Assembly: GCA_023251235.1 (NCBI GenBank)
Contig: JAHEZE010000001.1
Coordinates: 1 to 64,000, forward strand
DNA: 64,000 nt
Reading direction: 5' to 3'
DNA from: Sphingobacteriales bacterium
Lineage (GTDB): Bacteria; Bacteroidota; Bacteroidia; Chitinophagales; Chitinophagaceae
Positions 1 to 64,000 of this stretch are shown in pieces. The notes under the pieces are model-generated. The model made no database searches, had not been told where the DNA came from, and saw nothing but the letters and a program-made list of their open reading frames with translations. The translations under genes were made by a program, and so were the position numbers. How positions within the stretch are numbered: the first letter of the stretch is position 1; the number at the start of each line of letters is the position of its first letter.

Positions 1-320
1 GCGGGAGGGAGGAAAGTCCGGACAGCACAGAGCATTGTACCCCGCGAATAGCGGGGGTTCCGATTTATCGGAAACAGAAAGTGCCACACAAAATAACTAC
101 CCCGACTTGTCGGGGAAAAGATGAAAACGTAGGGTAAGAGCCTACGGTCTCTGTAAGTAATTACATAGAAGGGTAAACCTTACAAGTTGAAATGCCATGT
201 ATAGTATCGTTTGAGGGCTGCTCGTCCGAGATACAGGGTAGGCAGATTGATCCCGATAGGTAACTATCGGGGCAGATAAATGATAGCTCCCGACAAAATC
301 CGGCTTACAGGTTTGCAGCG
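1..320 (+). ncRNA. rnpB: RNase P RNA, 5'-truncated by window edge
   Basis: This is the catalytic RNA of RNase P, which removes 5' leaders from pre-tRNA. Bacterial class A landmarks are visible: GAGGAAAGTCCGGAC at about 9-23 (CR-I region), a central ACAGAAAG-type segment at about 73-82, GAGGGCTGCTCG near 213, and the closing AAATCCGGCTTACAGG at about 296-311, which matches the conserved 3' part of the core. The 5' strand of helix P1 lies before base 1, so the gene is incomplete. The 3' end is set just before the T-run at 321-327. The call rests on conserved-core recognition; a covariance-model search would confirm it. Confidence 0.93.
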
Positions 321-350
321 TTTTTTTATGTCCCGGAATTCCGGGACATA
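321..350 (+). terminator. T-run plus perfect 24-bp palindrome at end of rnpB
   Basis: A run of seven T (321-327) directly follows the rnpB 3' helix. Next comes a perfect 24-bp palindrome at 327-350 whose left half is TATGTCCCGGAA. It sits between the end of rnpB and the stop codon of the convergent gene at 352. The palindrome can fold on both strands and could stop transcripts from both sides; a short T-rich tract also follows at 351-358. Confidence 0.6.
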
Positions 351-351
351 A

Positions 352-963
352 TTATTTTAATAAGTTTCCGAGGTGTCCACCCAATTCCATCAGCCAGGCT
401 ATACCTAAATGAACGATCAGCCCGCCGATAATTGATCGGGTATTATATACTATAATACCGAGAAGTACTCCCCCAAAATAGGAACTGATACATTCACCCA
501 ATGGTTTTCCAAAATGAATAGTGCAGTAAAAACAAGCCATAGGAAGAATTGCATCCTTACCTGCAACTTTTACAAATGCCAGGATAAGAAATCCTCTGAA
601 AAATAGTTCTACTGAAATAAAATCAGTGCCGTAGGCAAGCTCATGTAGAAATTTATAAAGCCAGTTATTATCAACTTCTGACAAAACTCCCTGAACATTT
701 TTCATTTTTGGATACATGCTCAGAAAATCATTTTGTGTGGAAGCGGCAGCTATTAAAGGAACCATAATACATAACATGATTAAATATGGCTTCCATTTAA
801 AATTCTTAATCGTAAGACCAAAAAATGTTTCTTTATTATAAAATATTGACCACATAAAAAGAAGCATCATGATCAGCGTCATCAGTCTTGCAGGCCAGTA
901 AATGATTTGATTCCAATAATAATTCCAGGAGTCATTATCTGAAAGATGAATTTCTGTATTCAT
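352..963 (-). CDS. CPBP-family intramembrane protease, C-terminal catalytic part
   Basis: This 203-residue membrane protein carries the CPBP/CAAX-protease signature: a glutamate motif ELFFRG (E-x3-R) near residue 119, a histidine in FYCTIH near residue 150, and a distal histidine motif in IVHLGIAW. Several hydrophobic segments surround them. CPBP proteins are multi-spanning membrane peptidases whose substrates are often unknown. The reading frame upstream (991-1266) is in the same frame and separated only by a TAG codon at 991-993 and nine sense codons. The two pieces therefore look like one original gene interrupted by an amber codon. The internal ATG at 961-963 may or may not be used. The family call is firm; whether this piece is functional is uncertain. 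Confidence 0.82.
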   Translation of the reverse strand: MNTEIHLSDNDSWNYYWNQIIYWPARLMTLIMMLLFMWSIFYNKETFFGLTIKNFKWKPYLIMLCIMVPLIAAASTQNDFLSMYPKMKNVQGVLSEVDNNWLYKFLHELAYGTDFISVELFFRGFLILAFVKVAGKDAILPMACFYCTIHFGKPLGECISSYFGGVLLGIIVYNTRSIIGGLIVHLGIAWLMELGGHLGNLLK

Positions 964-990
964 GGCTATTTTCCATGAAAAAATTGCCGG

Positions 991-1266
991 CTAAATGATG
1001 ATCAGAAAAAATACAAGGCTGGTTTTAAAATAATTTTTACCTGAAAAAAGAAGATAAAATATATAAGGAAGACTGAAGGCAATTAAAAAAATTAAATAAC
1101 GGTTAAAGAAAGATACACTTACCGAGTGCTGCCTTTCGATGATTCTGTCAACTCCAAAATGAAAATTTATATAAATCAGTAAACTTACAAACAGCGTGCA
1201 GGTTGCAAGGACTTTTTTATTTATTTCCCCAAAATACCCTGAAATAAAGCTAAATATCTCTTTCAT
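991..1266 (-). CDS. N-terminal membrane part of the split CPBP protein
   Basis: This encodes 91 residues with two hydrophobic helices (about residues 20-36 and 55-90) and a basic N-terminus starting MKEIFSF. It ends at TAG (991-993) inside a hydrophobic stretch, an unnatural place for a membrane protein to stop. Reading on in the same frame gives PAIFSWKIA and then the start methionine of the catalytic piece at 963. From memory of the family, Chitinophagaceae CPBP proteins have this N-terminal layout continuous with the catalytic part. I read it as the 5' half of a gene with a nonsense codon. A true small membrane protein is the less likely alternative. Confidence 0.6.
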   Translation of the reverse strand: MKEIFSFISGYFGEINKKVLATCTLFVSLLIYINFHFGVDRIIERQHSVSVSFFNRYLIFLIAFSLPYIFYLLFSGKNYFKTSLVFFLIII

Positions 1267-1326
1267 GAAACCGGAAAATAAAGTTTTTTTACCCTTGAAT
1301 TAAACTTTTTTCTTTCAGTTCCTTCT

Positions 1327-2268
1327 ATGTTTACGTTACTATTTTTCCTTAACCCTTTTAAAACTATAACCGTGAAACTTTTCTCAATTAACCGTATCAG
1401 TATATTTGCAATAACCACTACGTTTTGCATTGTACTTTTCTCCTGTCAGAAAGATTTAAGCACTACTAATTCAAACACTGTAACAGAAGCACAGACTACT
1501 GCCTATTCTGAAGAAAGCACAGTAGCAGAAGCCAGCTTTGATGATGCGGACGATGTTGCTTCTACAGCGGCTGAAGAAGAAGGCAATGCAAGCCAGTTTG
1601 GTATTAACGGCCGGGAATTTCACCCATTATTTACTGAATTGCGTGGTGCCATCGGCGATTGTGCTACCATTACAATTCTTCCGAATGACAGTACCTATCC
1701 AAAAAAGATCACAATAAATTTTGGAGATAGTTGTGTTGGGCGTGATGGTAAGGTTCGTTCCGGTATTATCATGATTTATCTTACAGCTCCTTTACGCAAA
1801 CCAGGTTCTGTAGTAACTACCATCTTTGATAATTATCATGTTAATCATGTGCATCTTGAAGGAACTAAAGTAATCACAAACCTAAGTGATTCTACCGCTC
1901 GAATTTGGAGTGTTAAGATTGTGGGTGGTAAAGTGACTTTCCGCAATGGAAGAGGATACAGTTATGAAAGTATAAAGTATAAAAAGCAGGTTGCCGGAAT
2001 GGATACAAAGATTTGCCGTGATGATGTGTATGAAATTCAGGGCCGCTCTTCAATAGTATTTAATAATGGCACAACAATTGATATCAATACAGAAACACCG
2101 CTTGTAAAAAAAGTAGCTTGCCCATGGATCAGTGATGGAACGTTAAAGATTAAAATTAATGACAGGATATTGTTCCTTGATTATGGAGCTCCTAATAATG
2201 GTGATTGTGATAATAAAGCCCTGCTGACCTGGAATAACGGCGCTAATCAAAAACTAATTGAATTATAA
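1327..2268 (+). CDS. putative lipoprotein, unrecognised family
   Basis: This encodes 313 residues. A hydrophobic segment ends in the lipobox LFSC (Cys about residue 40), followed by QKD and a Ser/Thr/Glu/Asp-rich linker to about residue 90, which suggests a lipid-anchored protein with a flexible tether. The rest is predicted beta-rich and contains a few cysteines (GDCATI, GDSCVG, KICRDD, KVACPW, NGDCDN) that could form disulfides in the periplasm or at the surface. The N-terminus before the signal sequence is long; an in-frame GTG at 1372 would give a more usual lipoprotein signal. I do not recognise a characterised family. It has no obvious operon partner and ends at a strong terminator. Confidence 0.75.
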   Translation: MFTLLFFLNPFKTITVKLFSINRISIFAITTTFCIVLFSCQKDLSTTNSNTVTEAQTTAYSEESTVAEASFDDADDVASTAAEEEGNASQFGINGREFHPLFTELRGAIGDCATITILPNDSTYPKKITINFGDSCVGRDGKVRSGIIMIYLTAPLRKPGSVVTTIFDNYHVNHVHLEGTKVITNLSDSTARIWSVKIVGGKVTFRNGRGYSYESIKYKKQVAGMDTKICRDDVYEIQGRSSIVFNNGTTIDINTETPLVKKVACPWISDGTLKIKINDRILFLDYGAPNNGDCDNKALLTWNNGANQKLIEL

Positions 2269-2305
2269 CCCGGATGGTGGTAAGCAAAAGTTCCCTTTGA
2301 ATAAG

Positions 2306-2338
2306 AAAGTCCTCCTTTATGGAGGATTTTCTTTTTTT
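2306..2338 (+). terminator. rho-independent terminator after the 1327-2268 lipoprotein gene
   Basis: A stem of ten pairs, AAAGTCCTCC (2306-2315) with GGAGGATTTT (2321-2330), closes a five-base loop and includes one G-T pair. It is followed by CTTTTTTT. This is a standard intrinsic terminator for the plus-strand gene, and the A-rich left side may also serve the convergent gene ending at 2366. Confidence 0.85.
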
Positions 2339-2365
2339 GAGAAAACCAGATACTATCATGCAAAT

Positions 2366-3364
2366 TTATTTAGAGAGAATAATCATTGTTAAACCTGAGA
2401 TGTACAGTAGCAGCATAATATTCAACAAGGGTTTAGTGCCAGCCGGGGCTTTAGCAAATTCTTTCCAAACATAAATACCCCAAAGCGCAGCCACCACTGT
2501 TGCTCCCTGGCCTAATCCATATGAAACTGCCGGGCCTGCTTTACCGGATGCGATAATGCTTAATGACATGCCTACACTCCATATTGCACCACCTAAAATA
2601 CCAATCAAATGATCTTTTATTTTTCCTTTAAAATAATCGCCAAAGGAAACAGGCATGCCTTCAAATGGTTTTTTCATTTGTATCGTATTGAATAAAAAAC
2701 TACTGGTTACAACCCCGATTGCAAAAAACACTAATGCCGTGTATGGGGTAAGCTTTCCAATTTCCGGCATATTGAAATTGGTAGTCATTGAACCTGCAAC
2801 ATATTTATAAAATAACCCCATTAAACAACCGCTTACTATTGAAAGGATCAAACCTTTTTCTGAAACTTTTAGAGTTGATTGTGATTTTAATTTTTGATAG
2901 GCTCTTGCGTTTAAAATGATTGCCAATGTAATCAAAGCAACACCGCCAAATATTAACATTGCATTTCCCTGGGGTACTGAAATATAATTTACTATTACAC
3001 CCAATACCAGGGCGATACCAATACCAACAGGAAAAGCAACAGACATACCGGCAATGCCAATGGCCGCTACCAGCAGAATATTGGCTAAATTAAAAATTAC
3101 ACCGCCAATAAAAGAAGATACCATATTGCCGGTATTTGCCTGTTTTATATCATCCAGAAAAGCTCTGCCTTCAATTCCATTGCTTCCTAACGTAAAAGCT
3201 AAAAGCAAAGTGGTTATCAAAATTCCTAAGACATAATCCCAATAAAACAGTTCGAACCGCCAGGTTTTGGTTGTAAGCTTTGTTGTATTGGCCCACGATC
3301 CCCAGCAAAGCATGGTGATGACACAAAGCAATATGGCTAAGCCGTAATTTTCTACAATAAACAT
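2366..3364 (-). CDS. GRP/DMT-superfamily sugar permease
   Basis: This 332-residue inner-membrane protein has about ten hydrophobic helices and begins MFIVENYGLAILL. It resembles the glucose/ribose porter and RhaT-like branch of the drug/metabolite transporter superfamily: an N-terminal CWGSWAN motif, internal repeat symmetry, and GLGQGATVVAALWGIYVWKEF near the C-terminus. It follows rbsK by 26 bp on the same strand, so uptake of ribose or a related pentose is the natural inference. I chose the ATG at 3362-3364. A longer frame opens at 3493, but its first 43 codons overlap rbsK and encode a hydrophilic, Cys-rich stretch with no membrane character. Confidence 0.85.
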   Translation of the reverse strand: MFIVENYGLAILLCVITMLCWGSWANTTKLTTKTWRFELFYWDYVLGILITTLLLAFTLGSNGIEGRAFLDDIKQANTGNMVSSFIGGVIFNLANILLVAAIGIAGMSVAFPVGIGIALVLGVIVNYISVPQGNAMLIFGGVALITLAIILNARAYQKLKSQSTLKVSEKGLILSIVSGCLMGLFYKYVAGSMTTNFNMPEIGKLTPYTALVFFAIGVVTSSFLFNTIQMKKPFEGMPVSFGDYFKGKIKDHLIGILGGAIWSVGMSLSIIASGKAGPAVSYGLGQGATVVAALWGIYVWKEFAKAPAGTKPLLNIMLLLYISGLTMIILSK

Positions 3365-3390
3365 ATAATTGGTTTTAGGTGAAGATGAAA

Positions 3391-4296
3391 TTAAAAGCTC
3401 AATTCTTTTCTGTAAGGTACAGATGCCTGGGCCCCCATCCTGGTTACAGAAATGCTTGCAGCCTGCACCGCAAATTGAATGGCCTTTTCCCAATGCATTT
3501 TTTCAGTAATAGCAACTGATAATGCCCCACTGAAAGTATCGCCTGCAGCAGTTGTATCCAAAGCTTTTACCTCCGGCGCATTTATTTTTATCACTTCATT
3601 TTTGTTTTTAAAATAAGCACCCTGCTTGCCTAAAGTGATAATTATATTTTGTACCCCCTTGCTTAAAAAAACATTGGCAGCTTGTGAAGCAGTTGATTCA
3701 TCCTCTACTTTTATACCAGTAAGAAATGCTGCTTCCGTTTCATTTGGTGTAATCAAAAATAAACCATTCAGCAATTCATCATCCAACAGTTGTGCCGGTG
3801 CAGGATTGAGAATTAATTTTTGTCCATTTGCTTTCGCTCTTTTAGCGACGGCTTTAATTGTTTCCATTGGAATTTCCAATTGCATTAAGATAATTTCTGC
3901 TTTGGCAATATCTTTAACTTTTTCAATATCAGCGGACAACAAATTTGCATTGGCACCGGGAGCCACCACAATACAATTCTCTCCTTCTTCATTTACTATA
4001 ATTAATGCAATGCCGGATGGGTTTCTTTCATCTAGAAAAACAAAATCAGTATTGATATTTTCTTTATTCAAGCCATCAATGGTTTGTTTTCCAAAAATAT
4101 CATTTCCTACTTTGGCAACTAACGTAACATTACCTCCTAACCTTGCAGCTGCTACAGCCTGGTTGGCGCCTTTGCCGCCGGCATTCATAAAAAAAACACC
4201 CCCTAATTTCGTTTCACCGGGCAGGGGAAGCATGTCTGTTTTTACTACCATGTCGGTGTTAGCGCTGCCAATTACAATTATTTTATTTGTATACAT
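3391..4296 (-). CDS. rbsK: ribokinase (PfkB family)
   Basis: This enzyme phosphorylates ribose to ribose-5-phosphate in the cytosol using ATP. The 301-residue product has the family length. Motifs: N-terminal IVIGSANTDMVV, the GGKGANQ sugar-binding motif at residues 40-45, and the C-terminal DTTAAGDTFSGAL signature containing the catalytic aspartate of the anion hole. The ATG at 4294-4296 gives the canonical N-terminus; the frame stays open to 4383 but the extra 29 residues have no counterpart in the family. It forms a two-gene unit with the downstream permease, so import and phosphorylation are probably coupled. Other PfkB sugars cannot be excluded, but the motifs fit ribokinase best. Confidence 0.92.
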   Translation of the reverse strand: MYTNKIIVIGSANTDMVVKTDMLPLPGETKLGGVFFMNAGGKGANQAVAAARLGGNVTLVAKVGNDIFGKQTIDGLNKENINTDFVFLDERNPSGIALIIVNEEGENCIVVAPGANANLLSADIEKVKDIAKAEIILMQLEIPMETIKAVAKRAKANGQKLILNPAPAQLLDDELLNGLFLITPNETEAAFLTGIKVEDESTASQAANVFLSKGVQNIIITLGKQGAYFKNKNEVIKINAPEVKALDTTAAGDTFSGALSVAITEKMHWEKAIQFAVQAASISVTRMGAQASVPYRKELSF

Positions 4297-4398
4297 TTTT
4301 TGTTGTTTATCTGAAAAGATGTTAAAACAGTAGAATGCAATAGAATGTAAAGCCTCTTTACGGATAGCTCTATTGTGGTCCAAATCTCACACTCACCA

Positions 4399-4437
4399 AA
4401 AAGCCCCAAATGATCATTGGGGCTTTTATTTTTCCCT
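4399..4437 (-). terminator. hairpin terminator downstream of the YqaE-like gene
   Basis: A stem of AAAAGCCCCAA with TTGGGGCTTTT (about 4399-4427) is flanked by T-runs on both strands. It lies after the stop of the minus-strand gene at 4445 and before the rbsK promoter region, so it isolates rbsK transcription from the gene upstream. Confidence 0.82.
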
Positions 4438-4444
4438 GTTAATA

Positions 4445-4855
4445 TTAAATACTATCAGTTACAACCAGCAACGCATAGATAATGCCCGGTAGAAGACCAA
4501 GAATCCATAATAATATACTTAACCAGAACTTTCCATTGACTTCACCCTGATGAAGATAAACTGCTAAAGGTGGTAAAAGAATAGCAAGAATAATAAGAAC
4601 TACTTCATCTACTTTAGCTGTTCTTCCTGCTTTTTTTTCCAGTTTCAGATGTTTTATTTCCAGTTTTACATTCCGGATACGTTCTTTTCTTTCATTTTTT
4701 GACAAACTCCTGAATTCAGCTTTAGCGGCATTGATTATTGAAGGGTCAGGTTCTGCAGTTTTATTTTTTACCGGTAATACAATAGCTCCATACGAAAAAG
4801 AACCCATTGAAAGGCTTAGTGATATTAGTAACAGGTAGCCAACTATTTTTTTCAT
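4445..4855 (-). CDS. YqaE/Pmp3-family membrane protein with signal peptide
   Basis: This encodes 136 residues. The C-terminal half (about 83-132) is a Pmp3/YqaE (UPF0057) proteolipid domain: two hydrophobic helices with LAILLPPLAVYLHQG and LLWILGLLPGIIYALLVV. The N-terminus has a signal-peptide-like helix (1-23), then a linker and a very basic, heptad-like segment (about 45-78) rich in Lys, Arg and Glu. Classical Pmp3 proteins are only about 50-60 residues long; the signal sequence plus charged coil is an extension I have seen mainly in Bacteroidota homologues. The family has been linked to membrane potential and stress, but the role here is unknown. Confidence 0.85.
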   Translation of the reverse strand: MKKIVGYLLLISLSLSMGSFSYGAIVLPVKNKTAEPDPSIINAAKAEFRSLSKNERKERIRNVKLEIKHLKLEKKAGRTAKVDEVVLIILAILLPPLAVYLHQGEVNGKFWLSILLWILGLLPGIIYALLVVTDSI

Positions 4856-4907
4856 TTGTATAAAAATTTAGATTGTTAATTAATAAAATCTGGTAAATAG
4901 AAATAGT

Positions 4908-6056
4908 TTATTTGGAAATAGTCTGGTCAACATAAGCGGATATCCAACCTACCTGCCCGTTTTTTACAAGATAAAACTGTTTTGTTTCATAGATGGATAC
5001 AAATTGCCGCATGATCTTTAATAGAAGCCCCGAACCGGCCATCAATGATTTTTGATCAAATACCCCATGAACTGTTTTTACCGCTTTTCTTATTGCTGCT
5101 TTTTCACTTTCATCCGATGAAATATTTACCAGGTTGGTTTCTGAATAGCTGGCATAATTGGAATAAATCTTTTCACTGAATTTTATTACTTCATCAAAAG
5201 TGACAGGTATTACAGAGTTATCAATAAGCTCAGGATGGGAGAGGGTGGCCACTGCCCATGCTATACCGCCACTAAATGCTATATAGTCACTTAATGGATA
5301 TGCACCGCTGGAATTTACTGCATAAATGATTTCTGAATTCTCTGCACCGGCCAGTACTCTGCTCATTTGCTTGCTGAAATTGGGCAGGCTTTTTTCATCA
5401 CCACACATTTTGTCAGTTGCATTTGCTGTGCTTTTAGTTCCCCAATTCAGTTGAAAAAGATAAAATTCTTTTGTATTACCATAAGGGAAATATCCACCTT
5501 TGGTATTTCCACTTCCTATATCTATTAAGAATGTATTATACCTTCTTGCTTCCGGCACAATTCCCAGGTGTGATAAAAATGCCTCCTGCCGTACATCAAT
5601 GACAATTACCGGTCTGTCTGGTTCATTTATTTTTATTTTAAAGGAATCAATGAGGTTGTTGATCCAGTTTGTTTTTTCCTCTTTATCCGCCTGCATTTTA
5701 ACTCCGCTGCTGATCATCGTAAAAATTTTCTTGTTGGGAATTTTGTAAACTTTTTCTGCAGTCATATACAAATTGTAAAGCCCTTCCAGTGTTGCAGAAA
5801 ATGTTGGTGGAGTAAAAGAAATAAAATCAGTATTAATGGATGTGTCTTTTAGAATATTAAATGCCCCGTTTGTCTGGGCATTTTTTCCTATTTCCACCAT
5901 GCTCATTTTTACGCCTTTTGAGCCAACTTCTATACCGGTATAAACGGTGGAATTGTTGTATTTAAGTTTAAAACTTGTTTGTGCATGTATGAAAGAGAAA
6001 CAAATCAATAGAAGACACATAACAAGTGTACGGCGATTTACAAGGATATGGTACAT
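4908..6056 (-). CDS. exported Ppx/GppA-like (ASKHA-fold) protein
   Basis: After a signal peptide ending near FIHAQ, the product shows the actin-like ATPase pattern of exopolyphosphatase/guanosine-pentaphosphatase proteins. A PHOSPHATE-1-like strand GIEVGSKGVKM lies near residues 60-70 (numbered from the longer start at 6113), a second phosphate loop LIDIGSGNTKGG near 195-206, and an adenosine-like motif AFSGGIAWAVATL later. A Ppx/GppA protein sent to the periplasm is unusual, because known members are cytosolic. The start at 6056 (MYHILV) places the signal peptide at the N-terminus; a start at 6113 adds 19 hydrophilic residues. Enzymatic activity, on polyphosphate for example, is inference only. 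It stands alone, with 116 bp or more to its upstream neighbour. Confidence 0.68.
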   Translation of the reverse strand: MYHILVNRRTLVMCLLLICFSFIHAQTSFKLKYNNSTVYTGIEVGSKGVKMSMVEIGKNAQTNGAFNILKDTSINTDFISFTPPTFSATLEGLYNLYMTAEKVYKIPNKKIFTMISSGVKMQADKEEKTNWINNLIDSFKIKINEPDRPVIVIDVRQEAFLSHLGIVPEARRYNTFLIDIGSGNTKGGYFPYGNTKEFYLFQLNWGTKSTANATDKMCGDEKSLPNFSKQMSRVLAGAENSEIIYAVNSSGAYPLSDYIAFSGGIAWAVATLSHPELIDNSVIPVTFDEVIKFSEKIYSNYASYSETNLVNISSDESEKAAIRKAVKTVHGVFDQKSLMAGSGLLLKIMRQFVSIYETKQFYLVKNGQVGWISAYVDQTISK

Positions 6057-6229
6057 GGGTAGTAATTTATTCCCTGTGAAATTACTTAATAGATTTTCCT
6101 TTTGATCTTTCAAAATTACCCTGACTGTTAACTGTGAATAGAATGTGCTTAAAATTTTAGGATATTTTTTTGAATTTCCTTTTTTATAAAATGATTTTCT
6201 TGTTTCATCAAAATTGATTCAGAGTTAAA

Positions 6230-7393
6230 TCAGTATATCTCCAGTTCATCTTTGGAAACCAGTTTGGGAAATAAGTGGTGTGGTTCTGTCTGGTACCAAA
6301 ACACAACAGAACTAATATTCGATTGCTGAACCAGGTAGCGACCACCACTTTTCCACCCAAGATCCTGAATGGTTACTTTTAAATCTTTATCAAACCGGAT
6401 GGGATCCATGATATGCCAGCGGTACAAGCCAAATCGTTGCATCACTCCGTAATGTCCATCACCCCGGATCACCTGGTGAAGTCCTGTATAAGCTGTGGAG
6501 AATTCAGTGTAATCGGTTGTTTCTATACCAGCCGCATTTTTCTTTCTTGTATCAAAATCATAAGAGCCACAGAAATAATCTTCGGTTCCTGTTCCATTGA
6601 CTGTTGGGAATTTCGAATCTCCATCCATATAAAATTTAATTTCTCCTTCGCCCCACCATCCGTTATTTTGTACTCCCCATGCTAAATATGTGCCTACATA
6701 TTGTCCTTTTCCCTGAATGCTGTCCACCAGAGTATAAACTCCTCCCTGTGTTGGATTCTTTTTTCTGAACTGTGCATGAAAATAAGCTGCATCATCGGGT
6801 ACTTCTGTAAGAGTATAGTCAATCTGATAATATACCGTCATGTTTTCAACATTAATATTTGTCATAGTGATCCTGCATTTTTTTCTGAAAGGCATTGACC
6901 AATAGCAATTAAATGCACTGCCTGGATTAATAGTTACCGGCAGCGAATTAAGATGCGCATACGAGCCCCATCCGGCCCCAAAAAAATCACCGACGGGAAC
7001 TTCTATCGAAGGTTCTTTTTCGTCATCCCAATAAAAACGTAGTATGGAAAATCTCCAGTTGCCGGTAGGGGTCATCCAGATATGTTGTATGGCGCCGGGG
7101 CCGGTTATATCAGCAAGAGTAAAAGTTTCTCCTGCTTTAATATTAATAAAGGGATTCACTTTCCAGCTTTGGCCCAACTCCCTTGCACTATATTTAGCGC
7201 TGCCATTTTCAAGTGTTGCCATGCCGCCTTTACCGGGTTCGCCGGTCAGATTCTCAGGACTGATGGATCTTGTTTTTGCATCACTTAACCGGTAAAGATT
7301 ACCAAGGTTCATATCAAGACCATTGAACTTTGATGTCTTTTGAGAAAACGAGTAAGAAGAAATAAAAATAAGTGCGAATAATAACTTTTTCAT
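6230..7393 (-). CDS. GH172 (DUF2961) family glycoside hydrolase, exported
   Basis: This 387-residue protein has a signal peptide (MKKLLFALIFISSYSFSQ) followed by a complete DUF2961 domain. Visible family features: GAIQHIWMT near residue 103, FYWDDEKEPSIEVPVGDFFG near residues 124-143, and GTGTEDYFCGSYDF near residue 271, with the Glu/Asp pairs conserved in GH172. GH172 members are jelly-roll trimeric or hexameric enzymes acting on alpha-fructofuranosyl or arabinofuranosyl linkages; the substrate here cannot be read from sequence. It lies alone between terminators, so it is probably a periplasmic sugar-processing enzyme outside a recognisable polysaccharide locus. Confidence 0.88.
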   Translation of the reverse strand: MKKLLFALIFISSYSFSQKTSKFNGLDMNLGNLYRLSDAKTRSISPENLTGEPGKGGMATLENGSAKYSARELGQSWKVNPFINIKAGETFTLADITGPGAIQHIWMTPTGNWRFSILRFYWDDEKEPSIEVPVGDFFGAGWGSYAHLNSLPVTINPGSAFNCYWSMPFRKKCRITMTNINVENMTVYYQIDYTLTEVPDDAAYFHAQFRKKNPTQGGVYTLVDSIQGKGQYVGTYLAWGVQNNGWWGEGEIKFYMDGDSKFPTVNGTGTEDYFCGSYDFDTRKKNAAGIETTDYTEFSTAYTGLHQVIRGDGHYGVMQRFGLYRWHIMDPIRFDKDLKVTIQDLGWKSGGRYLVQQSNISSVVFWYQTEPHHLFPKLVSKDELEIY

Positions 7394-7505
7394 TACAGTA
7401 GTTTTTTAAGTAATGAGAAAGTTAATGAAAAGTTTATTATCTCTTTCAAAATATCAGGTAAAAGAGAAAATGAAAGTGGAAGTGGAAGCAATTAGCCTAG
7501 TATAT

Positions 7506-7537
7506 AAAGTGCGACAGTATTTCAACTACCGCACTTT
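7506..7537 (-). terminator. terminator downstream of yceI-like gene
   Basis: AAAGTGCG (7506-7513) pairs with CGCACTTT (7530-7537) around a 16-base loop. It lies just past the stop codon at 7544 on the minus strand, and T-rich tracts flank it on both sides. Confidence 0.65.
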
Positions 7538-7543
7538 TTTATA

Positions 7544-8089
7544 TTAAGCTTCCACAGGAACTTCTTCTGCTAATTGAACCTCGGCTAATAACTTTACTTC
7601 ATCACTTACCAATACACCGCCACCTTCTGTAACGACATTCCACACCAGGCCAAAATCTTTACGGCTGATTTTGCCATGCAGGCTAAAAGCTGCTTTTTTA
7701 TTTCCCCATGGATCTTTTACAAGGCCCCCAAACTCCACATTCAATGTAATTTCTTTTGAAAAACCTCTGATGGAGAGATTACCTGTAAGCTGATAGCTGC
7801 CATCAGCTTTTTTTGTAAAACCGATAGAATTAAAAGTCAATTCCGGAAATTTTTCGATTTCAAAAAAATCTTCACCAGCCAGGTGCTGATCCCTTTGCTC
7901 GCTACCTGTTGTTAACGACTTCATATCTGCTGTAAAACTGATTTTAGCATCACTGAAGTCTTCTTTACTTGTTTTTACTGAACCGCTGAAGCTTTTTAAA
8001 TTCCCGGTAACAGTGGTTACCATCAGGTGTTTTACTTTAAATTGAACTTCGCTGTGCGAAGCGTCAATGACCCATTTTGTAGTTGCCAT
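7544..8089 (-). CDS. YceI-family lipocalin-like protein
   Basis: This 181-residue protein is a complete YceI domain: WVIDASHSEVQFKVKHL at the N-terminus, FPELTFNS near residue 82, a GNLSIRG turn near residue 103, and KDFGLVWN near residue 144. YceI proteins form a beta-barrel that binds polyisoprenoids or similar amphiphiles. No signal peptide is present, so this version is probably cytosolic, unlike the periplasmic E. coli YceI. It lies 74 bp downstream of a MarR regulator on the same strand. A TTTGTTACAACAAA dyad in the gap matches the palindrome before marR, so joint control is likely. Confidence 0.9.
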   Translation of the reverse strand: MATTKWVIDASHSEVQFKVKHLMVTTVTGNLKSFSGSVKTSKEDFSDAKISFTADMKSLTTGSEQRDQHLAGEDFFEIEKFPELTFNSIGFTKKADGSYQLTGNLSIRGFSKEITLNVEFGGLVKDPWGNKKAAFSLHGKISRKDFGLVWNVVTEGGGVLVSDEVKLLAEVQLAEEVPVEA

Positions 8090-8132
8090 AATTGTGTTTG
8101 TTTAAATGTTAAATATTTATGTTAAGACGAAT

Positions 8133-8146
8133 TTTGTTACAACAAA
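8133..8146 (-). promoter_or_regulatory. candidate MarR operator upstream of yceI
   Basis: TTTGTT and AACAAA arms separated by two bases form a dyad 44 bp upstream of the yceI start. It shares arms TTGTT..AACAA with the perfect palindrome before marR (8645-8656). Two copies in the two promoters of one regulator-target pair support an operator; binding is inferred. Confidence 0.6.
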
Positions 8147-8163
8147 TATTTTATCAAAAAAAA

Positions 8164-8619
8164 TTACCCTCGCATTTTGTCTAACAACTGGCTGAGCTGT
8201 TCAGCTTCTTTTTCTGTTAGTTTTTTCTTCATTTCCGCAAGATGTTTTTTCATGGGTTCATCCAGTTCCTGTAAAAGTCTGATACCTTTATCCGTTACAT
8301 TGATGTCCATTTTACGACGGTTCACCGGGCATAACTGACGTTTCACTAATCCCTTGGTGACCAACTTATCCAATAACCTGGTTACATCATTATTCTTTTC
8401 CAGCATTACTTCTTTAATAGTACCGGGGGAGACCGGTTCAGGATGCTTTCCTCTCAAAATTCTGAGTACATTATAATGTTGTGGCAAAATGCTGTGATCT
8501 TTGAACAGGGCATTTTGAAGGTCCTTAAACCAGCTACTGGTATAAATCAGATTCACAGCTGCTTTTTCATGGCTGCTTCTGAATTTAGTGTTCTGTTTTA
8601 TGACCTTTTCAATTTCCAT
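8164..8619 (-). CDS. MarR-family transcriptional regulator
   Basis: This 151-residue winged-helix protein has a MarR layout: an N-terminal dimerisation helix, then LPQHYNVLRILRG, a recognition region with MLEKNNDVTRLLDKLVTKGLVKR, the wing CPVNRRKMDINVTDKG, and a C-terminal helix that closes the dimer. MarR proteins usually repress their own gene and a neighbour and respond to small phenolic or oxidising ligands. The promoter carries TATATTTG (8631-8624) 5 bp before the ATG and a perfect TTGTTGCAACAA palindrome just upstream. It is followed by the YceI gene with a similar palindrome, so that gene is its probable target. Confidence 0.92.
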   Translation of the reverse strand: MEIEKVIKQNTKFRSSHEKAAVNLIYTSSWFKDLQNALFKDHSILPQHYNVLRILRGKHPEPVSPGTIKEVMLEKNNDVTRLLDKLVTKGLVKRQLCPVNRRKMDINVTDKGIRLLQELDEPMKKHLAEMKKKLTEKEAEQLSQLLDKMRG

Positions 8620-8623
8620 TCTG

Positions 8624-8656
8624 CAAATATAGTAAAAACAAATATTGTTGCAACAA
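8624..8656 (-). promoter_or_regulatory. marR promoter with palindromic operator
   Basis: On the minus strand TATATTTG (8631-8624) matches the Bacteroidota -7 box. The perfect 12-bp palindrome TTGTTGCAACAA (8645-8656) covers the expected -33 region. A protein bound there would block RNA polymerase, consistent with autorepression. A further TGTTAACA palindrome follows at about 8663-8670. Confidence 0.65.
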
Positions 8657-8815
8657 ATAAATTGTTAACATATTTTCAAATGTCAAAAAATCGGTAAAAG
8701 AAGCTATTTCGGGTTGTAAGAGAATTCCAGTTTAAATTAAACAATCCGATTCTTTGATTTCTTTGTTTAATAGGCTTTGATTCAATCTAAAGCTTGGGTT
8801 ATTTTTTTGCAGTAA

Positions 8816-9640
8816 TTATTTGAAAATTCTTGCAAAAAATTCCTTCATATCATTCCAGGATGCAGTATCAGCCGCAGCATTATACTTTATCGGCAGTTTG
8901 AATTTCTGACCCATTGCTGTGGCATCAGGATTGGTAAAAGAATGAGTGGCCTCAGGATAAGATTTAAAAATATAATCGGCGCCAATTGAATCCATTTGCT
9001 TTTTAAACATGGCTACCTCAGCAGGAGGAACAAATGAATCTGAATCACCCTGGCAAACCAATATTTTTGCTTTCAATAAATTTTTATCTGCCGGGGTTCC
9101 TACCAGACTCCCATGAAAACTTACAACTCCATTTAGATCTTCACCCATACGGGCAAGATTGAGCAGCACTCCGCCTCCGAAACAATATCCGATACCGGCT
9201 ATTTTACCAGGGTCAACCCGGTTAAATGTTTTTAATTTATTCAAGGCCGCATCAAAATTTGCTTTTGCCATTTGCGGATTTTGATAAAAAGGCATGGCGA
9301 GTTTGCTTGCTGTACCAGGGTCATTACCCATTCGGCCGTTACCATACATATCTACAGCCATAGCCACATATCCCATTTCTGCCAGTTGTCTTGCACGGCG
9401 TTTTGCATAATCATTCAATCCCCACCACTCATGTACCACCAATACAGCAGGACGTTTGCCTTCTATATTTTCATCATATACCACATAGCTGTTCATGATG
9501 AGACTATCAACCATATATGTAACTGTCTCTACTTTTAATTTAGATTCTTTAGCAGTTGATTTCTTTTCACCACTATTGCAGGAAATAAACAAAAAAAGAA
9601 ATGCAGGCAATGCAGTCAATAGAAAGTATTTTGATTTCAT
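8816..9640 (-). CDS. dienelactone hydrolase family lipoprotein
   Basis: This 274-residue alpha/beta hydrolase is preceded by a lipoprotein signal (lipobox FISC, Cys near residue 21). Catalytic features of the DLH family are visible: a Cys nucleophile in GIGYCFGGG (about residue 152), an Asp in CQGDSDSFVPP (about 200), and a His in PEATHSFTN (about 232), with HEWWGLNDY near residue 70 as the typical N-terminal motif. DLH proteins open lactones or cleave esters. With a lipid anchor it acts outside the cytosol, so the substrate is probably an ester or lactone in the envelope or medium. It is monocistronic, and no aromatic-degradation genes are nearby. Confidence 0.9.
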   Translation of the reverse strand: MKSKYFLLTALPAFLFLFISCNSGEKKSTAKESKLKVETVTYMVDSLIMNSYVVYDENIEGKRPAVLVVHEWWGLNDYAKRRARQLAEMGYVAMAVDMYGNGRMGNDPGTASKLAMPFYQNPQMAKANFDAALNKLKTFNRVDPGKIAGIGYCFGGGVLLNLARMGEDLNGVVSFHGSLVGTPADKNLLKAKILVCQGDSDSFVPPAEVAMFKKQMDSIGADYIFKSYPEATHSFTNPDATAMGQKFKLPIKYNAAADTASWNDMKEFFARIFK

Positions 9641-9832
9641 AAACCGGAGATTTTATATTTGAAATAAGATGCATCTAAAGTTCATAAAAAGTTTCGGATA
9701 ATGCAAAATCTAAAAAACATGGAAGTCTATCTAATTTTTCCCCAACCGTATGATTTTAAGAATTATTTCTGTTCAAACTACTTATTTGACTATATTGCAG
9801 AGTTATATAAGTTCTTCACATTAAATTAGTTC

Positions 9833-10579
9833 ATGTCAATTATTCTGGTTGTCTTTTTAGTTCATTGGTATCTTTCTCTTTTTACACTAACCTTTCTTCA
9901 GCATCGCTATGCCTCTCACGCTGTTTTTAGTATGAGTAAATTCTGGGAACGTTTTTTTTACCTGCTGGCTTATATAGCACAGGGGTCTGCTTATGTAAGC
10001 CCCCGAACTTTTGCTATACTGCACCGTATGCATCATGCATACACAGATACCGAGAAAGATCCACATTCACCTCTTTTTGATAAAAACGTGTTTACATTAA
10101 TGTGGAATACCCGTGCTTTTTCAACTTCCATTTTCAATGGAGGTTTTAAACCGGAAGAACGATTTTTAAAAAATCTTCCTGATTGGCCAGCCTTGGATAA
10201 ATGGGCACATTCCTGGATGTCCAGGTTGATGTGGGTACTAATTTATATTGGTTTTTACATTTGGATGGCTCCTTCTCCGTGGTGGTTTCTTTTTATATTT
10301 TTTCATGCTTTAAATGTACCGGTACATGCTGTAGTAATAAACTGGGTTGCCCATAAGTATGGTACGGTTTCATACAAAATGAAAAATACTTCTAAGAACC
10401 TATGGCCTTTTGATATCATCATGCTCGGTGAAGCGTATCATAACAATCATCATAAATATCCATCAGCGGCAAATATGGGAAGACGCTGGTATGAGATAGA
10501 TCCGGTTTATCCTGTTCTGCTTCTTTTTAACTGGGTCGGTATCATTAAACTCAACAGGCAACCACTCAACCACGAATAA
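9833..10579 (+). CDS. membrane acyl-CoA/fatty acid desaturase
   Basis: This 248-residue di-iron membrane enzyme introduces a double bond into acyl chains. The three histidine boxes are present: HRYASH (about residues 24-29), HRMHH (about 64-68) and EAYHNNHHKYP (about 204-214). Hydrophobic hairpins lie between them, as in the delta-9 acyl-CoA desaturase family, though this protein is at the short end of the family. It is expected in the inner membrane, adjusting membrane fluidity. It is a single gene followed by a hairpin, and no electron donor gene is adjacent. Confidence 0.9.
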   Translation: MSIILVVFLVHWYLSLFTLTFLQHRYASHAVFSMSKFWERFFYLLAYIAQGSAYVSPRTFAILHRMHHAYTDTEKDPHSPLFDKNVFTLMWNTRAFSTSIFNGGFKPEERFLKNLPDWPALDKWAHSWMSRLMWVLIYIGFYIWMAPSPWWFLFIFFHALNVPVHAVVINWVAHKYGTVSYKMKNTSKNLWPFDIIMLGEAYHNNHHKYPSAANMGRRWYEIDPVYPVLLLFNWVGIIKLNRQPLNHE

Positions 10580-10616
10580 AAACTGGTTTACATTGTTAAT
10601 AAAGTAAATCCGGTTT
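10579..10616. terminator. bidirectional hairpin between convergent genes
   Basis: AAAACTGGTTTAC (10579-10591) pairs, with one wobble and one bulge, with GTAAATCCGGTTTT (10603-10616). It is placed between the desaturase stop and the convergent gene ending at 10644. The flanking A and T tracts suit termination in both directions. Confidence 0.6.
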
Positions 10617-10643
10617 TGATCAGTGGATTTTATTCAAACTGTG

Positions 10644-11453
10644 TCACTGCAGTCCCGCTATTGTCTCATCTTCTTTTTCTGGTTCGCCTTCGTAAACGAA
10701 CCTGACCATGGCACTCTTGTTCTCTGATGAACTCATAGATAGTAAATATCGTTTATTGCCTGTTGTAATGATAAGGATAGCAGTATTAGGAGGAATGGTT
10801 CCCATGTTTTCTGCCAACATTTCCAATTCATGAAAAGTATTATTCAGATCAATTTTTATATAAGCTGTAATTGGTTTAGCGGAAAGACGTTGATGGGAAA
10901 GCAATACTTTTTTATCTACTAACACTGTTATGGAGTCTCCGTCTATTACAGCATTATCATAAAAATCAAGACGGATAGTGCCGGTGTCAACTTTTATTTC
11001 GGGTATTTCTTTAAATGCTGATTCCCTTATCCGGGTTAAAATAATTTTGCCCCCTTCGCAGGAAACAGTGGTGCTCAATACATTTCCTGTCCAGTATCCA
11101 CTAAGGGTTTCTTCATTGCCATTTCTGCTATAAGACAGTTCAAAGTCTTTTACACAGATAATACATCGTTCCGGTAAATGAAAGGTAGTTACCAGGCTTT
11201 CCTGTAAACTCAGTTTTTTTGATGAAACATTGTAACTACCCCTGAATTTTTTCTTTACATAATTGTTTACATCCTGGTAATGATAAGAATCACCGATAAC
11301 ATTCTGGCCTTTTATGGAAATCCGGAGCTCAATATTATTTTCAGGAAAACATCCATGCATTGAAAGAGTGCCTTTCCAGAATCCATTCAGGTTTTGTGCT
11401 GTGGTCACAAAGCCGGTCAGAAAAAAAAATATTGTTATGGCTATACTTTTCAT
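10644..11453 (-). CDS. exported protein of unknown function
   Basis: This encodes about 269 residues, with a signal peptide ending at FVTTAQ. The first part (about 25-140) begins LNGFWKGTLSMHGCFPEN and looks like a lipocalin-type beta-barrel, with GYWTGN repeating the opening motif near residue 120 and cysteine pairs (CIIC, CEGG) that may bond. The second part (about 155-255) begins IRLDFYDNAVIDGDSITVLVD and is a compact beta-domain I have seen in other Bacteroidota exported proteins without a known role. No catalytic motif is apparent. The ATG at 11453 is preferred over that at 11462 because it gives the tidier signal peptide. Confidence 0.72.
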   Translation of the reverse strand: MKSIAITIFFFLTGFVTTAQNLNGFWKGTLSMHGCFPENNIELRISIKGQNVIGDSYHYQDVNNYVKKKFRGSYNVSSKKLSLQESLVTTFHLPERCIICVKDFELSYSRNGNEETLSGYWTGNVLSTTVSCEGGKIILTRIRESAFKEIPEIKVDTGTIRLDFYDNAVIDGDSITVLVDKKVLLSHQRLSAKPITAYIKIDLNNTFHELEMLAENMGTIPPNTAILIITTGNKRYLLSMSSSENKSAMVRFVYEGEPEKEDETIAGLQ

Positions 11454-11570
11454 CACCGTCAAAAGTTAGTGACAATTTATTGTATAAAAAGTGAAAACCT
11501 GTTAAGAATTATTTGAAATTATACAGACGGCAGATGATTCCAAAATTGAATTAAGCAATAAAGATAAAGT

Positions 11571-12482
11571 CTATGTATATCCCCACTTCTTCATAATATC
11601 AAGATCTTCTTTAGCGCAATCAAGAGGCGTCTTTCCCTGGTAAGATTCCTGTTCAATTATATAATGTACATTCTTTGTCTTTTTCCTTATCAAATCAATC
11701 ACGGATTTCAAATTCACAATACCTGCCCCTAAAATAGTGCTCTCATACTTTTCATCTCCGCTAGAGGCTTTTATTTCATCTTTTACATGTACTAACATGA
11801 ACCTGCCCGGATATTGATTTACTATATCCATCGTTTTAGCTCCGCCGTTATAAAGATTACCTGTATCGAGTTGCTGAATAACCAGGCTGGGGTCAGTATT
11901 TTTCAGAATTATATCATACATTATTTCACCATTCAGTTTTTGACTGAATTCAAAGTCGTGATTATGATAACCGAATTTCATGCCCCATTTTTTACATAGT
12001 TCACCGCTTTTATTGAAAACATCCAGAAACATTTTCAACTCATCATAATTTGTCCTGTACCTGTTTTCAAGCGATGGACTGATAACATATTGTTGCCCCA
12101 CCGTTGCAGCATCTTCCACTGTATATTTCCAGGCATCATTAAAATCTTTTTTTACAGCATCCCAGTGCTGGGGGCCCAATACAGTGTGACCGCTCTTCAT
12201 TTTTATACCCAGTCCATCAAGATTCTTTTTGAATTCTGATGGAGAGAATCCATAAAATTTCCGATTCACATAATTGGCATGCTCTACATATTGATAACCC
12301 ATCTCCGAAAGCTGTTTCAAAGTTCCAAGAGGATCAGTTTTCATGTTATCCCTTACGGAATAAAGCTGGATACCCACCAATTCTCTTTTTTTATTTTCTT
12401 CCACCATTAGTTTTGGTAATAATGAAGTACCCGCAATAGTAAGAGCTGAGTCTTTTAAAAATCTACGTCTTGATGCATTCAT
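11571..12482 (-). CDS. sugar phosphate isomerase/epimerase-like TIM barrel, Tat-type signal
   Basis: This 303-residue protein belongs to the xylose-isomerase-like TIM-barrel (AP-endonuclease-2 fold) family. A twin-arginine-type leader (NASRRRFLKDSALTIAG) precedes the barrel. Likely metal ligands and barrel strands include VGIQLYSVRD, GYQYVEHANY, KFGYHNHDFEF, QQLDTGNL, MLVHVKDE and YIIEQES. Members isomerise or epimerise sugars or inositols, or act as sugar 3-keto metabolism partners of Gfo/Idh/MocA oxidoreductases. The Tat leader implies a folded, metal-loaded enzyme exported to the periplasm. It is isolated here; a Gfo/Idh/MocA protein with a similar leader lies 37 kb away. Confidence 0.87.
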   Translation of the reverse strand: MNASRRRFLKDSALTIAGTSLLPKLMVEENKKRELVGIQLYSVRDNMKTDPLGTLKQLSEMGYQYVEHANYVNRKFYGFSPSEFKKNLDGLGIKMKSGHTVLGPQHWDAVKKDFNDAWKYTVEDAATVGQQYVISPSLENRYRTNYDELKMFLDVFNKSGELCKKWGMKFGYHNHDFEFSQKLNGEIMYDIILKNTDPSLVIQQLDTGNLYNGGAKTMDIVNQYPGRFMLVHVKDEIKASSGDEKYESTILGAGIVNLKSVIDLIRKKTKNVHYIIEQESYQGKTPLDCAKEDLDIMKKWGYT

Positions 12483-12655
12483 TTTTTAAAGTTATGGTTG
12501 ATTAATCCGAATAAATTTAATTAAAAGGTATGATTTTATTCTGAACCAAAAACATCTTAATAAATTTCTCTGAAACTATATTAAAAGAGTTGGGCAATTG
12601 TAATTATTTTTATCTACCGGCCCTTCACTGGAGATTTTAATTTAAAATTGAAAAA

Positions 12656-12958
12656 ATGTTTATACATCACGTTTATTTCTGGCTGAAAAACCCTGACAAC
12701 AGCGAAGATTGTGCAAAGCTGGTGGAAGGATTAGAAAAACTTTCTAAGGTCAAAACAATTAAAAGATTTCATATTGGTAAACCGGCTGCTACCAATCGTG
12801 AGGTTATTGACATATCTTATTCAATTTCCTGGATGCTGATTTTTGAACAGGCTGCTGACCAGGAAAGTTATCAAACCGATCCTATTCATTTGAAATTTGT
12901 GGAAGAGTGCTCCATGCTATGGAGCAAAGTGGTCGTATACGATTCAATAGATATTTAA
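12656..12958 (+). CDS. Dabb-family (stress-responsive A/B barrel) protein
   Basis: This 100-residue protein is a single dimeric alpha/beta barrel domain: MFIHHVYFWLKNP at the N-terminus, a central HIGKPA turn, SYSISWMLIFE, and YQTDPIHLKFVEE followed by KVVVYDSI. Some Dabb proteins are plant stress proteins or polyketide cyclases, and many bacterial ones are uncharacterised. No catalytic inference is safe. It is cytosolic with no signal, stands alone, and converges on the next gene with 19 bp between stops. Confidence 0.88.
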   Translation: MFIHHVYFWLKNPDNSEDCAKLVEGLEKLSKVKTIKRFHIGKPAATNREVIDISYSISWMLIFEQAADQESYQTDPIHLKFVEECSMLWSKVVVYDSIDI

Positions 12959-12977
12959 AGCGGAAAAAACCTTTATC

Positions 12978-13982
12978 TTATTTTTTGTGTTTATTAAATT
13001 TTCTTGCTACTACTATTCTTATATTGCCAGAGGGAAGAAAATAATCTTTTGAGGAAGAAGCTCCCTGAATCCATAACCCATTACCCGCCCAATTGGCACT
13101 TACATTCCAGGTACTGCTGTTATAGCCGGCTGCTGCTTTAAAAACTTCGGCAGGATTTATTGAAACTTTATTTTGTTTTTTTGTCCCTTCCTCCGTGGAA
13201 ATATTTACATCAAGATTTGCTACTGCGGATCCGGTAATAAATAAATGCTTTGCAATTACCAGTGTATAGGCATACCCAACTCCCGGACCAAAGCTTATGT
13301 AATTAAATTTGTTAATACCGGCTTGTGGAAATGAATTTTGAAGCAAATGGGGAATAAAGGCGCTATCACCTTTTATTGAACCGTAATATATTTCGCCTCC
13401 GTAAAGGAATGTACCGGCGGATCTTTTTTGCCACTCAGTTTGTAAAAGCGCTGCTTTATAAGAAAATTTTTCTTTGTTGGGAACCCGGTAAGCTGAAAGT
13501 CCAAAGAAGTTAGATTTTATATCAGCTCTGTAATAGTACTTATTTGCTGCCGCACCGGCAATTCCTTTTGGTTCAAGATGAAATCCTTTAGGAGCCTCAA
13601 CATAAAGATCAACAGCCCATTTTTGAGGAAACAAATGTACCTGCAGATCCAGTCCTTTAGTTTTTCCCTTTGGTTCTTTTTTCGTGTTTAAAAAACCTAA
13701 GCCACTGAATACATTTACAGATATTCCATTAGTAGTAAATCCTGCACCAAGATTCAATTTAGGGTTGGCTTTGTATTCAAGTTCACTTCCTGAAGCAGTA
13801 GCAGGAAAATTGAGATGAACATATTTTTGAGACAAATAGAGTCGAAAATTAATTTTTTCAGGAAAGGTTTCGTAGTAAGCAGTGTCGTGTTTAAAATCTT
13901 TTTGCGCATACAGGGAACCAGGCTGGATTAAAAGAATACAAAAGGAAATTATTAATAGGAAAGAGATAGATATTTTTTTCAT
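12978..13982 (-). CDS. DUF4421-type outer-membrane barrel protein
   Basis: This 334-residue protein has a signal peptide ending LYAQ and an N-terminal segment HDTAYYETFPEKINFRLYLS typical of DUF4421 proteins. The rest is a series of short amphipathic strands rich in Gly, Tyr and Phe, ending in an aromatic-containing strand IRIVVARKF, as expected for an outer-membrane beta-barrel. Function in this family is unknown. It is monocistronic with its own promoter region upstream (13983-14222). Confidence 0.75.
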   Translation of the reverse strand: MKKISISFLLIISFCILLIQPGSLYAQKDFKHDTAYYETFPEKINFRLYLSQKYVHLNFPATASGSELEYKANPKLNLGAGFTTNGISVNVFSGLGFLNTKKEPKGKTKGLDLQVHLFPQKWAVDLYVEAPKGFHLEPKGIAGAAANKYYYRADIKSNFFGLSAYRVPNKEKFSYKAALLQTEWQKRSAGTFLYGGEIYYGSIKGDSAFIPHLLQNSFPQAGINKFNYISFGPGVGYAYTLVIAKHLFITGSAVANLDVNISTEEGTKKQNKVSINPAEVFKAAAGYNSSTWNVSANWAGNGLWIQGASSSKDYFLPSGNIRIVVARKFNKHKK

Positions 13983-14222
13983 TTAGCTAAAATTAAAAGT
14001 TGGAGATTTAATAGTCGAAAATATCTGTCGGGTTACTAAGACAGAAATTCAAATATAGCTTTTAAAAATATATAAATTTAAAGTTATTGCAAAGGGATTA
14101 TCATTTAATCAGGGGTGAAGTTGGTAGGGTTCATTAATTAATTTGACTCTGCTTCAGAGTATTATCAAAACTGTTGAATGCCAATAACTGCGCTGTTGCC
14201 CAATAGCAAAACTGGCTGAATT
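13983..14222. other. intergenic stretch with one short hairpin
   Basis: This is a 240-bp AT-rich gap upstream of the DUF4421 gene. The only structure I see is ACTCTG (14146-14151) pairing with CAGAGT (14155-14160) around a three-base loop, without a T-run. No open frame of note is present. Confidence 0.4.
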
Positions 14223-14654
14223 TTATCTTAACTGGTAAGAAATAATGACTGTTAAATCTTCATTTCCCATTGGTTTCAGTCCATGGCTGCTTCCGGGTCG
14301 GGTTAAAACAGCGTCTCCTGCTTTTACAGCAAATGAATCTCCATTCATTTTCATTTCACCGGTGCCATTGAGAATATAATACACTTCATCGGTTTCCTGC
14401 AGATGATAGCCAATAGAGGAACCTGGTCTCAAAACTCTTTTGCGGAAAGCCATTTTAAAGTTCTTTATGTTTTCAAAAAAAGGATAAGCCGTAGTTGTAC
14501 CGCCGCCATCGTGGGGCCCGGGCTGTTGTATGGCAATATCTTTTTCATGTTGCAGAATGTATGGCTCTGTCTGTTTTTTATTGGTGAAGGCCAATATGCA
14601 GAACATCATGCAGCCGCCGGAAAAAAAAGCAATAATGATTTGTAATTTTTTCAT
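14223..14654 (-). CDS. exported cupin-domain protein
   Basis: This 143-residue protein has an N-terminal hydrophobic signal or anchor (residues 1-24) and a single cupin barrel. Cupin motif 1 is GSSIGYHLQETDEVYYILNG (about residues 79-98), with His and Glu as metal ligands; motif 2 is PGSSHGLKPMGNEDLTVI (about 121-138), with the second His. The metal site therefore looks complete. Small exported cupins could be sugar-binding, isomerase or dioxygenase-like; the substrate is not apparent. It is divergent from prfB. Confidence 0.87.
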   Translation of the reverse strand: MKKLQIIIAFFSGGCMMFCILAFTNKKQTEPYILQHEKDIAIQQPGPHDGGGTTTAYPFFENIKNFKMAFRKRVLRPGSSIGYHLQETDEVYYILNGTGEMKMNGDSFAVKAGDAVLTRPGSSHGLKPMGNEDLTVIISYQLR

Positions 14655-14824
14655 TGTAACAATTTTTGTCTTATATAAAATTCAGAATATATTGTTGAAA
14701 TCCGGCAAAGATTTCATCATGCTTTCAACCGTATCGGCTGAGATTTTAAATAAGTAAGCGAATGCCAGAGCCATTCCATTTGACCATACTGGTAACAACT
14801 TATCCAACAGCAACAAGGCAGCTG

Positions 14825-14852
14825 ATTACATAATAACTTTCAGCTATATTTG
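14825..14852 (+). promoter_or_regulatory. prfB promoter, Bacteroidota type
   Basis: TATATTTG (14845-14852) is a perfect match to the TAnnTTTG -7 box. A TTA at 14825 lies 20 bp upstream at the -33 position. Transcription would start only a few bases before the ATG at 14860, leaving almost no leader. Confidence 0.6.
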
Positions 14853-14859
14853 CAGCACT

Positions 14860-15952
14860 ATGACACAAGAAAAAATATCTGATATGCGGTCCCGCTGTGC
14901 CGGGATAAGGAGGTTTCTTTGACGTTGAGAACCGACGTGCTAAAACCGAAAATGATAAACAACTTTCATTAAGTCCGGGTTTTTGGGATGATAATGCCCG
15001 TGCAACTTCCATCATGAAAGAAATTAAGGTGAATGAATACTGGATAAATCTATACCAGGAAACAGAATCATCTGTTGAAGATTTTGCTGTGTTGTTTGAT
15101 TTCTGGAAAGCAGGTGATGCTACAGAGGAAGAAACAAAGCAGGCTTATGATAAGGCTTTGGCAATACTTGATGACGCTGAATTTAAAGCTACTCTTAACG
15201 AACCAGAAGATGAATTGCCTGCCGTATTGCAAATAAACAGTGGAGCTGGTGGCACTGAAAGCCAGGATTGGGCAGAGATGCTTGCCCGCATGTATCGTAT
15301 GTATGGTGAAAAGCAGGGCTGGAAAGTAACCGAACTTGATTGGGTTTGGGGTGATGGCGCCGGCATCAAAACATGTACCTATCAATTTGACGGACCATTT
15401 GCTTATGGCTTTTTAAAAGCAGAAAGTGGTGTGCATCGTTTGGTTCGTATTTCACCGTTTGACAGTAATGCCCGTCGTCATACATCTTTTGCGTCTGTGT
15501 TTGTTTATCCATTGGTGGACGATACCATTAATATTGAAATAAAAGAGGCGGATGTAAAAATGGATACATCAAGAAGTGGTGGCGCCGGTGGACAGAATGT
15601 AAACAAAGTAGAAACGAAAGTTCAGTTGACACATATTCCTACAGGTATTGTTGTAGTTTGTCAGCAGGACAGAAGTCAATTAGGCAACAGGCTATTGGCA
15701 ATGCAAATGCTGAAAAGCCGTTTGTATGAAGAAGAACTTAGAAAACGTCAGGCAATAAAAGATGCCACCAACTCCTCAAAGAAAAAAATTGAATGGGGAA
15801 GCCAGATACGCAGTTATGTTTTTCATCCGTATAAAATGATTAAAGACCATCGTACTGATTATGAAGTGGGTAATGTACAGCCGGTGATGGATGGAGAACT
15901 GGATGGATTTATAAAAGCGTATTTGATGAGTGAAAAGGAGGCAGAAAGTTAG
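14860..15952 (+). CDS. prfB: peptide chain release factor 2, with programmed +1 frameshift
   Basis: RF2 recognises UGA and UAA and releases the peptide. The gene is read as 14860-14919, then +1 past T14920, then 14921-15952, giving 363 residues. Frame 0 runs 20 codons from ATG ([12 protein letters not shown]...) to CTT TGA (14917-14922). The slippery CTTTGAC and the preceding AGGAGG (14908-14913) match the classical autoregulatory site. After the shift the frame continues [12 protein letters not shown] and the rest of RF2. Motifs: RF2-type SPF anticodon-like tripeptide in [12 protein letters not shown], and [15 protein letters not shown], holding the catalytic GGQ. Low RF2 lets ribosomes shift and make more RF2. 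A caller that ignores the shift would start at the internal ATG at 15014 and lose about 51 residues. Confidence 0.97.
14908..14923 (+). promoter_or_regulatory. prfB: prfB frameshift signal (internal SD plus CTTTGAC)
   Basis: AGGAGG (14908-14913) lies three bases upstream of CTT TGA C (14917-14923). This spacing is the one used for programmed +1 slippage in bacterial prfB. Confidence 0.95.
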
Positions 15953-15953
15953 A

Positions 15954-16038
15954 TTTCACGCCAAGCCGCAAAGAATCGCTAAGCAGTAAAACTATCTTTG
16001 CTTTCCTGTTTACAAAACTTTGCGAACTTAGCGTGAAA
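15954..16038. repeat. REP-like imperfect inverted repeat between prfB and pruA
   Basis: The left arm 15954-15973 (TTTCACGCCAAGCCGCAAAG) is nearly the reverse complement of the right arm 16018-16038 (CTTTGCGAACTTAGCGTGAAA), with about 44 bp between. Arms of this CGCAAAG/GCGTGAAA type recur in many Bacteroidota genomes, from memory, as small dispersed intergenic elements. It begins directly after the prfB stop and could act as a terminator or RNA stabiliser. No second copy was seen in this window. Confidence 0.7.
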
Positions 16039-16064
16039 ATATTTTAACATTAATATTCTGATAT

Positions 16065-17696
16065 ATGAGTCTTGGTTACTTCAACTATCCTATGCCGGTA
16101 AATGAACCTGTGCTTTCTTATGCACCTGGCAGTAAAGAGAGAGAAACATTAAAAGCAACGCTTGCTAAATTAAAAAGTGAGCAGGTTGATGTACCGATGT
16201 ACATAGGAAGCAAAGAAGTACGTACAAATAAGAAAGTTGCAATTCACCCACCACATGAGATTGCTTATACATTGGGCTATTATTATGAAGGTGATGAAAG
16301 ACACGTGAAGCAGGCAATTGATGCTGCATTAGCTGCAAAAGAAGCATGGGCCAATATGAATTGGGAAAGCAGGGCGAACATTTTTTTAAAAGCAGCTGAT
16401 TTGATGGCTACGAAATATCGTCCGTACATGAATGGTACTACGATGCTTGGTCAAAGTAAGAATGCTTTCCAGGCGGAGATTGATGCTGCATGTGAGTTAA
16501 TTGATTTTCTGCGGTTCAATGTTCATTTTTTAAGTGAGATATATAAACAACAACCGATCAGCAGCACGGGCCTGCACAACAGAATGGAGTACCGTCCGCT
16601 GGAAGGATTTGTATTAGCCATAACACCTTTCAATTTTACAGCGATCGGAGGAAACCTTCCAACCAGTGCTGCCATGTGTGGGAATGTGGTCGTCTGGAAA
16701 GCGGCCCATACGCAAATTTATTCTGCACAAATGTTTATGAGGATATTAAAGGAAGCAGGCTTGCCGGATGGGGTTATTAATTTGATTTATGTTGACGGAC
16801 CAACATTAGGCAAGGTTTGTTTCAGTCATCGGGGTTTTGCAGGTGTTCATTTTACAGGTTCCACAGGAGTATTTAATTATATGTGGAAAACCATTGGTGA
16901 AAATTTGCCGATGTATAAATCCTATCCAAGAATAGTGGGAGAAACCGGAGGTAAAGATTTTGTCATTGCTCATAAGAGTGCCGATCCTGATGTTGTAGTT
17001 ACTGCCTTACTTCGTGGAGCATTCGAATATCAGGGGCAAAAATGTTCTGCTGCTTCAAGAGCTTATATTCCATCCAATATTGCAGATGAGGTAAAAAAGA
17101 AATTGATTGCCGGCGTAAAAAGTTTTAAGATGGGCAACCCTGAAGATTTTACCAATTTCATTAATGCAGTAATTGACGAAAAAAGTTTTGAAAGCATCAA
17201 GCAGTATATTGACAATGCAAAAAAAGACGAGAAAGCAGAAATTTGGGTAGGAGGGAAGTGTGATAAAAGAGAAGGTTATTTTATTCAACCCACTATCATT
17301 GAAGCTAAGAGCCCGAAATATGTTACGATGTGTGAGGAAATCTTTGGGCCGGTGTTAACAGTATATATATATAATGCCAGCCAATTTGAAAAAACTCTGG
17401 AACTTTTGGATAATACTTCTCCATATGCATTAACAGGAGCAGTGATTTCAAAAGACAGAAATGCAATTGAACTGGCTACAAACAAACTCAGGAATGCTGC
17501 CGGTAATTTTTATATTAATGATAAACCAACCGGCGCGGTGGTGGGTCAGCAACCATTTGGCGGGGCCAGAGCAAGTGGTACTAATGATAAAGCGGGAAGT
17601 ATTCTGAATCTTTACCGGTGGTTAAGTGCAAGAACAATTAAAGAAACATTTAATCCGCCTGCAGATTATAAATATCCTTTCATGCAGGATAAATAA
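16065..17696 (+). CDS. pruA: 1-pyrroline-5-carboxylate dehydrogenase
   Basis: This enzyme oxidises glutamate-gamma-semialdehyde (from proline) to glutamate with NAD+. The 543-residue product has the length of stand-alone P5C dehydrogenases. Aldehyde dehydrogenase landmarks: PFNFTAIGGNLP near residue 187, the NAD-binding FTGSTGVF near 264, GETGGKD holding the general base near 291, and GQKCSAASR with the catalytic Cys at residue 327. The C-terminus carries QPFGGARASGTNDKAG, typical of this subfamily. No PutA proline dehydrogenase domain is fused; a separate enzyme must supply P5C. It is probably cytosolic and monocistronic, following the repeat element after prfB. Confidence 0.95.
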   Translation: MSLGYFNYPMPVNEPVLSYAPGSKERETLKATLAKLKSEQVDVPMYIGSKEVRTNKKVAIHPPHEIAYTLGYYYEGDERHVKQAIDAALAAKEAWANMNWESRANIFLKAADLMATKYRPYMNGTTMLGQSKNAFQAEIDAACELIDFLRFNVHFLSEIYKQQPISSTGLHNRMEYRPLEGFVLAITPFNFTAIGGNLPTSAAMCGNVVVWKAAHTQIYSAQMFMRILKEAGLPDGVINLIYVDGPTLGKVCFSHRGFAGVHFTGSTGVFNYMWKTIGENLPMYKSYPRIVGETGGKDFVIAHKSADPDVVVTALLRGAFEYQGQKCSAASRAYIPSNIADEVKKKLIAGVKSFKMGNPEDFTNFINAVIDEKSFESIKQYIDNAKKDEKAEIWVGGKCDKREGYFIQPTIIEAKSPKYVTMCEEIFGPVLTVYIYNASQFEKTLELLDNTSPYALTGAVISKDRNAIELATNKLRNAAGNFYINDKPTGAVVGQQPFGGARASGTNDKAGSILNLYRWLSARTIKETFNPPADYKYPFMQDK

Positions 17697-17746
17697 ATTT
17701 CAGTTCCTTGCCGGAGCCTTTATTATTTTAGCAAAAAATTGAAAGA

Positions 17747-18256
17747 TTGAAATTAATTCTATCATCATCACAGTTAGCGATAACTATTAAACGCCTGGCA
17801 CACCAGGTGCTGGAAAATCATAGTGATATTGAGAATATTGTTTTCATTGGTCTTCAGCCCCGGGGGATTTTTCTTTCTGACCGGTTGGTAGAAGAAATAA
17901 AAAAAGAATTACCTGGAAGGAAGATACTTTATGGTAAACTGGATATTACATTTTACCGCGATGATGTTCGTAAAGAACTTCATAAGGCTAATCAGACAGA
18001 TATTCTGTTTTCAATAGAAGGAAAAAACGTTGTGCTCATTGATGATGTTCTTTATACCGGACGTACCATAAGGTCTGCCCTGGATGCTCTTCTTGGTTTT
18101 GGCCGCCCGGCAAAAGTTGAACTATGTGTATTGATTGATCGCCGCTTCAGCCGGCAATTCCCGATACAGCCAGACTATACAGGTAAAGCCATTGACTCCA
18201 TTGTAACACAAAAAGTGAAAGTAGAGTGGGCAAATGATGAAGTAGTCATTTACTGA
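17747..18256 (+). CDS. pyrR: PyrR: pyr regulator / uracil phosphoribosyltransferase
   Basis: This 169-residue type I PRTase has the PRPP loop VVLIDDVLYTGRTIRSA (about residues 98-114), the IGLQPRGIFLSDRL loop near 34-47 and DITFYRDD near 68, all characteristic of PyrR. PyrR binds pyr mRNA in some bacteria and has weak uracil phosphoribosyltransferase activity. The start must be TTG at 17747 (or ATT at 17738): an in-frame TAG at 17729-17731 excludes anything longer and no ATG fits. Its expected partner pyrB lies 16 kb downstream, on the far side of the SusCD block. Whether PyrR binds RNA in Bacteroidota is not established here. Confidence 0.92.
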   Translation: MKLILSSSQLAITIKRLAHQVLENHSDIENIVFIGLQPRGIFLSDRLVEEIKKELPGRKILYGKLDITFYRDDVRKELHKANQTDILFSIEGKNVVLIDDVLYTGRTIRSALDALLGFGRPAKVELCVLIDRRFSRQFPIQPDYTGKAIDSIVTQKVKVEWANDEVVIY

Positions 18257-18600
18257 TATTTTTTTTCAGTAAGTTAATTTAATGGGGATAAAATTTTTCA
18301 ACTTATTTTTAGACTATTGGCAGCCAATTAAGCTACAAATAATTCTTATCTGAAAATATTTAGTTTGAGTTTAAAATTTTAGTATTTCTCATTCTTTAAA
18401 AAGTAAAATGAAAATAGTAAATGAGTTAATTTAATGTGATAAAATTAACTTGAAAATTCTTGCAAAGTTTTCAATTTCAACATACTAAACCTAACACTTG
18501 TTAGGAAGTTTTAAAAAAAAATATATTTAAAAAGCTACACATTTGTCTTTTTTTACAGAACTTGCTGTAAGTCTGCTAATATTTAAAAACATTTTGCATT
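18257..18600 (+). promoter_or_regulatory. susC upstream region with direct repeat and dyad
   Basis: This is a gene-free 344-bp AT-rich region. AGTTAATTTAATG followed by GGGATAAAATT (18272-18295) recurs as AGTTAATTTAATG plus TGATAAAATT (18424-18446), a near-perfect direct repeat 152 bp apart. A dyad CCTAACA-CT-TGTTAGG sits at 18490-18505, about 95 bp before the susC ATG. These are candidate regulator sites; no sigma/anti-sigma, HTCS or other SusR-type regulator gene is present nearby. No clear -7 box was identified. Confidence 0.45.
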
Positions 18601-21600
18601 ATGAGAAAATTAAAACAAATCCTTGTCAAACCGACAAGAACGATCCCGATTTTTATTTTAATCCTGTTTGTAAGCCTTACTGCGACTGCGCAAAAACAGG
18701 TAACCGGAGTAGTTAAAGAGAATGGCTCTCCTGCAATTGGAGCTTCAATTTTAGTTAAAGGCACTTCAGTAGGTGCTTCCACTGGAACTAATGGAGCATT
18801 TACCATTACAGTGCCTGCCGGAAAAAGTATTCTGGTCATTTCTTCTATCGGTTTCGATACGAAAGAAGTGAATGTTTCGGCTGTTACAAACATTGAAGTA
18901 AACCTGGCAACGGCTACAAGCACTTTGAATGAAGTGGTTGTAACAGGTTACACTTCTCAGAAAAAGAAAGAAATTACAGGCTCAGTTGCTGTAGTTAACA
19001 TGAAAGATGTAAAGCAAACACCTGTTGGAACTGGTGAGGAAGCTTTACAAGGTCGTGCTGCGGGTGTTACTATTCTCAGTTCTGGTCAGCCCGGAGCCGC
19101 AAGTGATATCCGGATAAGAGGTATCACGGCATTTGGTAATAATTCACCACTTATTATCGTTGACGGTGTAAGAGGTAACCTGCATGATATTAATATTAAT
19201 GATATTGAGTCTATGCAAGTGTTGAAAGATGCATCTGCTGCTATATATGGTGTGGCAGGTTCTAACGGTGTTATTATTATTACTACAAGAAAAGGAAGAT
19301 CCGGGAAAGCTAAAATCAGTCTTGATGCATACGCTGGAACTGTAACCCGTGGTCCCGGATTCGACATGGCAAGCACACAGGAAGAAGCTAATGCTATTTG
19401 GCAACAACAGCGTAACTCGGGTATTACAAATCCCAGTAGCAAGCAATATGGAAGTGGCGCTACACCTGTTATCCCTGACTTTATTACTCCTTATGGAGTT
19501 TCAGGTGCTGGTCCCGATCCGTTAACTTATGATATTAACAGTAACCAAATAACAAGGGCCAATAAAATTGGTACAAACTGGTATAATGAAATTACCCGGA
19601 ATGCCCCGGTAAAAAACGTTAACTTATCAATAAGTTCGGGTAATGATAAAAGTTCTTACTTCTTTTCTGTGGGCTATCTTGATCAGCAAGGTATTGCCAG
19701 GTTCCAATATCAAAAAAGATATTCAGTAAGGGCAAATACACAGTTTACAATTAAGGATAAAATCCGTGTTGGGGAAAACGCTTATGTTTTTCAAAAAAGT
19801 AATCCTATTTATGGAAATCAGGGTGAAGGAAGTCCTTTTTCCGTTGCTTTTCGTGAAGACGCAATTATTCCTGTATATGATATAGTGGGAAATTTTGCCG
19901 GTACTAAATCTCAGGATTTAGGGAATGCACAAAATCCTTATGCTAACATTTACCGTTCCAAGGATAATAGAAATCATAATTGGGATATACAGGGAAATGT
20001 GTTTGCAGAATTTGATTTCCTGAAACATTTTACCATTCGTTCCAGCTATGGCGGTTTAGTTGATAATTATTCCTATTATTATTTTAACTATGTTGGTTAC
20101 GAAAATGCTGAAGGAAATACAGGTTCAAACTCTTTTCATGAAGGTGGAGGTTATAACACCAGCTGGACATTTACCAATACTTTAAATTATAGCAATACGT
20201 TTGGTAAGCATAATGTAAAAGGCCTTATCGGTACTGAAGCAGTTGAATATTATGGAAGAGGTATGGAGGCTGGAAGAAGCCAATATTTCTCAGAGAATCC
20301 AAATTTCTGGATACTTGATGCTGGTTCTCCCAGCGGTCAGTCGAATACTGGTTTTGCCTACCAAAGTTCGCTATGGTCACAGTTTGCAAGGGTGGAATAT
20401 GACTATGACGGAAAATATCTTTTGAACGCAAGTGTACGCAGGGATGGTTCATCCGTGTTTGCCGCAGATGTCAGATATGGTTATTTCCCTGCTGTTTCTG
20501 CCGCATGGAGAGTATCCCAGGAAGACTTTCTTAGAAATGTGTCATGGATCAATGATTTAAAATTACGATACAGTTGGGGTAAACTGGGTTCTGCCAGCAA
20601 CGTTAACAGTACTAATCCTTTTAATCTTTATGGCTCAAGCGCAGGCCATTCTTATTATGATATTGCAGGTAACAGTAATACTCCAGCGGCCGGTTTCAGA
20701 AGAAGTAATATCGGAAACCCTGAAACAACATGGGAGGGTGATATCATTTCTAACGTAGGGTTAGATGCAACTCTCTTTAAGAATAAATTTGATTTCACCT
20801 TTGATTTTTACAAAAAGAAAGTCAGTGGATTATTATTCGATGCTTCCGGAACACAATATGACAGGATATTTACAGGTGATGTAACACTCCCCAAAGTGAA
20901 TATTGGCGATATGCAAAATACCGGGATCGATTTTAGCGCTACCTATCATGGTACTATAAACAAGGATATGAAATTTGATGTAACGGGTAGTATGACTACT
21001 TATCACAATCAAATCATTCATATACCCGGTGTTCCTTTCTTCAATGGACCCACAATCAGAAATTTTTCTCCAACACGCAACCAGGAGGGACATCCTGTAG
21101 GAGCTTTCTTCGGTTACCAGGTTGTTGGTCTTTTTCAAAGTGCAGCAGATGTTGCCAGCTCTCCAACACAGAATGATGCGGCTCCTGGATTATTCAAATA
21201 TGCGGATATAAACGGGGATAAAAAAATAGATGGTGATGACCGTACATATCTTGGCGATCCAAATCCAAGTTTTACTTATGGGTTAAACATTTCATTTAGT
21301 TATAAAAACTTTGATTTCTCTACTTTCTTCTTTGGTTCTAAAGGGAATGATGTTTTTGATAATACAAAAACTTTTACTGACTTCCCTGATTTCTTTAAAG
21401 GTGGTTTGAGAAGAGATGTTGCACTTAATGCATGGACGCCAACAAACACTAATACTTCTATCCCAAAATTGAGAACAACAGGAGGATTTAGTACTGACAA
21501 TGTGGCCAACAGTTACTATATCAGCAAGGGATCTTATATGCGTAATAAACAAATGCAAATTGGTTATGTTTTTCCAACAAATTTGCTTTCAAAAATTGGT

Positions 21601-21777
21601 ATTGATAGGTTACGTATTTATGCGCAGGGTACTAATTTGTTTACTATTACCAAGTACACGGGTCTGGATCCTGAACTACAAAGCAGTGATATAGGAAATA
21701 CCGTTGGGTTTGGTATCGATAATGGTAACTATCCGCATACGCCAGGTATTCTTTTTGGTATAAACCTTAATTTTTAA
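18601..21777 (+). CDS. SusC/RagA-family TonB-dependent outer-membrane transporter
   Basis: This 1058-residue protein has a signal peptide (1-31, ending TATAQ), a CarboxypepD_reg-like beta-sandwich (about 33-110, QVTGVVKENGSPAIGASILV), a TonB-box region (NEVVVTGYTSQ), a plug domain (about 125-230) with the SusC signature DASAAIYGVAGSNGVIIITTRKG, and a long beta-barrel ending in GILFGINLNF with a terminal Phe. It moves oligosaccharides or other large nutrients across the outer membrane with energy from TonB. It is followed 19 bp later by susD, the usual pair. The downstream GH16 suggests a beta-glucan, but the ligand cannot be read from the receptor. Confidence 0.95.
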   Translation: MRKLKQILVKPTRTIPIFILILFVSLTATAQKQVTGVVKENGSPAIGASILVKGTSVGASTGTNGAFTITVPAGKSILVISSIGFDTKEVNVSAVTNIEVNLATATSTLNEVVVTGYTSQKKKEITGSVAVVNMKDVKQTPVGTGEEALQGRAAGVTILSSGQPGAASDIRIRGITAFGNNSPLIIVDGVRGNLHDININDIESMQVLKDASAAIYGVAGSNGVIIITTRKGRSGKAKISLDAYAGTVTRGPGFDMASTQEEANAIWQQQRNSGITNPSSKQYGSGATPVIPDFITPYGVSGAGPDPLTYDINSNQITRANKIGTNWYNEITRNAPVKNVNLSISSGNDKSSYFFSVGYLDQQGIARFQYQKRYSVRANTQFTIKDKIRVGENAYVFQKSNPIYGNQGEGSPFSVAFREDAIIPVYDIVGNFAGTKSQDLGNAQNPYANIYRSKDNRNHNWDIQGNVFAEFDFLKHFTIRSSYGGLVDNYSYYYFNYVGYENAEGNTGSNSFHEGGGYNTSWTFTNTLNYSNTFGKHNVKGLIGTEAVEYYGRGMEAGRSQYFSENPNFWILDAGSPSGQSNTGFAYQSSLWSQFARVEYDYDGKYLLNASVRRDGSSVFAADVRYGYFPAVSAAWRVSQEDFLRNVSWINDLKLRYSWGKLGSASNVNSTNPFNLYGSSAGHSYYDIAGNSNTPAAGFRRSNIGNPETTWEGDIISNVGLDATLFKNKFDFTFDFYKKKVSGLLFDASGTQYDRIFTGDVTLPKVNIGDMQNTGIDFSATYHGTINKDMKFDVTGSMTTYHNQIIHIPGVPFFNGPTIRNFSPTRNQEGHPVGAFFGYQVVGLFQSAADVASSPTQNDAAPGLFKYADINGDKKIDGDDRTYLGDPNPSFTYGLNISFSYKNFDFSTFFFGSKGNDVFDNTKTFTDFPDFFKGGLRRDVALNAWTPTNTNTSIPKLRTTGGFSTDNVANSYYISKGSYMRNKQMQIGYVFPTNLLSKIGIDRLRIYAQGTNLFTITKYTGLDPELQSSDIGNTVGFGIDNGNYPHTPGILFGINLNF

Positions 21778-21796
21778 ATTCTTAAAAATTCTCTAT

Positions 21797-23572
21797 ATGA
21801 AACTTAAAAAAATAATATATAAACTGGCAATTCCTGCAAGCCTTTTGCTACTCGTTCTTTTTGTAGCTTGTAAGAAGAGTTTTTTAGAAAAACCGCCATT
21901 AGGAACCTTAAACCCTGAAATATTGGCGACCGAGAAAGGTGTTAATGGGTTATTAATAGGGGCTTATTCCCTTGTTGATGGAGAAGGTGCATCCGGCGAT
22001 GGTTTTGCCTCAGGCGCTTCTAACTGGGTATATGGCGGCGTAGCAAGTGATGATGCCTACAAGGGATCAGATCCTACTGACGTAGCTGTGGCAGCACCCT
22101 TTGAAGAATGGGTATCATTAGATGCAAACAATGGCGCTATACCTCAGAAATGGAGTCTTTGCTATGCCGGTGCTCAGCGTTGTAACGATGTAATAAATAC
22201 ACTTGCAATTGCAACGGGTATTTCGGCCCCAAAGGCGACAGCTATTGAAGCTCAGGCTCGTTTTTTAAGGGCTTACTATCACATGGAATTAAAGAAATGT
22301 TTTAACAATATTATTTATGCTGATGAAACTGTGAATCCTCAGAATATTGATGTTGACAATTTAACAGATGTGTGGCCAAAAATTGAAAATGACTTAACAT
22401 TTGCTGTTGCCAATTTGCCCGCTACATGGAGTGAGGTAGGAAGAGCAAATTCATGGGCAGCAAAAGCATTACTGGCAAAGGCATATATGTTTGAAAAGAA
22501 GTATTCCACTGCTTATCCTATACTTCAGGATATAATTGCCAATGGAAAAACATCTGGTGGTATAAAGTATAAGTTGTTCGATAACTTTTATTCAAACTTT
22601 AATCCGGCACAAAAGAACGGTTCTGAATCTGTTTTTGCAGCACAAACTTCTGTTCACGACGGATCTTCTGTAGATTGGGGTGGTGATCCCAATGGTAATT
22701 ATGGCGATATTCTAAACTTTCCTTACACAGGAGGTCCGGGTGCATGCTGCGGTTTTTATAATCCATCACAGGATCTTGCCAATGCTTTCAAGACTGATGC
22801 AAATGGCCTTCCTTTGTTAGATACATGGTACACCGGCAATAATGTTAGCGCTGAATCTGGAACATCCTATGCAGGAAATTTGGACCCAAGAATTGACTGG
22901 ACGATGGGCAGACCTGGAATTCCTTACCTTGATTGGGGTATACATCCCGGAATTGACTGGATAAGGAACCCCGCAAATGATGGTAATAAAAGCCCGTTAA
23001 AAAATGTGTATGCTGCTTCGCAAAAAGATGCATTTACAGATGTGGGCAGTGCCTATTGGGGACCTACCGAGTTAGTTGCTAATAATGTAAATATTATACG
23101 CTTTGCTGATGTAAAATTATGGGCTGCAGAATGTGCAGCAGATGCTAATGATTTAACGGCTGCAAAGAATTATGTTAACGATGTTCGTAACAGGGCTAAG
23201 AATTCAGCCTGGGTGAAAACCGGCAATTACGATGCTTCTACAGCAAGCTATACCTCAGGTGCGAATGCTGCTACTTATAAAGTTGAGCCATATACCAGCT
23301 TCGCTGATAAGGCAACTGCTGTGAAGGCAATCCAGTTTGAAAGAAGACTTGAATTAGCAATGGAAGGTAATCGCTTCTTCGATCTGGTAAGATGGGATAT
23401 AGCTGCGCCTGTTATTAACGCATTTATTGCCAGGGAAAAATCATTCAGGCCATTAAAGTTAAATGCAAATTTTGTGGCTCCTAAGAATAATTATTTCCCT
23501 ATTCCACAGGGAGAAATTGATAACATGAATGCAGACGGGAAAAAACGTTTAACCCAAAACACCGGTTATTAG
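21797..23572 (+). CDS. SusD/RagB-family surface lipoprotein
   Basis: This 591-residue lipoprotein has its lipobox LFVAC at Cys25, followed by KKSFLEKPPLGT, the usual SusD opening. The alpha-helical TPR-like core includes RCNDVINTL, AQARFLRAYYHMEL (about residue 150) and SWAAKALLAKAYMF; the C-terminal part has LWAAECAADAND, the ERRLELAMEGNRFFDLVRW motif (about residues 513-531) and YFPIPQGEID near the end. SusD caps the SusC pore and captures ligand at the cell surface. It is co-transcribed with susC; a strong terminator lies 32 bp after the stop. Confidence 0.95.
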   Translation: MKLKKIIYKLAIPASLLLLVLFVACKKSFLEKPPLGTLNPEILATEKGVNGLLIGAYSLVDGEGASGDGFASGASNWVYGGVASDDAYKGSDPTDVAVAAPFEEWVSLDANNGAIPQKWSLCYAGAQRCNDVINTLAIATGISAPKATAIEAQARFLRAYYHMELKKCFNNIIYADETVNPQNIDVDNLTDVWPKIENDLTFAVANLPATWSEVGRANSWAAKALLAKAYMFEKKYSTAYPILQDIIANGKTSGGIKYKLFDNFYSNFNPAQKNGSESVFAAQTSVHDGSSVDWGGDPNGNYGDILNFPYTGGPGACCGFYNPSQDLANAFKTDANGLPLLDTWYTGNNVSAESGTSYAGNLDPRIDWTMGRPGIPYLDWGIHPGIDWIRNPANDGNKSPLKNVYAASQKDAFTDVGSAYWGPTELVANNVNIIRFADVKLWAAECAADANDLTAAKNYVNDVRNRAKNSAWVKTGNYDASTASYTSGANAATYKVEPYTSFADKATAVKAIQFERRLELAMEGNRFFDLVRWDIAAPVINAFIAREKSFRPLKLNANFVAPKNNYFPIPQGEIDNMNADGKKRLTQNTGY

Positions 23573-23603
23573 TATTAAATAAAGTTCTTAATAATTATTT
23601 ATT

Positions 23604-23638
23604 GAGAGGTAGAGTATCAATACTCTGCCTCTTTTTTG
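23604..23638 (+). terminator. strong intrinsic terminator after susD
   Basis: AGAGGTAGAGTAT (23605-23617) pairs with ATACTCTGCCTCT (23620-23632), 13 pairs with one T-G wobble, followed by a run of T. It separates the susCD message from the FG-GAP gene starting at 23673, so the latter needs its own promoter or readthrough. Confidence 0.88.
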
Positions 23639-23672
23639 TAATACTGTTTCTTTCTATCCAAAAGTATTTTTA

Positions 23673-26600
23673 ATGAAAACTATAAATGGGTTATTCTTTG
23701 TTCTTATAATAGTATGTATCGCATCATGCCGCAATAAGAAACCTTTATTTCAATTAATTTCTTCAAAACATTCAGGAATTCATTTTGCAAACAGCATTGT
23801 AGAAAATGATTCTGTCAATCCTATAGATCTCACCAACATTTATAATGGTGGAGGAGTTGGCGTGGGTGACTTTAATAACGATGGGTTGGAAGATTTATAT
23901 TTTACAGGTAACCAGGTATCAAACGGCCTATATATAAATAAGGGAAATTTCGAATTTGAAGATATAACAGATAAAGCCAATGTAGGCGGTAATAGCAGAT
24001 GGAGCCGGGGCGTCTCTGTTGTTGACCTTAATAATGATGGTTGGGAAGATATATATGTGAGTGCAACTATTTTAAAAGAACCGGATAAAAGAAAAAATCT
24101 TTTATATATTAACCAGGGTATTGATAAAACCGGCATTCCGCACTTTAAAGAAATGGCCGCCGAATATGGATTGGATGATACCACTCACACCACTATGGCT
24201 GCATTTTTTGATTATGATGGCGATGGAGATCTTGATGTTTACTTAGTCGTTAATCAAATTATTAAAGGCAATAACCCTTCTTCTTTCCGCCCTAAAATTA
24301 AAGATGGTTCATATCCAAGTACAGGAAGATTGTACAGGAATGATTGGGATAATAATTTAAACCATCCGGTATTTTCTGATGTTACCAAACAAGCAGGCGT
24401 GAGTATTGAAGGGTATGGTCATAGTGTAAATATTGCTGATTTTAACAATGATGGCTGGAAAGATATTTTTGTTGCCAATGACTTTAACTCGAATGATTTG
24501 CTGTATATAAACAACCATGACGGGACTTTTACAGATAAAGCTTCTGTTTATTTTAAGCACACTTCAGCAAATGGAATGGGTGCTGATGTGATAGATATTA
24601 ATAATGACGGGTTATCTGATATTGTAGAGCTTGATATGAATCCGGAAGATAACTACCGTAAAAAAATGATGATGAGTGCAAATAGCTACCAGACTTATCA
24701 GAACAGCGATTATTTCGGATATCAATATCAGTATGTAAGAAACACTTTACAACTAAACCAGGGTGAAAGAGTAAATAATAATGATTCAATCGGAGACCCG
24801 GTTTTTAGTGACATAAGTTTCTATTCCGGCATAGCTGAAACCGACTGGAGCTGGACTCCCCTGGTAACAGATTTTGATAATGACGGATATCGTGATATTA
24901 TTATTTCCAATGGATTTCCAAGAGATGTTACAGATCATGACTTCATCGCATTCCGCAAACAATCGAGTACGATTGCTTCACAGGATTTTACTTTATCTCA
25001 AATCCCCCAGGTGAAGTTGCATAATTATGCTTTTCATAATAACGGAGATTTAACCTTCAAAAATTTTACTGATCGATGGGGATTTTCAACACCCTCATTT
25101 TCCAATGGCGCTGCGTATGCAGATCTTGACAATGACGGCGACATGGATGTAATAATAAATAATATTAACGATGAAGCATTTGTTTATAAGAATACACTGA
25201 TGGATTCCAAAGAAAAAAATCAGCATTATCTTACTGTTAAATTAAAAGGAGATCCAAAAAACAGGGACGGCTTTGGCGCCTGGCTCAAAATTTTTTACGG
25301 CGATAAAAAACAGGTATTCGAACAATCCCCATACCGCGGGTATTTATCAAGCATTGACAATCGGCCTCATTTTGGATTAGGTACCACGTCAAAGATTGAT
25401 TCCTTGATTGTAATATGGCCGGACAGCCGCGAACAAATTATTAAAAATATATCTGCCGATCAGATGATCACCGTTGACATTAAAAATGCAGATCGAATAC
25501 ATGATTGGCATAAACCCATTAAAACAACGAATAGCATATTCAGGGAAATAACTGATTCGCTAAAAATAAACTATACAAACAGGGGAAGAGATTTTGTGGA
25601 TTTTAATATTCAAAAATTATTGCCTCATAAATTTTCCGAATTCGGTCCGGCATTGGCCGTTGGCGATGTAAATGGTGACGGATTGGATGATATCGTTGTC
25701 GGTGAATCTGCCGGATTTAGTTCTTCCATTCTTATGCAGCAAAAAAACGGAACATTTATTCAAAAAGATTTAATGCCGGCGGTAACACCTCAAACTAAAA
25801 CTTGGGACGATGAAGGTATTTCTCTGTTTGATGCAGATAGTGACGGAGATCTCGATATTTATATTGCAAGCGGGGGCTATCAAAGCCCGGCTAATAGCGC
25901 TGCATACATGGACAAACTTTTCATTAACGATGCGAAAGGAAATTTTAGTTTAGATACGACTGCATTACCAAAGAATTTTACAAGTAAATCCTGCGTCCGG
26001 GTTACTGATTTTGATCATGATGGCGACCTTGACTTGTTTGTTGCCGGAAGAGTAGAACCTTCCTTTTATCCCAGGCCCGTTTCCAGTTACATTTATCGGA
26101 ACGATACAAAAAACGGAGTGATAAAATTTACAGATGTTACTTCTTCTGTGGCACCCTCACTGCAGAATATTGGTCTTATATGCGATGCCGTATGGACGGA
26201 TTTCGATAACGATGGCTGGCAAGATCTTATTTTAGCCGGGGAATGGATGCCAATCACTTTTTTAAAGAATGTAAATGGTTCTTTTAAAAATATTACTTCA
26301 TCTTCCAATGTTCAAAATAAAAAAGGCTGGTGGACAAGCATTTTACCCGGCGATTTTGATAATGATGGCGATATAGATTATGTCGTTGGTAACTTAGGCT
26401 TAAATTCTTTTTTCAGGGCAAGCGATCGGTATCCGGTCAGCATTTATGCTAAAGATTTTGATAATAACGGAAGTTTTGATGCAATACCAAGTTTGTATCT
26501 TCCCACTTCTCAGGAAGATACCGTAAAAAGAGAGTTTCCGGTGCACATGAGGGATGACATCATTAAACAAATGATTTACTTCCGTTCAAAATTTCAGAAT

Positions 26601-27254
26601 TATAAATCTTATGCATCTTCTACGTTTGATGAAATGTTTACCCCTAAAGAGAAGGATGGGATATTGAAACTACAGGCAAATTATTTTGGCAACAGTTATT
26701 TGCAAAATGATGGGAACGGGAAGTTTACATTGATACCGTTGCCCGCTAATATTCAATATTCCTGCATGAATGGAATGCTGTCAGAAGATTTTGACGGTGA
26801 TGGAAAACTGGATGTTTTAATGGTCGGTAACGATTATGGCACTGATGTTTCTGTTGGCAGATATGATGCCTGCAATGGACTAATGCTGAGAGGCAATGGG
26901 AAGGGTAACTTTTCCGCTTTGTCAATTTTGCAAAGCGGTTGGTTCGTTCCGGGAAACGCAAAATCATTAGTGAAATTGCGAAGCAGTAATGGACAATGCT
27001 TAGTTGCTGCAAGTCAAAACAGAGATAAACTGAGAATATTTGAGATGAAAGGAAATACAGAATTTGTTCAATTGCAACCATTGGATATTAGTGCAATAAT
27101 TAATTATAAAAACGGAACAAGGCAAAAAAAAGAAATATATTATGGGGATTCTTTTTTATCTCAATCGGGGAGGTTTTTAAATATTAGCAATGATGTTTTG
27201 TCTGTTACTATAAAAGATACGGAGGGTCATGAGCGACAGATAAATTTTAAATGA
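23673..27254 (+). CDS. FG-GAP/VCBS-repeat lipoprotein with ASPIC/UnbV domain
   Basis: This 1193-residue lipoprotein (lipobox IASC, Cys19) carries at least 14 calcium-binding-type FG-GAP motifs of the form D-x-N-x-D-G, for example DFNNDGLEDL, DYDGDGDLDV, DFDNDGYRDI, DVNGDGLDDI, DFDHDGDLDL and DFDGDGKLDV, spread over two beta-propeller regions (about 55-510 and 640-1150). Between them an ASPIC/UnbV domain (about 517-605) reads DGFGAWLKIFYG and LGTTSKIDSLIVIWPDS. Such proteins resemble animal CRTAC1 and are abundant in Bacteroidota next to SusCD; the function is unproven, possibly ligand capture at the surface. It is separated from susD by a terminator and followed 75 bp later by a smaller FG-GAP protein. 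Confidence 0.92.
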   Translation: MKTINGLFFVLIIVCIASCRNKKPLFQLISSKHSGIHFANSIVENDSVNPIDLTNIYNGGGVGVGDFNNDGLEDLYFTGNQVSNGLYINKGNFEFEDITDKANVGGNSRWSRGVSVVDLNNDGWEDIYVSATILKEPDKRKNLLYINQGIDKTGIPHFKEMAAEYGLDDTTHTTMAAFFDYDGDGDLDVYLVVNQIIKGNNPSSFRPKIKDGSYPSTGRLYRNDWDNNLNHPVFSDVTKQAGVSIEGYGHSVNIADFNNDGWKDIFVANDFNSNDLLYINNHDGTFTDKASVYFKHTSANGMGADVIDINNDGLSDIVELDMNPEDNYRKKMMMSANSYQTYQNSDYFGYQYQYVRNTLQLNQGERVNNNDSIGDPVFSDISFYSGIAETDWSWTPLVTDFDNDGYRDIIISNGFPRDVTDHDFIAFRKQSSTIASQDFTLSQIPQVKLHNYAFHNNGDLTFKNFTDRWGFSTPSFSNGAAYADLDNDGDMDVIINNINDEAFVYKNTLMDSKEKNQHYLTVKLKGDPKNRDGFGAWLKIFYGDKKQVFEQSPYRGYLSSIDNRPHFGLGTTSKIDSLIVIWPDSREQIIKNISADQMITVDIKNADRIHDWHKPIKTTNSIFREITDSLKINYTNRGRDFVDFNIQKLLPHKFSEFGPALAVGDVNGDGLDDIVVGESAGFSSSILMQQKNGTFIQKDLMPAVTPQTKTWDDEGISLFDADSDGDLDIYIASGGYQSPANSAAYMDKLFINDAKGNFSLDTTALPKNFTSKSCVRVTDFDHDGDLDLFVAGRVEPSFYPRPVSSYIYRNDTKNGVIKFTDVTSSVAPSLQNIGLICDAVWTDFDNDGWQDLILAGEWMPITFLKNVNGSFKNITSSSNVQNKKGWWTSILPGDFDNDGDIDYVVGNLGLNSFFRASDRYPVSIYAKDFDNNGSFDAIPSLYLPTSQEDTVKREFPVHMRDDIIKQMIYFRSKFQNYKSYASSTFDEMFTPKEKDGILKLQANYFGNSYLQNDGNGKFTLIPLPANIQYSCMNGMLSEDFDGDGKLDVLMVGNDYGTDVSVGRYDACNGLMLRGNGKGNFSALSILQSGWFVPGNAKSLVKLRSSNGQCLVAASQNRDKLRIFEMKGNTEFVQLQPLDISAIINYKNGTRQKKEIYYGDSFLSQSGRFLNISNDVLSVTIKDTEGHERQINFK

Positions 27255-27329
27255 TTTTCTACCATATTAAAGAATTCTAACTTGCATTAGTATTTATTTT
27301 TTATAAAAAATGGGCGAGAGAAATTTATA

Positions 27330-28901
27330 ATGAAGGTTGTTGTATCTTTTATTGCGGCTGTAATTTTTTTACTGGCATATTTGTTAAGTTCATGTAATAA
27401 TATTAGGAGAAATAATTCTCACCGTACTGTGCCAATATCCAATATTGAAAAAGGGAAGGTGCTGGCCGCTAATTATTGCCAGTCCTGTCATTTACTTCCC
27501 GATCCTTTGTTGGTTGATTCAAAAACTTGGGAAAAAGGTATTCTGCCGAATATGGGCCCGAGATTGGGTATTTTTCGTTTCAATAAAAAGAATTACCCTT
27601 CCAGTAAATATGATCCAGGCCTTAGCAGTAATTTTTATCCTTCAAAACCTGTCTTAACAGATGAAGAATGGGGATATATTATAGATTATTATACATCCGC
27701 ATCGCCTGACTCCATATCAGCCAGGCAAAGCCGCCCTTATCCAATTAAAAAAACTTTGTCTCAGTTTATACCGCTCACGCCTCAATTTAATTATCCTGAA
27801 CCAGCTACCAGTTGTGTTAAAATAGATGCATCAGACACATTGCATCCTCTCAATACAAGCGATGCGATTAAACAAATGATATATCGGTTTAATAAAAACA
27901 TCGTTCTTACAGATTCAATTAAAACAAATGGACCTGTTGTTAATATTGAAATTCAGAATCATGAATGGCTCGCCACTAATATCGGCATATTGATTCCGGA
28001 TAACGGGAAATATGGAGAGGCGAATTACTTTAAAAAATTACATAATGGACAAATGCAAATAGATTCAAACCCATTATTTAACAGATTACAAAGGCCTGTT
28101 CAAATAATTACAGCAGATCTGAACAATGATAATAAACAAGATTACATTATCTGCGAATTTGGTTATTTGGAAGGTGCATTGGTTTGGATGGAAAATACCG
28201 GAGATGGAAAATTTGCCCGGCATATTTTAAGACAATTTCCCGGTGCTATTAAAGCATATGTTCAGGATTATAATCATGATGGCCTTCTGGATATTTGGGC
28301 ATTATTTGCACAGGGTGAAGAAGGAGTCTTTCTTTTTACGAATCTGGGTCACGGTCAATTTTCCCAGGAGGAAGTATTACGTTTTCCCTCCATCAATGGC
28401 TCATCATATTTTGAGTTAGCTGATTTTAATAAGGATGGTTACCCTGACATTGTATACACATGTGGCGACAATGCTGATTTTTCAACAGTTTTAAAACCCT
28501 TTCACGGAGTATATATTTATTTAAACGATGGCAAAAACCATTTTGAAAAAAAATATTTCTTTCCGATCAATGGGTGTTATAAAGCAATTGCAAGAGACTT
28601 TGATCATGATGGCGACCTTGATATAGCAACTATAGCATATTTTGCGGATTACGAACATCAGCCTGAGGAAGGATTTATTTACCTGGAGAATAAGGGTAAT
28701 TACAATTTCCTTCCTTATAGTTTACCTGCTGCTGAAACAGGCAGATGGCTTACAATGGATGCCGGCGACTTTGATGGAGACGGAAAAACTGATTTGATCC
28801 TGGGCAATTTTTCGAAAGCCCCTTCTTTTATTAAATCAAAAAATGATTGGAAAAAAGGGCCGCCTTTTATCATTTTAAAAAATACAGGCCGGAATAATTG
28901 A
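27330..28901 (+). CDS. lipoprotein with cytochrome c-like heme motif and FG-GAP propeller
   Basis: This 523-residue lipoprotein (lipobox LSSC, Cys22) has a heme-attachment motif CQSCH at residues 50-54 inside GKVLAANYCQSCHLLPDP, and a possible distal Met at residue 75 in LPNMGPRLG, so the N-terminus looks like a small c-type cytochrome (about 38-130). The remainder (about 240-520) carries five FG-GAP Ca-binding motifs: DLNNDNKQDY, DYNHDGLLDI, DFNKDGYPDI, DFDHDGDLDI and DFDGDGKTDL. A redox domain fused to a beta-propeller suggests electron transfer coupled to binding or oxidation of a substrate outside the cell. Heme loading is inferred from the motif alone. It lies between the large FG-GAP gene and a type IX-secreted protein. 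Confidence 0.85.
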   Translation: MKVVVSFIAAVIFLLAYLLSSCNNIRRNNSHRTVPISNIEKGKVLAANYCQSCHLLPDPLLVDSKTWEKGILPNMGPRLGIFRFNKKNYPSSKYDPGLSSNFYPSKPVLTDEEWGYIIDYYTSASPDSISARQSRPYPIKKTLSQFIPLTPQFNYPEPATSCVKIDASDTLHPLNTSDAIKQMIYRFNKNIVLTDSIKTNGPVVNIEIQNHEWLATNIGILIPDNGKYGEANYFKKLHNGQMQIDSNPLFNRLQRPVQIITADLNNDNKQDYIICEFGYLEGALVWMENTGDGKFARHILRQFPGAIKAYVQDYNHDGLLDIWALFAQGEEGVFLFTNLGHGQFSQEEVLRFPSINGSSYFELADFNKDGYPDIVYTCGDNADFSTVLKPFHGVYIYLNDGKNHFEKKYFFPINGCYKAIARDFDHDGDLDIATIAYFADYEHQPEEGFIYLENKGNYNFLPYSLPAAETGRWLTMDAGDFDGDGKTDLILGNFSKAPSFIKSKNDWKKGPPFIILKNTGRNN

Positions 28902-28996
28902 TGAATAAAACTATTGCTGTAATGAAGAATTTGTATTGATTATTCTTTTTACAAATTTGATAAAGTATTTCGTTTAAATAAAACAGCCGGGTTTTT

Positions 28997-30928
28997 ATGA
29001 AGTTGTTGATATCTGTCATATTTTTTCTTTTGTTTCGTATTGATCTGTTAATGGCTCAGGTCTGTTCTGGTAGTTTGGGCGACCCGGTACTTAACCAAAC
29101 TTTTGGTACCGGAAATAATAGACTTCCTTCTAATAAAACCACATATACTTTCATGCGTGGATGTCCATCAAAGGGTAATTATACTCTTAGTGATTTTCTT
29201 TTTGGTTGTGGAAACAGAACCTGGGTGCAAATGATCGGTGATCATACTCCGGGTGATTCAAGAGGAAACTACATGCTGGTTAATGCAGAAAATACCCCTG
29301 GTACTGTATACATGGATACTGTAAAAGGACTATGCGGCAGTACCGTATATCAATTTGGAATGTGGGTTACCAGTGTAATGTCGAAATTCGCTTGCAACGG
29401 GAATGCACAGTTGCCAAATCTGAAATACCAAATAAAGACTTTATCGGGAATCACACTTGCAATGGATAGTACCGGTTATTTACCAATTGTCATTGAAAGG
29501 GAATGGAAATATTTTGGGTTTTCAATAAAAACACCCATGGGCATCACAGATGCAATTGTTTCTATTACTATTAATCCGCCTTTTGGTTGTGGAAGCGCTT
29601 TTGCACTTGATGATATAACATTAAGCCCCTGCGGACCTACAATATCTGCAACGATTGATGGAACGGCCGGTCCGGCTGCTGTTTGTGCAGATTATATTAA
29701 CCCTTTTGTTATGAATGCGACTTATTCACCGGGGCTTAACGACCCTGCATTGCAATGGCAAAGCAGTGCAGACACTGGTAAAACCTGGAAAGATATATCT
29801 GGTGAAACAACATTGACTTATAATGTTCCGCATAGAACTTCGGGTGAAATTTTGTATCGTGTTTGTATAGCAGAAAAAGAAAATATTAATTCTCTTAATT
29901 GCAGAATAGCTTCTAATGTTATTAATACAAGCGTCCATCCTGTTGCGGAACATAAGGCACCTCAAAACATGCTGGGTTGTTTGTTTAAAGATTTTTTGTT
30001 TCCCGAAACAGATCCAAAAGCATTTCAGGTGTTATGGACAGGACCTAATGGGTTTAGTTCAAATCTGGCCGCTTCATTTCTTCCAAATATTCAATATAAA
30101 GACACAGGATTATATAAGCTAAAGGAAACATTCGATTATGCTTGTATTTCAGTTGATACTTTTTATTTAAAAGTATATCCCGGAACTACGGTTTCAATAC
30201 TTCCCGGTTATCCAATATGCAAGGACATGTCAGAAAACTTATCAGCTTTTTCGCCTGATCAAGTCAGTTATCAATGGACACCTTCCGCAGGTTTATCAAG
30301 TGTTACAATTGCAAATCCGGTTGCCCGGCCAAGTGACACGACAAATTATAAATTAGTTGTTACAAACTCCTTTGGCTGTAAAGATTCAGCTTATGTACAG
30401 ATAAATGTTTATCAAAACCCCTATGCCGATGCAGGGCCTGATAAATCAATAATTCTTGGGGACACTGCATCGTTAAATGGATTTTTAAAAGGAACGGCTG
30501 TAAATTTTTTCTGGTCTCCCTCAACATTTATGGATGATAGTCGTTCAGCCAATCCCAATGTTTTTCCAACTATTGATACCCGCTATACTTTGCATGTTTC
30601 TTCTACTGTTGGCTGCGGAGTAGCTACAGATGATGCTATTGTCAAGGTATATAAGGATATTTTTATCCCAAACGCCTTTACACCAAACGGAGATGGAAAA
30701 AACGATTTATTTCAGATACTGGCATTTGGTAATTATAAACTGCTCAGGCTGCTTATCTATAATCGCTGGGGGCAAATCGTTTTTAATGCTTTGGATAGTA
30801 ATAAAGGATGGGATGGTACATATAAAGGCATTCCGCAGCCTTCTGGTGTATTTGTTTATTATTTAGAAATGAAGTCACCGATTGGAAAAAAGATAAATAA
30901 ACGTGGGACGGTTTTATTGGTGCGTTAG
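28997..30928 (+). CDS. type IX-secreted protein with gliding-motility C-terminal domain
   Basis: This 643-residue protein has a signal peptide ending LLMAQ and an N-terminal Cys-rich beta domain (about 20-215; CPSKGNYT, FGCGNRTW, CGSTVYQFGMWV, FGCGSAFALDDITLSPC) of a type common in Bacteroidota surface proteins and possibly carbohydrate-binding. Ig/PKD-like repeats follow, including YQWTPSAGLSS and FFWSPSTFM. The C-terminus is a CHU_C/gliding-motility-associated domain (about 555-643): DIFIPNAFTPNGDGKNDLF, IYNRWGQIVF and WDGTYKGIPQPSGVFVYYLE, a type B type IX secretion signal. It should be exported and held at the surface. No PorP/SprF gene is directly adjacent. Confidence 0.88.
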   Translation: MKLLISVIFFLLFRIDLLMAQVCSGSLGDPVLNQTFGTGNNRLPSNKTTYTFMRGCPSKGNYTLSDFLFGCGNRTWVQMIGDHTPGDSRGNYMLVNAENTPGTVYMDTVKGLCGSTVYQFGMWVTSVMSKFACNGNAQLPNLKYQIKTLSGITLAMDSTGYLPIVIEREWKYFGFSIKTPMGITDAIVSITINPPFGCGSAFALDDITLSPCGPTISATIDGTAGPAAVCADYINPFVMNATYSPGLNDPALQWQSSADTGKTWKDISGETTLTYNVPHRTSGEILYRVCIAEKENINSLNCRIASNVINTSVHPVAEHKAPQNMLGCLFKDFLFPETDPKAFQVLWTGPNGFSSNLAASFLPNIQYKDTGLYKLKETFDYACISVDTFYLKVYPGTTVSILPGYPICKDMSENLSAFSPDQVSYQWTPSAGLSSVTIANPVARPSDTTNYKLVVTNSFGCKDSAYVQINVYQNPYADAGPDKSIILGDTASLNGFLKGTAVNFFWSPSTFMDDSRSANPNVFPTIDTRYTLHVSSTVGCGVATDDAIVKVYKDIFIPNAFTPNGDGKNDLFQILAFGNYKLLRLLIYNRWGQIVFNALDSNKGWDGTYKGIPQPSGVFVYYLEMKSPIGKKINKRGTVLLVR

Positions 30929-30994
30929 AAAGTTTTTAGAATTACACGTAACACTGGATTAATTTATTTTTTAAAGGAAATAATTTTTTTAAAA

Positions 30995-31456
30995 ATGAAT
31001 AAGCTAATTATCATATCAGTTTGTATTATTTTATCGGCAGCCTGTAAAAATAAAGTTAATACTTATGAAAATAAACTTGGGGTTAAACCTGCCGCATTAG
31101 CTGAAATGGATAAAGTTAATTATACAAAAATTCAGTGGCTGGATACACTTAAAAACTTTGGAAGTATTAATGAAGGTGATTCAGTGCTAATAAAATTTTA
31201 TTTTAAAAATAAAGGGAATACGGCATTGTTTATTCTTCAGGCACGTCCAGGTTGTGGTTGCACTCTTACAGATTATCCGCAAAATGCCATTCTGCCCGGA
31301 GAGCAGGGCGCCATTACTGCTACTTTTAATTCAAAAGAGCATCCGGGTATAATTACAAAAAGTATATTAGTGAAAACAAATACAATTAATAACACATTTC
31401 AAAAATTGGAGTTTTCAGGCGAAGTAATAAACAGAAATCATGTTTCAGGAAAATAA
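30995..31456 (+). CDS. DUF1573 lipoprotein
   Basis: This 153-residue lipoprotein (lipobox SAAC near residue 16) has one DUF1573 domain, an immunoglobulin/ASPM-like beta-sandwich: TKIQWLDTLKNFGSINEGDSVLIKFYFKNKGNTALFI, the Cys motif RPGCGCTL, and an ending with GIITKSILVKTNT. The family is widespread in Bacteroidota; its role is unknown. It lies 66 bp after the CHU_C gene and 129 bp before GH16 and is probably part of the same surface set. Confidence 0.9.
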   Translation: MNKLIIISVCIILSAACKNKVNTYENKLGVKPAALAEMDKVNYTKIQWLDTLKNFGSINEGDSVLIKFYFKNKGNTALFILQARPGCGCTLTDYPQNAILPGEQGAITATFNSKEHPGIITKSILVKTNTINNTFQKLEFSGEVINRNHVSGK

Positions 31457-31585
31457 TTTATCTTATTTTGCCGTCATCATAAGGTTTATATATATATGAT
31501 ATCTTTTAATTTTTATCTTGTGACTAATTTAATCGAAAAAGTTTTATTTATTGAAATTCAGGTTTAGTAAAATCAATAATTAATT

Positions 31586-32755
31586 ATGTTCAGAAAAGTG
31601 CTTATCCTTAGTTTTCTTATTTTGGTTTTTGTTCAATGCAAAAAAAAAGATTCCGCTCCGGCCGTTTCTAAACCAGCTGCAACCATTCTTGATGTTTCCC
31701 AGGACAGGGCTGTGAGTTCATCCGTTTTTCGTTTTTCTGTGAATTTGGACAAACCGGCACCCAATACTGTTTCTATGCATTATTCAACAGTTGCCGGTAC
31801 GGCCATTGCTGCAACTGATTTTATTGCAATATCAGGTACTCTTACAATTGCTACTGGTTCGCAATTTGCAACAATAGAAGTAACTGTTACCGGTGACAGT
31901 TTACGAAAAAGCGATCAGTTTTTTTATGTGCAATTGGATAATCCTCAAAATTGCATTCTTACAAATAATAAAGGCACGGGAATAATACAAAATAAAAACA
32001 GTCTTTATTTTCCGGTATCAAATACAGGTTATTCCACACCTGATAATTATGCAGGCTATAATTTGGCATGGAGCGATGAATTTAATGGTTCATCAATTAA
32101 TGTGGGCAACTGGACTTTTGAAGCAGGAAATAACAATGGATGGGGTAATGGAGAACTTGAAAATTATACAAACCGCATACAAAATGCATTTGTATCACAA
32201 GGCAATCTTATTATCGAAGCAAGGCAGGAAGGAAATAGTTATACATCTGCACGCATGATTACTAAGAACAAAAGGGCTTTCACTTTTGGTCGGGTTGACA
32301 TAAGGGCCAAACTTCCCACGGGCAAAGGTATTTGGCCCGCATTGTGGATGTTGGGTAATAATATTGATATAGTAAATTGGCCTGCATGCGGAGAAATAGA
32401 TATAATGGAGTTACTGGGGCAGGACCCCAATAAGATCTATGGTACTCTGCATTGGGGTGCAAATTCTGCGACTCATGCTTCAAAAGGAAGTTCTTATGTA
32501 TTAAGCCCCGGTAGTTTTGACCAGCAATTTCATGTTTATAGTATTATCTGGACACTGGATAATATAAAAATCCTTGTGGATGATATTCAGTACCTGAGTT
32601 TCAGTTCAGCAGATGTTTCAGGAAATTACCCATTCAATAAAGATTTCTTTTTCATATTTAATATAGCGATAGGCGGAAACTGGCCTGGTTCACCCGATAA
32701 CACAACAGTATTTCCGCAACGGATGATTGTTGATTATATAAGAGTATTTCAATAA
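31586..32755 (+). CDS. GH16 beta-glucanase (laminarinase-like) lipoprotein with Calx-beta domain
   Basis: This 389-residue lipoprotein (lipobox FVQC near residue 18, then KKKD) is built of a Calx-beta domain (about 30-130: RFSVNLDKPAPNTVSMHYSTVAGTAI) and a GH16 jelly-roll (about 150-389). The catalytic signature GEIDIME places the nucleophile at E270, D272 between, and the acid/base at E275. Flanking motifs LAWSDEFNGSSI, KGIWPALWMLGN and FFFIFNIAIGGNWPG are typical of the beta-1,3-glucanase/laminarinase subfamily. It hydrolyses internal beta-1,3(4)-glucan bonds at the cell surface and would supply oligosaccharides to SusCD. It is the only plain polysaccharide-degrading enzyme of the block. 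Confidence 0.93.
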   Translation: MFRKVLILSFLILVFVQCKKKDSAPAVSKPAATILDVSQDRAVSSSVFRFSVNLDKPAPNTVSMHYSTVAGTAIAATDFIAISGTLTIATGSQFATIEVTVTGDSLRKSDQFFYVQLDNPQNCILTNNKGTGIIQNKNSLYFPVSNTGYSTPDNYAGYNLAWSDEFNGSSINVGNWTFEAGNNNGWGNGELENYTNRIQNAFVSQGNLIIEARQEGNSYTSARMITKNKRAFTFGRVDIRAKLPTGKGIWPALWMLGNNIDIVNWPACGEIDIMELLGQDPNKIYGTLHWGANSATHASKGSSYVLSPGSFDQQFHVYSIIWTLDNIKILVDDIQYLSFSSADVSGNYPFNKDFFFIFNIAIGGNWPGSPDNTTVFPQRMIVDYIRVFQ

Positions 32756-32807
32756 AAATCATGTGTTTTATAAAAATTATTAATTACTATCGTGCAAAAA
32801 TTTGGGT

Positions 32808-34127
32808 ATGAAAAAAAATATTGCATTTCTGCTGAATGTTATTATTTTTCTTTTTGTTGGATTATCATCCTGTAAACAGAAAAATAATATCATTATAAAC
32901 AGTACTGAAGTACTTCATCAAAATCAGGATCAGCTGACACAGGTAATCATTTATGATGTGTTTACCCCACCGGTTGCCAGCAGGATATATGCTTATACTT
33001 CACTGGCATCCTATGAAGCTATCAGGTTCTTACAACCGGGGAATGCATCTCTTGCAGAAAAAATGAGAGGCTTTGGGAAAATGCCTTTGCCTGACAGCAG
33101 TAAAAAATACGATTATACACTCGCAGCAACAAAAGCTTTTTTCACAGTGGCTCATAAAGTTACTTTTTCAATAGATACATTGAAGAATTATGAAAATCCT
33201 CTTTTCGAAAGATTCAAACAATCACTTGATGATTCAACTTACAACCGATCAATTAATTTCGGAGAAGCTGTTGGTAATGCAATTTTAGCGAGAGCAATAA
33301 AAGATAATTATCTTCAATCAAGAGGAAAGCCAAAATTTTTAGGCAGTAATGAACCCGGAAAATGGAGGCCAACGCCACCGGATTATCTTGATGGAGTTGA
33401 GTGGTGCTGGAATACTATGATGCCACTTGTTATCGATTCTGCTTCGCAATTTACTCCACCTGATCCACCTGAATACAGTATGGACACTACCAGTGAATTT
33501 TATAAAATGGCAAATGAAGTATATCTTATCAATAAAAACCTTACTGATGAACAAAGAGAGATTGCAAAATTCTGGGACGACAATCCGTTTGTTATAGAAC
33601 ATTCAGGGCATCTTATGTTTGGCAATAAAAAAATTACACCCGGAGGTCATTGGATGGGAATAGCTGCTATCGCCTGTAAACAAACAAATGCTGACGAAGT
33701 AAAGGTTGCAAAGACCTATGCTTTAACAGCAGCTTCATTATTTGATGCATTTATTTCCTGTTGGGATGTTAAATATAAATACAAATACATACGGCCTATA
33801 ACAGTTATAAACGAAAATATTGATAAAGCCTGGACATCTGTTTTGCAAACACCACCATTCCCTGAATACACCAGCGGCCACAGCACAATTACAGCATCAG
33901 CCGCCACGCTGCTAACTTTTTTATATGGCAACAATTTTGCATTTCAGGATACAAGTGATATGCGATACATTGGTATGCAGCGCCATTTTGATTCTTTCCT
34001 GCAGGCATCCGATGAGTGTTCAATCAGTCGGCTTTATGGAGGTATTCATTATCGTTTAAGCGTAGATAAGGGGGCAGAATCCGGGAAAAAAATCGGGGAA
34101 TTCTTAATCAGAAAATTATTAAAATAG
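32808..34127 (+). CDS. vanadium-dependent haloperoxidase/PAP2-type lipoprotein
   Basis: This 439-residue lipoprotein (lipobox LSSC near residue 22) belongs to the vanadium haloperoxidase / acid phosphatase (PAP2) superfamily. Active-site motifs: KYKYKYIRP (Lys and Arg binding vanadate or phosphate), FPEYTSGHST (Ser, Gly, His) and SRLYGGIHYRLSVD (Arg and the metal-linked His). The spacing and the KYxYIRP form match bacterial haloperoxidase-like proteins rather than plain PAP2 phosphatases. Whether it oxidises halides or removes phosphate cannot be told from sequence. The start is the ATG at 32808; a TTG six bases earlier is less likely. It is the last gene of the surface block, before pyrB. 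Confidence 0.88.
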   Translation: MKKNIAFLLNVIIFLFVGLSSCKQKNNIIINSTEVLHQNQDQLTQVIIYDVFTPPVASRIYAYTSLASYEAIRFLQPGNASLAEKMRGFGKMPLPDSSKKYDYTLAATKAFFTVAHKVTFSIDTLKNYENPLFERFKQSLDDSTYNRSINFGEAVGNAILARAIKDNYLQSRGKPKFLGSNEPGKWRPTPPDYLDGVEWCWNTMMPLVIDSASQFTPPDPPEYSMDTTSEFYKMANEVYLINKNLTDEQREIAKFWDDNPFVIEHSGHLMFGNKKITPGGHWMGIAAIACKQTNADEVKVAKTYALTAASLFDAFISCWDVKYKYKYIRPITVINENIDKAWTSVLQTPPFPEYTSGHSTITASAATLLTFLYGNNFAFQDTSDMRYIGMQRHFDSFLQASDECSISRLYGGIHYRLSVDKGAESGKKIGEFLIRKLLK

Positions 34128-34352
34128 GCCATCGTCTATTTCTAATTTTCAACCATCAGGGCTTTAAATAAAGGCCCATTCAGCAGCCTATTTAACAGGA
34201 TACATTACAAACTAGTTTGAGTGTTGGGTTGAGTTTTGGAAAAAGTGGAAATGAATGTTTTAAAAAAACAAACCAATAGAATTAACCGTCGCCAAAAATT
34301 ATGAATAAAGTTTTCTGAATTTAAGGGCCAAATTCTTTATCTTCGATCTTTA

Positions 34353-35288
34353 ATGAGCCTTTCTGCTAAACATCTGCTGGGAATTAAAGACCTCGTTAAA
34401 GAAGATATTTCCCTTATTTTAGAAACAGCCACTCAGTTCAAGGAAGTTTTACAAAGACCAATAAAGAAGGTACCTTCCCTTAGAGATGTTACCATCGTGA
34501 ATCTTTTTTATGAAAGCAGTACCAGAACGCGGTTCTCTTTTGAACTTGCCGAAAAAAGACTTTCTGCCGATGTAATCAATTTCTCTGCCTCCGGTTCATC
34601 TGTTTCAAAAGGCGAAACATTGCTGGATACTGTGAACAATATCCTTTCCATGAAAGTAGATATGGTCGTAATGAGGCATAGTGCAAGCGGGGCTCCGCAT
34701 TTTTTGGCTAAACATATCCCTGCTGCAATCATTAATGCCGGAGATGGAGTGAATGAACATCCCACGCAAGGCTTGCTTGATGCTTTTTCCATGTTGGAAA
34801 AGTTTGGAACCTTACAAGGATTAAAGGTTGCTATCATTGGCGACATCCTGCACAGTCGTGTTGCTATGAGCAATATTTACCTTCTGAATAAAATGGGCGC
34901 AAAGGTGACTGTATGCGGCCCGCCTACATTAATACCCAAATATATTCATCAGGCTTTAGGTGTTGAGGTTAATTATAATCTAAAAGAAACATTAGAGTGG
35001 TGCGATATAGCTAATGTGTTGCGTATTCAGTTAGAAAGACAGAACCAGGTATTATTCTCTTCTTTACGGGAATATAATCTTACTTATGGCGTAAAAAGGA
35101 GTTTACTGGATGATCTCCATAAAGAAATAATTGTTATGCATCCTGGCCCCATAAACAGGGGAGTAGAACTGGACAGTGATGTGGCTGACAGCAAACAATC
35201 AATTATTCTGCAACAGGTAGAAAATGGCGTAGCCATCAGAATGGCGGTTCTATATTTACTTGCAGGAAGAAATCCCGTGAATAATTAA
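34353..35288 (+). CDS. pyrB: aspartate carbamoyltransferase catalytic subunit
   Basis: This enzyme catalyses the first committed pyrimidine step, carbamoyl phosphate plus aspartate to carbamoyl-aspartate. The 311-residue product has the carbamoyl-phosphate motif YESSTRTRFSFELAEKR (about residues 51-67), HPTQGLLDAFSM (about 131-142), IGDILHSRVAMSN and MHPGPINRGVELDS near the C-terminus. No PyrI regulatory subunit or dihydroorotase is adjacent, so it may act as a trimer or pair elsewhere. coaD, a thioesterase gene and pyrE follow downstream. Confidence 0.96.
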   Translation: MSLSAKHLLGIKDLVKEDISLILETATQFKEVLQRPIKKVPSLRDVTIVNLFYESSTRTRFSFELAEKRLSADVINFSASGSSVSKGETLLDTVNNILSMKVDMVVMRHSASGAPHFLAKHIPAAIINAGDGVNEHPTQGLLDAFSMLEKFGTLQGLKVAIIGDILHSRVAMSNIYLLNKMGAKVTVCGPPTLIPKYIHQALGVEVNYNLKETLEWCDIANVLRIQLERQNQVLFSSLREYNLTYGVKRSLLDDLHKEIIVMHPGPINRGVELDSDVADSKQSIILQQVENGVAIRMAVLYLLAGRNPVNN

Positions 35289-35332
35289 AAATTATTGATT
35301 AATAATTATTAGCTTTCATAACAATTTTTCTC

Positions 35333-35800
35333 ATGCAGCGTATTTGTCTTTTTCCCGGTACTTTCGATCCGCTTACACTTGGACATGTTGATATCATCAA
35401 CCGTGCCCTGCCATTGTTTGATAAAATAATTGTTGGTATCGGGATCAACACATCCAAGGCTCCAATGTTTTCACCGGAGAAAAGACTGGAATGGGTAAAA
35501 GCAATTTTTAAGAAGGAACCGAAGGTTGTAGGCGCCGTTTATGAAGGATTGACTGTGAATTTCTGTAAAGAAGTTGGGGCAAAATTTATTCTCAGGGGCA
35601 TCCGCTATGTAAGTGACTTTGAATATGAGAAAACCATTGCAGATGCCAACAGAACCCTGGATAGGACAATTGAAACAATCTTCCTTACCGGCGAACCAAA
35701 ATATACTTCAGTAGCATCTACAATCGTCAGAGATATTATCCGTAACGGTGGAGATGCTACACATTTCTTACCGCCAGAGGTTGCAAAAACCATTAGATGA
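35333..35800 (+). CDS. coaD: phosphopantetheine adenylyltransferase
   Basis: This enzyme adenylylates 4'-phosphopantetheine to dephospho-CoA, the penultimate step of CoA synthesis. The 155-residue product has the nucleotidyltransferase motif PGTFDPLTLGHVDII (residues 8-22) and the C-terminal KYTSVASTIVRDI motif (residues 123-135), in which SSSxVR is usual and SVASTIVR is seen here. It is cytosolic and hexameric in the family. It is 44 bp after pyrB and probably co-transcribed with it. Confidence 0.96.
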   Translation: MQRICLFPGTFDPLTLGHVDIINRALPLFDKIIVGIGINTSKAPMFSPEKRLEWVKAIFKKEPKVVGAVYEGLTVNFCKEVGAKFILRGIRYVSDFEYEKTIADANRTLDRTIETIFLTGEPKYTSVASTIVRDIIRNGGDATHFLPPEVAKTIR

Positions 35801-35849
35801 TTTTTTTATTTCTATTCCCTCTTAAACTAAAATATTTAAAAAGTTGAAA

Positions 35850-36284
35850 ATGAGTATCTGGTTCGATAAAGATTTTTCAATTGAAAAGCTAAGACCACTT
35901 TCTAAGAATACCATGAGTGAATTTCTTGGAATTGAATGGGTGGAAGTGGGAGAGAATTTTATTAAAGCAAAAATGCCCGTTGATTATAGAACAAGACAAC
36001 CATATGGATATTTGCATGGTGGCGCTTCCTGTGTTTTAGCAGAAACACTAGGTAGCATAGCTTCGGCTTCAGTGGTTGATCATTCAAAATTTTATGTGGT
36101 GGGAATTGAGATCAATGCAAACCATATTCGCAGTGTAAAGGATGGGTACGTAACCGGAATGGTTTTGCCAATACATATTGGTTCTTCAACACATGTTTGG
36201 GATATAAAAATTGCAGATCAAAATGAAAAACTTGTTTGTATAAGCAGACTGACCGTAGCTGTTTTAAATAGAAAGACTAATTAG
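35850..36284 (+). CDS. hotdog-fold thioesterase (PaaI/MenI-like)
   Basis: This 144-residue hotdog protein has the catalytic segment YLHGGASCVLAETLGS (about residues 53-68) and the pattern INANHIRSV of PaaI/YdiI-type acyl-CoA thioesterases. E. coli YdiI (MenI) hydrolyses 1,4-dihydroxy-2-naphthoyl-CoA in menaquinone synthesis; a similar role is plausible in a menaquinone-using Bacteroidota but is not proven. I chose the ATG at 35850; a TTG two codons upstream also exists. The stop overlaps the stop of the convergent NUDIX gene by four bases. Confidence 0.88.
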   Translation: MSIWFDKDFSIEKLRPLSKNTMSEFLGIEWVEVGENFIKAKMPVDYRTRQPYGYLHGGASCVLAETLGSIASASVVDHSKFYVVGIEINANHIRSVKDGYVTGMVLPIHIGSSTHVWDIKIADQNEKLVCISRLTVAVLNRKTN

Positions 36285-36916
36285 ATAGAAGAGAATCCTG
36301 CTTCAATAACATCTTCAATAGAAGGAAATGAATTTTTAAAGTATTTTTTTACTCCTGATTCAGGCACCCATTCCAGCTTTTCTATGTTTTCTTCTTTTTG
36401 AGGTATTAGGTCTTGTTTGCCGGTTACTCTCATAGTGAACCAGCTGGTTTCTTTTAACATAAACCGGCTCCCTTCATGATAGGTATGATATGTTGTAATT
36501 AAAGGGGCCTGGAGTTGAATATTTCTTAAGGCGGTTTCCTCTTTGATTTCCCTAACAGCACATTTTTCTAATGATTCATTTTTATCCAATTTTCCTTTTG
36601 GAAGATCCCATTTTCCCCTCCTGAAAATCAATAATACATGATCATCTTCGTTTAAAATAAAACCTCCGGCAGCTTTTACAATAGTAAATTTTTTGAAAAA
36701 TTCTTTTTTTAATTCTTCAAGTTTTTTGTGGAAATATACACCGGCATGCACTTTAGGCTGTTGCATTTCATGTATCATACTCTTAGTGGCATGAGAGTTC
36801 ATTTCATCTATAAATACAGCATCATCAAGATGCACATAAGGTTGGATAGAATCATCAATATTATCGCAGAGAAAGAGGGGCTTATTGTCAAAAAATATTT
36901 TTATGTACATATTCAT
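36281..36916 (-). CDS. NUDIX hydrolase
   Basis: This 211-residue protein has an N-terminal domain (1-75) of unknown fold and a NUDIX domain (about 78-200). The NUDIX box begins at GKLDKNES (about residue 127), has the Glu at the required spacing, and continues REIKEET, with the usual Gly replaced by Ala in the tail. GGFILNEDDHVLLIFRRGKWDLPKG before it is typical of ADP-ribose or diadenosine polyphosphate hydrolases. It acts in the cytosol on nucleoside diphosphates linked to another group; the substrate is unknown. It is transcribed divergently from pyrE across about 111 bp and overlaps the thioesterase stop. Confidence 0.88.
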   Translation of the reverse strand: MNMYIKIFFDNKPLFLCDNIDDSIQPYVHLDDAVFIDEMNSHATKSMIHEMQQPKVHAGVYFHKKLEELKKEFFKKFTIVKAAGGFILNEDDHVLLIFRRGKWDLPKGKLDKNESLEKCAVREIKEETALRNIQLQAPLITTYHTYHEGSRFMLKETSWFTMRVTGKQDLIPQKEENIEKLEWVPESGVKKYFKNSFPSIEDVIEAGFSSI

Positions 36917-37027
36917 TTAGCTTTCAGCGGCGAACAAAGATTCCAAAAATCAAGAGAAAACCGGCTCGTAGCTCTATCCTTCTTGCTTGTAGCTTTTCTC
37001 TTCGCAGCTTTTCTTTACTTTCGCTTC

Positions 37028-37663
37028 ATGACTGATGCTAAAGTTGTTGCTGAAAAGCTTCTTGAAGTTAATGCAGTAAAATTAAATCCTGAAAATCCTT
37101 TTACGTGGGCCAGCGGATGGGAAAGCCCGATTTACTGTGACAATCGAAGGATTTTATCATTCCCCTATACAAGGGATTACATAAAATCTGAATTATGTAA
37201 TGTAGTATTTGAAAAATTTCCTGACGCAGAATTGATTGCCGGCGTTGCCACGGCCGGAATAGCCTGGGGAGCCATGGTGGCCGATCAGTTAAAACTTCCA
37301 TATGTCTATGTTCGTCCTAAACCAAAGGAACATGGGCTGGGTAATCAAATTGAAGGATATTATAAAAAGGCACAGAAAGTTGTTGTCATTGAAGACCTCG
37401 TTTCAACTGGTAAAAGCAGCTTTCTTGTTTTAGATGTTTTAAAAGATGCAGGGCTCGAAATTGCAGGGTTGGTTTCCATTTTTACTTATGGATTTCCACT
37501 TGCTTCAGAATTATTTGAAAAAGCAAAGGTTTTATTTTATCCATTGACGAATTATCAGACACTGATTGAACTGGCAACTGAAAAAGGAATATTAACATCT
37601 AAACAGCAGGAAATTTTGTTAAAATGGCGGGAGAACCCTACTGCTTGGAAAGGGGTTCAGTAA
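37028..37663 (+). CDS. pyrE: orotate phosphoribosyltransferase
   Basis: This enzyme joins orotate and PRPP to make OMP. The 211-residue length matches the family. Motifs: CDNRRILSFPYTRDYI (about residues 38-53), GVATAGIAWGAMVADQL with the PRPP pyrophosphate loop (about 72-88), KEHGLGNQIEG flexible loop (about 100-110) and VVVIEDLVSTGKSS (about 116-129). The frame is open to 36728, but the extra 100 residues are antisense to the NUDIX gene; the ATG at 37028 gives the canonical N-terminus MTDAKVVAEKLLEV. The HMA gene follows 19 bp later. Confidence 0.95.
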   Translation: MTDAKVVAEKLLEVNAVKLNPENPFTWASGWESPIYCDNRRILSFPYTRDYIKSELCNVVFEKFPDAELIAGVATAGIAWGAMVADQLKLPYVYVRPKPKEHGLGNQIEGYYKKAQKVVVIEDLVSTGKSSFLVLDVLKDAGLEIAGLVSIFTYGFPLASELFEKAKVLFYPLTNYQTLIELATEKGILTSKQQEILLKWRENPTAWKGVQ

Positions 37664-37682
37664 ATTGCAAATAAAGAAAAAA

Positions 37683-38081
37683 ATGAAGAAACTGGTCCTC
37701 ACACTAACGGCAATAGCAGGGGTGATACTGGCTGCCAATGCCCAGGTGAAGGCTTCTTTGACTTCAAAAATTAAAACCCCGACAGTGGGCTGTGAGGATT
37801 GTAAGAACCGGGTAGAATCTTACTTGAAACGATACGACGGGGTGACGTACGTGATGGTAAACTGGCGGAGGAAAGAAACTACAGTAAAATATTTAACCGA
37901 CCGGATCAATATTGAAGAAATTAAGACTGCTATAGCCAATGCCGGCTACGATGCAGATGATGTTCCGGCAAATGAGGATTCTTACAAAAGATTGCCAAAA
38001 ACCTGTAAAAGACCTGAAGATGGGGGACCCACAAAAGCCCCAAATATTCACGCCCCTTTACCAGCTGCAAAAACTCAATAA
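37683..38081 (+). CDS. exported heavy-metal-associated (HMA) domain protein
   Basis: This 132-residue protein has a signal peptide (MKKLVLTLTAIAGVILAANAQ) and an HMA fold: VGCEDCKNRVESYLKRYDG with the metal-binding CxxC-type pair C-E-D-C, then VNWRRKETTVKYL and NAGYDADDVPANEDSYKRL. HMA proteins carry copper or zinc; an exported copy may bind metal in the periplasm or act in metal efflux. The start is the ATG at 37683. It sits 19 bp after pyrE and is probably read from the same transcript, although the two are functionally unrelated. A short Pro/Ala/Lys tail ends the protein. Confidence 0.87.
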   Translation: MKKLVLTLTAIAGVILAANAQVKASLTSKIKTPTVGCEDCKNRVESYLKRYDGVTYVMVNWRRKETTVKYLTDRINIEEIKTAIANAGYDADDVPANEDSYKRLPKTCKRPEDGGPTKAPNIHAPLPAAKTQ

Positions 38082-38885
38082 TTATTTCCCCCAATTACCG
38101 ATTTTTTGAATTACAACTGACCTTTTCGTTGAAGTTAGTGAAGACATTATTTGGTGAGTTGACCTCTCCATTTTTTTACTTTCAGATTTGGGGAGTGACG
38201 AGTCTATTAGCCACTATTCTTTTGTCTTTTTTGGGTTCGGCTACTAAAATGATGATTATTTCAAAGTATTTATTATTTTAAAAATTAGCAAAATATAAGG
38301 GCTTATAATAATATTTATAAAATATTGAAAATAAATATATAATGAAAAATAATAGAAATAAAAGTATCAAATTTTTGTAACCTGATTATAAATAAAATGA
38401 TGATTTTTGGTAGTCATTTATTAGAGTATGAATTCAAATTCTTTTTGTTTGAAAACCAGCTCTTAAGGCTCGGTAATTAATTTTCTATTTTATAAAAAAT
38501 AACAAATAACAATATTAAATAATTCAAGAATCAAGTATCCTGATTTCGTTAATGATAATAAGGCTATCTTTTTTAAAAAATAGATGTATTTTTTAGGAAA
38601 GTATTTTTCTAAACTTTCTGAATAATGATTGAAAGATTATCAAATCCAGTTGAATTAATAGCTATTTAGCTGATTGATGATTTGGACTAAAAAAGGTAAT
38701 ATTTTCAAAATCTATCAGGGCAGAGAATTTGAGTTTATATGAATATTTTGATTTTACCCAAACCAGCATAAATCTTCTTTAATATAGTGAGCAAATATGC
38801 TCCTTAAGGGGCTTTTACTTCTTGCGATTATTTACTTTTTATTATCTTGTAAGCCCTATTCTGGACCCATAGGACTTTTGGATAA
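38082..38885. other. 804-bp gene-free AT-rich region
   Basis: No frame of coding quality is visible on either strand, and no tRNA, known riboswitch core, terminator with a strong stem, or repeat was recognised. The sequence is very AT-rich between about 38260 and 38760. It separates the pyrE/HMA unit from the PKD adhesin gene and must contain that gene's promoter. Just before the ATG a weak dyad CCTAT..ATAGG occurs near 38856-38874. Confidence 0.5.
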
Positions 38886-41800
38886 ATGAGAACTTTTAAG
38901 CTACTTCTGATAGGCGTTTTATGTATTGTTTTACCCTCAATTCTCTTTTCTCAGGATTTTTCGAATAAAGGAAAAGAATTCTGGATTTCATACAGCAATC
39001 ATGTTGGGATGTACCAAAACGGGTTCCCAACCATGACACTTTATATTACTTCAGATGTAAACACCAATTATAAGGTTGAAATTTATGGGGGGGCAACTAT
39101 TCTGACAGGGGCTATCGCTGCAGGTCAGGTGGTGACAGCGACTATTCCTATTATCTATTTTATTAATGATGAGGGTTTATTTACAGGGAAGACAATAAGA
39201 GTGACTACAGATAAGAATTCTGTAGTTTATGCATATATTACCCGTAGCGCAGTGAGTGGGGCTACTGTATGTTTGCCAACCCAAGTTCTTGGAAAAGAAT
39301 ATTACTCAGTAAATTTTACTCAGGCATCTAATGAACCCAATGCATATTCCTATTTCACCATCATAGCAGTAGAGGATAATACTACAGTTGAAATTACTCC
39401 TTCGGCAAATACAAAAGGCGGATGGCTTGCTGGAACAACTCATTCTGTTAATCTGAATAAGGGGCAGATATACCAGGTACTTGGTGTTATTTCAAACATT
39501 TTTGGCGGTGGTAGTAATGGAGTAGATTTAACAGGATCACTTATTAAATCAGTTTCTACCGGCACGGGGAGTTGTAAGCGAATAGCGGTTTTTTCAGGCA
39601 GCGGAAAAATCTCAATTGGCTGCGCTATTCCCGGCACATCGGATAATCTATATCAACAATTATACCCTACCGGCTCCTGGGGGTTGAATTATCTTACTGT
39701 TCCAAGTTATACCAATACTAATAATTACTACCGGATCATTCGTAAATCTGCAACTACTAATGTTTATTTAAATGGAACACTGATTCCGGGAGCATCCTTT
39801 ATTAATGGTATTTATTATCAGTTTTTAAATAATATTCCCAATAAGATTGAAGCTACGGAGCCGATTTCTGTTGCACAGTATTTTACAACTCAGGGCTGCT
39901 CCGGAAATAATATTATTGCACCTTATGATCCGGATATGATTATTTTAAATCCGGTGGAGCAGAATATTAATAAAGTTACTGTAGTAAGTTCAAATCTTGT
40001 TGCTGCTAACCCGCAGCATCATTTACATGTTATAATGCCCAACGGTGGTACAGGTACCAGTTCTTTTAAATTAGATGGGCTCACTCCTCCAGGTTCCTGG
40101 GTGGTTCATCCTTCTGATCCAGCTTATTCTTATCTATATCTTGCTAATGTTAGCCAGGGATATCATACACTATCCTCTGACTCGGGGTTTAATGCACTTG
40201 CTTATGGATATGCTACCTATGAATCCTACGGGTATTCTGCCGGAGCAAATGTGAAAGACCTTTATCAGTTTGTCAGTATAGTAAATCAATATGCAACCGT
40301 AAACTTTCCGGCCACCTGTAAGAGTACACCTTTTTATTTCAAAATGGTTTTCCCTTATCAACCCACCCAGATACAATGGGTGTTTGGTGCAGCGCTAAAT
40401 GCCTTGGGGATATCGGATGTTACCATTCCCGTCCCATCATATGATTCTACATGGAGTTTTAATGGGAAACAATTATTCCGTTATAGCTTGCCAGGATTAT
40501 ATGCTATTAATACAATTGGAACATACCCAATACAGATAATTGCCAACAATCCTACATCGGATGGTTGCAGTGGCATTCAGGAAATTGACTATGATCTTCA
40601 GGTGTTCACTCCTCCGTTGGCTGATTTTAATTTTACTACCAACGGTTGTGTCACTACTCCGGTAAATTTTTCTGATGCTACGAATGCGGGAGGCAGGCAG
40701 ATTATACAATGGCGCTGGAACTTTGGCGATGGTGGTACATCTCCTGCTCAAAATCCATTATACACATTCGCAGCTCCAGGATCATACAACACTAAATTAA
40801 ATGTGATTACCGACGTGGGTTGCATTTCTGATACTATAACGAGAGTAGTAAATCTTACACAATTACCAGTGGCCAAATTTGGAACCAGCTCACAAAATTG
40901 TGCCGGCAAGCCAGTTACATTTACAGATTTATCTTCTGTAACAGGTGGTGGCACAATTGTAAAATGGTTTTGGGATTTTGGCGATGGAACGCCTGTAATT
41001 ATTGCTACAAGCAATTCTTCACAGATGCATACATACACATCAGCAGGAATTTTTAATGCTACACTTAAGGTAGAATCAATCACCGGATGTCAAAGTCTTG
41101 TTTTTCCAAAACAAATTACTTCAAATGTATTTCCTGTCGCAAGCTTTAGTTTACCTGATGTATGCCTTCCGGCTGGTAATGCAAGTTTTACAAATAATAG
41201 CACGATCAGTGATGGCACACAACCACAACTCACTTATACATGGAATTTTGGCAACAGCCAATCATCAACAGCTGTAAACGGTGTTACCACTTATTCATCT
41301 GCAGGACCTTTCACTGTTACGCTAACAGCCACTTCAAACAATGGGTGTGTGGATGATACAGTGAGGGTTTTAAATGCCATATTTGTGCAACCACAGGCTG
41401 CTTTCATTTCTCCCGCTGAAGTTTGTTTTGGTTCAGTTGTAAATTTTACTGATCAAAGTACTGCACCCAACAGTTCAGTTTCTCAATGGCTTTGGGATTT
41501 TGGTGATGGAACTACTTCAACTAATCAGAATCCAACTAAGAATTATTTGGTCCCCGGTACATATACTGTTAAATTATCTATTACATCTGCGATTGGCTGT
41601 CCTTCTGCAATTGCAACAAGAACAATTGTGGTCAATGCATTACCAACCGCAAATTTCACTACATCATTACCCGCCTGTGAATCAAGGAATATAACTTTTA
41701 CCGATGCCTCACTTGCAAATGCCGGAAACCTGGTGAAATGGACATGGAACTACGGCGATGGAAGTAATGCCGTACTCACTTCACCTGCTTCTTTCATACA

Positions 41801-43220
41801 TAATTATTCAATTGCCGGAACTTATAATGTAACCCAGCAGGTAGAATCAAATAAAGGATGTACCAGTACATTAGTTACAAAACCAGTTGTAATTCATTTA
41901 TTACCTGAAGCTGGTTTTATTTCACCAGAAATTTGTTTAACCGACCCTTTTGCTCCTTTCACTGACACAAGTAAGATTTCAAACGGTTCAATAACAGGAT
42001 GGCTTTGGAATTTTGGAGATCCCAATGCAAGTGGCGCCAATCCCAATTCATCAAATCTTCAAAACCCAAAGCACCGGTATTCCTCAACGGGTAGTTACAC
42101 AGCAACTTTAATTATTACTTCCGATCAGGGATGTACAGATACAGTTTCGCAATTGTTTACGGTAAATGGTTCTGTTCCGGCTGCCAATTTTGTGATACAG
42201 AATGCTAATGCACTTTGCAGTAACGGGGATGTTAAAATAACAAATGCTTCTACAGTAGATTTCGGTAGTATCATTCAAACAATTATTTATTGGGATTATA
42301 CAAATAACCCCAGCCTGCAGACTATCGATGACAATCCTGCACCGGGCAAAGTTTATACACATACTTATGCTGAATTCGGAACGCCATCCATCCAGACGCT
42401 TACAATAAGAATGGCTTCTTATTCCGGCATCAATTGTTTAAATGAGACCAATAAAACCATTACCCTCTTAGCCACTCCAAGTATACTATTTAATCCGATG
42501 AGTGAAGTTTGTACAAATACTCCTTTATTTCAGATTACACAAGCTGGTATAACGAATGTATTGCCTGGTGCCGGTTTATATTCCGGACCAGGAGTATCGC
42601 CAACAGGCTTATTTAATCCAACTATTGCAGAAATTGGTACATATACTTTGCGATACACCTATACTGCTTCAAATGGGTGCACCAATTATCAAGAACAAAG
42701 TATTACTATTAATCCAACACCGGTTGCAAATGCGGGTCCTGATAAGCTTGTATTAGAAGGAGGGGTGGTGCAGATTACTCCGGGGCTGAATGCTAATTTT
42801 CCCGTTACCTATTTATGGACTCCGTCAATTGGATTAAGTGACGCAACAATTCCGGATCCACTTGCTTCTCCGCCAGATGATATTACTTATACGTTAACAG
42901 TAACATCAATGAAGGGATGTAATACATCTGATAAAATATTTATTAAAGTGCTGAAATCACCCCAGATACCTAATATCTTCAGTCCGAATGGTGATGGAGT
43001 ACATGATACTTGGGTTATTGGGTATCTTGAATCCTATCCCGGTAGTATTATTGAAGTATACAACCGATATGGCCAGCGAATCTTTTATTCAGTGGGATAT
43101 GCCAAACCCTGGGATGGAACAATAAATGGTAAACCTGTTCCAGTAGGAACATATTATTACATTGTAGATCCGAAAAACGGACGGAAGAAACAGGCCGGTT
43201 ATGTTGATGTAATACGATAA
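38886..43220 (+). CDS. IgGFc-binding/PKD adhesin-like protein, type IX-secreted
   Basis: This 1444-residue protein has a signal peptide ending FSQDF, an IgGFc-binding-like N-terminal domain (about 25-450; GKEFWISYSNHVGM, YFTIIAVEDNTTVEITP), then six PKD domains of about 85-90 residues starting near 577, 659, 748, 835, 918 and 1006, with WNFGDG-type motifs (WRWNFGDGG, WFWDFGDGT, WLWDFGDGT, WTWNYGDGS) and a degenerate seventh near 1096. The CHU_C gliding-motility C-terminal domain (about 1358-1444; IPNIFSPNGDGVHDTW, VYNRYGQRIF) is a type IX secretion signal. It is followed four bases later by a PorP/SprF gene. It resembles secreted adhesins of the SprB type in layout, so attachment or gliding is inferred. 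Confidence 0.92.
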   Translation: MRTFKLLLIGVLCIVLPSILFSQDFSNKGKEFWISYSNHVGMYQNGFPTMTLYITSDVNTNYKVEIYGGATILTGAIAAGQVVTATIPIIYFINDEGLFTGKTIRVTTDKNSVVYAYITRSAVSGATVCLPTQVLGKEYYSVNFTQASNEPNAYSYFTIIAVEDNTTVEITPSANTKGGWLAGTTHSVNLNKGQIYQVLGVISNIFGGGSNGVDLTGSLIKSVSTGTGSCKRIAVFSGSGKISIGCAIPGTSDNLYQQLYPTGSWGLNYLTVPSYTNTNNYYRIIRKSATTNVYLNGTLIPGASFINGIYYQFLNNIPNKIEATEPISVAQYFTTQGCSGNNIIAPYDPDMIILNPVEQNINKVTVVSSNLVAANPQHHLHVIMPNGGTGTSSFKLDGLTPPGSWVVHPSDPAYSYLYLANVSQGYHTLSSDSGFNALAYGYATYESYGYSAGANVKDLYQFVSIVNQYATVNFPATCKSTPFYFKMVFPYQPTQIQWVFGAALNALGISDVTIPVPSYDSTWSFNGKQLFRYSLPGLYAINTIGTYPIQIIANNPTSDGCSGIQEIDYDLQVFTPPLADFNFTTNGCVTTPVNFSDATNAGGRQIIQWRWNFGDGGTSPAQNPLYTFAAPGSYNTKLNVITDVGCISDTITRVVNLTQLPVAKFGTSSQNCAGKPVTFTDLSSVTGGGTIVKWFWDFGDGTPVIIATSNSSQMHTYTSAGIFNATLKVESITGCQSLVFPKQITSNVFPVASFSLPDVCLPAGNASFTNNSTISDGTQPQLTYTWNFGNSQSSTAVNGVTTYSSAGPFTVTLTATSNNGCVDDTVRVLNAIFVQPQAAFISPAEVCFGSVVNFTDQSTAPNSSVSQWLWDFGDGTTSTNQNPTKNYLVPGTYTVKLSITSAIGCPSAIATRTIVVNALPTANFTTSLPACESRNITFTDASLANAGNLVKWTWNYGDGSNAVLTSPASFIHNYSIAGTYNVTQQVESNKGCTSTLVTKPVVIHLLPEAGFISPEICLTDPFAPFTDTSKISNGSITGWLWNFGDPNASGANPNSSNLQNPKHRYSSTGSYTATLIITSDQGCTDTVSQLFTVNGSVPAANFVIQNANALCSNGDVKITNASTVDFGSIIQTIIYWDYTNNPSLQTIDDNPAPGKVYTHTYAEFGTPSIQTLTIRMASYSGINCLNETNKTITLLATPSILFNPMSEVCTNTPLFQITQAGITNVLPGAGLYSGPGVSPTGLFNPTIAEIGTYTLRYTYTASNGCTNYQEQSITINPTPVANAGPDKLVLEGGVVQITPGLNANFPVTYLWTPSIGLSDATIPDPLASPPDDITYTLTVTSMKGCNTSDKIFIKVLKSPQIPNIFSPNGDGVHDTWVIGYLESYPGSIIEVYNRYGQRIFYSVGYAKPWDGTINGKPVPVGTYYYIVDPKNGRKKQAGYVDVIR

Positions 43221-43224
43221 TAAA

Positions 43225-44262
43225 ATGAAAAGGCGGGTAGCATTAATATTATCATTTTTCATTAGCGTCTTTGCTATTTCACAGCAAAGACCGCATTATA
43301 CCCAGTATATATTAAATCAGTATATTATTAATCCTGCTATTTCCGGGATTGAGAATTACACGGATCTTAAAATAAGCGCAAGGGATCAATGGGTGGGTTT
43401 AAAAGGTGCACCACGAACATCTTATCTTACTATACATGCACCACTTGGGAAAACGGATTACAGAACTTCAGCAACATCTTATGAAATACCAGGACAAAAT
43501 CCCCGGGGGAAATATTATTGGGAAAATTATACGGCGGCCAAGCCTCATCATGGCGTTGGATTTTCTATGATCAATGACCGTACAGGAAGTTTCAATCGGC
43601 TTACTGCAGCCGTTTCTTACGCTTATCATATTGGGTTATCAACTACAACAAATCTCGCGGCAGGATTTTCAGCAGGAATAACACGGATAGGAATTGATAA
43701 ATCAAAACAGGATTTTGATGGGAATGGAGATCCTTATGATCCTGCCACCGGTGCCGCAATAAGCGGAGAAATAAACAGAATAAGACCTGATATGGGGGCC
43801 GGTCTTTATGTATATTCCCGTGATTATTTTATAGGGTTGTCAGCACAGCAAATTATTCCGCAGAAACTTTCTTTTGCTGATGATGCTGCGTTTTTAATAA
43901 AAGGAAAACTTATTCCGCATGTTTTCCTCATTGCGGGTTATCGTTTTTTACTTACTGAAGATATCAATGCAATTCCTTCATTGATGGTGAAATATATTCA
44001 TGGTTCTTCTGCCAATGATTTTCAACCGGAGGTAAATATTAAAATGCAATATCGTGATCTGTTCTGGATAGGTGCAAGTTATCGTCACCAGAATGGATTT
44101 TCAGCTATGTTAGGATTGAATGTAGGGAATACATTTAATGTTGGCTATGCGTATGATTATACTACTACAAACTTAAACACAGTAAGCCGGGGAACGCATG
44201 AATTCCTTGTCGGCTTCTTACTGGGAAATAAGTACAGTGGGAAATGTCCGCGGTGCTGGTGA
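43225..44262 (+). CDS. PorP/SprF-family type IX secretion outer-membrane protein
   Basis: This 345-residue protein has a signal peptide (ending FAISQ) and the PorP/SprF pattern: QRPHYTQYILNQYIINPAISGI, LKISARDQWVGLKGAPRTSYLT and GVGFSMINDRTGSFNR. It is an outer-membrane barrel. In Flavobacterium, SprF is needed to export the adjacent SprB adhesin; here the gene starts four bases after the stop of the IgGFc/PKD protein, so the pair is probably a secretion/anchor partner and its cargo. It ends three bases before the convergent M56 gene. Confidence 0.93.
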   Translation: MKRRVALILSFFISVFAISQQRPHYTQYILNQYIINPAISGIENYTDLKISARDQWVGLKGAPRTSYLTIHAPLGKTDYRTSATSYEIPGQNPRGKYYWENYTAAKPHHGVGFSMINDRTGSFNRLTAAVSYAYHIGLSTTTNLAAGFSAGITRIGIDKSKQDFDGNGDPYDPATGAAISGEINRIRPDMGAGLYVYSRDYFIGLSAQQIIPQKLSFADDAAFLIKGKLIPHVFLIAGYRFLLTEDINAIPSLMVKYIHGSSANDFQPEVNIKMQYRDLFWIGASYRHQNGFSAMLGLNVGNTFNVGYAYDYTTTNLNTVSRGTHEFLVGFLLGNKYSGKCPRCW

Positions 44263-44265
44263 TCT

Positions 44266-45945
44266 TTAAATTCTCACAATTTTCCTGTTCCTGGTTTTCT
44301 TAATCTTTTCCAATTGAGCCTTTATTTTTTGCTCATTGTCTTTTACTTGCTGAAGAGTAATATCAGTGTCGGGTATTGAATTTGTTTTATTTTCTTTCAT
44401 CCAGGTTTCCAGCTTTCCAAGATTACCAAGAGTCAGGTCTACTACATGGTTGATGCTGTCCATTTTAATTTGAGCAAGTGAATTGATTAATTGATTATTT
44501 ACCTTATCCCAATTAATATTATTATAAGAAAGGCGTAATTGATTTTCTAAATTTTTCCAATCTACATTATTCAGTTCTTTCCTGTATTCATTTTTCAAAT
44601 TTGTTTTTTCTGCAGAATTGAATACCTCAGCATAGCTTTTCTCCAGCTCTTTCCATTCTTTTTCTTCCAGAATTTTTTTAGTTGCATCTAATGTTTGCTT
44701 TACTTTTTCTTCTTCATTTATGGGCAGTTCCGGAATAACAGGAGTCGTAAATCCAACATTATAAATAGCAGGAGCTGTTACCTCGTTTTGAAAATCCTGT
44801 TTATTATTTAATGTGGAGATAGCATTTCCGTCCTTGCTTTTTTTCTTGTTATCAGTAGCAGCAAACAATCCCGGATTATTTGTATTTGATTTTTGATTGT
44901 TTTTACTATTGAAATAATAGTAGGGGTTGATCTCATTATTGAAAGTAAAAATGTGAGTTGTGCGTTGTTGGGAACCAACAGAAAGAAAAATATTGATTAC
45001 AATTATAGAAAACATGGTTGCAAGTGAAAAAGCCAACTGCCTGAAAGAATATGGGTTTGTTTTGCGTATTCCAAGAATTGACTCGACCCTGTGCTGCAAA
45101 TCATGTTCTTTACCCGATGCAGCTATCATCATTTGATGATGTTGAAAAACTGTTTTCTCCAGTTGTAACAGCGCCGATGCATATTCATGTGGCTGATATT
45201 GGAATTGCACCACCATTTCATCACAGCTGTTTTCCCTTTCGCTTTCTATTCTTTTTACAAAAAGGCGGACAAAAGGATTGAAATATAAAATAGTTTTAAT
45301 AAAATTAATAATAAGATTAAAGAGGTAGTCAAACCTCCTGATATGGCTCAATTCATGAAGCAGGATTGCTTCGACCTGTTGTGTTGAAAGATTATTAATG
45401 GCGGCAAAAGGGATAAGGATGATGGGCTTTATAAAGCCGATCGTAACAGGAGTATCTATCAATTCAGAAAGCCAGATCTGTACGGGCCGGGATATACCCA
45501 TTCCGGCAGCCATATTTTTTACAAATATTCTCCAGTCAACATTTATTTTATTTAACCCTTTCTGACGTATTAATCGTACATATTTATAATTGCGGATAAA
45601 TTTCCATACAGGTATTGCCAGGATCAAGAGATAAAATACTGAAGCAACTGAAAGAGTTTTTTGTATAATATTCAAACGGGCAGTTTCACCAATCCAACCT
45701 GATAATGTATAAACTGAACCAAATTCTTTTTTAAAAAGAATGGAAGAAATGAAAGTGTAAATGAACCAGCCAAATCCTATAATAACTAACCAGGTAGCAA
45801 GCCCTGCTTTTTTACCGGCTTTTTTTGTTGGAAGAAAACTTAGAATAAGCTGGCAGACCACCCACAGCAATGCCATTTGCCAGAGACTATTTATAACGGC
45901 CCATCCTAATGCCTGTAAAAAATTTGATTGACTGATGGCATTCAT
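44266..45945 (-). CDS. M56 (BlaR1-like) metallopeptidase membrane protein
   Basis: This 559-residue protein has four N-terminal membrane helices (about 10-130) and the zinc peptidase motif HELSH (about residues 196-200, in AILLHELSHIRRFDYL), followed by a second Glu (NSCDEMVV). One more membrane helix near 310 leads to an exported C-terminal part (about 330-559) with Asn-rich linkers and repeated W-x-x-L helices (DWKNLENQL, NWDKVNNQL). Unlike BlaR1 it has no penicillin-binding sensor domain, so the signal is probably not a beta-lactam. It follows blaI by two bases. The family cleaves the partner repressor after sensing. Confidence 0.9.
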   Translation of the reverse strand: MNAISQSNFLQALGWAVINSLWQMALLWVVCQLILSFLPTKKAGKKAGLATWLVIIGFGWFIYTFISSILFKKEFGSVYTLSGWIGETARLNIIQKTLSVASVFYLLILAIPVWKFIRNYKYVRLIRQKGLNKINVDWRIFVKNMAAGMGISRPVQIWLSELIDTPVTIGFIKPIILIPFAAINNLSTQQVEAILLHELSHIRRFDYLFNLIINFIKTILYFNPFVRLFVKRIESERENSCDEMVVQFQYQPHEYASALLQLEKTVFQHHQMMIAASGKEHDLQHRVESILGIRKTNPYSFRQLAFSLATMFSIIVINIFLSVGSQQRTTHIFTFNNEINPYYYFNSKNNQKSNTNNPGLFAATDNKKKSKDGNAISTLNNKQDFQNEVTAPAIYNVGFTTPVIPELPINEEEKVKQTLDATKKILEEKEWKELEKSYAEVFNSAEKTNLKNEYRKELNNVDWKNLENQLRLSYNNINWDKVNNQLINSLAQIKMDSINHVVDLTLGNLGKLETWMKENKTNSIPDTDITLQQVKDNEQKIKAQLEKIKKTRNRKIVRI

Positions 45946-45947
45946 CT

Positions 45948-46331
45948 TTATTTGGTTTTTAGACTATTCAGTAATTGCTGAATTTTTTCTAATTCTTCCT
46001 GAGATGCTTTATGCTCTCCTAATGCCTGAATCACCAATTGGGTAGAAGAACCGCCAAACAGTGCATCAATCACTTTGTTTAAAAGGTGCTTCTGTGTTTT
46101 TTCTTTGTTCACGGCTGACTGGTACACATGGGTACGCATGCTGTCATCTCTTTTTACCAGGCCCTTTTCGTTCATTATCTGCATTAACTTAAGAGTGGTT
46201 GTATAACCGGCCTCTTTTGTTTTTGATAACTCTTCATGCACTTCACGAACTGTTGCCAGGCCTTTTGACCAAAGCACCTGTAATATTTCAAGTTCACTTT
46301 CTGTGGGCTTTATGTATTTGAGATTAGCCAT
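45948..46331 (-). CDS. BlaI/MecI-family transcriptional repressor
   Basis: This 127-residue winged-helix repressor has the opening PTESELEILQVLWSKGLATVREVHEEL, the recognition helix region TTLKLMQIMNEKGLVKRDDS and a C-terminal dimerisation part. BlaI proteins repress their own operon and are removed by M56 proteolysis. The M56 gene follows by two bases, so this is the usual repressor-protease sensor pair. A dyad ATACGA-N6-TCGTAT lies between the -33 and -7 positions of its promoter. Confidence 0.93.
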   Translation of the reverse strand: MANLKYIKPTESELEILQVLWSKGLATVREVHEELSKTKEAGYTTTLKLMQIMNEKGLVKRDDSMRTHVYQSAVNKEKTQKHLLNKVIDALFGGSSTQLVIQALGEHKASQEELEKIQQLLNSLKTK

Positions 46332-46349
46332 GATAAAATTTTTATGCCC

Positions 46350-46375
46350 CGAATATACGACTTAATTCGTATGAA
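46350..46375 (-). promoter_or_regulatory. blaI promoter overlapped by dyad operator
   Basis: On the minus strand TATATTCG (46357-46350) is one mismatch from TAnnTTTG and TTC (46375-46373) is the -33 position. The dyad ATACGA (46355-46360) and TCGTAT (46367-46372) lies between them and touches the -7 box. Binding there by BlaI would block polymerase. Confidence 0.6.
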
Positions 46376-46480
46376 CTATTTTGCTTAAGATTATTTAGTT
46401 TTTTTTAACAGGGGTTAACATTAAGACGGAGCAGGGGAGGAAAGGTTACCCTTCTTCAATAAATTTTAGGCAGCGAGGTA

Positions 46481-46515
46481 AAAAATAAGTCCCGATGTAG
46501 AAACAGCAGGACTTA
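46481..46515 (-). terminator. candidate terminator downstream of hppA
   Basis: AAGTCC (46487-46492) pairs with GGACTT (46509-46514). On the minus strand the hairpin is followed by ATTTTTT. It lies 28 bp past the hppA stop. The stem is short, so confidence is limited. Confidence 0.45.
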
Positions 46516-46542
46516 AGGAATGGTTCTGATTAGACTCTTAGG

Positions 46543-48807
46543 TTATTTTAAAACAGCGGTTTTAGTTAAGTTAGTATTGACTGCAACCTCATTTTTTTTT
46601 ATTTCAATTCTATTTTCTGTCTGTGGCTTGCTGGTATTATTTGCCTTTATCTGCGCCAGCGTCGGAGCGATAACCAAAGATACTATTGACATCAATTTAA
46701 TCAAAATATTCATTGATGGACCCGAAGTGTCCTTAAAAGGGTCACCAACTGTATCACCGGTCACTGATGCTTTGTGTGGTTCAGATTTCTTATAAAACAT
46801 CTCACCATTGATCTCAACACCTTTCTCGAAACTCTTTTTGGCATTATCCCATGCACCTCCGGCATTGTTCTGAAACATACCCAACAATACTCCACTGACC
46901 GTTGCTCCTGCTAAAAAACCGCCCAATGCTTCAGGGCCAAGAATAAATCCAATGATTATTGGAGAGAGGATGGCAATAGCGCCAGGCAACATCATTTTTT
47001 TTATAGATGCGTCAGTGGAAATAGCAACACATTTTTCATATTCAGGTTTGCCTGTACCTTCCATAATTCCAGGAATGGTTTTGAATTGTCTTCTTACTTC
47101 CTCTACCATCGCCATGGCTGCCTGACCTACTGCCTTGATGGCAAGAGAAGAAAAAATGTAGGGTATCATTCCACCCACAAATAAGGATGCCAGCACATCC
47201 GCTTTGTAGATATCAATGCCGCTGATTCCGGCTACTCCAACAAAAGCTGCAAACAAAGCAAGAGCTGTTAATGCAGCCGAGGCAATAGCAAATCCTTTAC
47301 CGGCCGCAGCCGTTGTGTTTCCAACTGCATCCAGCACATCAGTTTTTTCACGAACTTCTTTTGGCAGTTCACACATTTCAGCAATACCACCTGCATTATC
47401 AGCTATCGGACCAAAAGCATCTATTGCCAATTGCATGGCGGTAGTGGCCATCATTCCGGCAGCAGCAATAGATACACCATATAAACCTGCACATTTATAA
47501 GAACCCCATATACCAGTAGCCAGTACAAGAATGGGTAATAAGGTTGATTCCATTCCAACTGCCAGACCACCGATTACATTGGTGGCATGACCTGTTACTG
47601 ATTGACGAACAATAGTCATTACAGGACGTTTACCCATTGCAGTATAATACTCTGTAATAAGACTCATTAAAGTTCCTACAGTGAGGCCAACTAATATTGC
47701 TCCCATTACACCCCATTGTGTTATGGCAACAACACCTTCTTTTAATGTATTAGTTCCGGCAATAAAATCTCTTTGTAAGTATATAGGCACAACCGGCATT
47801 ACTACAAATACTAAAACAATCGATGCAATACCAGTTAAAATAATCGAACCCCAGTTACCCATATTCAATGCTCTTTGTACATTATCGGTATTGATACCGG
47901 CCGCATCACTTACACGAACGAACAAAGTGCCTACAATGGAAAATAAAATACCAATACCAGCAATCAGCATCGGCAAAAGAATAGGAGATAAGCCGCCCAT
48001 TCCATCATCCCCGGTAACAATAGTTTGTTGACCCAGCACAATGGTAGCAAGCACAGTGGCAACATAAGAACCAAAAAGGTCAGCACCCATTCCCGCTACA
48101 TCCCCTACATTGTCTCCTACATTATCAGCAATAGTTGCCGGGTTGCGTGGATCATCTTCAGGAATTCCGGCTTCTACTTTACCTACAAGGTCAGCCCCTA
48201 CATCAGCAGCTTTTGTATAAATACCGCCGCCTACACGGGCAAACAGAGCAATTGATTCGGCCCCCAGTGAAAAACCGGTAAGCACCTCCACAGCTTTCAG
48301 CATTTCCGCACCATTAACGGATGATCCATCGGGAACAAAAATCATTTTGAGTATAATAAATACCCCACTCAGTCCAAGTACAGCCAACCCACCAACACCC
48401 AATCCCATAACAGAGCCACCTGTAAAAGAAACCGACAAGGCTTTGCCAAGACTTGTACGTGCAGCCTGTGCAGTACGTACATTGGCTTTGGTAGCTACTT
48501 TCATGCCTATGAAACCGGCAGTAGCACTTAAAACGGCGCCTACAATAAAAGCTCCGGCAATCAGCCAGTGGCTATGCGGATTAGCCGATGCCATTATTGC
48601 CAGCAGTATCGCCACTATCACAACAAAGTATCCAAGAATTTTCCATTCGGCTTTTAAGAAAGCCATAGCGCCATCAGCAATATACTTGCTGATTTCTTTC
48701 ATCCTATTGTTGCCAGCATCCTGTTTACTTACCCAATTGAATTTTACCAGGGTGTAAAGCAAACCTATAACTCCCATCGCAGGTACGAGGTAGATCAATT
48801 TTTCCAT
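46543..48807 (-). CDS. hppA: membrane-bound pyrophosphatase, K+-stimulated type
   Basis: This 754-residue ion-pumping pyrophosphatase has about 16 membrane helices. The catalytic motif [11 protein letters not shown] (about residue 205) and the conserved [21 protein letters not shown] loop mark the PPi/Mg site. In [10 protein letters not shown] the Ala at the K+-specificity position (Lys in K+-independent enzymes) points to the K+-dependent subfamily, which includes both Na+ and H+ pumps. Beyond the usual end it carries about 40 extra hydrophilic, Asn/Lys-rich residues ([20 protein letters not shown] and on). It recovers energy from PPi made in biosynthesis. It is preceded by a TATCTTTG box at 48868-48861. 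Confidence 0.94.
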
Positions 48808-48860
48808 AACGTTGATTCTTAGTCCGAATTTAAAGTCTGAAGCCCTTCTTCGGAGGCGGG

Positions 48861-48868
48861 CAAAGATA
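48861..48868 (-). promoter_or_regulatory. -7 box of hppA promoter
   Basis: TATCTTTG on the minus strand exactly matches the Bacteroidota TAnnTTTG element and lies about 54 bp before the hppA ATG. No clear -33 TTG was seen. The remaining intergenic DNA to 49061 holds the divergent start of the oxidoreductase gene. Confidence 0.55.
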
Positions 48869-49061
48869 GGGGAGAAAGGGATATTTTGAAATTAGGAATT
48901 AAGAATTAATAATTGTGGTTACCGGCTTTAAAGCCCTGATTTAATAACCCTTTTAGAGTTTATCCCGAAACTGTTTCAATCTGATTTTAGTTATTCTTGT
49001 CGCTATTCAGTAAAAAAAGAATAACATAATCTTTCACTAACTTTTCAGTTCAAATTATTTT

Positions 49062-50393
49062 ATGCAACGAAGAAAATTTATTTATAATACCAGCTCTGCA
49101 GCGGCAGGAATTATATTGGCAAATTCATTATCATCAAAAATTACTTTTACGAGAAAACAAAGGATTGCCATGGTTGGTACAGGTGACCGCGGATCAGGCA
49201 TGTGGGGAACTCCTGTCTTGAAAGAATTTGGTGAGCAAGTTGAATTTGTAGGGCTCTGTGATATAAATCCAGGCAGAGTGGAGACAGTAAAAAAAATTCT
49301 TGGAGTAAGCTGTCCTGTTTATACCGACTTTGATAAAATGATGAAAGAAACGAAACCAGAACGTCTGATAGTTACGAGTGTAGACGGAACACATCATGAA
49401 TTCATCATCAAAGGAATGGAATATGGCGCCGAAATAATTTCTGAAAAGCCCATGACAATTGATGAACAAAAATGCCAGGCTATTCTGGATGCAGAAAAAA
49501 GGACAGGTAAAAAATTGATTGTAACATTTAATTACCGTTATTCACCGCACCGGCAAAAAATTTATGAACTGCTGCGTAATGATGCAATTGGAAAAATTAC
49601 GGCTGTGGATTTTCATTGGTACCTTGATGTGTATCATGGTGCAGATTATTTCCGTCGCTGGCACCGCTTAAGAAAAAACAGCGGGTCATTACTGGTGCAT
49701 AAAGCTTCTCATCATTTTGATTTGCTCAACTGGTGGATTGACTCCGACCCTGAAGAAGTCTTTGGTTATGGAGCTCTTGATTTTTATGGAAAAAATAATT
49801 CATTTCGTCATACTGATTGCAGAAGCTGTCCCTATAAAAAGGATTGTAAATTTTATTTTGATATAACAAAAAATCAACACTATGTAAACCTGTATGTAAA
49901 TAACCAGCAATATGATGGATACCTACGTGATGGTTGTGTGTGGCGGGAAGACATTGACATCTTTGATAAAATGGCCGTGCAGATAAAATATGCAAACAAA
50001 GTGCAGGTCAGTTATTCACTTACAGCATATTCACCATACGAAGGTTACCGCATAGCATTCAATGGCAGCAAAGGAAGATTGGAAGCATGGATAAAAGAAC
50101 GGCAACCCTGGCAGGAAGATCATTTTGATGAAATTCATATCACCACCAATTTTGGCAAACGTGAAATCATCCGCATCGATAATTCCGAAGATGGACATGG
50201 TGGTGGTGATGCCCGTTTGCGCAAACAGGTCTTTACTCCCGGCGATGATCCCTGGCATCAGTCTGCGGGCAGTAGAGACGGAGCCATGTCCTGTCTTATT
50301 GGTATTGCAGCCAGAAACAGTATTGATACCGGCAAACCAGTGAAGATTGGAGATTTGACTTCATTAAAGCCGATGGCGAAAAGAACAGGATAA
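49062..50393 (+). CDS. Gfo/Idh/MocA-family oxidoreductase with Tat-type leader
   Basis: This 443-residue protein has a twin-arginine-type leader (QRRKFIYNTSSAAAGIIL), an N-terminal Rossmann domain (IAMVGTGDRGSG, LCDINPGR, SEKPMTID near residue 128) and a C-terminal alpha/beta domain. A cluster CRSCPYKKDC at about residues 252-261 resembles the metal-binding-like Cys motifs found in some members. The family transfers hydride between NAD(P) and sugars, inositols or their oxidised forms; the Tat leader implies cofactor loading in the cytosol before export. The substrate is unknown. It is divergent from hppA; the convergent nnr gene ends 27 bp downstream. Confidence 0.9.
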   Translation: MQRRKFIYNTSSAAAGIILANSLSSKITFTRKQRIAMVGTGDRGSGMWGTPVLKEFGEQVEFVGLCDINPGRVETVKKILGVSCPVYTDFDKMMKETKPERLIVTSVDGTHHEFIIKGMEYGAEIISEKPMTIDEQKCQAILDAEKRTGKKLIVTFNYRYSPHRQKIYELLRNDAIGKITAVDFHWYLDVYHGADYFRRWHRLRKNSGSLLVHKASHHFDLLNWWIDSDPEEVFGYGALDFYGKNNSFRHTDCRSCPYKKDCKFYFDITKNQHYVNLYVNNQQYDGYLRDGCVWREDIDIFDKMAVQIKYANKVQVSYSLTAYSPYEGYRIAFNGSKGRLEAWIKERQPWQEDHFDEIHITTNFGKREIIRIDNSEDGHGGGDARLRKQVFTPGDDPWHQSAGSRDGAMSCLIGIAARNSIDTGKPVKIGDLTSLKPMAKRTG

Positions 50394-50420
50394 AAAATCA
50401 CGTTGTTGTTTGTAAGTTTT

Positions 50421-51944
50421 TCAGGTATTCATCCTGACCAAACTAATAAAACTTTTAAAAGCTTCGCCCAGGCATTCAGTAATATCTCCGGCAATCATTG
50501 CTTCCTGCGAGAATTTATCAGCAGCAATATCTCCTGCCAATCCATGAAGGTAAATACCGAGAACAGCAGACTGTTCAGAAGAATATCCTTGTGCAAGTAA
50601 ACCGGTAAGTATGCCTGTTAAAACATCTCCACTACCTGCAGTAGCCATGCCTGCATTGCCGGTGCTATTAAAAAATCCTTTTCCGGAAGGAGTCGCAATA
50701 AAAGTGTGATGCCCTTTTAAAACAATAAAACAATTCAGCAACTTAGCCTTGATTAAAGCTTTTTCTATTCTATTAAAATCATTGCTGCTTTCTCCAAACA
50801 ATCTATCAAATTCTTTCGGATGTGGTGTAAGAATAGAACCCGGTGGGAGAGAGGGCAATTTCTTTTCCATGGCCAAATTATTTAAAGCATCTGCATCTAT
50901 CACTACAGGTTTTTTATAAGATGACAACAATTTCTTTATGGCAACTCTTGTTTCTGATGCTGTGCCCATACCGGGGCCGATGCCAAGGGCATCAAACTTT
51001 GAAATCTCTTTTTCGATTTTTGAAATAAAGGAGGAATGGATATCCGTCATCACCATTGCTTCCGGCAATGATGTTTGTAAAATATTATAACCACATTTCG
51101 GAATATGACAGCTGACTAAACCAGTGCCACTTCGCAAACAGGCTTTAGCAGAAAGAACTGCTGCCCCCATTTTGCCATAACTTCCGGCTATCATCAAGGC
51201 ATGTCCAAAATTTCCTTTGTGTGCAAATCGGTTACGTGGCTGATAAATATTTCTAACAAAAGCTTCATCAATCAATTCATATTTTGTTTTTAATGTTTGT
51301 AAAAATATTGGATCAAGACCAATATCCAGAACATGAACTTCTCCAACATATTCTGAATTTTCTGCGACAAGAAAAGCCGGTTTACAGCACTGAAAGCTTA
51401 ATGTATGCATTGCTTTTATAACAGAGTTTCCTTTTGAATTTTGTTCAACCGACAATCCACTGGGAATGTCAATTGCAATAATCTCAGAGCCGCTATTATT
51501 GATATGCTCTACCAGTTTAGCAGTAATTCCCTCCAGGGGTCTTGTTAATCCTGAACCAAACAATGCATCAATGACGATTTCATTTTTTGGAAGCTCATGA
51601 AAATTATTTTCATCCTGTATATAATGAATATCAATAGATGGATACTGGTGCATTCTTGCGAGATTTGTTTGAAAATCGCTTGTCCCCGGATGACCAAATT
51701 CAAGAATATAAACGGTGAGTGAACAATTTCTTTCGGCTAGCATTCTGGCAATGGCAAGACCATCACCACCATTATTTCCTTTGCCGCAAAAAATGGAAAA
51801 ATGATGAACGAAATATCCGTTAGCATCCAGCCAGTCAAAACATTTACCGGCTGCTCTGTCCATCAGGTTAATAGAAGTGATCGGCTCATTAGCGATCGTA
51901 TATTGATCCCATTGCCTGATTTGTTCTGCGGAAAGGATTTTCAT
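50421..51944 (-). CDS. nnr: bifunctional NAD(P)H-hydrate epimerase/dehydratase
   Basis: This repairs damaged NAD(P)HX. The 507-residue product fuses the YjeF N-terminal epimerase domain (about 1-210; MKILSAEQIRQWDQYT, FCGKGNNGGDGLAIAR) with the ribokinase-like ADP/ATP-dependent dehydratase domain (about 225-505; GSYGKMGAAVLSAKACLRSG, GIGPGMGTASET, ILTPHPKEFDRLF, TGNAGMATAGSGDVLTGI with the catalytic Asp). Both active sites look intact. It is a cytosolic housekeeping enzyme. It follows the serine hydrolase gene on the same strand by 49 bp. Confidence 0.95.
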   Translation of the reverse strand: MKILSAEQIRQWDQYTIANEPITSINLMDRAAGKCFDWLDANGYFVHHFSIFCGKGNNGGDGLAIARMLAERNCSLTVYILEFGHPGTSDFQTNLARMHQYPSIDIHYIQDENNFHELPKNEIVIDALFGSGLTRPLEGITAKLVEHINNSGSEIIAIDIPSGLSVEQNSKGNSVIKAMHTLSFQCCKPAFLVAENSEYVGEVHVLDIGLDPIFLQTLKTKYELIDEAFVRNIYQPRNRFAHKGNFGHALMIAGSYGKMGAAVLSAKACLRSGTGLVSCHIPKCGYNILQTSLPEAMVMTDIHSSFISKIEKEISKFDALGIGPGMGTASETRVAIKKLLSSYKKPVVIDADALNNLAMEKKLPSLPPGSILTPHPKEFDRLFGESSNDFNRIEKALIKAKLLNCFIVLKGHHTFIATPSGKGFFNSTGNAGMATAGSGDVLTGILTGLLAQGYSSEQSAVLGIYLHGLAGDIAADKFSQEAMIAGDITECLGEAFKSFISLVRMNT

Positions 51945-51993
51945 GATACCCTAAAGTTGAGAAACAATTATCATAAAAGAAATGATTGGCAGA

Positions 51994-53307
51994 TTACTTT
52001 TTTACTTTTCCCTGTTTTGAGAAAGTTTTATATGATTTCTGGTTCCTGGCGGGATTTTTTTTCTGTTCTATCAGTGTTTCTTGTTCGTCATCTTCTATGT
52101 CAGATTCGGGAAAATAATTTCCAAAAAGATTATAAGCAGCATAAGCTGTGTTGTAAATGCTGCGGGTAAATTTATTTCCAAGAATAATAATAGTTACTTT
52201 TTCGTCAGTGAGCCGGGAAAAAGCCGCATTAAAACCATGCCATCTTCCAAAGTGAAAAATTACTTTCTTGCCGGTTGGGGTTATTGTAAGATGAAACCCC
52301 AGCCCATAATTATGAAATGCAGGCAATGAATTTTTTGAATGAAAGATGGAGGGTGTAAAAGCGGAATCCTCCCATCGTTTATTAATAATCTGGTCGGTAT
52401 ATAATGCCTGATCCCATTTCAATAAATCTCTTGGTGTAGTATAAATATTTTTATCACCATAAGTCATTTCAAGAAAATCATTTGGCCATAATGAGCTGTT
52501 ATAGTTATACGAAGGAGTGGATCTGGCAGAATCGCCTGCAGTAAAAACAAAAGTATGATCCATGTGCAGCGGGACAAAATATTTTGACTTCATATAAACC
52601 GGGTAAGGCATGCCGGTAATTTTTTCAATGATGAGTGCCAACAGAACAAAATTGGTATTACAATAATTAAATCCTGAACCTGCTGAAAAAACAGGGGGTG
52701 GTTTTAAACTATCAAGAAGATTCAATACATCTTTATTGGTTACATATTTATGCTGATCCCATTCACTTGCCGGGATAAAATAAATATAGTTTGGGAGTCC
52801 GCTGTGGTGATTCAATAACATTTTAACCGTTATTCCTGAGTAAGGAATTTCCGGAAAAAATTTATTTAAGGAATCATTCAACGATAACTTATTTTCCTGC
52901 ACCAGGCGCAGGACGGCAACGCTTGTAAATGGTTTACTTGTTGAGGCAATATGAAAAGAAGTACTATCAGTTATTGGTTCAGTTTTCCCCAGATGAATAT
53001 TACCCTTATAATTTTCATAGAGAATATTACCGGCTTTTGCCACCAGAATTCCACCATTAAAATGATCGGTCAGTAGCATTGAGTCGAAATATTCAAGCAA
53101 TATTTCATGGTAGTGATTGAGTTCTTCTTTGCTGATTGGAATTGTGGCAGGAGCAACATATTCCAGGGAATCATTTGCAGGTTTCTTTTTTATCGTGAAC
53201 ATATCACAGCCGCAAACAATCGTCAGTATGGCAATAACGAACAGATATTTTCTCAATAAAAACAATTTAAACAAAAGTAGTAGTGTGAAGTTATGATTGA
53301 CATTCAA
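51994..53307 (-). CDS. beta-lactamase-family serine hydrolase lipoprotein
   Basis: This 437-residue lipoprotein (lipobox VCGC near residue 33) has the serine beta-lactamase/DD-peptidase (class C-like) fold: the STSK motif (S-x-x-K, about residue 121), YCNTNF for the Y-x-N motif (about 215), and a C-terminal VIFHFGRWHGF in the KTG-like strand region (HFGRWHG). Such proteins act as DD-peptidases, esterases or D-amino-acid amidases. The N-terminus is unusually hydrophobic before the signal. The C-terminal tail (about 405-437) is highly charged, ending in KQGKVKK. It is divergent from serA by 55 bp. Confidence 0.9.
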   Translation of the reverse strand: MNVNHNFTLLLLFKLFLLRKYLFVIAILTIVCGCDMFTIKKKPANDSLEYVAPATIPISKEELNHYHEILLEYFDSMLLTDHFNGGILVAKAGNILYENYKGNIHLGKTEPITDSTSFHIASTSKPFTSVAVLRLVQENKLSLNDSLNKFFPEIPYSGITVKMLLNHHSGLPNYIYFIPASEWDQHKYVTNKDVLNLLDSLKPPPVFSAGSGFNYCNTNFVLLALIIEKITGMPYPVYMKSKYFVPLHMDHTFVFTAGDSARSTPSYNYNSSLWPNDFLEMTYGDKNIYTTPRDLLKWDQALYTDQIINKRWEDSAFTPSIFHSKNSLPAFHNYGLGFHLTITPTGKKVIFHFGRWHGFNAAFSRLTDEKVTIIILGNKFTRSIYNTAYAAYNLFGNYFPESDIEDDEQETLIEQKKNPARNQKSYKTFSKQGKVKK

Positions 53308-53347
53308 CTTTTCCCCACACGTTAATTAGTCTTCGTTCTGTCTGAGT

Positions 53348-53355
53348 TATATTTG
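53348..53355 (+). promoter_or_regulatory. -7 box of first serA promoter
   Basis: TATATTTG lies 7 bp before the ATG at 53363, an exact TAnnTTTG match. The same octamer precedes the second serA copy at the same kind of distance. Confidence 0.6.
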
Positions 53356-53362
53356 CCACTAT

Positions 53363-54601
53363 ATGACAGCCGCTAACCCCACCAGCTATCCCAAGGAAAA
53401 AATCAGGATTCTCTTTCTGGAAAATATCAGCGACAGGGCAGTAAAAAATTTTCGCAGCCATGGTTATACAAAAGTAGATAAGATCAATAAAGCTCTTTCA
53501 GAAGAAGAGCTGATAAAGGAAATTAAAGACGTACATATTCTTGGCATCAGGTCAAAAACACAGATCACAAAAAATATTCTGGATGCTGCAAAAAAATTGC
53601 AGGCTATTGGTTGTTTTTGCATTGGAGTCAACCAGGTGGATCTGAAAGCTGCAAGAAAAAATGGAGTGGTTGTTTTCAATGCTCCGTATTCAAATACACG
53701 TTCTGTAGCAGAGTTGGTGATCTGTTTATCTATTTTGCTTATCCGCCGCATTCCTGATAAAAACAAAGCTGCTCATGGAGGCATTTGGATGAAAGAAGCG
53801 AAAAACAGTTTTGAATTGAGGGGAAAAACGATGGGCATCATTGGCTATGGAAATATCGGCAGCCAGGTAAGTGTTTTGGCTGAAGCTTTGGGAATGAAAG
53901 TTATTTTTTATGATGTTGAAACGAAATTGCCTTTGGGTAATGCTGAAGATGCAAAGTCATTAAAAGAATTGCTGAGTCGTTCTGATGTGGTGACGCTGCA
54001 TATACCGGAAACATCCCATACAAAAAATATTATCAATAAAAATAACCTGAGGTATTTTAAACAAGGAGCCATCCTGATAAATTATGCCAGGGGAGAAGTA
54101 GTGGACCTGGAAGCCTTGCGTAAATCAATTCTCGATGGCCAGATCGGCGGTGCGGCGATTGATGTTTTTCCATGGGAGCCGGAAAAAAATGGCGACAGAT
54201 TTGAAACTCCTCTGCAGAATTTACCTAATGTAATTCTTACACCCCATATCGGTGGCTCTACCGAAGAAGCACAACAAAATATTGGAGAAGATGTAAGTAT
54301 AAAACTTTTTAATTTTTTGGAAAAAGGAATCACATTCGGTTCGCATACCGTACCGGCCCTGGCTTTGCCGCCGCAGGAAGGCAGCCACCGCATTTTGCAT
54401 ATACACAATAATGTGCCGGGAGTTCTTTCTGAAATCAATACAGGACTTTCGCAAAAAAATATCAATATTCTCAGCCAGTACCTGAAGACAAATGATGATA
54501 TCGGTTATGTGGTGCTTGATGTGGACCGGCAGCTTTCATCAACTGCTTTCCAACTGCTAAAAGAAGTGAAGCAGACGATTAAGGTGAGGATGCTGTATTG
54601 A
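53363..54601 (+). CDS. serA: D-3-phosphoglycerate dehydrogenase, copy 1
   Basis: This performs the first step of serine synthesis, oxidising 3-phosphoglycerate with NAD+. The 412-residue product resembles the E. coli SerA type: IGCFCIGVNQVDL, GIIGYGNIGSQ for NAD binding, INYARGEVVD with the catalytic Arg, DVFPWEP with the Glu, LTPHIGGSTEEAQ with the His, and a C-terminal ACT domain (about 335-412; LHIHNNVPGVLSEIN, YVVLDVD) for serine feedback. It is about three-quarters identical by eye to the next gene, a tandem duplicate. Compared with copy 2 it keeps the E. coli-like Ile in FCIGVNQ. Confidence 0.92.
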   Translation: MTAANPTSYPKEKIRILFLENISDRAVKNFRSHGYTKVDKINKALSEEELIKEIKDVHILGIRSKTQITKNILDAAKKLQAIGCFCIGVNQVDLKAARKNGVVVFNAPYSNTRSVAELVICLSILLIRRIPDKNKAAHGGIWMKEAKNSFELRGKTMGIIGYGNIGSQVSVLAEALGMKVIFYDVETKLPLGNAEDAKSLKELLSRSDVVTLHIPETSHTKNIINKNNLRYFKQGAILINYARGEVVDLEALRKSILDGQIGGAAIDVFPWEPEKNGDRFETPLQNLPNVILTPHIGGSTEEAQQNIGEDVSIKLFNFLEKGITFGSHTVPALALPPQEGSHRILHIHNNVPGVLSEINTGLSQKNINILSQYLKTNDDIGYVVLDVDRQLSSTAFQLLKEVKQTIKVRMLY

Positions 54602-54675
54602 TTGTGAATGAAGAATGGACAATGGTGAATACAGAGTTTCATATTGATTGATCATTCACAATTGTCAATTGACAA
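54601..54675. repeat. inverted repeat and palindrome between serA copies
   Basis: ATTGTGAATGA (54601-54611) and TCATTCACAAT (54652-54662) form perfect 11-bp arms. They are followed by the perfect 14-bp palindrome TTGTCAATTGACAA (54662-54675). They lie directly after the copy 1 stop. The first pair could terminate copy 1; the second lies about 20-30 bp before the copy 2 promoter and could bind a regulator. Confidence 0.55.
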
Positions 54676-54695
54676 AATAATTTAATAATGTCTGA

Positions 54696-54722
54696 TTAGT
54701 TAGAACCCCAAACCTATATTTG
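54696..54722 (+). promoter_or_regulatory. second serA promoter
   Basis: TATATTTG (54715-54722) with TTA at 54696, 19 bp upstream, matches the Bacteroidota promoter. The ATG follows at 54728, so copy 2 has its own promoter. Confidence 0.6.
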
Positions 54723-54727
54723 TAAAC

Positions 54728-55963
54728 ATGAACACAACCCGGACCAGCTATCCCAAAGAGAAAATCAGAATTCTTTTTCTTGAAAATATCAGCGAATTGG
54801 CGGTAAAATATTTTCGTAGCCAGGGATATACAAAAGTGGAAAAAATCAACAAATCTCTTAGCGAAGAAGACTTGATAAAAGAAATAAAGGATGTCCACAT
54901 TCTCGGTATCCGTTCCAAAACCCGCATCACAAAAGTTGTTTTGGATGCAGCCAAAAAACTTCAGGCTATCGGATGTTTTTGTGCCGGTGTGAACCAGGTG
55001 GACTTGAAGGCGGCTACAAAAAACGGTGTAGTTGTTTTTAATGCTCCTTTTTCCAATACAAGATCAGTTGCTGAATTAGTGATTGGCGCCGCCATCATGT
55101 TGTTGCGCCGTGTTCCGGATAAAGATAAAGCGGCTCATAATGGGGTATGGGCAAAAGATTCAAAAGGAAGCTATGAACTAAGAGGTAAAACGATGGGCAT
55201 TATCGGCTATGGCAATATTGGCATGCAGGTAAGTGTGATGGCCGAGGTGTTAGGGATGAAAGTAGTTTTTTATGATGAACAAACAAGGTTACCATTGGGG
55301 AATGCCGAAAATAAAAAATCAATAAAAGAGTTGATGGGCATTTCTGATGTAATTACGATGCATATGCCGGAAACTCCGCAAACAAAAAATTTTATTAATA
55401 AAACCACACTCAAACTTTGCAAGAAGGGTTGCATCCTTATCAATTTTGCAAGAGGACGATTGATAGATGCAGAAGCTCTTAAGGCAGCTATACTGGAAGG
55501 ACACATTGGAGGAGCAGCCATTGATGTTTTTCCTGATGAACCGGAAAAAAGTGGTGAAACTTTTACCTCAGTTTTGCAACATGTACCCAATGTACTTCTC
55601 ACACCGCATATTGGTGGATCAACTGAAGAAGCGCAACAGAATATCGGCGAAGATGTAAGTGTTAAGTTGTTTAATTTTCTTGAAAAAGGAATTACGCTGG
55701 GATCGCATACAGTGCCGGGATTGGTACTTCCTCCGCAGGAAGGTAGTCACCGCATTTTGCATATACATAGTAATGTGCCGGGAGTTCTTTCAGAAATTAA
55801 TACGCAGCTTTCAAAAAATAAAATCAATATCCTTGGCCAGTACCTGAAGACTAATGAAGAAATCGGATACGTTGTGCTGGATGTTGACCAACAGCTTTCT
55901 TCCCAGGCTTTACAGTTATTAAAAGAAGTGAAGCATACAATAAAAGTGAGAATGTTATATTAG
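54728..55963 (+). CDS. serA: D-3-phosphoglycerate dehydrogenase, copy 2
   Basis: This 411-residue paralogue of the preceding gene has the same domain order: catalytic and NAD domains with GIIGYGNIGMQ, the Arg motif INFARGRLID, DVFPDEP, LTPHIGGSTEEAQ and a C-terminal ACT domain (LHIHSNVPGVLSEIN). Differences cluster at the substrate-side loop (FCAGVNQ instead of FCIGVNQ) and around the catalytic Arg (RGRLID for RGEVVD). Catalytic residues are intact, so both may be active with different regulation or substrates. The mutual similarity and shared promoter octamer point to tandem duplication. Confidence 0.9.
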   Translation: MNTTRTSYPKEKIRILFLENISELAVKYFRSQGYTKVEKINKSLSEEDLIKEIKDVHILGIRSKTRITKVVLDAAKKLQAIGCFCAGVNQVDLKAATKNGVVVFNAPFSNTRSVAELVIGAAIMLLRRVPDKDKAAHNGVWAKDSKGSYELRGKTMGIIGYGNIGMQVSVMAEVLGMKVVFYDEQTRLPLGNAENKKSIKELMGISDVITMHMPETPQTKNFINKTTLKLCKKGCILINFARGRLIDAEALKAAILEGHIGGAAIDVFPDEPEKSGETFTSVLQHVPNVLLTPHIGGSTEEAQQNIGEDVSVKLFNFLEKGITLGSHTVPGLVLPPQEGSHRILHIHSNVPGVLSEINTQLSKNKINILGQYLKTNEEIGYVVLDVDQQLSSQALQLLKEVKHTIKVRMLY

Positions 55964-56040
55964 AAACACGATTTACAGAATTTCAATGATCGGGAAGAAA
56001 TAATTAATTTTTATATTTTCAAAATTTATTGAAAATTGTG

Positions 56041-56048
56041 TAAGTTTG
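56041..56048 (+). promoter_or_regulatory. -7 box of ndh promoter
   Basis: TAAGTTTG exactly fits TAnnTTTG, 18 bp before the ndh ATG at 56067. The -33 element is unclear. Confidence 0.5.
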
Positions 56049-56066
56049 TACTGAAAATAATTCTTC

Positions 56067-57335
56067 ATGAAAGTAGTTATCGTTGGCGGAGGGTTTGGCG
56101 GATTGAAATTGGCCAACAAACTGAATAATAAAAAAGGATTTGACGTTCTTCTTATAGATAAATTCAATTATCATCAATTCCAGCCTTTATTTTACCAGGT
56201 AGCTACAGCGGGCCTGGATGCAAGCAATATTTCTTTTCCTTTTCGCAAAGCTTTTCAGAAAAGCAAAAACGTACGGATAAGGATAACAGAACTGCAAAAA
56301 GTTATCGCCGGAGAAAATAAAATTCTTACGGAGGCAGGAGAAATAAGTTATGATATTCTTGTTCTAGCCACCGGAGCCGATACAAATTTTTTCGGTAACC
56401 AGCAGTTAGCAGATCATGCTTTTCCAATGAAGTCAACAGTGGAGGCATTACAACTTCGTCATCGGCTGATACAGAATTTTGAAGATGCATTGAATATTAA
56501 AGATGAGTTGGAACTCCAACGATTGATGAATATTGTTGTAGTAGGAGGTGGCCCCACCGGTGTAGAAATTTCCGGCGCATTAGCTGAAATGAAAAAGTAT
56601 GTGCTTCCGAAAGATTACCACGAACTGGATTTCTCAAAAATGAATATCTATTTGATCGAAGGAACGGCAAAGACATTGGCGACAATGAGTGAAAAATCTT
56701 CCGCTCAATCCAGGAAATATCTGGAAAGATTAGGTGTAACAGTAATAACAGGTACACATGTTAAAGATTATGATGGCAGAGATGTTCATTTGCAGGATGG
56801 AAAAACTATTCCATCGGGCACCGTGCTGTGGGCCGCGGGAATTAAAGGAAATGTTCCGGATGGTGTAGATAAAGATTTAATAGCGAAGGGAAACAGGATT
56901 AAAGTAGACAGGATAAGCAGGGTAGTAGGTTCAATGAATATTTATGCAATTGGGGACCTGGCTTATATGGAAACAGAAAAATATCCTTACGGACATCCGC
57001 AGGTAGCCACAGTTGCCATTCAACAGGCGAAGCTTCTTTTTAAAAATCTGCAACGTATTAATAAAGGAGAGGCAGGGTTGAAGGAATATGAATATCACGA
57101 CAAAGGCTCGATGGCGACTGTAGGAAGAAATCTTGCTGTGGTGGATATTCCCAGGCTAAAATTACATTTTGGCGGATTCCTTGCATGGCTGATCTGGATG
57201 TCGCTTCACTTGATGCTGATACTGGGAGTGAAGAACCGCCTTTTTGTATTTTTGAATTGGTTGTATAATTATATTACTTCTGATCAAAGTTTGCGATTGA
57301 TATTTAAAGAATTTAATAAACCACGGAAGAACTGA
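56067..57335 (+). CDS. ndh: type II NADH dehydrogenase (NDH-2)
   Basis: This single-subunit flavoenzyme oxidises NADH and passes electrons to menaquinone without pumping ions. The 422-residue product has the FAD motif VVIVGGGFGGLKLA (residues 3-16), FQPLFYQVATAGL near the quinone-facing loop, the NADH motif NIVVVGGGPTGVEISG (about 155-170), and IYAIGDLAYM with the second FAD signature (about 293-302). The C-terminal part (about 370-400) is hydrophobic and amphipathic, for membrane attachment. It ends directly against the stop codon of the convergent hypothetical gene. Confidence 0.93.
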   Translation: MKVVIVGGGFGGLKLANKLNNKKGFDVLLIDKFNYHQFQPLFYQVATAGLDASNISFPFRKAFQKSKNVRIRITELQKVIAGENKILTEAGEISYDILVLATGADTNFFGNQQLADHAFPMKSTVEALQLRHRLIQNFEDALNIKDELELQRLMNIVVVGGGPTGVEISGALAEMKKYVLPKDYHELDFSKMNIYLIEGTAKTLATMSEKSSAQSRKYLERLGVTVITGTHVKDYDGRDVHLQDGKTIPSGTVLWAAGIKGNVPDGVDKDLIAKGNRIKVDRISRVVGSMNIYAIGDLAYMETEKYPYGHPQVATVAIQQAKLLFKNLQRINKGEAGLKEYEYHDKGSMATVGRNLAVVDIPRLKLHFGGFLAWLIWMSLHLMLILGVKNRLFVFLNWLYNYITSDQSLRLIFKEFNKPRKN

Positions 57336-57848
57336 TCATTTGAATCCTTTCAAAATTTTCTTTGCCCTGCTTTTAAATGCAGCGGTTTCATAATTCCAGC
57401 TTTCTTCAATTACCAATCGGAGCTCATTTTTTATTTCGGGGTATTGCATAGTCAGTTTTTGAAGTACTGTCAATGAAAATGCTTTTACAGCAACTGCTTC
57501 ATCAGGGGAGCTGATAAAACGGAAACAGATGTCCATCACTTTGCCATGAAATTTTCCAGGAATAGTAACATATTGCAAAAGTCGGACAGTATTTCGTTTT
57601 ACTGCATCATGCAATCCCGGCTTATAAAGATTTTTTATAAGCTTCACAAAATGTTTTGTTATTAATTCAGGATGCAATTGAGCACAGTAGCTCACAGGCC
57701 ATGCGGCTCGTTGCACCACCCGGTATTCATCTGTTAAAAACATATTGAATAGCTCGTCAAACTTTTTCTGATTATTGCCAACCCATATTACAATCTTTGA
57801 GCAGTTGGCTTTTGAATGTTCTTTTAATATGGTGTCTCTTAATTTCAT
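57336..57848 (-). CDS. HEAT/ARM-like helical protein of unknown function
   Basis: This 170-residue all-helical protein has repeated helical hairpins, such as EYRVVQRAAWPVSYCAQLHPELI, HDAVKRNTVRLLQYV and SPDEAVAVKAFSLTVLQKL, like ARM/HEAT repeats. There is no signal peptide and no catalytic motif. Similar proteins occur in many Bacteroidota but have no assigned role. Its start lies only 31 bp from the divergent ChbG/YdjC gene, and its stop abuts that of ndh. Confidence 0.75.
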   Translation of the reverse strand: MKLRDTILKEHSKANCSKIVIWVGNNQKKFDELFNMFLTDEYRVVQRAAWPVSYCAQLHPELITKHFVKLIKNLYKPGLHDAVKRNTVRLLQYVTIPGKFHGKVMDICFRFISSPDEAVAVKAFSLTVLQKLTMQYPEIKNELRLVIEESWNYETAAFKSRAKKILKGFK

Positions 57849-57879
57849 AACTTTCAGACTACTTAAAAATATGTGTTAT

Positions 57880-58809
57880 ATGAAAACAGGAATTGTTTTT
57901 CTTCTTATTTCTTTTTATACATCTGTTGTGTGGGGCCAGATGAGATCAATTCAGGAAAGATTGGGTTATCCTAAAAATGCAAAGCTGGTGATCATTCATG
58001 CTGATGATCTGGGAGTTTCTCATTCTGAGAACAGCGCTTCGATTACTGCCATGGAAAAGGGTTCCGTTAGTTCAGCCAGCATCATGGTGCCATGCCCCTG
58101 GTTTCCGGAAATAGCGGCTTATGCACAATCACATCCCACTGCTGATTTGGGATTGCATATCACATTGACCAGTGAATGGAAATATTATAAATGGGGACCT
58201 GTTACTTCCAATAATAAAGTGGCAAGCCTGGTAAACGCAAATGGTTTTTTTTATTCTTCTGAAGACAGTGTGGTTAAGAAGGCGTCAGTCTCTGAAGTAG
58301 AAGAAGAAATCCGCAACCAGGTAAAACGTGCTATTCAATTTGGCATTCAACCAACACACCTCGATGCCCATATGGGTACGGCACTTTACAGAACTGATTT
58401 TTTAAAAGCATATATTAAAGTGGGGCATGAGTTTAATATACCGGTCTTTATTCCGCGCCAGTTGGAAATCCCTCTGAAGGTCAAACTGGATACAATGATT
58501 TCAGAAAAAGATGTTATTGTGGATTATATTCTTTCGGCATCTGAGACGGATTATAAAACAGGGTTCAAAACATTTTATGCTAAAGGAATAAAAAATCTGA
58601 AACCCGGGCTTACATACCTTATTATACATACTGCATTTGACAATGATGAAATGAGAGCCGTAACCATTGATCATCCGGGCTGGGGAGCTGCCTGGCGTCA
58701 GGAAGATTTTAATTTCTTTTCAAGCCCTGAATGTGCGGCGCTGTTAAAAGAAAATAATGTATACGTAATTACGTGGAAAGAGATTCGGGATAAGATTGTG
58801 AGGAAATAA
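57880..58809 (+). CDS. ChbG/YdjC-family carbohydrate deacetylase, exported
   Basis: This 309-residue product has a signal peptide (MKTGIVFLLISF...VVWGQ) and the YdjC/ChbG fold: HADDLGVSHSEN with the metal-binding Asp pair (about residue 40), MVPCPWFPE, DLGLHITLTSEW with a His (about 92) and THLDAHMGTAL with two more His ligands (about 148). ChbG removes an acetyl group from chitooligosaccharides; other members act on other N-acetyl sugars. Known ChbG is cytosolic, whereas a signal peptide is plain here, so it would work in the periplasm. The ATG at 57880 is preferred; the frame extends upstream to 57775 but overlaps the divergent gene. Confidence 0.87.
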   Translation: MKTGIVFLLISFYTSVVWGQMRSIQERLGYPKNAKLVIIHADDLGVSHSENSASITAMEKGSVSSASIMVPCPWFPEIAAYAQSHPTADLGLHITLTSEWKYYKWGPVTSNNKVASLVNANGFFYSSEDSVVKKASVSEVEEEIRNQVKRAIQFGIQPTHLDAHMGTALYRTDFLKAYIKVGHEFNIPVFIPRQLEIPLKVKLDTMISEKDVIVDYILSASETDYKTGFKTFYAKGIKNLKPGLTYLIIHTAFDNDEMRAVTIDHPGWGAAWRQEDFNFFSSPECAALLKENNVYVITWKEIRDKIVRK

Positions 58810-58983
58810 AAAAAGGGGCGGTTAAGAAATTGGGTTCTCTTAACAAGAAGTGGTTTTAGCTAATTGGGCCACCAGCTTCAATTGCCCCGATAATTTTAAG
58901 GTCAAAGAAGAACTAAACTGCTATTTTCTAAATAAAAGTAAACAATTTTCTTATAATGTATGTTATGTTAAGTAAGAAATTCA

Positions 58984-59010
58984 ATTAAAAACCACCCTGT
59001 CGGGTGGCTT
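58984..59010 (-). terminator. terminator of the gyrA-TPR unit
   Basis: CCACCC (58992-58997) pairs with GGGTGG (59002-59007) over a four-base loop. On the minus strand it is followed by TTTTT. It lies six bases after the stop of the TPR gene at 59016. Confidence 0.82.
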
Positions 59011-59015
59011 TAGTT

Positions 59016-60272
59016 TTATTGAATGCTGTCAAGCTTTTTCTTGTATTCAGCCGCCTTATCCTTCATGCCTTTAATTTCATACGCATAAGAAAGATAATCC
59101 GTTACTTTTTTATAGTTACCTTTTTCCATCGGATTTAAAGTGGCTTTGGCAGCATAAGCATTGTATGCAGTTTGAGCAAATGGAATTAATTCATCAGCAG
59201 TAGTTATTATCTGTGCTTTAATATCATTTTTCTTTTTTTGATCTGCGGGTGTAGATCCCTTTATTTTACTAAATTCTTCCTGGAGATCATATGCTTTGTT
59301 ATAAAAGTGCATGGATAGAACAACATTGGGTTCTATATAAGAAGTATTTAACTCTAAACTTTTTTTAGCTGCCCATTCAATTTTATTTTGGACCTCTTTA
59401 TAGTCAGCCGGTTTATTATCCCCCACATAAGCGTAATTGAATAATTCTACCGCATAGTTATATAGCAAAATATATTTGTTAGGGTATTTTGACAGCAGCT
59501 CCTCATATTTTGCAAAAAGTGCTTTTTTGTCCTTTTCATTTGTATTCGCCAATTCTGTCTGATACCAGAAATCATTATCCGGAAAAAGTTCACGGCCCAG
59601 GTGAAGATATTTTTCACAATTCAGCATGTCCTTCTTCTTGCTGTAATATTCTACCATAAACTGGTATACATCCACATTATCTTTTCCCACAATTTTTTGG
59701 TCGGCAATTTTTTTATAATATACAGCGGCACTGTCTTCTTTTTTTGCCATATAAGCAGACAGGGCAATATTCTGTATTAAAACTGTATCAAATGCCGGGA
59801 ATTTAAAATTGTTGTATTCATACCCTTTTGCTGCAATGTATTCTTCAACTAAATATGAATTTTTAAAATTTGTAAATGCATCATCAAATTTCTTCAACAC
59901 AAATTGGGAGTCAGCCAAATCAAAAAAACGGCTATAAATATCGAAAAGCCTTACATGTTGCTCCAGCGTAGCCTGGATGGCCTGAGTATCTGTTTCATAA
60001 TATTTTTTAAAGGCATTGAAAGCTTCCATCCTGCCATTAGGAACAAGATTTTTGAGCTGATCATTTTTGGCAAGCTCATTATAGATTACACCTTTATACC
60101 ACCATCCTTCCCACTTTGCTGCATTTTTTTCTTTCGTAAGAAAAGCATCCACCGCTGTTTTGGCTTTATCCCACTGTCCTTTCTGAATTAAATCTTTAAC
60201 ATCATCCACATTTTGTTCAAATGAACATTTGGCAGCCACAATCAGCAAAAAGCTTAAAAAAAACTTTTGCAT
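59016..60272 (-). CDS. exported tetratricopeptide-repeat protein linked to gyrA
   Basis: This 418-residue protein has a hydrophobic N-terminal signal (MQKFFLSFLLIVAAKC) and helical repeats of the TPR/Sel1 kind: GQWDKAKTAVDAFL, KWEGWWYKGVIYNEL, KKFDDAFTNFKNSYL, MVEYYSKKKDMLNCEKYLHL and ALFAKYEELLSKYPN. It lies 51 bp after gyrA on the same strand and ends at a terminator, so it shares its message. The gyrA-TPR adjacency recurs in Bacteroidota, from memory, but no function is known. Confidence 0.85.
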   Translation of the reverse strand: MQKFFLSFLLIVAAKCSFEQNVDDVKDLIQKGQWDKAKTAVDAFLTKEKNAAKWEGWWYKGVIYNELAKNDQLKNLVPNGRMEAFNAFKKYYETDTQAIQATLEQHVRLFDIYSRFFDLADSQFVLKKFDDAFTNFKNSYLVEEYIAAKGYEYNNFKFPAFDTVLIQNIALSAYMAKKEDSAAVYYKKIADQKIVGKDNVDVYQFMVEYYSKKKDMLNCEKYLHLGRELFPDNDFWYQTELANTNEKDKKALFAKYEELLSKYPNKYILLYNYAVELFNYAYVGDNKPADYKEVQNKIEWAAKKSLELNTSYIEPNVVLSMHFYNKAYDLQEEFSKIKGSTPADQKKKNDIKAQIITTADELIPFAQTAYNAYAAKATLNPMEKGNYKKVTDYLSYAYEIKGMKDKAAEYKKKLDSIQ

Positions 60273-60323
60273 TTTATAAAATTTGAATAGTAAAAATCAA
60301 AACCTTTTTTCAGATGGAATTAA

Positions 60324-62873
60324 TTATTCTGCGGTTGCATCTTCCTGATGAATGTTCCCGTTAACACCGTTCCCGCCATTTTCTCCATTCGCCTGGTCTT
60401 CTATTTTAGTAATAGCGGCAATTTCATCTCCTTCATCTAACCGGATAAGTTTTACTCCCTGTGTAGCCCTGCCCTGTTCACTGATATCTGAAACTTTCAT
60501 TCTTATTGTCACCCCGCTTTTGCAGGTAATAATCAGGTCTTCTTTTTCTGCCACATCAAGCATGCCTACCAATTTTCCGGTTTTTTCTGTTACGTTAATA
60601 GTTTTAACTCCTTTTCCTCCCCTATTGGTATACCGGTATTCATCAATAGCTGTTCTTTTGCCAAAACCTTTTTCACTTACAACCATTACTGTTTTAGCAA
60701 CATCCGTTTCCGGATTTACGCAAAGCATTCCCACTACTTCATCATCATTATCTTCTACTTCTATGCCGGCCACACCAATAGCTCCCCGGCCGGTGGCTCT
60801 TACTTTTACTTCTGAAAAACGAATGGCCCTGCCGCTTTTAACAGCCATCATGATTTCACATTTTCCATCGGTCATTTTTGCTTCCAGCAACTCATCACCT
60901 TCATTTATGCTAATGGCATTCACACCAGACTGCCTCGGACGACTGAAATCCTGCAATTCTGTTTTTTTGATGATTCCTTTTTTGGTGCAAAGGACAATAT
61001 TGTGCGATTGTACAAACTCTTCTTCTTTCAGATCATTCACATCAATAACCGCTCTTATTTTATCATCTGGTGGAATCTGGATTAAGTTTTGAATGGCTCG
61101 TCCTTTGCCAGTCTTCTCTCCTTCCGGAATCTCATATACATTCAGCCAGTAACATCTTCCTTTTTCTGTAAAGAATAACATTGTGTGATGCGTCGAAGCA
61201 ACAAATAAATGTTCTATCCAATCTTCTTCTCTTGTTCTTCCGCCCATAACTCCTCTTCCACCTCTACGTTGCGACCGGTATTCTGTGGCAGAAGTCCTTT
61301 TTATGTAACCAAGGTGAGAAATGGTGATTACCACATCTTCTTCCTTGATCAGATCTTTAATCCTTACTTCATCATCCAGGTAGGTGATTTCGGTTTTACG
61401 TTCATCACCAAATTTCTCTTTTATTTCAATCAGTTCTTTTTTGATGAGATTGTAACGTAAACCTTCATTTGCCAACAACTCTTTTAATTCGCTGATAAGT
61501 TTCATCAACTCATCATATTCTTCTTTTATTTTGTTTCTCTCCATTCCCGTCAGGCGCTGCAATCTTAATTCAAGAATAGCTTTTGCCTGAATTTCATCCA
61601 GTCCCCATCCGGCATTGATCAGGTTGTCTTTTGCATTGTCTGGTGTGGCAGAATTGCGGATAAGACTGATTACTTCATCCAGATGATCCAATGCAATTAA
61701 ATAGCCTTCCAGCAGATGAGCTCTTTTTTCCGCTTCTCTTAATTCAAATTGAGCACGGCGTACAACCACTTCATGCCGGAATTCAATAAACTCTGAAATA
61801 AGTTCTTTCAGATTAAGCGTTTTGGGCCTTCCTTTTACCAACGCTACATTATTGATACCGTATGATGTTTGAAGTTCACTATGCTTATAAATTTGGTTGA
61901 TCACCACGTTTGCAACAGCATCCCGTTTCAGATCGATAACAATTCTTGTACCTTCTTTTTCATTTGACTCATTATTGACATGAGCAATTCCTTCAATAAC
62001 TTTTTCATTTACCAATACACCGATTCTTTCTGTCAATGCATCCCGGTTTACCTGGTAAGGAACTTCTGTGATGATGATCTGTTCTCTCCCGCTTGGTTTT
62101 GCATCAACAGATAATTTACCTCTTAAGACAACACGGCCACGACCAAAATGCATGGCAGCCTTCACTCCTTCCATTCCATAAATAATTCCTTTTGTAGGAA
62201 AATCAGGAGCTTTTACATACTGCATCAATTCATCAATAGTGATATCCCGCTTATCTATATAAGCAATACATCCGTCAATCACCTCGCTGAGATTATGCGG
62301 CATCATGTTAGTTGCCATACCCACAGCAATACCACTGGAACCATTTACTAAAAGTTGTGGAATACGTGCAGGAAGAACAGTAGGCTCTTTTTCTGTATCA
62401 TCAAAGTTTAACTGAAAGTTTACGGTATCCTTATCCAGATCACTCAACATACTTTCAGAAAAACGTTGAAGTCGGGCTTCTGTATACCGCATGGCTGCAG
62501 GACCATCGCCATCCTGAGTACCAAAATTTCCCTGTTTATCAATCATGGTATACCGCATGTTCCAATCCTGTGCCATGCGAACCATGGCATCATATACGGC
62601 TGTGTCACCATGCGGATGGTATTTACCCAACACCTCACCTACTATACGGGCAGATTTTTTGAATGGTTTGTTGTAATGAAGACCCAGTTCATTCATTGCA
62701 TATAAAATACGACGATGAACAGGCTTTAATCCATCTCTTACATCAGGCAGTGCACGACCTACTATAACCGACATGGAATAGTCGATATATGCGGTCTTCA
62801 TTTGCTCTTCGATATTTACCGGAATTATCCGTTCATTATCCTGTGTCTCGTTGGGCTGAAAAGTCTCGTCCAT
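60324..62873 (-). CDS. gyrA: DNA gyrase subunit A
   Basis: This subunit breaks and rejoins DNA to introduce negative supercoils with GyrB. The 849-residue protein has the active-site Tyr at residue 130 (AAMRYTEAR), the quinolone-resistance region [17 protein letters not shown] with Thr91 and Asp95 (E. coli Ser83 and Asp87 positions), and the GyrA-box QRRGGRG in the C-terminal beta-pinwheel, which separates it from ParC. The end is a Gly/Asn-rich, acidic tail. It is the first gene of the unit, with a TPR gene downstream. Confidence 0.97.
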
Positions 62874-62914
62874 AGCTTATTTTGTCTAATTTTTCTATGC
62901 TTTTTCTGGGCTTG

Positions 62915-62939
62915 CAAATGTACCGGAAAGCCCCTTCAA
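62915..62939 (-). promoter_or_regulatory. gyrA promoter candidate
   Basis: On the minus strand TACATTTG (62922-62915) fits TAnnTTTG, with TTG (62939-62937) 17 bp upstream of it inside TTTTG. It lies about 42 bp before the gyrA start. Confidence 0.5.
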
Positions 62940-63045
62940 AACCTGATAAAAAAAATTGTTTTTTGAGCTTATTTTTCCACCCATGTTAATGGGATTCCGG
63001 CATTGATTTCCGGGCTATAAATACTAACTTTCCCACTTTCAATAA

Positions 63046-64000
63046 ATGGAAATTTTGTCTAAGAAAACGATTCTTTTGTTCGGTGCTGGTAAGTCTGCAA
63101 CTGTGTTGATTGATTTCTTGCTATCAAACGCAAAAAAAGAAAACTGGACAGTTACAGTAGTGGATGCAGATATAAAATTAGCCCAACTAAAGGTTGCATC
63201 ATCCCCGTATGGAAAAGCAGTTTCTTTTGACATCAATAATACTGAAGAAAGGAATAAGTATATCAGTAAATCAGACATTGTTATTTCACTCCTTCCCCCC
63301 ACTCTTCATACTATTGCTGCAAAAAGTTGTATTGAATTAAATAAAAATATGCTTACTGCTTCTTATGTTGATGAGCAAATCCGGAATCTGAAATCTGAAA
63401 TCGAAAATAAAAACCTTCTCTTTCTATGTGAAATGGGCCTTGATCCCGGCATTGACCACATGAGTGCAATGCAGATAATTGATAAAATCAGGGCAGATGG
63501 AAGAAAAATAACTTCATTCAAATCTCATTGTGGAGGATTAGTGGCGCCGGAAAGTGATGATAACCCCTGGCACTATAAAATAAGCTGGAATTCAAGAAAC
63601 ATTTTACTGGCTGGTAAAGCAGGTGCAGTTTATTATAATAAGGGAACAAAAGTTGAAGTTCCCTATAAAATTATTTTTGAAAATTGCCCGGAATTAAATG
63701 TTGAAAACCTTAAACCACTTGCCTGGTACCCCAACCGGGACTCCGTGAGTTATATGAAACTCTATGAACTGGAAAAAACAGAAACATTTATACGAACCAC
63801 CTTTCGTTATGCTGCATTTTGCAGGGGCTGGGATAAAATAATTCAACTTGGATTGACGGATACACAAGATGCTGAAGAATTAAAAGGAATTAAAAAAATA
63901 AATGAATGGTTCAATTATAAGCTATCCAAATTGGAAAAAGGAGAAATAAACTGGAAGAAATTCCTGGACTTATTTGTTGATGAAAAATTTCATAGCGAGC
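63046..64000 (+). CDS. saccharopine dehydrogenase family protein, 3' end beyond window
   Basis: This is an open frame from the ATG at 63046 through the last base of the window without a stop, giving at least 318 residues. It has an N-terminal NAD(P)-binding motif ILLFGAGKSATVLIDFLL, a SDIVISLLPPTLHT strand, MLTASYVDEQIRNL, and the hallmark GLDPGIDHMSAMQIID (about residues 131-146) of the saccharopine reductase/dehydrogenase family, followed by the C-terminal domain SHCGGLVAPESDDNPWHYKISW. Family enzymes act in lysine metabolism; a Bacteroidota homologue may instead oxidise or reduce another amino-acid conjugate. The gene is divergent from gyrA. Confidence 0.88.
   Translation, partial: MEILSKKTILLFGAGKSATVLIDFLLSNAKKENWTVTVVDADIKLAQLKVASSPYGKAVSFDINNTEERNKYISKSDIVISLLPPTLHTIAAKSCIELNKNMLTASYVDEQIRNLKSEIENKNLLFLCEMGLDPGIDHMSAMQIIDKIRADGRKITSFKSHCGGLVAPESDDNPWHYKISWNSRNILLAGKAGAVYYNKGTKVEVPYKIIFENCPELNVENLKPLAWYPNRDSVSYMKLYELEKTETFIRTTFRYAAFCRGWDKIIQLGLTDTQDAEELKGIKKINEWFNYKLSKLEKGEINWKKFLDLFVDEKFHSE

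Follow-up and report, generated by a model that had tools for sequence, protein, structure and literature searches.

A SusCD locus with a predicted propeller–haloperoxidase surface pair in a Sphingobacteriales bacterium

Why should a predicted vanadium-dependent haloperoxidase be encoded in the same block as a SusC–SusD (SusCD) importer, and what might it do there? The block lies in a 64,000-nucleotide stretch of a Sphingobacteriales genome (GenBank assembly GCA_023251235.1, contig JAHEZE010000001.1, positions 1 to 64,000), here called the window. A sequence-only reading of this DNA had described a surface locus in which SusCD and a GH16 enzyme form a beta-glucan uptake unit, extended by a redox or Ca-dependent capture arm. 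We find that the locus is a variant of the SusCD polysaccharide-utilisation locus with a conserved, apparently undescribed and putatively oxidative surface pair. The earlier suggestion of novelty agrees with the open-access literature searched (coverage incomplete), in which no description was found of the combination or of the pairing of an FG-GAP/ASPIC protein with a haloperoxidase (the ASPIC–haloperoxidase pair).

Gene content and insertion site

Eight plus-strand open reading frames (ORFs) are present at 18601–34127, and family scans agree with the families first named for them. The block opens with susC (18601..21777), encoding a SusC/RagA TonB-linked outer-membrane transporter of 1058 aa (TIGR04056 at 823 bits, with Plug and CarbopepD_reg_2 matches), followed after 19 bp by susD (21797..23572), encoding a SusD lipoprotein of 591 aa (PF07980, 132 bits). 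Both match their families over the full length, as in the SusCD pair of a polysaccharide-utilisation locus, and the closest solved relative of the window SusD is that of 5lx8/6z8i/8aa0 (E = 1e-62), of which 8AA0 is the levan utilisome (PMC7618045). A hairpin of 13 pairs with a T-run (23604..23633, plus strand), a candidate attenuator from a consensus scan only, lies between susD and the gene for the FG-GAP/ASPIC lipoprotein (23673..27254; 1193 aa; FG-GAP_3, with UnbV_ASPIC at residues 533–600). Next come a cytochrome-propeller lipoprotein (27330..28901; 523 aa), with an N-terminal helical domain carrying one CXXCH and a C-terminal FG-GAP propeller, and a secreted CHU_C protein with a type IX C-terminal sorting signal (T9SS type B tail; 28997..30928; 643 aa; PF13585, TIGR04131). 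The block ends with a small DUF1573 protein, probably a lipoprotein (30995..31456; 153 aa; PF07610), a GH16 beta-1,3-glucanase of laminarinase type with a Calx-beta domain (31586..32755; 389 aa; PF00722, PF03160) and the predicted vanadium-dependent haloperoxidase lipoprotein (32802..34127; 441 aa; PAP2 Pfam match), which probably starts at the in-frame ATG at 32808 rather than at TTG 32802. Lipoboxes had been ascribed to every protein except SusC and the CHU_C protein, a slight overstatement given that those of the GH16 (FVQC) and DUF1573 (SAAC) proteins are non-canonical.

No linked regulator, either hybrid two-component or sigma/anti-sigma, was found in the block; such a regulator is a common but non-essential trait of SusCD polysaccharide-utilisation loci. 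The gaps of the block contain no Bacteroidetes-type promoter motif (TTTG/TAnnTTTG), and sigma-70 type sites occur in the block at chance level only.

The block is flanked on the left by a P5C-dehydrogenase-like gene and a pyrR-type phosphoribosyltransferase gene (17747..18256, plus strand; Pribosyltran), and on the right by pyrB (aspartate carbamoyltransferase; 34353..35288, plus strand; family-genome comparison) and coaD. Across the family, pyrB was found in 59/61 genomes, pyrR lies within ~1.5 kb of pyrB in 20/29 relatives, and the pyrB–coaD order is kept. Since the block fills the gap between two genes that are near neighbours in most relatives, it is one discrete cassette. Neither pyrR nor pyrB was found near the other surveyed haloperoxidase loci, and the cassette therefore sits elsewhere in those genomes. 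In one relative (L196), the same pyr site holds susC–susD–ASPIC alone and the haloperoxidase is absent, which counts against the reading that we favour below. Base composition is uninformative on the origin of the block, whose GC content (~0.33–0.42 per kb) overlaps with the flanking values.

The FG-GAP/ASPIC protein contains exactly 14 calcium-type motifs (D-x-[DN]-x-[DNS]-[GKR]-x-x-D), the number originally counted, and the cytochrome protein contains 4. An AlphaFold2 model of the former, built with an alignment of relatives, reached a pLDDT of 91.2, and its best fold match in the PDB was murine CRTAC1 (cartilage acidic protein 1; 9etn; E = 2.6e-24, TM 0.74 over CRTAC1). With an ASPIC domain after an FG-GAP propeller, the protein belongs to the CRTAC1-like family, and the model fits an architecture in which one half resembles CRTAC1 and a second propeller comes after it. 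Unlike CRTAC1, it is a bacterial lipoprotein, is twice as long and has this second propeller after the ASPIC domain. The cytochrome-propeller protein, also modelled with an alignment of relatives (pLDDT 89.9), had CRTAC1 as its top match, with fungal aldos-2-ulose dehydratase and integrins ranked after it; these propeller fold matches are generic, and we therefore read no function from them. Its single CXXCH lies at residue 50, and among 26 aligned sequences C50, C53 and H54 are invariant and M75 nearly so, which fits a mono-haem cytochrome domain of the His/Met type with M75 as a putative ligand.

Recurrence and co-divergence of the core genes

We surveyed 80 named loci picked by haloperoxidase similarity alone and used the 52 closest for counts within five genes of the haloperoxidase; the association statistics leave out 20 further neighbourhoods that were chosen partly by eye. 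Several contigs end early, and the counts over the 52 loci are lower bounds: the FG-GAP/ASPIC gene was present in at least 47, susC in at least 43, susD in at least 42 and the cytochrome-propeller gene in at least 28, with DUF1573 (at least 6), CHU_C (at least 5) and GH16 (at least 1) as rare members. In profile searches of all loci, an ASPIC gene occupied the position immediately upstream of the haloperoxidase (−1) in 49/78 loci, compared with 4/309 gene slots at +3 to +8, and the flank-position background of this survey was ~1–2%; the association thus greatly exceeds chance. The same searches placed susD at −2 in 37/76 loci, susC at −3 in 38/70 and the cytochrome-propeller gene at +1 in 20/77.

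The typical, operon-like order is susC–susD–ASPIC–haloperoxidase, which is kept in Segetibacter, Sediminibacterium, Mucilaginibacter, Chitinophaga and others, with the ASPIC and haloperoxidase ORFs no more than ~100 bp apart and often overlapping. The fullest counterparts of the window are L116 and L118 from Limnovirga soli, with seven of the eight genes and GH16 missing; in both, as in L124, the DUF1573 gene again adjoins the cytochrome-propeller gene. Among 23 additional loci with short flanks, the ASPIC gene adjoins the haloperoxidase in 18, some of them from other Bacteroidota classes. The pair also occurs in four loci without detectable SusCD, and its job therefore need not be glycan uptake.

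Taken together, SusCD, ASPIC and haloperoxidase genes almost certainly constitute a real, conserved gene system. Its conserved core is susC–susD–ASPIC–haloperoxidase; the cytochrome-propeller gene is common, and DUF1573 and CHU_C are occasional. The sequence-only reading had presented all eight genes as one system and proposed a neighbourhood survey as its check. Its stated refutation, that the non-SusCD genes never accompany SusCD, was not borne out by that survey: they do occur together and the four-gene core is conserved, but the eight genes differ in how firmly they belong to the unit.

Distance-matrix (mirror) correlations were computed over the 39 loci having all four core genes. Both ASPIC–haloperoxidase and susC–susD gave r = 0.90, compared with 0.41–0.61 for the cross-pairs; shared descent inflates all of these values, and it is the difference among them that carries information. 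The excess of within-pair over cross-pair correlation suggests two modules that have been repeatedly combined. In Dyadobacter and Chitinophaga eiseniae, for example, the pair is >60% identical to that of the window while SusD is only 22–23% identical, indicating that the oxidative pair was kept and the transporter exchanged. Co-divergence thus supports the ASPIC–haloperoxidase and SusC–SusD pairings but links the two pairs to each other only weakly.

The predicted haloperoxidase and its enzymatic partners

The haloperoxidase-like call made for the last gene was right and can be sharpened to a family. By phmmer, the protein is homologous over its full length to 4cit, which we take to be the iodoperoxidase of Zobellia galactanivorans (E = 2.3e-121 across residues 10–439); its remaining solved matches are all haloperoxidases, and no acid phosphatase was found among its solved relatives by this search. 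Seven residues (K324, R331, S358, G359, H360, R410 and H416) correspond to the vanadate ligands. K324, R331, H360, R410 and H416 are invariant in 124/124 aligned sequences, S358 occurs in 108/124 and G359 in 121/124, and the window protein has every one of them, leaving the site intact. By family, then, the last gene is a vanadium-dependent haloperoxidase and goes beyond a look-alike, with a predicted activity to match. Its first-shell ligands are identical to those of 4cit, but Phe 263 of the window enzyme stands in place of a Tyr in 4cit, and the window enzyme is embedded in a SusCD/ASPIC cassette; many members of its family come from soil and freshwater genera. The haloperoxidase was found in 77/297 genomes of a Bacteroidota-wide sample. 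The genome from which the window comes contains another haloperoxidase locus, in which the neighbouring gene encodes a GH65 enzyme.

The GH16 protein matches solved laminarinases (E down to 9e-69) and carries the EIDIME catalytic motif; it supplies the carbohydrate-active enzyme of a polysaccharide-utilisation locus here, as GH30, GH3 and GH2 enzymes do in other members. It is, however, nearly private to the window among the surveyed loci, which weakens a beta-glucan assignment; to call SusCD plus GH16 a beta-glucan uptake unit was too strong, and a beta-glucan system as such loses ground, with relatives carrying GH30 plus GH3, GH2 or no glycosidase. In L109 and similar loci a GH30 (endo-1,6-beta-glucanase type) is accompanied by GMC oxidoreductases and a GH3 beta-glucosidase, nine loci have a GH2 of exo-beta-glucosaminidase type, L112 carries a 3-keto-disaccharide hydrolase, and redoxins or multihaem cytochromes are among the accessory genes of other members. 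The recurring partners are thus predicted carbohydrate and redox enzymes, and the glycan, where assignable, does not seem to be constant across loci.

Proposed mechanism, alternatives and known systems

We propose, with a rough probability of 0.42, that the block is a SusCD-type glycan-uptake locus with a surface oxidative pair, whether the pair acts by hypohalite on the polymer or by using peroxide. One module would be the SusC–SusD transporter and the other the ASPIC and haloperoxidase lipoproteins, often with the cytochrome-propeller lipoprotein. In known SusCD utilisomes, extra lipoproteins rest on SusC (PMC7618045), and the propeller lipoprotein BtuG caps the TonB transporter BtuB (PMC10404256). 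The lipoproteins here may likewise sit around or on SusCD and, by analogy, the propeller protein may capture substrate or position the haloperoxidase at the importer. Next to the polymer, the haloperoxidase would then generate hypohalous acid from H2O2 and a halide, either iodide or bromide, and so loosen the polymer or its phenolic cross-links by oxidation; alternatively, it would use up peroxide released there. The cytochrome protein would pass electrons, GH16 would cut beta-glucan and SusCD would import the products, with the degrading enzymes swapped between genomes and a GH16 beta-1,3-glucanase serving here. Redox or Ca-dependent capture by the propeller, haem and haloperoxidase proteins, as originally suggested, is plausible. 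No peroxide source was found in the block, and this counts against the proposal.

The pair might instead be a protective or competitive add-on that consumes H2O2 and makes reactive halogen against host or fungal oxidative defence or against competitors; feeding would be left to SusCD and the glycosidases, and the pair would leave the glycan unprocessed. Zobellia offers a parallel: an iodoperoxidase, vIPO3, is upregulated when it grows on the brown alga A. nodosum, which has been discussed as an answer to the halogenated defences of algae (PMC9296495). Loci with the pair but without SusCD fit such a role, as do the redoxins and AhpC/TSA-like proteins neighbouring it in three loci. We nevertheless consider it somewhat unlikely: in different genera the pair keeps a highly constant order relative to SusCD and lies close to it, more than a general defence enzyme would lead one to expect. 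An importer of another compound, such as iodine itself or an organic molecule that is halogenated or phenolic, which the pair would handle, with GH16 as a local addition, would accommodate the near-uniqueness of GH16, the widely different SusCD types found beside the same pair and the iodine accumulation reported for Zobellia (PMC9296495). It is made improbable by the recurrence of carbohydrate-active genes in several lineages (GH30 plus GH3, GH2, and GH65 at the second haloperoxidase locus) and by the window SusD, which is closest among solved proteins to a levan SusD.

A surface acid phosphatase, stripping phosphate from phosphorylated polymers or releasing phosphate, is suggested by the generic PAP2 Pfam match, a fold class common to acid phosphatases. 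We judge it slightly less probable again, given that the solved sequence relatives are exclusively haloperoxidases (the best at E = 2e-121, with almost the whole protein aligned); the conserved vanadate ligands also speak against it, though by themselves they are not exclusive of phosphatase activity, and acid phosphatases share most of them. That unrelated surface genes merely lie side by side would agree with the differing gene content of the loci and the rarity of GH16, CHU_C and DUF1573, yet it is highly improbable in view of the positional and co-divergence statistics, the discrete cassette boundaries and the recurrence in other classes. We reject chance adjacency for the four core genes on the positional and mirror statistics and the other classes; for GH16 alone it is still possible.

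Returning to the reading of a SusCD glycan-uptake locus with an oxidative pair, we offer one tentative and rather doubtful extension: that ASPIC–haloperoxidase is a Bacteroidota-wide, two-protein surface device which confines the production of reactive halogen to a controlled site and was coupled time and again to different SusCD importers, so that terrestrial and freshwater bacteria would take up polymers by an oxidative (hypohalite-assisted) route. Most work on vanadium haloperoxidases concerns enzymes from algae, fungi and marine bacteria. What surprises here is that, in bacteria of land and fresh water, glycan uptake is repeatedly linked with halide/peroxide chemistry. The co-evolving tie to a CRTAC1-like surface protein and SusCD importers suggests a concrete, testable cell-surface role for bacterial members of the iodoperoxidase type and offers a functional context for numerous bacterial FG-GAP/ASPIC proteins. 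If true, oxidative halogen chemistry would join the tools of Bacteroidota for polymers.

Among known systems, the locus resembles the SusCD loci and utilisomes for levan and dextran of B. thetaiotaomicron in that genes for surface-type lipoproteins and for a glycosidase come after susC–susD, and its SusD is homologous to the levan SusD. In contrast to these utilisomes, it has a two-propeller FG-GAP/ASPIC protein at the usual position of the surface glycan-binding protein, adds a predicted vanadium haloperoxidase and a cytochrome-propeller lipoprotein, and has no local regulator. BtuB–BtuG of Bacteroides likewise pairs a beta-propeller lipoprotein with a TonB-dependent transporter, but BtuG has one propeller, captures vitamin B12 and is without an enzyme partner.

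Gene content at the pyrR-pyrB site

The eight-gene block is inserted between pyrR and pyrB (window 17747-35800). Because the same gap in a relative (L196) is occupied by susC, susD and the FG-GAP/ASPIC gene alone, the later genes of the block appear to have been gained or lost at this single site. Directly 3' of susD is a strong hairpin of 13 pairs with a T-run (23604-23633), which possibly sets SusCD expression above that of the downstream genes.

Haloperoxidase loci and their redox partners

At locus L059, a single run of genes (9979-18634) encodes SusD-like_2, a redoxin of the AhpC/TSA type, a protein that bears CXXCH and has a Cu2 monooxygenase C-terminal match, the ASPIC protein and the haloperoxidase, a second redox composition on the same theme. 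At L109, two pyranose-oxidase-like GMC oxidoreductases, a GH30 and a GH3 are encoded directly downstream of the haloperoxidase (11333-18469), and the peroxide source there could be a sugar oxidase. The window's own genome carries a second haloperoxidase locus (L193; contig C52, 6652-14340) encoding a GH65 enzyme, a 187-aa protein, a haloperoxidase (~41% identical), two unknown proteins and another PAP2/haloperoxidase-type protein; similar layouts recur in L062, L065, L067 and L070.

The cytochrome-propeller protein

At L103, the cytochrome-propeller gene is adjoined on the opposite strand by a multihaem cytochrome gene (seven CXXCH; 12896-14113), with relatives at ~10 loci, mostly in Mucilaginibacter. 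A fold search with the window's cytochrome-propeller protein (27330-28901) returned CRTAC1 (cartilage acidic protein 1) first and fungal aldos-2-ulose dehydratase second; the latter match may reflect nothing more than a common propeller fold.
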